From Candidatus Zhuqueibacterota bacterium (GTDB lineage: Bacteria; BS750m-G25): a stretch of 18,160 bases of DNA. The stretch lies in assembly GCA_016783505.1 (NCBI GenBank), contig JADHWK010000045.1:1-18160 (forward strand), given 5' to 3'. The translations under genes were made by a program, and so were the position numbers. The notes beneath the pieces are model-generated. The model did not search any database. It was not told the origin of the DNA and saw only the letters and a list, made by a program, of their open reading frames with translations. Numbering within the stretch: the first letter of the stretch is position 1; every line of letters begins with the position of its first letter. Of the stretch, positions 1 to 18,160 are shown piece after piece.

Positions 1-2
1 TT

Positions 3-287
3 TTCTCCCTGGCAAAAGAGAATTCAAAGGCCAATGGCCGTATCGCCTTTCTCAATGCGGACTGGCGTGACTTTCAGGGCGTATCCGCGATGGAGGAAGA
101 TCCAACACAGAGTATCTGCATTGATGATTATATCGGCCTCTTGAAGCGTGCCGGGTGGGAAATCACCCATATCATTGACGCTCCTCTGTCCACCCAGCGA
201 TTTCAGCCAAAGATGGTGAGCCGGATGCAGAAAAACCGGACTCTCGGGATAGTTCGGCGTTCACTGATTATGGGGAGAAAGAAATAG
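3..287 (+). CDS. 3' end of an unidentified gene, possibly a SAM-dependent methyltransferase
   Basis: The reading frame is open from base 3 to a TAG stop at 285-287, giving 94 visible residues of a protein that starts outside the window. The fragment contains GRIAFLNADWRDF followed by IDDYIGLLKRAGWEI and a basic tail ending MGRKK. A strand with a D-W pair followed by a 'DDY..LL..AGW.I' helix recalls the C-terminal part of many class I methyltransferases, but no SAM-binding motif lies in the window, so this is only a guess. It lies on the same strand as the peptide cluster but about 380 bases upstream of the first peptide ORF and ahead of the sigma-54 promoter, so it is probably a separate unit. 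The stop codon abuts a transposase remnant on the other strand. Confidence 0.6.
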   Translation, partial: FSLAKENSKANGRIAFLNADWRDFQGVSAMEEDPTQSICIDDYIGLLKRAGWEITHIIDAPLSTQRFQPKMVSRMQKNRTLGIVRRSLIMGRKK

Positions 288-358
288 GGGAAAACCGCCT
301 TTGTTTCACTGCCACGAGCGGCTATGTGGTAAAAGGTATCAGGATAAAGGATTTGAAT
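287..358 (-). pseudogene. remnant of a REP-associated / IS200-type Y1 transposase N-terminus
   Basis: Read on the minus strand from 358 to 287, this stretch encodes IQILYPDTFYHIAARGSETK followed by AVFP. It resembles the N-terminal signature of REP-associated tyrosine transposases (Y1_Tnp family), roughly RI-x-YPGA-x-YHV-x-x-RGN-x-x-x-x-IF. The reading frame lacks the usual start, and downstream of AVFP the family pattern is lost where it runs into the 3' end of the upstream gene. Only about 24 codons remain, with no catalytic tyrosine region, so it is a dead fragment. It marks an old mobile-element event at the left edge of the cluster. Confidence 0.5.
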
Positions 359-468
359 GGCAGGAGTGCAGGCCTGCCCCCAAATCCACACATGGGCAGT
401 TTGATAGCAGTATGATGGAAAAATTGCATTTTCCTTTCTATAACGAAGGTGGCCTCAAATAGGATTTT

Positions 469-507
469 GTTACGGATTCATAACAGCCAGGGTTATTCAA
501 TCATAAC
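469..507 (+). promoter_or_regulatory. tandem inverted repeats, likely enhancer (UAS) for a sigma-54 activator
   Basis: Two dyads share one architecture: GTTAC (469-473), six bases, ATAAC (480-484), and GTTAT (492-496), six bases, ATAAC (503-507). The second is a perfect inverted repeat and the first has one mismatch. Their centres are 23 bases apart, about two helical turns, and lie roughly 95-120 bases upstream of the -24 element. Paired dyads at that distance are typical of NtrC-family enhancer sites. The same GTTAC-N6-ATAAC sequence recurs at 17336-17351 upstream of a second sigma-54-like element. The likely ligand is the activator encoded at 12593-14050 (inference). Confidence 0.55.
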
Positions 508-594
508 AAAATGGCCGGAATCTATAGCCTCTCTTAATTAGGAGTATAGGGCAACCATTTGTTATAATTGGAATTAGTATATCCATTAAAGTAT

Positions 595-610
595 TGGCAT
601 CGCAGTTGCA
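595..610 (+). promoter_or_regulatory. sigma-54 (-24/-12) promoter for the peptide / transport / signalling operon
   Basis: The sequence TGGCATCGCAGTTGCA matches the sigma-54 consensus TGGCACG-N4-TTGCA at all but two positions. The invariant GG (596-597) and GC (608-609) have the required spacing. Transcription would start about 12 bases downstream of the GC, near 621, ahead of the first peptide ORF at 668. Two dyads upstream and an NtrC-type activator gene in the same operon support it, and suggest positive autoregulation. Confidence 0.75.
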
Positions 611-667
611 ATATGATATTAATTCCGCCAAAGACAAAAAGAACACAAATGGGGAAGGGACTCAATC

Positions 668-847
668 ATGACTATCAATGGGCTGATTAAATCTACTAAA
701 GATAAGGCATTGATGGCCAAAATCCTGAATGATCCGGTCCAGACCTGCAAAGAATTAGGTGAGCCCGTGGACATCGGCTTCCTTGACAACCTGGGACTTC
801 CGCTCTTCACTGAGTCTACGGTTATGCAAGGGGGATACCGACCCTGA
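668..847 (+). CDS. small peptide, RiPP-precursor-like (59 aa)
   Basis: This ORF is the first after the sigma-54 promoter. It encodes 59 residues, beginning MTINGLIKSTKDKALMAKIL and ending TVMQGGYRP. A purine-rich GGGGAAGGGA stretch lies just upstream of the ATG. The middle, AKILNDPVQTCKELGEPVD, resembles nitrile-hydratase-type leader peptides of RiPPs, where an alanine/leucine helix is followed by DP and then E-L-G. The glycine pair near the C-terminus followed by Tyr would fit a leader/core boundary. It is acidic to neutral, has one Cys and no signal peptide. A peptide substrate for the radical SAM enzyme encoded downstream is the best guess; a small regulatory protein is the alternative. 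Confidence 0.5.
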   Translation: MTINGLIKSTKDKALMAKILNDPVQTCKELGEPVDIGFLDNLGLPLFTESTVMQGGYRP

Positions 848-906
848 TGAAACGGCAATATCACATGAAGTTAGGCTCAATTGGGTAACTTATGGAGGTA
901 AAAACT

Positions 907-1080
907 ATGTTCAATAACTACAAATACGAAAAACCCGCATTTATCGCGAAAAGGAGCACCGACGCCCTCACAGCAGCATTTGCCGGTGGTGGGTGGTTGC
1001 ATCTAAATGATCCCCATAGATCGGATAAAGCATCGCCTAAATATGATTTGACTGTGAAACGATATGAAAGACGAAATTAA
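907..1080 (+). CDS. small peptide, RiPP-precursor-like with YEKP leader motif and GGGW (57 aa)
   Basis: The start at 907 is chosen because GGAGG (894-898) lies 8 bases upstream; an in-frame ATG at 892 overlaps that site. The product starts MFNNYKYEKPAF. Y-x-x-P or 'YEKP' blocks of this kind occur near the N-terminus of lasso and other RiPP leaders, where they are read by the modifying machinery. It then has TAAFAGGGW, followed by a polar, charged tail rich in His, Asp, Lys and Arg that ends KRYERRN. Its last codons overlap the start of the ABC ATPase gene, so the two are translationally linked. No transmembrane segment or signal peptide is visible. Position, size and motifs make it the strongest precursor candidate in the window; the function remains inferred. 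Confidence 0.6.
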   Translation: MFNNYKYEKPAFIAKRSTDALTAAFAGGGWLHLNDPHRSDKASPKYDLTVKRYERRN

Positions 1081-2062
1081 TAGGAAAAGCCAGCCACTCC
1101 TGACCATTAAGGGGTTAAAAACAGAATTTAGGGTTCAAGACAATAAGGTGCTTCGAGCGGTTGACGGTATAGACCTGGCCATAAATTCTGGAGAGATACA
1201 CGGTTTGGTAGGAGAATCGGGATGTGGGAAAACGGTCGCCTCACTTTCCGTCTTGCGCTTGATCTCTCCTCCTGGTTACATTTCGGCAGGAGAAGTCTTG
1301 TGGAACGGTAATAATTTGTTGAGATTGAAAAAAGGGGAAATCAGAAAGATTCGGGGGAAAGAAATCGCCATGATTTTTCAGAATCCTCAAGGGTCTCTCA
1401 ACCCCCTATACACTATTGGTGAGCAAATAGCCTCCATCATACGTTTACACAAGAATATATCCAAGAGAGAGGCACGAGAAGAGGCATTAAGACTGCTTCA
1501 GGAGGTGAAGATTCCCGATCCTGAAAGCAGGGTGAACGACTATCCCCATCAATTGAGCGGGGGGATGTGCCAGAGGGTGATGATAGCCATGTCCCTATCC
1601 TGTCAGCCAAAACTACTTATAGCGGATGAGCCAACTGCAGCCCTGGACGTGACCATTCAGGCCCAAATTCTTGACTTGCTTCTGGAGCTTCGTGGGAGGT
1701 TTCAGATGGCCATGTTATTGATCTCTCATGATATGGGAGTGGTGGCCAGAATGTGCGACCGGATATCAGTCATGTATCTAGGGAAAATCGTGGAAGAATC
1801 GGATGCTGAAGGGCTTTACTCGAATCCAAAGCATCCATATACTCAGGCGCTTTTGAAGGCTGTTCCGATCCCGAATCCCAGTGAGAAGGCGGCGTTTTCT
1901 TTACTGAAAGGAGACCTGCCCAGTTCTATTGATATACCTTCCGGCTGCAGGTTCAGGACTCGGTGCCCCAAGGTTTTTGATCGATGCATCCATGAGCCTG
2001 AATTGGAGTCTGTTGATCAAAATGGCACCATGGTTGCATGTTGGCTCTATGAAAAAGAATAG
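1064..2062 (+). CDS. peptide ABC transporter ATP-binding protein, DppD/OppD family
   Basis: This 332-residue ATPase would power the peptide transporter encoded at 3594-7011. The Walker A motif GLVGESGCGKT is at residues 47-57, the signature LSGGMCQR at 164-171, Walker B ending ADEPTAALD with D188/E189, and the switch histidine H222 in LLISHDMG. The C-terminal extension has the oligopeptide/dipeptide-transporter signature HPYTQALLKAVP and a Cys-containing GCRFRTRCP segment, as in DppD and OppD. Length is normal for the family. Its start overlaps the preceding peptide ORF by 17 bases; the ribosome site is weak, suggesting translational coupling. The usual partner ATPase (DppF/OppF) is absent from the window, so the protein may work as a homodimer or share a partner encoded elsewhere. 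Confidence 0.95.
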   Translation: MKDEINRKSQPLLTIKGLKTEFRVQDNKVLRAVDGIDLAINSGEIHGLVGESGCGKTVASLSVLRLISPPGYISAGEVLWNGNNLLRLKKGEIRKIRGKEIAMIFQNPQGSLNPLYTIGEQIASIIRLHKNISKREAREEALRLLQEVKIPDPESRVNDYPHQLSGGMCQRVMIAMSLSCQPKLLIADEPTAALDVTIQAQILDLLLELRGRFQMAMLLISHDMGVVARMCDRISVMYLGKIVEESDAEGLYSNPKHPYTQALLKAVPIPNPSEKAAFSLLKGDLPSSIDIPSGCRFRTRCPKVFDRCIHEPELESVDQNGTMVACWLYEKE

Positions 2063-2069
2063 TGGACAT

Positions 2070-3197
2070 ATGGAACCTATTGAATTGTGGTATGGCCTCA
2101 TAAACTCAATGATGATGGAACAGGGATTGTTCAGAGACCTAAAGGCTGTCTATGAAAAGAATTCTCCTTTTATCGCAGAAATAATTATGAACAGCTTCTG
2201 TCCCAGCAAGTGCCAGCACTGTATTTATGCTCCAGACTTTCATCTTTACAATAAAAATCTGACCCAGGATGAATGGAAAGAAGCCTTCAGGGTCATTCAT
2301 GACGAATTGGGATTGAATAGATTTATATTTGATGGAAGAGCGTTTACAGAGCAATGTATTCGGGCGATAGAATATTTAAAGGAAAACTTCGGAGATGTGA
2401 AAGTCGGACTGATCACTGATGGCATTTCCATTGGACCATTCGTAGAAAGACTCATCGATTTCCCGCCCGATTGGCTTGATGTCTCGGTGGACGGGCTTGA
2501 AAAAGAACATGATCTCCAAAGAAATCATATAGGTGCCTTTAGAAAGACATTTGATGTTTTAATTCAGCTTAAAGACTCTAATCGCTTTGATAAGATTAAC
2601 ATCTTGAGCTGTTTGACTACCTTAAATATTGGCTCAATCTTGGAAATGATAAGATTTTTGAATGCCAAAGGCTTTAAAAATTTTTTTATAACACCGGTGA
2701 GCGTTTTAAAGGGATATCGCCCTGACCCAGACCTTCAACCGCAGAGGGAAGAATTTGTCAACTTCCTCGATGAATTTCTGATAACGTCAAATACTTTGTT
2801 CGACACATGGCTCGAAGTTGACATTTATGAGGCCATATACGCCAATACCATCAGACAGCTAAGGCCCCAACTTTTCAATGAGTTCATGATGGAAAATGAC
2901 CATCTTGAACTTGTGAAAGCGCACGGAAATAATGAGGTTCATATCTCCTATTACCCATTGTCCCTAACAGGTGTTCGAGAGTTCATTGTAAATTCCGATG
3001 GAAATATTATCCCACCAAAGGTCGTGGCAATGGGAAAAATACCCAGGGAGTTTGTTTTTGGGAATTTATTGGAACTTGGAGGAAAAGAAGAGAAATTCGA
3101 TCAGTTAATGTCCAGCCAGGCCTTTTCCTTCTACATGTCAGAGTTATTGAGTGAGAAAGCCTTGCTGGGACGAGATAATGGGGGAATACCAGGATGA
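2070..3197 (+). CDS. radical SAM enzyme with a cysteine-free SPASM-like C-terminus
   Basis: The 375-residue product has the radical SAM cluster motif CPSKCQHC (C44, C48, C51), which binds the 4Fe-4S cluster that splits S-adenosylmethionine. The barrel continues with FIFDGRAF in place of the usual GGEP strand, then GLITDGISIG and a VSVDG strand followed by HD-x-x-RN, all typical of peptide-modifying members. Near residues 303-340, the segment VNSDGNIIPP...GKIPREFVFGNL has the outline of a SPASM domain, but where that domain carries cluster-binding cysteines there are none. I chose ATG 2070, 7 bases after the ATPase stop; ATG 2049 (7 codons longer) is possible and neither has a strong ribosome site. 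Neighbouring small ORFs are the likely substrates. Linkage chemistry cannot be read from sequence. Confidence 0.9.
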   Translation: MEPIELWYGLINSMMMEQGLFRDLKAVYEKNSPFIAEIIMNSFCPSKCQHCIYAPDFHLYNKNLTQDEWKEAFRVIHDELGLNRFIFDGRAFTEQCIRAIEYLKENFGDVKVGLITDGISIGPFVERLIDFPPDWLDVSVDGLEKEHDLQRNHIGAFRKTFDVLIQLKDSNRFDKINILSCLTTLNIGSILEMIRFLNAKGFKNFFITPVSVLKGYRPDPDLQPQREEFVNFLDEFLITSNTLFDTWLEVDIYEAIYANTIRQLRPQLFNEFMMENDHLELVKAHGNNEVHISYYPLSLTGVREFIVNSDGNIIPPKVVAMGKIPREFVFGNLLELGGKEEKFDQLMSSQAFSFYMSELLSEKALLGRDNGGIPG

Positions 3198-3468
3198 AAA
3201 CAATAAGCATAGGAGAATATCCTTCGATCGCCAAGTTCTTATTAGAAAAGCTGGCACAGGACTCTCTTTTGATGCTTACGAAGAGGACAATGATATGCAA
3301 GAAGAATTAATGGAATATTTCAGAGACGCTATTGATCAACAAACAGAAATAATAACACGATATTACGGAAACCTTGATAACACGAAATTGCTGCTCCAGG
3401 AATCCGTAGTGGGAAGATCCGGACCACATCTGCAGAAGCCGGCCAAACTCATATTGAAGCGTCTTTAA
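3178..3468 (+). CDS. small protein of unknown function (96 aa), possibly frameshifted
   Basis: The frame from ATG 3178 overlaps the end of the radical SAM gene by 20 bases and encodes a charged 96-residue protein. It starts MGEYQDENNKHRR and has a central acidic helix, DNDMQEELMEYFRDAIDQQT. I do not recognise it. A competing reading starts at 3194, sharing an ATGA overlap with the radical SAM stop as other genes here do. It gives MKTISIGEYPSIAKFLLEKL before stopping near 3307. Joining that N-terminus to the later part of the 3178 frame near 3268-3275 would yield a more protein-like product, so a one-base deletion or a frameshift is possible. Its position between a radical SAM gene and a peptide gene fits an accessory RiPP factor, but no RRE (PqqD-like) pattern is visible. 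Confidence 0.5.
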   Translation: MGEYQDENNKHRRISFDRQVLIRKAGTGLSFDAYEEDNDMQEELMEYFRDAIDQQTEIITRYYGNLDNTKLLLQESVVGRSGPHLQKPAKLILKRL

Positions 3469-3483
3469 AGCTATGGAATCATG

Positions 3484-3491
3484 AAGGAGGG
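3484..3491 (+). promoter_or_regulatory. strong ribosome binding site deciding the start of the 33-aa peptide
   Basis: AAGGAGGG at 3484-3491 lies 4 bases before ATG 3496. It is one of the best Shine-Dalgarno matches in the window and is the reason to begin the peptide at 3496, not at the in-frame ATG at 3481, which overlaps the site. Confidence 0.7.
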
Positions 3492-3495
3492 AAAG

Positions 3496-3597
3496 ATGGT
3501 TAGAAATTTTGCAACAAACATTGGAAGCAACGGAAAGGGAAAGCCGTTCAAGGAGGGCACCGAACCCCCAAAAACAAAAGGTGGAGGCCTGCGATGA
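3496..3597 (+). CDS. 33-aa peptide, candidate precursor or signal peptide ORF
   Basis: This ORF encodes 33 residues: MVRNFATNIGSNGKGKPFKE, then GTEPPKTKGGGLR. It is basic and rich in Gly, Lys, Asn and Pro, with no hydrophobic segment, so it is not a secretion leader or membrane peptide. Its stop overlaps the ATG of the binding-protein gene (ATGA at 3594-3597), and a very strong ribosome site precedes it. Such a short, well-translated ORF between a radical SAM gene and a peptide-binding protein may encode a precursor or signalling peptide. It may instead be a leader ORF serving translational coupling of the binding protein. No homologue comes to mind. Confidence 0.5.
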   Translation: MVRNFATNIGSNGKGKPFKEGTEPPKTKGGGLR

Positions 3598-5270
3598 AAA
3601 TAGCAGACGGTATCACGAATCGCACTGAAAGTTCAATGGGGAGCACCATGCTAAATCAAGAACTTGGTTGCTTAAGAAAAACAGGTAGGCTACTTACGGG
3701 ACTGTTCATTGCGGTTTTGATTTGTGCCTTCCTGCCTCCCGCGGCACAAGCCATGAGACTGGTTTTTGGTTTGGATACAGCTCCTGAAAGGTTAATTCCC
3801 ATCAAAATCAAGAATCCGCAGACCTTTCCGGTCAGCATGCAGATATTCCAGGGGCTGTGCGATTTGGATGAGAAGGGGAGTGTTATCCCTTGTATTGCCG
3901 AAAGCTGGGACACAAAAGATTACAAGACCTGGCGCTTTCACATCAGAAGGGGAGTTTTCTTTCAAAAATCTCCGATCTTTCAGAATGGGACAAGGGAAGT
4001 TACAGCCGAAGATGTCTTGTACTGCCTCACTCGGTTCTGTTCAGCATCCTCTTACAATGCATTCTTGTTGATTGATTCGGTAATAGGCGCTGCTGAATAC
4101 AATCAAGGCAAGGCAGAAAAAGTAAAGGGGTTGAGTTTGCTCGACAAATATACCATTCAGATAGACTTGCTTCGGCCGGAGCTGTTTTTCATCAACCGTC
4201 TTAGCACAGCCCTGGTTTCTGTTTTTCCAAGGGAAGTAGACAAAAAGGAATACGGGGAAAAAGTCGGGCTATCTTTGGTGGTGGGCACAGGCCCCTATGT
4301 ACTTCAATCAAGGACAGAAACAGAGGTGGTCCTCAAAAGAAATGACAATTATTGGAACACTGCAACCCAACCTCATTTTGATGAGATCACCTTTCGAGTG
4401 ATAAGAAATGATCAGATGCGCCTGGTTAATCTGCAAAGGGGAAACATCGATCTGATGGTCCTGCCGAGTAGTCTGTTTCCATCGGTTTTCAATAGGAACG
4501 GGACGTTGAGGGAATATATAAGCAAAAAATTCCAAATGAAGATTGCTGCCACTTTCAATACCCATTTCCTCGGGATTAACAACACAGCGATTCCTGATGT
4601 GAACCTTAGGCGGGCGATGTTCTGGGGGACGAATAGAAAAGAGATAATTGACACCATCCTTTATGGATATGCGGACCTGACTGGCGGCCCGGTGCCCCCT
4701 GGAATAGATGGATACAAATCACCCTTTACGGATAGTTTATTCGACCCTGATAAGGCAAAAGCCTATTTGAAGAGAAGTAATTACAGAGGAGAGCCTTTAG
4801 AATTGCTCCTCTATGATATCGCAAATAGCGAACAAGTTGGGCAGATATTTCAGGCCCAGATGGCCAATGTTGGGATTCAAGTCGTGTTAAAAAAGCTGGA
4901 TTTTAACAGCGTCATTAACCGTATGGTAAAAGGGGAGTGTCAGCTTTTCAGCATGTTTGCCGAATATGTATTCTCTTCCCCACAGCCAATCCTGATCAAT
5001 CTTTTTTCATCTTCCAAGATCCCCGTCCCTAATGTTTTTCACTTTTCAAACAGCGCGGTGGATGCCATGTTGAATTCCCTTTACACGATTACAAATGAAA
5101 AGGAGTCGGTAAGGGAATGTTCCCGGATTGTGGATAGGATTATGCAAGGCGTGCCGGGCGTTTTTCTTTACAGGCAAAAGTATGTTATTCTCTACCCTAA
5201 GGAAATGACTGGCCTCGAAGTCAGTGGAAATAATCATTATTTTCTCGAAAAGATGAAGATTGGGCGATGA
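3594..5270 (+). CDS. extracytoplasmic peptide-binding protein, OppA/DppA family (SBP_bac_5)
   Basis: The 558-residue protein has a Sec signal peptide with hydrophobic core LLTGLFIAVLICAFLPP and probable cleavage after AQA at residue 53. There is no clear lipobox, which suggests a soluble periplasmic protein. The mature part shows the family pattern: IFQGLCDLDEKG, AESWD, WRFHIRRGVFF, then EVTAEDVLYCLTRF, GTGPYVL and ND-x-YW. Length is usual for the family. ATG 3594 has GGAGG 6 bases upstream but gives a 31-residue n-region; ATG 3648 would give a shorter, more typical one. It overlaps the 33-aa peptide gene upstream and the permease gene downstream by 4 bases each, so it should deliver a peptide, perhaps the modified cluster product, to those permeases. 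Confidence 0.93.
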   Translation: MKIADGITNRTESSMGSTMLNQELGCLRKTGRLLTGLFIAVLICAFLPPAAQAMRLVFGLDTAPERLIPIKIKNPQTFPVSMQIFQGLCDLDEKGSVIPCIAESWDTKDYKTWRFHIRRGVFFQKSPIFQNGTREVTAEDVLYCLTRFCSASSYNAFLLIDSVIGAAEYNQGKAEKVKGLSLLDKYTIQIDLLRPELFFINRLSTALVSVFPREVDKKEYGEKVGLSLVVGTGPYVLQSRTETEVVLKRNDNYWNTATQPHFDEITFRVIRNDQMRLVNLQRGNIDLMVLPSSLFPSVFNRNGTLREYISKKFQMKIAATFNTHFLGINNTAIPDVNLRRAMFWGTNRKEIIDTILYGYADLTGGPVPPGIDGYKSPFTDSLFDPDKAKAYLKRSNYRGEPLELLLYDIANSEQVGQIFQAQMANVGIQVVLKKLDFNSVINRMVKGECQLFSMFAEYVFSSPQPILINLFSSSKIPVPNVFHFSNSAVDAMLNSLYTITNEKESVRECSRIVDRIMQGVPGVFLYRQKYVILYPKEMTGLEVSGNNHYFLEKMKIGR

Positions 5271-6199
5271 TATCCTATTTGGTGATGCGGTTTGGTTACT
5301 ACCTCTCCATATTCCTGGGGATCATTGTTTTTTCTTTTCTCCTCTTCCATGTCATACCGTCTGATCCTGCAAGAACCATTTTGGGGCCCAACGCTGATCA
5401 AGCACAGGTTGAACAACTGCGTGAGAAACTGGGGCTTAATGAACCCCTTTATCGCCGGCTGGGTTACTATTTAGTAAATGTGGCTACCCTTAAATTTGGC
5501 CATTCTTATGTTGACGGCAGAGATGTCTTTATTGAGATTGGCAGGAGATTTAAGGTCACATTGTCTCTGATCACGGTTTCCATGGTAATCGTTTTTGGGT
5601 ATCTGGCTGTTACAATCCTGACATTTCGTTTCTCTTCACTTCAAAGATGGTCCCATGCCATTGATTTCTTGATTTCATCCCTGCCCGTGTTTTTTAGCGG
5701 AATTATCGGCGCGATATTTGTTCTCTATTTCTATCCGGTCACCTCCTTTTCGGGCAATCTGAACTCAGTAAACGATCTTATTTTTCTAATTCCTCCTGCG
5801 CTGGTTCTTGCCTTTTATCCTATGTCCATTCTGTCGGGGATATTGAAAGAGGAAATGTCTTTTGTCCTGCAGTCCCTCTACATAACAGCGGAGAAATCCT
5901 GGGGGTTTTCAGACATTACGATATTGTTCAAATATGCTTTGAAAAACTCGCTAATTCCCATATTGTCCGCTCTATCAAATATATTGCCAATGCTTCTGAC
6001 AGGCGCTTTTATTGTAGAGATCATCTTCTCTGTTCCGGGCATAGGAAGTATTCTGGTAAAGTCAATTCTTGAGCAAGACTTCCCCATGCTCGAATGTACA
6101 GTCATCGTCAATGGGGCCTTTTTTGTGCTCGTAAACCTCGGATTTGAGTATCTGTATCCGCTGCTGGATCCCCGAACAGTTAGAGGAAATAAAATATGA
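5267..6199 (+). CDS. peptide ABC transporter permease, DppB/OppB family
   Basis: A 310-residue inner-membrane protein beginning with a TM helix (FGYYLSIFLGIIVFSFLLFHVIP) and the family motif PSDPARTILGPNA, then LREKLGLNEPL and a FGHSYVDGRDV loop. Five further hydrophobic stretches follow. The cytoplasmic EAA-type loop AEKSWGFSDITILFKYALKN is followed by NSLIPILSAL, then the usual VEIIFSVPGIGSIL and the C-terminal LLDPRTV. All features are ordinary for the family. Its start overlaps the binding-protein stop (ATGA), and its own stop overlaps the next permease start the same way. The loop has E-K-S-W-G where most relatives have A-R-A-K-G, a modest divergence in the ATPase-contacting region. Confidence 0.93.
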   Translation: MISYLVMRFGYYLSIFLGIIVFSFLLFHVIPSDPARTILGPNADQAQVEQLREKLGLNEPLYRRLGYYLVNVATLKFGHSYVDGRDVFIEIGRRFKVTLSLITVSMVIVFGYLAVTILTFRFSSLQRWSHAIDFLISSLPVFFSGIIGAIFVLYFYPVTSFSGNLNSVNDLIFLIPPALVLAFYPMSILSGILKEEMSFVLQSLYITAEKSWGFSDITILFKYALKNSLIPILSALSNILPMLLTGAFIVEIIFSVPGIGSILVKSILEQDFPMLECTVIVNGAFFVLVNLGFEYLYPLLDPRTVRGNKI

Positions 6200-7011
6200 A
6201 TCGGCAGAGGGGCATCCTCTATTTAATGATCTTTATGGGTATGCTCTGGATTGGAGGGGTCGTTTGTTCTAAGTTTGCACCACATAATCCCTTGGAGATT
6301 CTTCTGTCGGAAAGGCTGACTCCGCCTAATAAAACCTATCTCTGCGGGACGGATGAACTTGGTCGTGATATCTTCAGCAGAATTCTGGTCGGCTTTTCAA
6401 ATACCATGAATGTCTCCATTATGACCCTATTCTCTTCCTTTTTCATAGGGGTATTAATCGGGCCACTTGCCGGTTTTTTTTACAACACGGTCATTGACAG
6501 GCTTTTCAACTGGGTCGCAGCCATGCTCTTTTCCTTACCTTTCTTACTAATCATTACGGCGTTGATGAGTTTGCTGGAAAAGAACCTATTTAACGCGTAT
6601 GCAGTGATGACCGCCATTATTTGGGTCAGCCCTGCGCGAATCGTAAGAGCAGGCGTGATTAAAGCAAAATCCGCTACCTTTGTTGTGGCAGAGCGAGCCA
6701 TGGGGAAATCTGAATCCACGATTCTCTTTCGGTCTCTCATACCGATGAGCATCCGACCGGCCTTTATTTTCTCATTCAAGTATTTTCCGGAAATTATAGG
6801 CATGGAGGCGGGACTTTCATTTCTGGGATTGGGTGTTCAGCCGCCCCACCCAGGCCTGGGCAAAATGATTTTTGACAGTCTAAATTATCTTTATTCAGGC
6901 TGGTGGTATGCATTCTTCCCCGCCTTTTTTCTCTTTGTGATAGTCTTTTTGAGCAATATGGTTTACCGCTGGGTTTCTGGAAGAGCAGCGTACACACGCC
7001 AGGAGGTCTAA
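6196..7011 (+). CDS. peptide ABC transporter permease, DppC/OppC family
   Basis: A 271-residue membrane protein, partner of the preceding permease. It has one N-terminal TM helix, the family hallmark CGTDELGRDIFSRILVG, further helices, an EAA-type loop (ERAMGKSESTILFRSLIPMS) and the characteristic EAGLSFLGLGVQPPHPGLGK before the last helices. Length is slightly short but within range. The start overlaps the DppB-like stop by 4 bases. Its stop at 7009-7011 is 4 bases before the kinase-like gene, whose GGAGG ribosome site lies inside this gene's end, tying the transporter and the signalling genes into one transcript. Confidence 0.93.
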   Translation: MNRQRGILYLMIFMGMLWIGGVVCSKFAPHNPLEILLSERLTPPNKTYLCGTDELGRDIFSRILVGFSNTMNVSIMTLFSSFFIGVLIGPLAGFFYNTVIDRLFNWVAAMLFSLPFLLIITALMSLLEKNLFNAYAVMTAIIWVSPARIVRAGVIKAKSATFVVAERAMGKSESTILFRSLIPMSIRPAFIFSFKYFPEIIGMEAGLSFLGLGVQPPHPGLGKMIFDSLNYLYSGWWYAFFPAFFLFVIVFLSNMVYRWVSGRAAYTRQEV

Positions 7012-7015
7012 TCCA

Positions 7016-9610
7016 ATGGCAGAATTCTATAATAAATTTTATCGAGAGGAATTCTATGTATTAAGCGACCGTTTACCGAATAAGTTGGCCAAAGACCAAT
7101 CACTTTTCCTAAACACCTTCGATTATCGCAATCGATGTGTAAACTTCAATGCTATTTCACCGGATAAGAGACGGTTCGAAGATGGGATATTTAATGATGG
7201 ATTCATGGAGTTCTGCAAAAAATGGAGCCATTTTGATCACTTTAAGAAGCAGATTAGAGAATTCTATAGAAAAAAAGGTGATAGCTATATCAGTATACTC
7301 GATGAATTCACATCGAAAGGACAAGCAAACGAGAGTGAAAAAATTAATTTACACTATCACTTAGTTGAACTTTATCACTCCTTTCCAAGTAATCCCGAAA
7401 TGTACCTCGATGGAATACTGAGAAAACTGTCAACTCAATTAGCCAAGAGAAATATTAGATTTAGGTATGCAACCATAGATCTTGTTGAAAAAGAAAAATG
7501 TGACTTCAAAGATTTTCCATGGGTTAAAATGACGTTTTTTGATCCGAATGAACCCAGCGGGGTCATTAAAATAAAAATTGATTCCGAGCGTGAATCCGAG
7601 CCTGGAATAGAAGAGATACTGGCAAGCCAGGAGACTCTCGATATCTTAGAAAATTGCCCACCCCCGAAAGAAACCGAACCGATGAATTCGCGACCCACTA
7701 CCAATACTGATGAACGGTTTAAGCCTCATATCTTGCATAACTACCTTTATCCTCTCTTTTCTAAGAAAAAGAAAGACTTCATTGGAGGTGATTGGTATAT
7801 TGACGAACCTCCTAAATCGTTTTTGGTAATGCCTATCTATTCAGCCGATTTTCATGATGGTGATTTTGGCACGATTATTGGCTACTTCTTTTTGCCTTTC
7901 ACATCCAAACAAGATAGAGGAAAATTCTTGAAGAATCACAAAAATGAATTAGATAAGTTATGGCAAACATGGACAACCTTGACACTGCAAACCTTGCTCG
8001 AAGGGAAAAAGCACTTAATCTCAGACCACGATCTCCGGCACGATGATAGTCTTAAAGATTTTCTGGATAGCATAGCTTTTGTGCAGGACTGGGAAAGAGT
8101 GTTGGTTTTCGGCAAGGAAGAAGCGACCGAGCCAGAATACTGCTTTAAAAGATTTAAGGGAGGGAAGGATGGCAAATGGTTGTCCTACGAAGAAGTTTGG
8201 GATATTTGTAGAAATGGCAAAAAGGGAAAGTGTAATGGATGCATTAAAGGGTTTGGCAACAAATCGGTGAAAGACCTTTTTATGTCAAGTGGAAGAGACC
8301 CCTCACCTAAAAAAATCTATAAGGACTCAACAAATGATAAGTGGTTTTTCTTCCTGTATATGGACCATATTCTTGATCCAAGAGTTTTGCCATCTATCGA
8401 AGAGGCAGATAAGGCAAGATATTCAAATCACATCATTTGTTTTGAGTTTCCAGAATATACCTTCTTCCCCACGGAAATCTGGGAAAATGAGGAAGAGGCA
8501 GTGGAAGAGCTTGGCGATCACTATGTCAAAAAACTCCTTCCGAGTTTTGATAAAGTGATCTTGAAAAGAAGGGTTTTGAAACACAGTATAAAATCCGCAG
8601 TAGCTGCCATTATGAGCCGAAACATGTCTCATAATATTGGGAGCCACATACTTGCCAGGATCAAACTCGAAGAAATTTCTTGGAAGGTTAAGGATGCTCT
8701 GAAGAGAGTCAACGATGATAGGATAACGGATATATGCAACTTGCTCTTTGAGGAATTCCACCAGTATATCCAGAAAAAGAGCGACTTTCTTGCCGAGATC
8801 TCAACAGAACCATATATCTCACCCCGTTCGGCCTTCTTTTATAAGGACGTAATCCTGCCCCTAACAGAGAAGATCCTCCTATTGGACTATATTGCCAGAA
8901 ACGATGGGATAAGGTACGAGCAATTGTCTATAAGGTTTTTTTCAAAGTCCAGGTCAAGAGGCTGCTGTTGTGAATTAGCGCCTGTAAAATACGAAGGAAA
9001 AGAGTGTTCCGAGAATGATAATAAGCCGAAGAAAGTGCCTTTTCATAAGGTATGCCTAGATTGCGCTGCTGAAGAAGGTTACGCAGTTGATGATGTGCGA
9101 TATTATGTAAATGGTGTTAAGAATTCCAATTATGATGTAATGCTTGATCTACCTGGGAGCGTGGGTGAGTTTGCAATTTATAATATCCTTGAGGCTATCA
9201 TCCGAAATTCTGCAAAGCATAATAGCTCAAAGATAGATAATGGTACTAAGCTTGAGATATCAATCAAGGTGGAAGAAGATGAGGACCCCGCCCTTTACAT
9301 CTGCACCGTCTGGGACAATCTCAGCGATGAAGACCTAATAAATAAGATGAATGGGTATATTGAAGAGACAATTGTGGATCAGAAGACTGGAAAGCTAAGG
9401 CCCCAGAACTGGGGTATTGCCGAGATGAAGATCTGTGCCGTACTCTTGCAGGACAGATCCTTCGAGGAGATGGAGAGTGATCCAAGGCGATTTCTTGAGG
9501 CTGTGCAAGTTAGCGGTAACAGGCTTGGATACCGTTTCAAGATCCTGCGGGCAAGGCGGAGCTTGCTCTTGTTAGAAAATACATGGGATAAGCTCTGTAA
9601 TGGAGGTTAA
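7016..9610 (+). CDS. soluble histidine-kinase-like GHKL ATPase with cysteine clusters
   Basis: An 864-residue protein without TM helices or signal peptide. The first 520 residues match no sensor domain I know and include a C398-x7-C406-x2-C409 group. A helical segment carries MSRNMSHNIGSHIL (533-546), where H539 or H544 could be the phospho-accepting histidine. The ATPase domain follows: N-box EAIIRNSAKHN (726-736), D767 in WDN, and NWGIAEMK (798-805) as a G-box-like loop. Between them are CCC (650-652), C664 and CLDC (680-683), perhaps a metal site. GGAGG sits 9 bases before the ATG. This should be the input kinase for the receivers encoded downstream. The G-boxes are imperfect, so ATP binding without autophosphorylation remains possible. 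Confidence 0.8.
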   Translation: MAEFYNKFYREEFYVLSDRLPNKLAKDQSLFLNTFDYRNRCVNFNAISPDKRRFEDGIFNDGFMEFCKKWSHFDHFKKQIREFYRKKGDSYISILDEFTSKGQANESEKINLHYHLVELYHSFPSNPEMYLDGILRKLSTQLAKRNIRFRYATIDLVEKEKCDFKDFPWVKMTFFDPNEPSGVIKIKIDSERESEPGIEEILASQETLDILENCPPPKETEPMNSRPTTNTDERFKPHILHNYLYPLFSKKKKDFIGGDWYIDEPPKSFLVMPIYSADFHDGDFGTIIGYFFLPFTSKQDRGKFLKNHKNELDKLWQTWTTLTLQTLLEGKKHLISDHDLRHDDSLKDFLDSIAFVQDWERVLVFGKEEATEPEYCFKRFKGGKDGKWLSYEEVWDICRNGKKGKCNGCIKGFGNKSVKDLFMSSGRDPSPKKIYKDSTNDKWFFFLYMDHILDPRVLPSIEEADKARYSNHIICFEFPEYTFFPTEIWENEEEAVEELGDHYVKKLLPSFDKVILKRRVLKHSIKSAVAAIMSRNMSHNIGSHILARIKLEEISWKVKDALKRVNDDRITDICNLLFEEFHQYIQKKSDFLAEISTEPYISPRSAFFYKDVILPLTEKILLLDYIARNDGIRYEQLSIRFFSKSRSRGCCCELAPVKYEGKECSENDNKPKKVPFHKVCLDCAAEEGYAVDDVRYYVNGVKNSNYDVMLDLPGSVGEFAIYNILEAIIRNSAKHNSSKIDNGTKLEISIKVEEDEDPALYICTVWDNLSDEDLINKMNGYIEETIVDQKTGKLRPQNWGIAEMKICAVLLQDRSFEEMESDPRRFLEAVQVSGNRLGYRFKILRARRSLLLLENTWDKLCNGG

Positions 9611-9611
9611 G

Positions 9612-10847
9612 ATGAACGGGGTTGAATGGGAAAGGCTTGGATGTTTTCATAAGGAGGATATTGGTGGAGCCGTTGTATCTTTTGGAGGGTATATCCCTTT
9701 TGAACTTGTTATATTTGATACGACCTCTCTTGATCATAGTGCGGTTGAAAAGTTTGCCATTGAAGTGAAAGAAAACCTCCCCTACATGGGGAACAGAATA
9801 CTGATCCTTATAAGGAATAGCGAAATTCCTGCCTCTCTGAATGGTCTGGAAAGGACCTGTGCCATCTGTTGTAAGGACGATGTCTGCAAATCCCTTAATT
9901 CTAAACCACCGGAGCTATGGCCTGGGATACTCCACTACATGTGGTTAAAGGGGATCTCAGGAAGGTCGGACTGGAAAGTCCATATCAACCTGGATGTATG
10001 GGAAAAGGATCGTTTGACTGACCAATGGAAAAACATAGAAAGCAACATCTCCAAATTCCTACCTGGAATTTCTTTGACTGCCCTTCATAAGAAAAGGGAG
10101 CATGACAAATCAAATGAATCAAATGGAAATAACCCAGACCTCCAAGATCACAGTATCGTATTCGATAGGCACGCTGTATTTTGGTATTCCATGGAATCCT
10201 CCCTTAAGGATTTATCTTTCAAGGGGCACTACGAGGAATGGGGCATAAATTCTCCTTTATATCTTAGCCTATTTAACCCGCCGGAATCTGTGGTTGCTCA
10301 AATAGACCTTGTTGTAGGTCTCCTTGAGACCTCCTTTTTCAAGATCCTGGTGGTGGATGAACGGATTGGAGAAAAGGCCCTTGACTCTACGTCAGCGAAT
10401 ATGGAAAGGTTCAAAATGCTTGCCAATATGGGAGTTTTTATTGTAACCCATGTTGGCGATACCCCCGTTGGCAAAGATATTTCCGAACAGGCATTCAGTC
10501 TCACAATACATAATAATACATTGTCTCTTATGCGGAACGGAAAAGAGTACAAACAGTTCCATTTTCTGGTTATTCACCAAGGAGTCATAGAAAACGAAGA
10601 GGTAAGGGCATTTCTTGAGAAAGGCTTGGGTTTGGATAAGAATTGCTCTCCTGAAGATCTTGTAAGAAAAATATCTCATTATGTTCCGTTTGTGGTAATT
10701 GACTCCGGGAGGGGTATACCGGCAAATATGCCCCAGAATGCCAAATTCCTCACCTTTTCTGCCCTGCAGGATATGATTCTCAGGAAAAACCCCGCCAAAT
10801 ATCAATTAATCCAAATACTTTTAAGACTTACCAGGAGGAAACGATGA
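9612..10847 (+). CDS. unrecognised alpha/beta protein, possibly with degenerate receiver-like domains (411 aa)
   Basis: ATG 9612 is chosen because GGAGG (9602-9606) precedes it by 5 bases; ATG 9600 overlaps that site. The 411-residue product is soluble. Three strand-like blocks stand out: FKILVVDERIG (about 243-253), FHFLVIHQGVI (316-326) and FVVIDSGRGIP (360-370), followed by AKFLTFSALQDMIL and a basic tail LLRLTRRKR. The first and last resemble the first strand and acidic turn of CheY-like folds without the full catalytic set. A C-A-I-C-C group lies in the N-terminal third. It is placed directly after the kinase and before other receiver-like proteins, with overlap at both ends, so a partner or effector of the kinase is likely. 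Function not recognised. Confidence 0.7.
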   Translation: MNGVEWERLGCFHKEDIGGAVVSFGGYIPFELVIFDTTSLDHSAVEKFAIEVKENLPYMGNRILILIRNSEIPASLNGLERTCAICCKDDVCKSLNSKPPELWPGILHYMWLKGISGRSDWKVHINLDVWEKDRLTDQWKNIESNISKFLPGISLTALHKKREHDKSNESNGNNPDLQDHSIVFDRHAVFWYSMESSLKDLSFKGHYEEWGINSPLYLSLFNPPESVVAQIDLVVGLLETSFFKILVVDERIGEKALDSTSANMERFKMLANMGVFIVTHVGDTPVGKDISEQAFSLTIHNNTLSLMRNGKEYKQFHFLVIHQGVIENEEVRAFLEKGLGLDKNCSPEDLVRKISHYVPFVVIDSGRGIPANMPQNAKFLTFSALQDMILRKNPAKYQLIQILLRLTRRKR

Positions 10848-11602
10848 AGATAATATTCTTTTTTACCCACAAAAGATCTGAAATAAGAAACATGGGTGAC
10901 CGGGATCCCCCTGGATTTAATGTTGATGATACCTCGTGTCCCATCCAATTGAAATCTAATGGAAGACAAATAGTTTATTATTTCAAAGTTGAATCTAATG
11001 TAGTGAACTGGAAAGAGAAAGTAACGGAGATAATAAATCATTATAATCTCGATTCTGCCGAATCCATCTACTTTTTTCATTATCAAACTATGAAACCTGA
11101 AACGATTAGGGGCAACCTCAGTCTTCATGGTAAAGTCGTCGAAAAATTTACAAGCAGTGGCGACACGCGAGAGCTTTGGGATCAGATAACGGGAATAAAA
11201 TGTGTTTGTCAAGGTGGGAAAGTAAGTGAACCTCAAGTATTTGAGAAAATATTCGATGAGATATGGAACAGATACAGCGTACGCCCAAGAATTCACCGCC
11301 TCCGCTATGGAATCCTCTCTCCCCTTGTTGCTCTTGACCTGATTAAACAGGCTGAAGTAAATAGCTCGTCGGATAAGAGCACTGACTTGAGTACCCTAAA
11401 AAACGAAATCGAGACAGCTATTGATAATCTTGGTGAGTCAATCAAAGAATTTTGTGAACTTCCAATTAAATGCGATGAGTTCAAGGATCAACTTGAGAAG
11501 TTGAGGAAATATGAAAAATACTCTTCGTGGAAGGATTACCATAAGGAACTTAAAGAAGTTGCTGAAGGAATGGAAGAGCAGATTGCAGCGATTGAATCTT
11601 GA
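10844..11602 (+). CDS. unrecognised protein with C-terminal coiled coil (252 aa)
   Basis: The ATG overlaps the preceding stop (ATGA), and AGGAGG (10833-10838) lies 5 bases upstream, so the start is secure. The N-terminal 160 residues look alpha/beta (MKIIFFFTHKR, RQIVYYFKVES, SIYFFHYQTM) with a C-V-C pair in IKCVCQGG. The last 80 residues are strongly helical and charged, likely a coiled coil (LKNEIETAIDNLGESIKEF and DQLEKLRKYEKY). No membrane segment and no motif I recognise. Tight packing between two putative signalling genes suggests it belongs to the same complex. It could be a scaffold, or an effector triggered by the phosphorelay; nothing in the sequence decides. Confidence 0.7.
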   Translation: MKIIFFFTHKRSEIRNMGDRDPPGFNVDDTSCPIQLKSNGRQIVYYFKVESNVVNWKEKVTEIINHYNLDSAESIYFFHYQTMKPETIRGNLSLHGKVVEKFTSSGDTRELWDQITGIKCVCQGGKVSEPQVFEKIFDEIWNRYSVRPRIHRLRYGILSPLVALDLIKQAEVNSSSDKSTDLSTLKNEIETAIDNLGESIKEFCELPIKCDEFKDQLEKLRKYEKYSSWKDYHKELKEVAEGMEEQIAAIES

Positions 11603-12603
11603 TGAAGCCACTCAGGTTAAATGGGGGAACCGCGATTCAATCCCAGTACGATCTGCCGGATCTACGAGGCAGGCTGAGCAGGCAAGAAGGCACAGTGAAA
11701 TCTATTAGGAGACTGTATCTTGGCATTCACGCTTCAGCCGGCCGCAAAGGATACTCTAACAACCGGGAAAGCATCCTGAATGAGATGATTTCCACCCTTG
11801 CGGATGAGAGCACAAGGATGGGGTTTGCCCTTGCCTGCCCGAGGAGAGTGGCGCCGGATGGAATTTTGTGGATGGCTGATTTGATAAGAAATACGCTCCA
11901 CGCTATTTTCCCTGAAGCGGATAAGCTGGAAATCGTTGATGCTTATAAGGACACAGAAGGCCATGGCACCATGCTGGCCGGGCTTGAGGAGGTGAAGGCA
12001 AAGAGAGCCAAAGGAGGTCTGAGAAGGGCTGTGGTAGTCTATGGATTTGACAGTGACGAGCGGATCAGACAGAACAAGAGCGGCTCTATTTTGGACGCCC
12101 CGGGTGTGTTTTACTTGAGGCTGCCCGCCCTTCTCTCCGATATTAAGAAGGTTTTCGATGAGGCGGCCAATATTCAAGTTATTGAGAACAATGCCATTGA
12201 TGAAAAGAGCTTCAGTGATTATGCCATCCGGGAGATTAGTGCCTTCAAACACCGGTGCGACAATCTATGGATTTCCATGGAGATGAATGCCAACATTGCC
12301 AAGATGGACCTTGATAACTCGCCTGAAACTATGCCAAGCGAGCTTTTTGAATTCAAAACGTCCCATATTGAAAAGCTTTTAGAGGAATACCGTAAACTCG
12401 ATCCAGTAGTGAAGCGACTTGGGATTGCAGATGCTGATAAAGTGACGGGTATGATGGATAAAGTTATTGGTGTAGTAAGACAAATACAGGATAAGAAGAC
12501 CTCGCCCCCAAAGGCTTTAAATCTCGCTTTCGTATGCGTAGAAAAAGGGAGGGCTCTTTCAGCTATTCTTGAGAAGGCAAAGGAGTTGAAATATGGCAAG
12601 TAA
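11602..12603 (+). CDS. pseudo-receiver plus helical domain protein, possible phosphotransfer component (333 aa)
   Basis: Starts at ATG 11602, overlapping the previous stop by one base. Residues 147-175 contain YGFDSDE and ILDAPGVFYLRLP, which match YGFSPFE and LLVSPGVYHLHLP in the N-terminus of the protein encoded at 14115-15980: a shared domain within one operon. After it comes a helical region with EISAFKHRCDNLW; a histidine stands at a similar place in the sister protein (ESELAHHMGNFLG), which could be a phosphotransfer site. The N-terminal 140 residues (RRLYLGIHASAGRKGY, DKLEIVDAYKDTEGHG) may form a further receiver-like fold lacking the acidic pair. The C-terminus overlaps the response-regulator start by 11 bases. 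It has no output domain I recognise. Confidence 0.7.
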   Translation: MKPLRLNGGTAIQSQYDLPDLRGRLSRQEGTVKSIRRLYLGIHASAGRKGYSNNRESILNEMISTLADESTRMGFALACPRRVAPDGILWMADLIRNTLHAIFPEADKLEIVDAYKDTEGHGTMLAGLEEVKAKRAKGGLRRAVVVYGFDSDERIRQNKSGSILDAPGVFYLRLPALLSDIKKVFDEAANIQVIENNAIDEKSFSDYAIREISAFKHRCDNLWISMEMNANIAKMDLDNSPETMPSELFEFKTSHIEKLLEEYRKLDPVVKRLGIADADKVTGMMDKVIGVVRQIQDKKTSPPKALNLAFVCVEKGRALSAILEKAKELKYGK

Positions 12604-14050
12604 ACGCGTTCTTTTTATAGATGACGATTTTAGACTTTTTGAGAAGGCATTGCGTAAACAATTAGGCAAAGCTGGCTTTGAGATCAGATGCGAGGAAGAT
12701 CCTTTCAATGTCCTGAGAGTTATTTCATCTTACCATCCTGATGTCATTCTTCTGGATATCCTCTTCCCCGAAGGCTACTTGGGAAAACCTACCCTCGAAA
12801 AGATCAAGAAAAAACATCCCAACATGCCGGTAATGATGATTACCGGCACCATGGATAAGTCCGAGTACAAATCAGAGCACTATTTGCTGGCCGACTACCG
12901 CTATTCGAAGGAGGCCTTAACAGCAGGGGACTTTTCAGACCTTGCCGCACAACTGAACAGGTTGATTGAAAGGGCAGAGGCTCAGGAACAGGGAGATGAA
13001 GATAACACTGGGCTGGACAGTTTCGGGTTCATTGTCGGAAAGTCAAAGGCCATGCATGAGGTGGCTGAGATGGTGGAAAAGGTGGCTGATCAGGAACACA
13101 CAGTGCTCATTACCGGTGAATCAGGGACCGGCAAAAAGCTTGTAGCCCGTTCCGTACATGACAAGAGCAGACGTCAGAACCGGAACTTCGTGACTATCGT
13201 TTGCGCGGCCCTATCCAAGGAGCTTCTTGAAAGCGAACTCTTTGGACACGAAAAGGGAGCTTTTACAAGCGCGGTTTCAGATAAGAAAGGTAAGTTCGAG
13301 GTTGCAGGAGATGGGACCATCTTCTTGGATGAGATCGGTGATATGCCCCTTGATACCCAGGTTAAGCTGCTCCGTTTCGTGGAGGAAAGAGAATTCGAAA
13401 GGGTGGGCGGAAATGAGGTCCTGAGGTCCAACGCCCGAATCATTGCCGCCACAAACCAGGACCTTCACGACCTTGTCGCAAAGCGAGACTTCCGAGAAGA
13501 CCTCTTTTTTCGATTGAATGTGCTTTCCATCCATATGCCCCCGCTCAGAGAACGTAAGGAAGACATTCCCGTCTTTTTTGAACATTTTATTAATAAAGCA
13601 AATGAGGATTCTAGGAAGAAAGTGTTGCCAATCCTTAGAGAGGATGTAAGGTTGATGCTGCTTTCCTATACCTGGCCGGGTAATATTCGTTTGTTTGAAA
13701 ACCTTATCAATCGTGCTGTTGCCATTGCAGATGAGAACATCCTTCAAGTGAATAATTTCCCCGACCTATCCAAAAAAATGGCTCAAGAGAATGGCGTGCC
13801 ATCTGATGTACCCTATATCGTTGATCGGATTTTAAAGGGTGAATTGACCTGGTCCGATATAAGTAAAGAGTTTGGCGCCAAAGGAATGATACGAAAAGAG
13901 GTACTATCACGAACAATAGATCGCTGGGTAAATGAGAATCAACGTCGGCCTTCTTCCGAAGATTTGGGCACATTATTATCGACTACCCCCGGGAATATGC
14001 GACGCATCCTGTCCGAATGTGGAATTAAGCTGACAGAAATGACGAAGTAG
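12593..14050 (+). CDS. sigma-54-dependent response regulator (NtrC family, receiver-AAA-HTH)
   Basis: A 485-residue activator. The receiver (1-115) has the acidic cluster D10-D11-D12, phospho-acceptor D55 in ILLDILFPEG, T84 and K106, so it should be phosphorylatable. The AAA+ domain has Walker A GESGTGKK (175-182), the sigma-54 contact loop GAFTSA (222-227; normally GAFTGA), Walker B GTIFLDEIGDM (D246, E247), R301/R307 of FREDLFFRLN and WPGNIRLFENL. The C-terminus lacks a plain Fis motif but ends in a helix-turn-helix-like segment (EDLGTLLSTTPGNMRRILSE). It should open promoters held by sigma-54 polymerase when phosphorylated, presumably by the kinase encoded at 7016. The sites at 595 and 17539 are obvious candidate targets. 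Confidence 0.94.
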   Translation: MASKRVLFIDDDFRLFEKALRKQLGKAGFEIRCEEDPFNVLRVISSYHPDVILLDILFPEGYLGKPTLEKIKKKHPNMPVMMITGTMDKSEYKSEHYLLADYRYSKEALTAGDFSDLAAQLNRLIERAEAQEQGDEDNTGLDSFGFIVGKSKAMHEVAEMVEKVADQEHTVLITGESGTGKKLVARSVHDKSRRQNRNFVTIVCAALSKELLESELFGHEKGAFTSAVSDKKGKFEVAGDGTIFLDEIGDMPLDTQVKLLRFVEEREFERVGGNEVLRSNARIIAATNQDLHDLVAKRDFREDLFFRLNVLSIHMPPLRERKEDIPVFFEHFINKANEDSRKKVLPILREDVRLMLLSYTWPGNIRLFENLINRAVAIADENILQVNNFPDLSKKMAQENGVPSDVPYIVDRILKGELTWSDISKEFGAKGMIRKEVLSRTIDRWVNENQRRPSSEDLGTLLSTTPGNMRRILSECGIKLTEMTK

Positions 14051-14114
14051 ACCTAAGTAGGGCGATTTTAAACTCAAATTTTTTGAACCATACTTCATAA
14101 ATAACAGGTGAAAA

Positions 14115-15980
14115 ATGGCTTTATTAGAAAAAGTCCTGCAGAAACTGTGGCCCAATCTGTCGGCTCATTGGGTCAATGTGGATAGCTTTGGCCCCGATAT
14201 CGGCGGACAAATCCTGCAGCTCCGGATGAGACATGAGAATATTGACCCCACCCCGATTATCCTATATGGGTTCAGTCCCTTCGAGAGTCTTGTTCGCTCA
14301 GAAAAAGCGCAACCCGGACTACTAGTGAGCCCTGGAGTCTACCACCTTCACCTTCCAGCAAATTGGGATCGGGTTAAAAGCATTCTTAAAAGAGCCCAAG
14401 AAACTCGCATAGACAGGAAAAAGCTGAAAAGCACGCTGATGAACGACGCTTTAGCTGGCGGTCGGTTGGCACGCATGGAATCCGAACTTGCACATCATAT
14501 GGGGAATTTCTTAGGACCTGAGAAGCTGCTTTATGGCGCTCACCTGGCTGAAATGATTGATCATGAGATTTTTCAGAAAATCTTGGCTAAGATACGGGAC
14601 AAACAGAAAACCATTTTAGAAAGTCGGAAAGAATACTACCTATATCGACTATCACAGGTTAACTATACACCCAACTGGGTTAACAAAATCTCTGAACCAA
14701 AGGTCACGAGAGGCGAAATCTTATATATTGATGATCACGCTCATCTTGGGTGGGCTTTTGCAGTAGCAGCAGCCTTGTTCGGCAAATTTCGATGCTTTTT
14801 CTCTGTGAAAAAAGCCAAAGAATACAACATGGATATTTTCGCATCTTACTTTGAAAATGGTCCTAGTTTATGCGTGATAAACACTGAAGGTATATCAGCT
14901 ACTGAAAATGCTTATATGGACAAAGCCCTCGCGATTGCAAATGATCACACTTTCATTCAGCGTTTTTCTCTCATTTTGGTTGACCTCCGCTTACGTTGGA
15001 AACAAGATGAAAACCAGAACATCAAAGATATATCAGGAATGAAGGTCATCCGTAAGATTCGTGATGCCAATGCGGCTATCCCGGTGATTGTACTCACAGC
15101 ATCCCGAAAGGCCAAGAACATGGAGAGGGTGTTGGAATTGGGCGCTGATGGATATTTCATCAAAGAACTCCCTCAACCAAATGAAAAACAAGATGAAATT
15201 GAGGATTATTATCATCGCTTTGTTCAAGTTGTGAAAGAGGCAATAGATAAGTCTTATTTGGCAGAGGCATGGAGGATTGTGAAAAAGCTGGAATTATATG
15301 AATCTAAAGACTATATAAATTCCAGAATGGATTACAACGAACTTCCAGATGATTTTAAGATAGATTGGCAACAACAGGTGATTAGCCCTTTAAAAAAGGG
15401 GATCGGTTTTATGCGGAAAGAAAATACTTCTTTTGAACAAGATGCCTTTCAACTGTCTACAATAGCAGAAGCCATCATCAACTTCAATCACCCTAACGAC
15501 ACCTTCAAAACCTTAAACGATAATTATAAGGATAGATATAAGAATGAAGTCGATCCACCAATCAGAATTTACCTTAACCCAAATCCCTACCTTTTCAATG
15601 GCCACCTATTGTTGGCGGGCCTACGGAATCTCGCGGCCCATGGTAAACATGAAAAGATCTTTGAAAAAAATGATGGTGAGATTGCCATGTATTTAGGTTT
15701 TAGAGCTCTAATAGGCAAAAAGCATACCGATGCCGTAAACCTGTTAAAGAAGTTAATAACTAAGATATTCCCCCAACATAAAAATCAAAGAATCGATCTT
15801 GAAACAGTAAAAAATGAGGCTACTAATAGAAGAGAACAAGCTGAAACGGATAAAGATCGTCTATATCTTGAATTTTTGGCGGATATAAATACCGAGGAAG
15901 GAAAAAAGCCTCTTGAGCAAGATGAGATTCTTATTTGTGAAATATGCAAGAATCATAACATACCGATAATGCCTTTATGA
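14115..15980 (+). CDS. receiver protein with N-terminal pseudo-receiver and C-terminal HEPN-like domain
   Basis: A 621-residue protein in three parts. Residues 1-100 share YGF...SPGVYHLHLP with the protein encoded at 11602, followed by a helical segment with H-H. Residues about 200-355 form a full receiver: D206-D207, phospho-acceptor D290 in ILVDLRL, T328 in VLTAS and K350 in FIKE. D207 and D290 are 83 residues apart, about 35 more than usual. The C-terminus is helical and contains LLLAGLRNLAAHGK (R504, N505, H509), which fits the HEPN pattern R-polar-x3-H of RNA-cleaving and toxin proteins. A phosphorylation-controlled RNase is thus conceivable. AGGTG near 14107 serves as ribosome site; the 64-base gap upstream is the largest inside the operon. 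Confidence 0.85.
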   Translation: MALLEKVLQKLWPNLSAHWVNVDSFGPDIGGQILQLRMRHENIDPTPIILYGFSPFESLVRSEKAQPGLLVSPGVYHLHLPANWDRVKSILKRAQETRIDRKKLKSTLMNDALAGGRLARMESELAHHMGNFLGPEKLLYGAHLAEMIDHEIFQKILAKIRDKQKTILESRKEYYLYRLSQVNYTPNWVNKISEPKVTRGEILYIDDHAHLGWAFAVAAALFGKFRCFFSVKKAKEYNMDIFASYFENGPSLCVINTEGISATENAYMDKALAIANDHTFIQRFSLILVDLRLRWKQDENQNIKDISGMKVIRKIRDANAAIPVIVLTASRKAKNMERVLELGADGYFIKELPQPNEKQDEIEDYYHRFVQVVKEAIDKSYLAEAWRIVKKLELYESKDYINSRMDYNELPDDFKIDWQQQVISPLKKGIGFMRKENTSFEQDAFQLSTIAEAIINFNHPNDTFKTLNDNYKDRYKNEVDPPIRIYLNPNPYLFNGHLLLAGLRNLAAHGKHEKIFEKNDGEIAMYLGFRALIGKKHTDAVNLLKKLITKIFPQHKNQRIDLETVKNEATNRREQAETDKDRLYLEFLADINTEEGKKPLEQDEILICEICKNHNIPIMPL

Positions 15981-16162
15981 ATTGTAGAGAAAGCTCATGG
16001 AACCTATTATAAGGGATGATGTCCAAAATTATTGTGAAAAACCGGTAGTACATTCTTGGGAATTGAAATGGAAAGGCCACATTTTTTGGAGAAACTGAAA
16101 ATTGGAATTGAGGATTGTGGGTAAGGTGGCTCATAAGAATTTCACTTGAGTGAGGATGAAAT

Positions 16163-17134
16163 ATGGGCAAACAAGATCAATATCGTGTGAAGCCTGATAC
16201 AGATGTGAGTGTTGTTACCAAGGACTATATTAAGAGAAGGCAGGAGGTTATAAAGGATAGAGGTTTATTCAGGGCCATATATTGGGCTACTCTTGCTCCC
16301 GTTACCATCGGCCTTATTCTATTTATTCCACGAGTTGTGCGTGTTATGTACCGCCCAAATGGAGAAACCTCTCTTTCTACAGACTTGCTGATATTATTAG
16401 GACTGTTGGCTTTCAGCTTGGGTATGGCGCTTGTGTTAACGGGTATGCTAATTTCCAGCATAACGAGGAACTTGGTCTTAAAGGAGATAAGGACAGAAAA
16501 ATTAGGGCAATACGAGAGGAAGGCAAAAGCTGATACATCGAAAGCTCTTTCAGTACTGGATGAAGCATCCAACGCAGAGAAACAGCTTCCTAAATGTATA
16601 GAATATGCCTCCGAATGGTTAGAACAGGCAAAAAATGAATATAAGGAAAATGCATTTGGTCCCTTTTGGGATAAAGTCGAGGGATCAGCCTTGAATTTGG
16701 CTGCTTTCTATTCCTCGGTTGAACAGATATCTGAAAATGCTCAAGTATACTATGGAACTTTGAAGGGTCGCAAGCACACTTTCCCCCATTTCTCTCCTCG
16801 GCCTGAATCTCTGCCCGATCCTTCTTCCGTAGTTGAAGACTTTAACAGTATTGTGCGAAAGGGGCAAACCAACTTCCAGTTCGCTTCGATATGGGAGCAC
16901 CGGAAAACAAGAGAAGTACTAATTGCCGGTTTCAAAACACTGGGCCAGGCGGTTAATAATTTAGGAGCAGCGGTAACAAGTTCATTGTCGAATTTAGAGA
17001 GTTCAATAAGCTCCTTGGAAAGCTCATTTTCATATGAAGCAGGAATGATCAGGGATACAATCGCTGATCAAGTGGGCGAGATCGCCCGAGAACAAGAGAA
17101 GACAAGGGAGACCTTTGCTGAGTTAAAGAAATAG
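16163..17134 (+). CDS. two-TM membrane protein with C-terminal coiled coil, function unknown (323 aa)
   Basis: The 323-residue product has a charged N-terminus, two hydrophobic helices (about 37-59, YWATLAPVTIGLILFIP, and 75-98, LLILLGLLAFSLGMALVLTG), then a 220-residue soluble helical part. It ends in a heptad-like Ser/Leu/Glu stretch (SNLESSISSLESSFSYEAG) and REQEKTRETFAELKK. This layout is seen in membrane-anchored scaffolds; I do not recognise a family. GTGAGG lies a few bases upstream of the start. It is separated from the signalling operon by 182 bases without a convincing gene or sigma-54 element. It may be a trailing operon member or have its own promoter. A hairpin follows its stop. 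Confidence 0.8.
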   Translation: MGKQDQYRVKPDTDVSVVTKDYIKRRQEVIKDRGLFRAIYWATLAPVTIGLILFIPRVVRVMYRPNGETSLSTDLLILLGLLAFSLGMALVLTGMLISSITRNLVLKEIRTEKLGQYERKAKADTSKALSVLDEASNAEKQLPKCIEYASEWLEQAKNEYKENAFGPFWDKVEGSALNLAAFYSSVEQISENAQVYYGTLKGRKHTFPHFSPRPESLPDPSSVVEDFNSIVRKGQTNFQFASIWEHRKTREVLIAGFKTLGQAVNNLGAAVTSSLSNLESSISSLESSFSYEAGMIRDTIADQVGEIAREQEKTRETFAELKK

Positions 17135-17137
17135 CAA

Positions 17138-17154
17138 AGAGGCAAATAGCCTCT
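17138..17154 (+). terminator. hairpin after the membrane-protein gene, weak terminator candidate
   Basis: AGAGGC (17138-17143), loop AAATA, GCCTCT (17149-17154): a perfect 6-bp stem 3 bases after the stop codon at 17132-17134. No T-run follows, so it may be a Rho-dependent or processing structure and not an intrinsic terminator. Confidence 0.35.
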
Positions 17155-17335
17155 GAAGTTAATGCACATAAGAAGTAGCCCTGTGTCCTTCCCCCATCCT
17201 GATAAGACGTCTTGTACCAGGCAGGTAAACCAGCCCTTGATCAACGAGTGGAGGAAAAGCTTCAGTAACTCTTGGCTGTCACTAAAGGTCCTTCTAAAGA
17301 AAAATATGGTTTCCATCGGCTGCGCTCCCCGCCTT

Positions 17336-17351
17336 GTTACCATCTCATAAC
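17336..17351 (+). promoter_or_regulatory. GTTAC-N6-ATAAC dyad, same as the upstream enhancer sites
   Basis: GTTAC (17336-17340), six bases, ATAAC (17347-17351), flanked by TT on the left and A on the right, exactly as in the dyad at 469-484. The central six bases differ, so the match is in the half-sites, as expected for a protein-binding operator. It is about 190 bases upstream of the sigma-54-like element at 17539, within enhancer range. A weaker half-site (GTTAT, 17369-17373) follows 33 bases later. Confidence 0.5.
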
Positions 17352-17517
17352 ACCCTATCACCTTAAATGTTATTTTCCAATCGCTGCCGACCTGTATCAG
17401 AGACTTATCTCTCATGAGCAACGTGGGCTTTGTTTGCTTAGGTGAAAGTTTTTTGCGCCTGATTTATATTGTGAAATAGCATAGTTAGGTTTTTCCGGCA
17501 GCCTCCTCATTAAAATA

Positions 17518-17604
17518 CCTGCCATTATGACCGCTGTTTGGCATCATTTTCGCAGCTAACTTTTGCTAAAGAGTTTCAGATAACCCGAAACGGCTAATGG
17601 CAGG
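17518..17604. repeat. 10-bp inverted repeat bracketing a sigma-54-like promoter
   Basis: CCTGCCATTA at 17518-17527 is a perfect inverse complement of TAATGGCAGG at 17595-17604. The similarity continues imperfectly inward (a CCG/CGG triplet next to each arm with a 2-base offset). The 67-base interval contains the sigma-54-like element and the expected transcription start near 17565, placing one arm upstream of the promoter and the other in the untranslated leader. A second small dyad (GTTTC 17573-17577, GAAAC 17587-17591) lies inside. Confidence 0.6.
17539..17554 (+). promoter_or_regulatory. sigma-54-like promoter for the downstream small ORFs
   Basis: TGGCATCATTTTCGCA matches TGGCACG-N4-TTGCA with three mismatches. 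The essential GG (17540-17541) and GC (17552-17553) are present at the correct spacing, and the -24 half (TTGGCATC) is identical to that of the promoter at 595. The -12 half is TCGC where TTGC is preferred, so it may be weaker. Expected start near 17565. Confidence 0.5.
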
Positions 17605-17632
17605 CAACCTTTCTTAAAGGAGGGGAGTAGGG

Positions 17633-17827
17633 ATGAAAAAAAGATTCATTAATTGCTTTGCCGTTATGTGTGAAAACCATAACGAACGTCACCGTTTGAT
17701 TCTAACACTGAATGAGTTCAAGAGGGCCAAAAGACGGTTCAGTAATGATATAGAAAAAGTCCGTAGAGAGGATATAAGAGATAAAAGAAGACTAACCATT
17801 GATAATGGGAGGTGCCTGGTTTCGTGA
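17633..17827 (+). CDS. small basic protein of unknown function (64 aa)
   Basis: It encodes 64 residues beginning MKKRFINCFAVMCENHNERH, then a strongly basic, helical stretch (EFKRAKRRFSNDIEKVRRED and RDKRRLTIDNGR). AAAGGAGGGG lies 7 bases before the ATG, an excellent ribosome site. There are three cysteines and no clear membrane segment. It is the first ORF after the second sigma-54-like promoter, so it may belong to the same regulon as the peptide cluster. Basic character would fit nucleic-acid binding or an exported peptide; neither can be shown. Confidence 0.6.
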   Translation: MKKRFINCFAVMCENHNERHRLILTLNEFKRAKRRFSNDIEKVRREDIRDKRRLTIDNGRCLVS

Positions 17828-17871
17828 ACCGATGTCTTTGAAAAATAAACCGATGAAAGGAGGTGAAAACT

Positions 17872-18063
17872 ATGGGTAGATATGAGAAGTATCATAATGT
17901 CGTCTCCGATCCTATTACTAATATCGTTGACGTCCTAACCGGTACGACTACGACGAAGACTGTCATGGTCGATAAGGAAACCGGGAAACGCGCAGAAGCA
18001 TACGGCAGCAGTTATAAAGAAACCCTCTGTGCCAATGATAGTGAGACACTTCCCCCCCAATAG
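17872..18063 (+). CDS. small protein of unknown function (63 aa)
   Basis: It encodes 63 residues, MGRYEKYHNVVSDPITNIVD then a Thr-rich LTGTTTTKTVMVDKETGKR, ending in SETLPPQ. AAAGGAGGTG (17856-17865) precedes ATG 17872 by 6 bases, a near-perfect ribosome site; the in-frame GTG at 17863 is part of that site and is not the start. The sequence suggests a compact beta-rich protein with one Cys. It follows the 64-aa ORF by 44 bases and is probably co-transcribed. I recognise no family. Confidence 0.6.
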   Translation: MGRYEKYHNVVSDPITNIVDVLTGTTTTKTVMVDKETGKRAEAYGSSYKETLCANDSETLPPQ

Positions 18064-18093
18064 TTTAGTGTAGGGCGGGAAGGAGAAAAGTTG

Positions 18094-18160
18094 ATGGAAA
18101 AGAAAGAAGTCATGGTTATGAACCTTACACCAAGAGTTGAGGAAATGGAAGGAGCCCGTG
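18094..18160 (+). CDS. 5' end of a further small gene, runs off the window
   Basis: ATG 18094 is preceded by GGGAAGGAG and opens a frame that stays open to the window edge, giving MEKKEVMVMNLTPRVEEMEG and two more residues. It continues the run of closely spaced ORFs with strong ribosome sites. Too little is visible for a call. Confidence 0.5.
   Translation, partial: MEKKEVMVMNLTPRVEEMEGAR

Follow-up and report, generated by a model that had tools for sequence, protein, structure and literature searches.

The window analysed here, 18,160 nucleotides in length, is one whole contig (G000:C58) of a Candidatus Zhuqueibacterota genome of 2.5 Mb, approximately 60% complete, which is the sole member of its class and phylum in the genome set compared; a search of this genome with RF00177 found no 16S gene. 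From 668 to 15980 nearly all genes lie on the + strand and either overlap or are separated by tiny gaps. At the contig start, positions 3-287 encode the truncated C-terminal part of a protein that appears methyltransferase-like by eye (GLLKRAGWEITHIIDAPLS), and positions 90-287 have no Pfam match. The features on which this analysis turns are the following.

469-484, + strand: dyad 1, GTTAC-N6-ATAAC, a proposed activator (bEBP) binding site
492-507, + strand: dyad 2, GTTAT-N6-ATAAC, centred 23 bp from the centre of dyad 1
594-610, + strand: sigma-54 (-24/-12) type promoter, TTGGCAT-CGCAG-TTGCA (TTGGCATCGCAGTTGCA), with exact GG-N10-GC spacing
668-847, + strand: ORF1, 59 aa, window-specific; a possible accessory peptide whose coding status is moderately supported
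907-1080, + strand: ORF2, 57 aa, window-specific, with a YxxP-like N-terminus and the SD sequence GGAGG; coding status unsure
1064-2062, + strand: oppD-type ATPase (ABC_tran and oligo_HPY), the sole ATPase gene of the transporter
2049-3197, + strand: radical SAM enzyme (Radical_SAM, E 7e-11), with CxxxCxxC at C51/C55/C58
3178-3468, + strand: window-specific reading frame of 96 aa that overlaps the end of the radical SAM gene; an alternative frame, 3194-3310, encodes 38 aa
3496-3597, + strand: tiny peptide gene, 33 aa, motif NxGSxGKGKPxK, kept in Brocadia; the best candidate substrate of the radical SAM enzyme
3594-5270, + strand: family-5 peptide-type binding protein (SBP; SBP_bac_5, E 5e-63) with a hydrophobic, signal-peptide-like N-terminal segment
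5267-6199, + strand: oppB-type permease (BPD_transp_1)
6196-7011, + strand: oppC-type permease (BPD_transp_1)
7016-9610, + strand: soluble protein of 864 aa, starting 4 nt after oppC, with histidine-kinase-like motifs by eye
12593-14050, + strand: NtrC-type sigma-54 activator (receiver and AAA+, GAFTSA), the proposed operon regulator

The genes from oppD to oppC thus run in one direction with overlaps, as originally predicted, in the order oppD, radical SAM gene, tiny ORF, SBP gene, oppB, oppC. The radical SAM gene is placed between oppD and the SBP gene, and its start overlaps the end of oppD. Radical SAM peptide loci usually include a means of export; neither an exporter nor a peptidase was found within the window.

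The radical SAM enzyme

Membership of the radical SAM superfamily is indicated by a match to PF04055 (43 bits against a cut-off of 29.5) together with the CxxxCxxC motif. The cysteines of the enzyme are confined to positions 51, 55, 58, 103 and 188; there is no SPASM match, the C-terminal set of cysteines for auxiliary clusters is absent, and the protein therefore lacks the C-terminal Cys-rich domain that defines the SPASM/twitch peptide-modifying class. Only 50 residues precede the first cluster cysteine, too few to leave room for an N-terminal RRE, and searches with Pfam and NCBIfam models recognised no RRE or PqqD domain in the locus. In a profile search the closest solved relatives were two peptide thioether synthases, SkfB (E 7e-18) and 5wgg, a CteB-type enzyme (E 5e-13), followed by MoaA and AnSME. 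The region of the GGE motif reads DGRA in the window enzyme and CGRS in the Brocadia enzyme described below. SkfB and CteB possess auxiliary clusters as well as an RRE at the N-terminus, and their products are Cys thioethers. Although these sactipeptide and ranthipeptide maturases (PDB 6efn and 5wgg) are the closest solved relatives of its radical SAM domain, the window enzyme has no recognised RRE and lacks the C-terminal cysteines, and the tiny peptide contains no cysteine.

A related locus in Candidatus Brocadia

When 84,980 species genomes were scanned with the radical SAM enzyme, one close relative was returned, from a Candidatus Brocadia MAG, where it lies on a contig of 9.1 kb; the scan used short peptide patterns, which detect close relatives only, and so this count does not prove the locus rare. 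The Brocadia genome was also the only one returned from a draw of 392 planctomycete genomes. The gene order sought in other genomes recurs on this contig as oppD, radical SAM gene, a 19-codon ORF, SBP gene and oppB, where the contig ends inside oppB, before any activator gene further 3'. Identity between the two loci is 64% for oppD, about 40-41% for the radical SAM enzyme (370 residues) and 48% for the SBP. Both contigs belong to draft genomes that appear to have been assembled from metagenomes, for which misbinning is possible.

A conserved tiny ORF is the candidate precursor

In both loci a tiny ORF sits between the radical SAM and SBP genes. The window ORF had been listed from 3481, and its start is more likely at 3496, a few nucleotides downstream of AAGGAGG; from there it reads MVRNFATNIGSNGKGKPFKEGTEPPKTKGGGLR (beginning MVRNFATNIGSNGKGKPFK...). 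The 19-residue Brocadia peptide (L002 7193-7252) is MIMNLGANSGSAGKGKPKK, and 11 of its 19 residues match the window peptide, ungapped from the start codon. When all frames of both intervals were compared, the tiny-peptide BLOSUM score of 56 was reached by none of 1000 pairs of dinucleotide shuffles (mean 22, maximum 43). Differences fall 7, 6 and 13 at the three codon positions (third positions, 13/26), and for 7 of the 11 kept residues the two genes differ in their choice of synonymous codon (AGC against TCT for Ser, among others). The tiny ORF carries an amino-acid-level signature of selection. Additionally, its ribosome-binding sites are strong and well spaced (AAGGAGG in the window, GGAGG in Brocadia), and no other SD-preceded ORF of at least 15 aa lies outside the main genes in the Brocadia gaps that were scanned. 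Its codon usage is not above that of off-frame sequence and gives no support, so that the case for this gene, known from two loci, rests on conservation. A short, conserved candidate precursor gene adjacent to a radical SAM gene, as in RaS-RiPP systems, is present; the peptide contains neither Cys nor His in either locus. When viral contigs and the Brocadia class were searched with a DNA pattern for the tiny peptide, none of the matches, apart from the known locus, had radical SAM or Opp neighbours. One such match, in the Brocadia-class genome at L058, fell by chance inside a Cas9-like frame with HNH and RuvC-like stretches by eye.

The same ORF might instead be a translated leader that couples SBP translation, the radical SAM enzyme having its target elsewhere and the Opp system being nutritional. 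It precedes the SBP gene in both loci, and in the window it overlaps the SBP start (3594 against 3597), its last codons forming the SBP ribosome-binding site. Coupling, however, does not need amino acid conservation, yet residues have been kept across synonymous changes, and the Brocadia ORF has a GGAGG of its own and ends approximately 60 nt before the likely SBP start (ATG 7315). We consider this explanation unlikely, and favour the tiny ORF as the precursor.

An importer with a single ATPase gene

The prediction that the transporter is of importer type and has a binding protein is confirmed by the family-5 SBP with its hydrophobic N-terminal segment, two permeases and an ATPase with oligo_HPY, the set of components that characterises Opp/Dpp ABC importers. 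It differs from the other members of the Dpp/Opp family in having one ATPase gene and in the insertion of the radical SAM gene between the genes for the ATPase and the SBP. AlphaFold models built from four sequences were poor (mean pLDDT 54.9 and 47.2) and were left unused, the SBP model being too poor for its pocket to be read.

These assignments bear on a second alternative, in which the tiny peptide is the enzyme's substrate and the product is a metallophore or other scavenging compound, so that Opp recovers the loaded product rather than a signal. An importer with no linked exporter fits the retrieval of a secreted chelator, SBP family 5 has nickel-metallophore and heme binders among its members, some of which are also close to the window protein among solved structures, and OppB and OppC score best against the nickel-transport models Opp2B and Opp2C. 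The permease scores, however, are far below the curated cut-offs, and the nickel label for this reason carries little weight; the nearest solved structures of the SBP are DppA dipeptide-binding proteins, and the absence of Cys and His from the tiny peptide in both loci also argues against a metal ligand. A metallophore thus appears quite unlikely.

ORF1 and ORF2 are specific to the window

The original prediction of a radical SAM peptide system joined to an importer-type transporter holds in outline, but its choice of precursors, ORF1 and ORF2, does not; the conserved small gene is the one at 3496-3597. Both ORFs directly follow the promoter and have good ribosome-binding sites, and both look leader-like, ORF1 in an ALMAKILNDP-type stretch and ORF2 in a YxxP stretch. 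The codon score of ORF1 is gene-like (6% of off-frame null scores are as high), but that of ORF2 is no better than off-frame sequence. Neither matches a precursor or other family in NCBIfam or Pfam up to E=1, which leaves their assignment as NHLP, nif11 or lasso precursors with no curated family match; neither has a second copy in the window genome, and no leader-reading RRE was recognised in the locus. Furthermore, counterparts of ORF1, ORF2 and the 3178-3468 frame, which has no Pfam or NCBIfam family match, are absent from the Brocadia locus (L002) and from the two more distant loci described below (L011 and L012). Because ORF1 and ORF2 are missing from Brocadia and the tiny ORF is present there, the expectation that orthologous loci keep the small ORFs falls for the former and stands for the latter. 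That either ORF1 or ORF2, or both, are RiPP precursors of the radical SAM enzyme is improbable.

Distant loci in the Brocadia class

Among 75 genomes of the Brocadia class, two further radical SAM homologues were found (E 4e-20 and 3e-18), and these extend the gene-order check, since in both genomes the enzyme lies with a one-ATPase Opp system, whose oppD is 48-49% identical to that of the window. Both loci comprise oppD, SBP, oppB, oppC, a SIR2-like gene, the radical SAM gene and a gene for a 524-aa protein, and one of the two enzymes gives a weak SPASM match. Neither locus contains a separate tiny ORF or the GTTAY-N6-ATAAC dyad. The N-termini of the distant enzymes are rich in Gly and Ser (MAVPGLSGSTGGVSPNN and MALGFSGSNNGITTN), begin directly after a strong ribosome-binding site (L012 6115-6170, L011 10089-10040) and are reminiscent of the tiny peptide; they might represent a fused or degenerate precursor, a suggestion that is only a lead. 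Wider searches did not extend this set. In 386 genomes spread across bacterial families, the profile found ordinary radical SAM enzymes only, and the loci fetched from this spread, including the best one, L015, have no Opp genes in their flanks. Searches of plasmids, phages and viral contigs returned nothing, or just short radical SAM-domain matches in viral contigs.

The SIR2-like proteins (L012 4988-6115, L011 10103-11120), encoded between oppC and the radical SAM gene, match SIR2_2 and ThsA models, and the frame of the L011 gene is broken. The combination of Opp, SIR2 and radical SAM genes in these loci is possibly a stress or defence module. Extended to the window, the argument would yield a competition or defence module in which the product is either an antimicrobial peptide or a stress product and the importer, in connection with the SIR2-like effector of the distant loci, confers immunity or sensing linked to uptake; the ThsA-related protein and the kinship of the enzyme with SkfB, the maturase of a killing factor, speak for it, but the window has no SIR2 or PADLOC match and one of the two distant SIR2 genes is disrupted, and we regard it as hardly probable.

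A shared, apparently sigma-54-dependent control region

The two dyads and the sigma-54 site lie upstream of ORF1, and the sigma-54 pattern gave one match against 0.01 expected. The Brocadia locus has a counterpart of each upstream of oppD, with dyads at L002 4600-4615 and 4622-4637 and a sigma-54 site, TTGGTATGTAACTTGCA, at L002 4769-4785. The layout common to both loci is accordingly two GTTAY-N6-ATAAC dyads 22-23 bp apart followed by TTGGYAT-N5-TTGCA. The pattern TGGYAN6TTGCW was present in both upstream regions in none of 2000 paired shuffles. For the dyads, counts made with a single pattern overstate the case, because the pattern was chosen after both sequences had been seen, and a motif-free test for a shared dyad that tolerated one mismatch was weak and, by itself, not significant, being equalled by 130 of 2000 shuffles. 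We therefore relied on direct, motif-free local DNA alignment of the upstream regions, in which the best match was the double dyad and 4 of 2000 shuffles did as well. The paired-dyad pattern had six matches in viral contigs, none near related genes.

The island at 7016-17134, which follows oppC, encodes the NtrC-type activator, a receiver-domain protein (14115-15980) and several large soluble proteins that matched nothing in Pfam, NCBIfam or PADLOC; none of the proteins at 7016-12603 matched a family, and that at 16163-17134 is a membrane protein by hydropathy. The activator has GAFTSA in place of GAFTGA. With a -24/-12 element, upstream dyads and an activator gene nearby, the operon is, on sequence criteria, apparently under sigma-54 control.

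A third GTTAC-N6-ATAAC dyad lies at 17336-17351, followed by TTGGCATCATTTTCGCA at 17538-17554, which has the GG-N10-GC spacing. Downstream are small ORFs at 17633-17827 (64 aa) and 17872-18063 (63 aa) and one that is cut by the contig end. The elements at 17336-17554 are possibly another promoter belonging to this regulon.

Discussion

The locus is real and unusual, and the peptide and the promoter are two independent signs of its conservation across apparently different phyla. As read from the DNA, the locus combines its gene content with a conserved tiny peptide, a promoter and dyads shared with Brocadia and an activator in the same run. We propose that it is a sigma-54-controlled, short-precursor radical SAM peptide operon with a dedicated Opp-type importer, and that the system probably serves signalling. 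The NtrC-type activator would bind the paired dyads and drive the sigma-54 promoter; the tiny gene at 3496-3597 would supply a precursor of approximately 19-33 aa with no classical leader, and the radical SAM enzyme (2049-3197) would modify its conserved NxGSxGKGKP segment. The product or a fragment of it would leave the cell by an unlinked route, be captured by the SBP and be brought back by OppBC/OppD, and within the cell it would serve as an input to the soluble signalling proteins of the downstream genes, the NtrC-type activator among them. Three of these links, modification of the tiny peptide by the enzyme, its import by Opp and the action of the activator on this particular promoter, we infer from the arrangement of the genes, and export of the product and its sensing in the cytoplasm are likewise conjectural steps. 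The sigma-54 promoter and dyads common to both loci strengthen the signalling idea, as does the activator in the same run. We assign the explanation as a whole a probability of about 0.42.

A more specific and distinctly more speculative form of this proposal is Gram-negative Opp-dependent signalling in which a leaderless tiny pheromone, modified by the radical SAM enzyme, is re-imported by the Opp system of its own operon and perceived by soluble sensors that act on the sigma-54 activator; in the distant loci the precursor may have merged into the enzyme as its Gly/Ser-rich N-terminus (MAVPGLSGSTGGVSPNN..., MALGFSGSNNGITTN...). We put this forward as doubtful.

The proposed short-precursor operon nevertheless offers, through its dedicated importer, its kept 19-33 aa peptide and its kept promoter layout, a concrete candidate, open to test, for signalling by modified peptides among environmental Gram-negative bacteria, and it hints at a previously undescribed signalling loop of this kind. 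The NxGSxGKGKP peptide is common to an anammox lineage and one that appears unrelated to it, and it illustrates that a precursor can be so short that it would escape gene callers as well as RiPP predictors that rely on a leader. In the open-licence literature we found no paper that combines a radical SAM peptide locus and an Opp importer in one operon.

In Rgg/SHP circuits Opp is not known to be part of the locus, and no Rgg/RRNPP protein was identified in the window. The proposed loop nonetheless resembles the Rgg/SHP-PptAB-Opp circuits in its small peptide, re-import through Opp, cytoplasmic sensing and positive feedback (PMC13361665). The pheromone of those circuits is a short hydrophobic peptide that is not described as modified by a radical SAM enzyme, and the regulator is Rgg (PMC13361665).

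The nearest parallel in organisation is the streptococcal RaS-RiPP operon wgk, which directs tryglysin synthesis and encodes the 21-aa precursor WgkA, a radical SAM enzyme and an RRE protein (PMC8092268). An Rgg/SHP pair, with a pheromone that re-enters the cell through Opp, controls this operon (PMC8092268; reviewed in PMC13361665), which thus shares with the window a very short precursor adjoining the radical SAM gene and, as proposed here, expression tied to peptide signalling with import by Opp (PMC8092268). In wgk the imported pheromone and the radical SAM product are separate peptides (PMC8092268), whereas in the window importer, enzyme and peptide are encoded in one operon, and for this reason the idea of an imported product is more direct than in the streptococcal case. 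The window also differs from wgk in having no recognised WgkC-like RRE protein, no Trp-Gly-Lys motif and no linked export-type transporter, and its control looks sigma-54 dependent rather than Rgg dependent. The locus is best called a variant, not seen before, of the short-precursor radical SAM peptide systems, with signalling as the leading, although not proven, explanation of its mechanism.

Follow-up and report, generated by a model that had tools for sequence, protein, structure and literature searches.

A divergent soluble histidine kinase and its partner protein in an importer-linked operon that looks like an undescribed chemical-sensing system

The window, by which we mean the whole stretch of DNA that was analyzed, is an entire contig of 18,160 bases, so that genes farther out are not visible. 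Its features are listed in Table 1. The first-pass annotation had described a six-gene module starting at position 7016, with gaps of at most 64 bases. Indeed, all six open reading frames (P1 to P6) were found on the plus strand; neighbors overlap by up to about 11 bases, and 64 bases precede P6. P2 may start at 9600 or 9612 and P4 at 11599 or 11602. The later start is likelier in both cases, with a GGAGG just upstream of the former and an ATG overlapping the P3 stop codon at the latter. The proposed beginning of the module did not hold. The second permease gene ends 4 bases ahead of P1, so the operon, of which the six genes make up the inner half, begins well before 7016. What had been missed are the importer genes and the radical SAM enzyme gene upstream. 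At other loci, too, such genes precede the kinase, and they probably provide its input.

Table 1. Genes of the window, with the evidence for each assignment
Feature	Position	Strand	Evidence or remark
ABC importer ATPase (Opp/Dpp type)	1064..2062	+	Pfam ABC_tran 4.9e-30, oligo_HPY 2.6e-18
Radical SAM enzyme, CxxxCxxC intact (CPSKCQHC)	2073..3197	+	Pfam Radical_SAM 6.5e-11; equivalent place in L014
Peptide-type solute-binding protein, predicted signal peptide	3594..5270	+	Pfam SBP_bac_5 4.5e-63; clusters with L014_10 and L026_5
ABC importer permease 1	5267..6199	+	Pfam BPD_transp_1 3.4e-19
ABC importer permease 2	6196..7011	+	Pfam BPD_transp_1 8.8e-20
P1, soluble histidine kinase, divergent family	7016..9610	+	Alignment of 25; model; PDB matches
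P2, kinase partner, three Rossmann-like domains, last receiver-like	9612..10847	+	Alignment of 24; model
P3, alpha/beta N-terminus and helical C-terminus	10844..11602	+	No Pfam match over cut-off
P4, pseudo-receiver protein	11602..12603	+	Similarity to P6 N-terminal region
P5, NtrC-type response regulator, intact receiver	12593..14050	+	Pfam Response_reg 8e-11, Sigma54_activat 1.1e-68
P6, pseudo-receiver, His-containing linker, intact receiver, C-terminal helical region with RNLAAH	14115..15980	+	Pfam Response_reg 5.6e-9
P7, two predicted membrane helices (38, 70) and coiled coil	16163..17134	+	182-base gap after P6

When P1 to P6 were compared with Pfam, NCBIfam, and PADLOC, only P5 and the P6 receiver were recognized, and no named system was matched, in agreement with the first reading of the locus. 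Rfam gave no match in the window or in the Chryseobacterium locus L004. Near the operon ends we observed small open reading frames of 57 to 64 codons with sites resembling ribosome-binding sites (907-1080, 17633-17827, and 17872-18063), one of which could encode the precursor peptide on which the radical SAM enzyme acts. The genome containing the window is about 60% complete and is the sole member of its phylum among the genomes searched; therefore, the search within its own phylum was empty.

P1 comprises 864 amino acids, and hydropathy analysis revealed no predicted membrane helix. The motif RNMSHNIGSH, with His539 and His544, lies at residues 535 to 544. Across 25 diverse family members, the aligned stretch AIMxRNMSHNxGSH is invariant, including both histidines, and the ATP-binding boxes are conserved (N box, E726/R730/N731; G1 box, D767; G2 box, G800/E803). 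The Pfam profile HATPase_c (PF02518) did not match P1 over the cut-off, and P1 was absent from the 16 matches of this profile in its own genome. The model of the P1 core (pTM 0.76) shows two long helices, which form a DHp-like hairpin, and an ATPase domain. Among the PDB matches listed by Foldseek, all were histidine kinases or related signaling cores, with histidine kinases leading, and VIA-align superimposed the core on histidine kinases with Z scores of 13.2 over 227 residues and 12.5 over 208 residues. Because of the modeled hairpin and ATPase domain and these PDB matches, we conclude that P1 is a histidine kinase by its predicted fold, although the HATPase_c profile misses it. Thus, the soluble GHKL protein with the motif MSHNIGSH that had been read from the sequence was recovered.

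A DNA pattern for NMSHNIGSH led to one IMG/VR contig (L013/L014; IMGVR_UViG_3300036820_000579). This contig is filed as viral and may be cellular DNA; it carries a whole operon in the order of the window, namely, an ABC ATPase, a radical SAM protein, a binding protein, two permeases, a kinase-P2 fusion, two small proteins, a sigma-54 regulator, and a receiver protein. The C-terminus of the latter looks DUF3800-like by eye only and had no Pfam match. A search of 84,980 genomes with an alignment of two H-box regions yielded 35 further kinase loci, a lower bound since the search patterns were narrow. These loci belong mainly to Bacteroidota, and also to Myxococcota, Thermodesulfobacteriota, Calditrichota, Acidobacteriota, Elusimicrobiota, and Akkermansia; others lie in bins labeled as archaeal (Methanobacteriota, Heimdallarchaeota, and Aenigmatarchaeota), labels that may be binning errors. 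Many of the loci are contigs of metagenome-assembled genomes, in which genes were called by a crude longest-ORF selection. Among 290 diverse genomes searched with P1, there was one weak match. A search with the pattern YIDDxAxxGW yielded only an unrelated phage protein, and it was discarded. In the kinase tree, the window pairs with L025 (support 95/93), a pairing that may be false since both are long branches.

P2 adjoins the kinase or is fused to it in 32 of the 33 loci in which the contig continues far enough for assessment, a pairing beyond what chance would give. In the exception, L018, the contig ends 386 bases after the kinase gene. The co-occurrence that had been proposed for examination is thus borne out for P2. 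Fusions of P2 and kinase are present in many relatives, P2 is fused to a receiver in L038, and L030 encodes a single polypeptide of 1794 residues that unites the kinase with P2 and a receiver protein; these fusions add support to the earlier idea of an assembled signaling complex. The P2 model (pTM 0.83) contains three Rossmann-like domains. Residues 247 to 410 resemble receivers at Z scores of 4 to 5 (NtrC4, Z 5.2 over 108 residues at 3.8 A; CheB; PleD; RcsC). Profile comparison of P2 with receivers was not significant, its profile matched no PDB sequence, and Foldseek found no match to the modeled fold at an E value of 0.001. The receiver-like nature of the C-terminal domain is suggestive only. 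In an alignment of 24 P2 proteins, D253-E254-R255, H326, G370, and K400 (DER/IH/SGRG/K) are invariant, indicating a site that is conserved and not decayed. The acidic pair D253/E254 is kept and the invariant His326 ends the third core strand, where it may occupy the place of the phospho-Asp of a receiver. The kinase-P2 pair defines a kinase family that is apparently undescribed and escapes the domain libraries now in use.

P3 shares 28 to 29% identity with the Chryseobacterium protein hypB in a forced alignment. It has no significant similarity to the proteins that follow P2 elsewhere, so its equivalence across loci is one of position only. P4 and the N-terminal region of P6 are related (E value of 2e-4) and were joined in an iterated search, in line with the first description of P4 as a pseudo-receiver protein. 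P5 consists of a receiver and a sigma-54 AAA domain and is the sigma-54 response regulator that it had been taken for. A PADLOC match of P5 to CARF-RtcR covers only the AAA part (residues 125 to 398), and the N-terminus is a receiver; membership in the CRISPR/RtcR group was rejected. In P6, the Rx4H motif RNLAAH lies at about residue 504; the corresponding motifs are RNKIAH in its relative L025_14 and RNKFIH and RNDFIH in its Chryseobacterium relatives L004_7 and L005_7. The Pfam profile iREC reached an E value of only 0.13 in P6 and 1.2e-5 in L025_14. Of the receiver-HEPN protein claimed in the first-pass annotation, the receiver and the motif were confirmed, but the HEPN-type region matched neither Pfam nor PDB sequences. 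This C-terminal region is likely the effector. As for the claim of several degenerate receivers beside two intact ones, the receivers of P5 and P6 are intact, and at least one other in the operon is degenerate. Relatives of P6 contain a His-rich stretch before the receiver, as do the receiver proteins of Bacteroidales (H245..SPFxFHSE); a role of this stretch in phosphotransfer is a guess. P7 is possibly an extra output component; short proteins with two transmembrane helices are placed like it in L016, L022, and L033. Taken together, the interpretation given in the first-pass annotation is partly supported.

The link between kinase and importer recurs. Of the 35 loci in which upstream sequence could be used, 32 encode a binding protein in the upstream operon (29 Liv-type and 3 Opp-type), usually accompanied by permeases and ATPases; L020, L045, and L048 have no binding protein in the upstream operon. 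Since whole genomes typically hold one to three Peripla_BP_6 (Liv-type) genes, this linkage is far from chance. In most loci, enzyme genes lie between importer and kinase or are fused to the kinase, and their kinds differ. Radical SAM proteins with an intact CxxxCxxC motif are encoded in the window, L014, L015, L025, and L026, and a candidate was found in L023. Methyltransferases are present at many loci. Furthermore, we found PTPS and GTP cyclohydrolase I (L021); a DHQS-like protein, NAD synthase, and DUF1152 (L016, with the same clusters in L042); an SDR, an isopropylmalate dehydrogenase-like protein, and an isochorismatase (L018); an Orn/DAP (PLP) decarboxylase and P5C reductase (L049); and a methyltransferase with an amidohydrolase (L028). 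Pfam confirmed the radical SAM, methyltransferase, PTPS, NAD synthase, SDR, decarboxylase, and amidohydrolase sets. No recognizable enzyme was detected in L030, L032, L033, L035, L041, and L046. In the clade of L015, L016, L018, and L022 (support 100/99), four different enzyme sets stand beside closely related kinases. In the window, the radical SAM protein is the candidate for an enzyme that makes or modifies a signal.

Downstream of the kinase core, receiver proteins are followed by outputs that vary among the loci: multi-TM proteins (in most Bacteroidales), two-TM channel-like proteins, APH/TCAD9 (L017), and HEPN-motif proteins. One downstream family is common to L020_14 (14548-16437), L023_13 (14449-16491), L028_11 (12716-14572), and L045_14 (15622-17529); HSAPGRLL is conserved among its members, which end in a two-TM, channel-like C-terminus. 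The swapping of enzyme and output while the kinase-P2 core is kept is as expected for a signaling core that is reused with different signals and outputs.

We propose that the genes from about position 1064 to 15980 constitute one sensing operon. The solute-binding protein and the ABC importer would take up a small molecule. In the window this is probably a peptide, and the radical SAM enzyme of the operon may make or modify it. Control of soluble P1, acting in complex with P2, would come either from the importer's state or from the ligand that it brings in. P1 would autophosphorylate on His539 and pass the phosphate to the intact receivers of P5 and P6, with P3 and P4 perhaps serving as a scaffold. 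P5 would then activate sigma-54 promoters, and the HEPN-type region of P6 would act as the effector. That the operon encodes an active, importer-linked kinase relay is probable. That the signal is made or modified by the operon itself is plausible, at slightly less than an even chance. The statement as a whole, an importer-coupled multi-receiver phosphorelay whose small-molecule or peptide ligand is often made or modified by an operon enzyme and whose outputs are a sigma-54 regulator and an effector, we regard as evenly balanced between right and wrong. More tentatively, and with doubt prevailing, the loci may represent a new class of chemical communication in bacteria, and possibly archaea, in which one kinase-P2 core with interchangeable signal-making enzymes, matching importers, and interchangeable effectors (nuclease, pore, or kinase-like) converts many private signals into drastic responses.

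The main rival is nutrient control. The importer would bring in food, the enzyme would process it, and the kinase and regulators would adjust how it is taken up or catabolized. The HEPN-like and membrane proteins would then be only regulators or transporters. Importer, enzyme, and kinase genes in one operon are common in catabolic gene sets, and the cargo of Opp and Liv importers is usually a nutrient. Imported nutrients could thus also account for this gene combination, and the NtrC-type regulator P5 would suit such a role. However, the enzymes mostly serve biosynthesis or tailoring (GTP cyclohydrolase I with PTPS, NAD synthase, radical SAM, and methyltransferase), they provide one to three steps and not pathways, and they change within a tight kinase clade. 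Moreover, catabolic control needs neither several receivers nor varied nuclease-like or membrane outputs. We consider nutrient control unlikely, at about one chance in four.

An anti-phage or abortive function, in which the relay restrains a HEPN nuclease or a pore until infection and the importer either takes up an alarm molecule or is the very target being guarded, is less probable still. The scattered distribution across bacterial and archaeal bins, the rarity (among 386 diverse genomes, the kinase was matched in its own genome only), the exchangeable effectors, and the P6 relative that Chryseobacterium plasmids carry beside a retron-type reverse transcriptase would fit such a function. In contrast, plasmids searched with P1 and two relatives and a phage collection searched with one P1 relative contained no kinase-family match, PADLOC matched no core protein beyond the generic AAA part of P5, and a complete importer would be unusual for defense. 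Finally, it is quite improbable that the importer genes and the radical SAM gene are a separate neighboring unit and the six genes work together alone: the unit borders are left open by the contig ends and by a 125-base gap ahead of the binding protein gene, which would allow it, but only 4 bases separate permease and P1, L014 repeats the order of the window, and an upstream binding protein is found in 32 of 35 loci.

The operon thus looks like an undescribed chemical-sensing system, and the literature searched, which did not cover preprints, held no prior description of it. If the importer-coupled relay is real, it would be a soluble importer-fed phosphorelay with an input enzyme and an output effector swapped like cassettes across phyla, perhaps including archaea, and each enzyme with its own binding protein would be a testable lead to an undiscovered signaling molecule.

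With DHp-CA histidine kinases such as CpxA, HK853, and WalK, P1 shares the fold, an H box with an invariant His, the N, G1, and G2 boxes, and receiver partners. It differs from them in the lack of a membrane sensor and of a HATPase_c match, in its near-obligate partner P2, and in the H box RNMSHNxGSH with an Asn after the His. In BceAB-BceRS and Pst-PhoR, the kinase is encoded with an ABC transporter. The window is similar in that the kinase operon contains an ABC transporter, which probably supplies the input; unlike in those systems, its importer is complete with a binding protein, its kinase is soluble, and the operon adds several receiver-like proteins along with an enzyme and an effector; P1 has no predicted membrane helix, in contrast to the membrane kinases of transporter-coupled systems. 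LuxPQ/LuxS and Lsr are binding protein-based quorum-sensing systems. Like them, the window joins a periplasmic binding protein and a probable kinase relay with an enzyme that may be of the signal type, whereas in the family described here the enzyme type varies among loci and the kinase is soluble.

A cassette on Chryseobacterium plasmids (L004, 4329-9440; L005, 4336-9431) shares with the window a P6 relative (pseudo-receiver, receiver, and Rx4H motif) and a small P3-like protein, and another of its proteins looks, by eye, like a degraded GHKL domain. Instead of importer and enzyme, it has a retron-type reverse transcriptase (PADLOC RT-Protease_XI, 5e-98), which is followed by the GHKL-like protein, the P3-like protein, and the P6 relative; among the window proteins scanned with Pfam and PADLOC, no reverse transcriptase match was found. 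The stretch before the reverse transcriptase gene is about 90% conserved and folds better than shuffled sequences (z -2.5), and the cassette is possibly an undescribed retron type. Finally, ternary and other NTP-dependent conflict systems have a MoxR-vWA or GTPase core and swapped effectors (PMC7159879). The family described here likewise has a constant core and swapped effectors, with TCAD9/APH at one locus (L017), but it is built around a histidine kinase accompanied by an importer.
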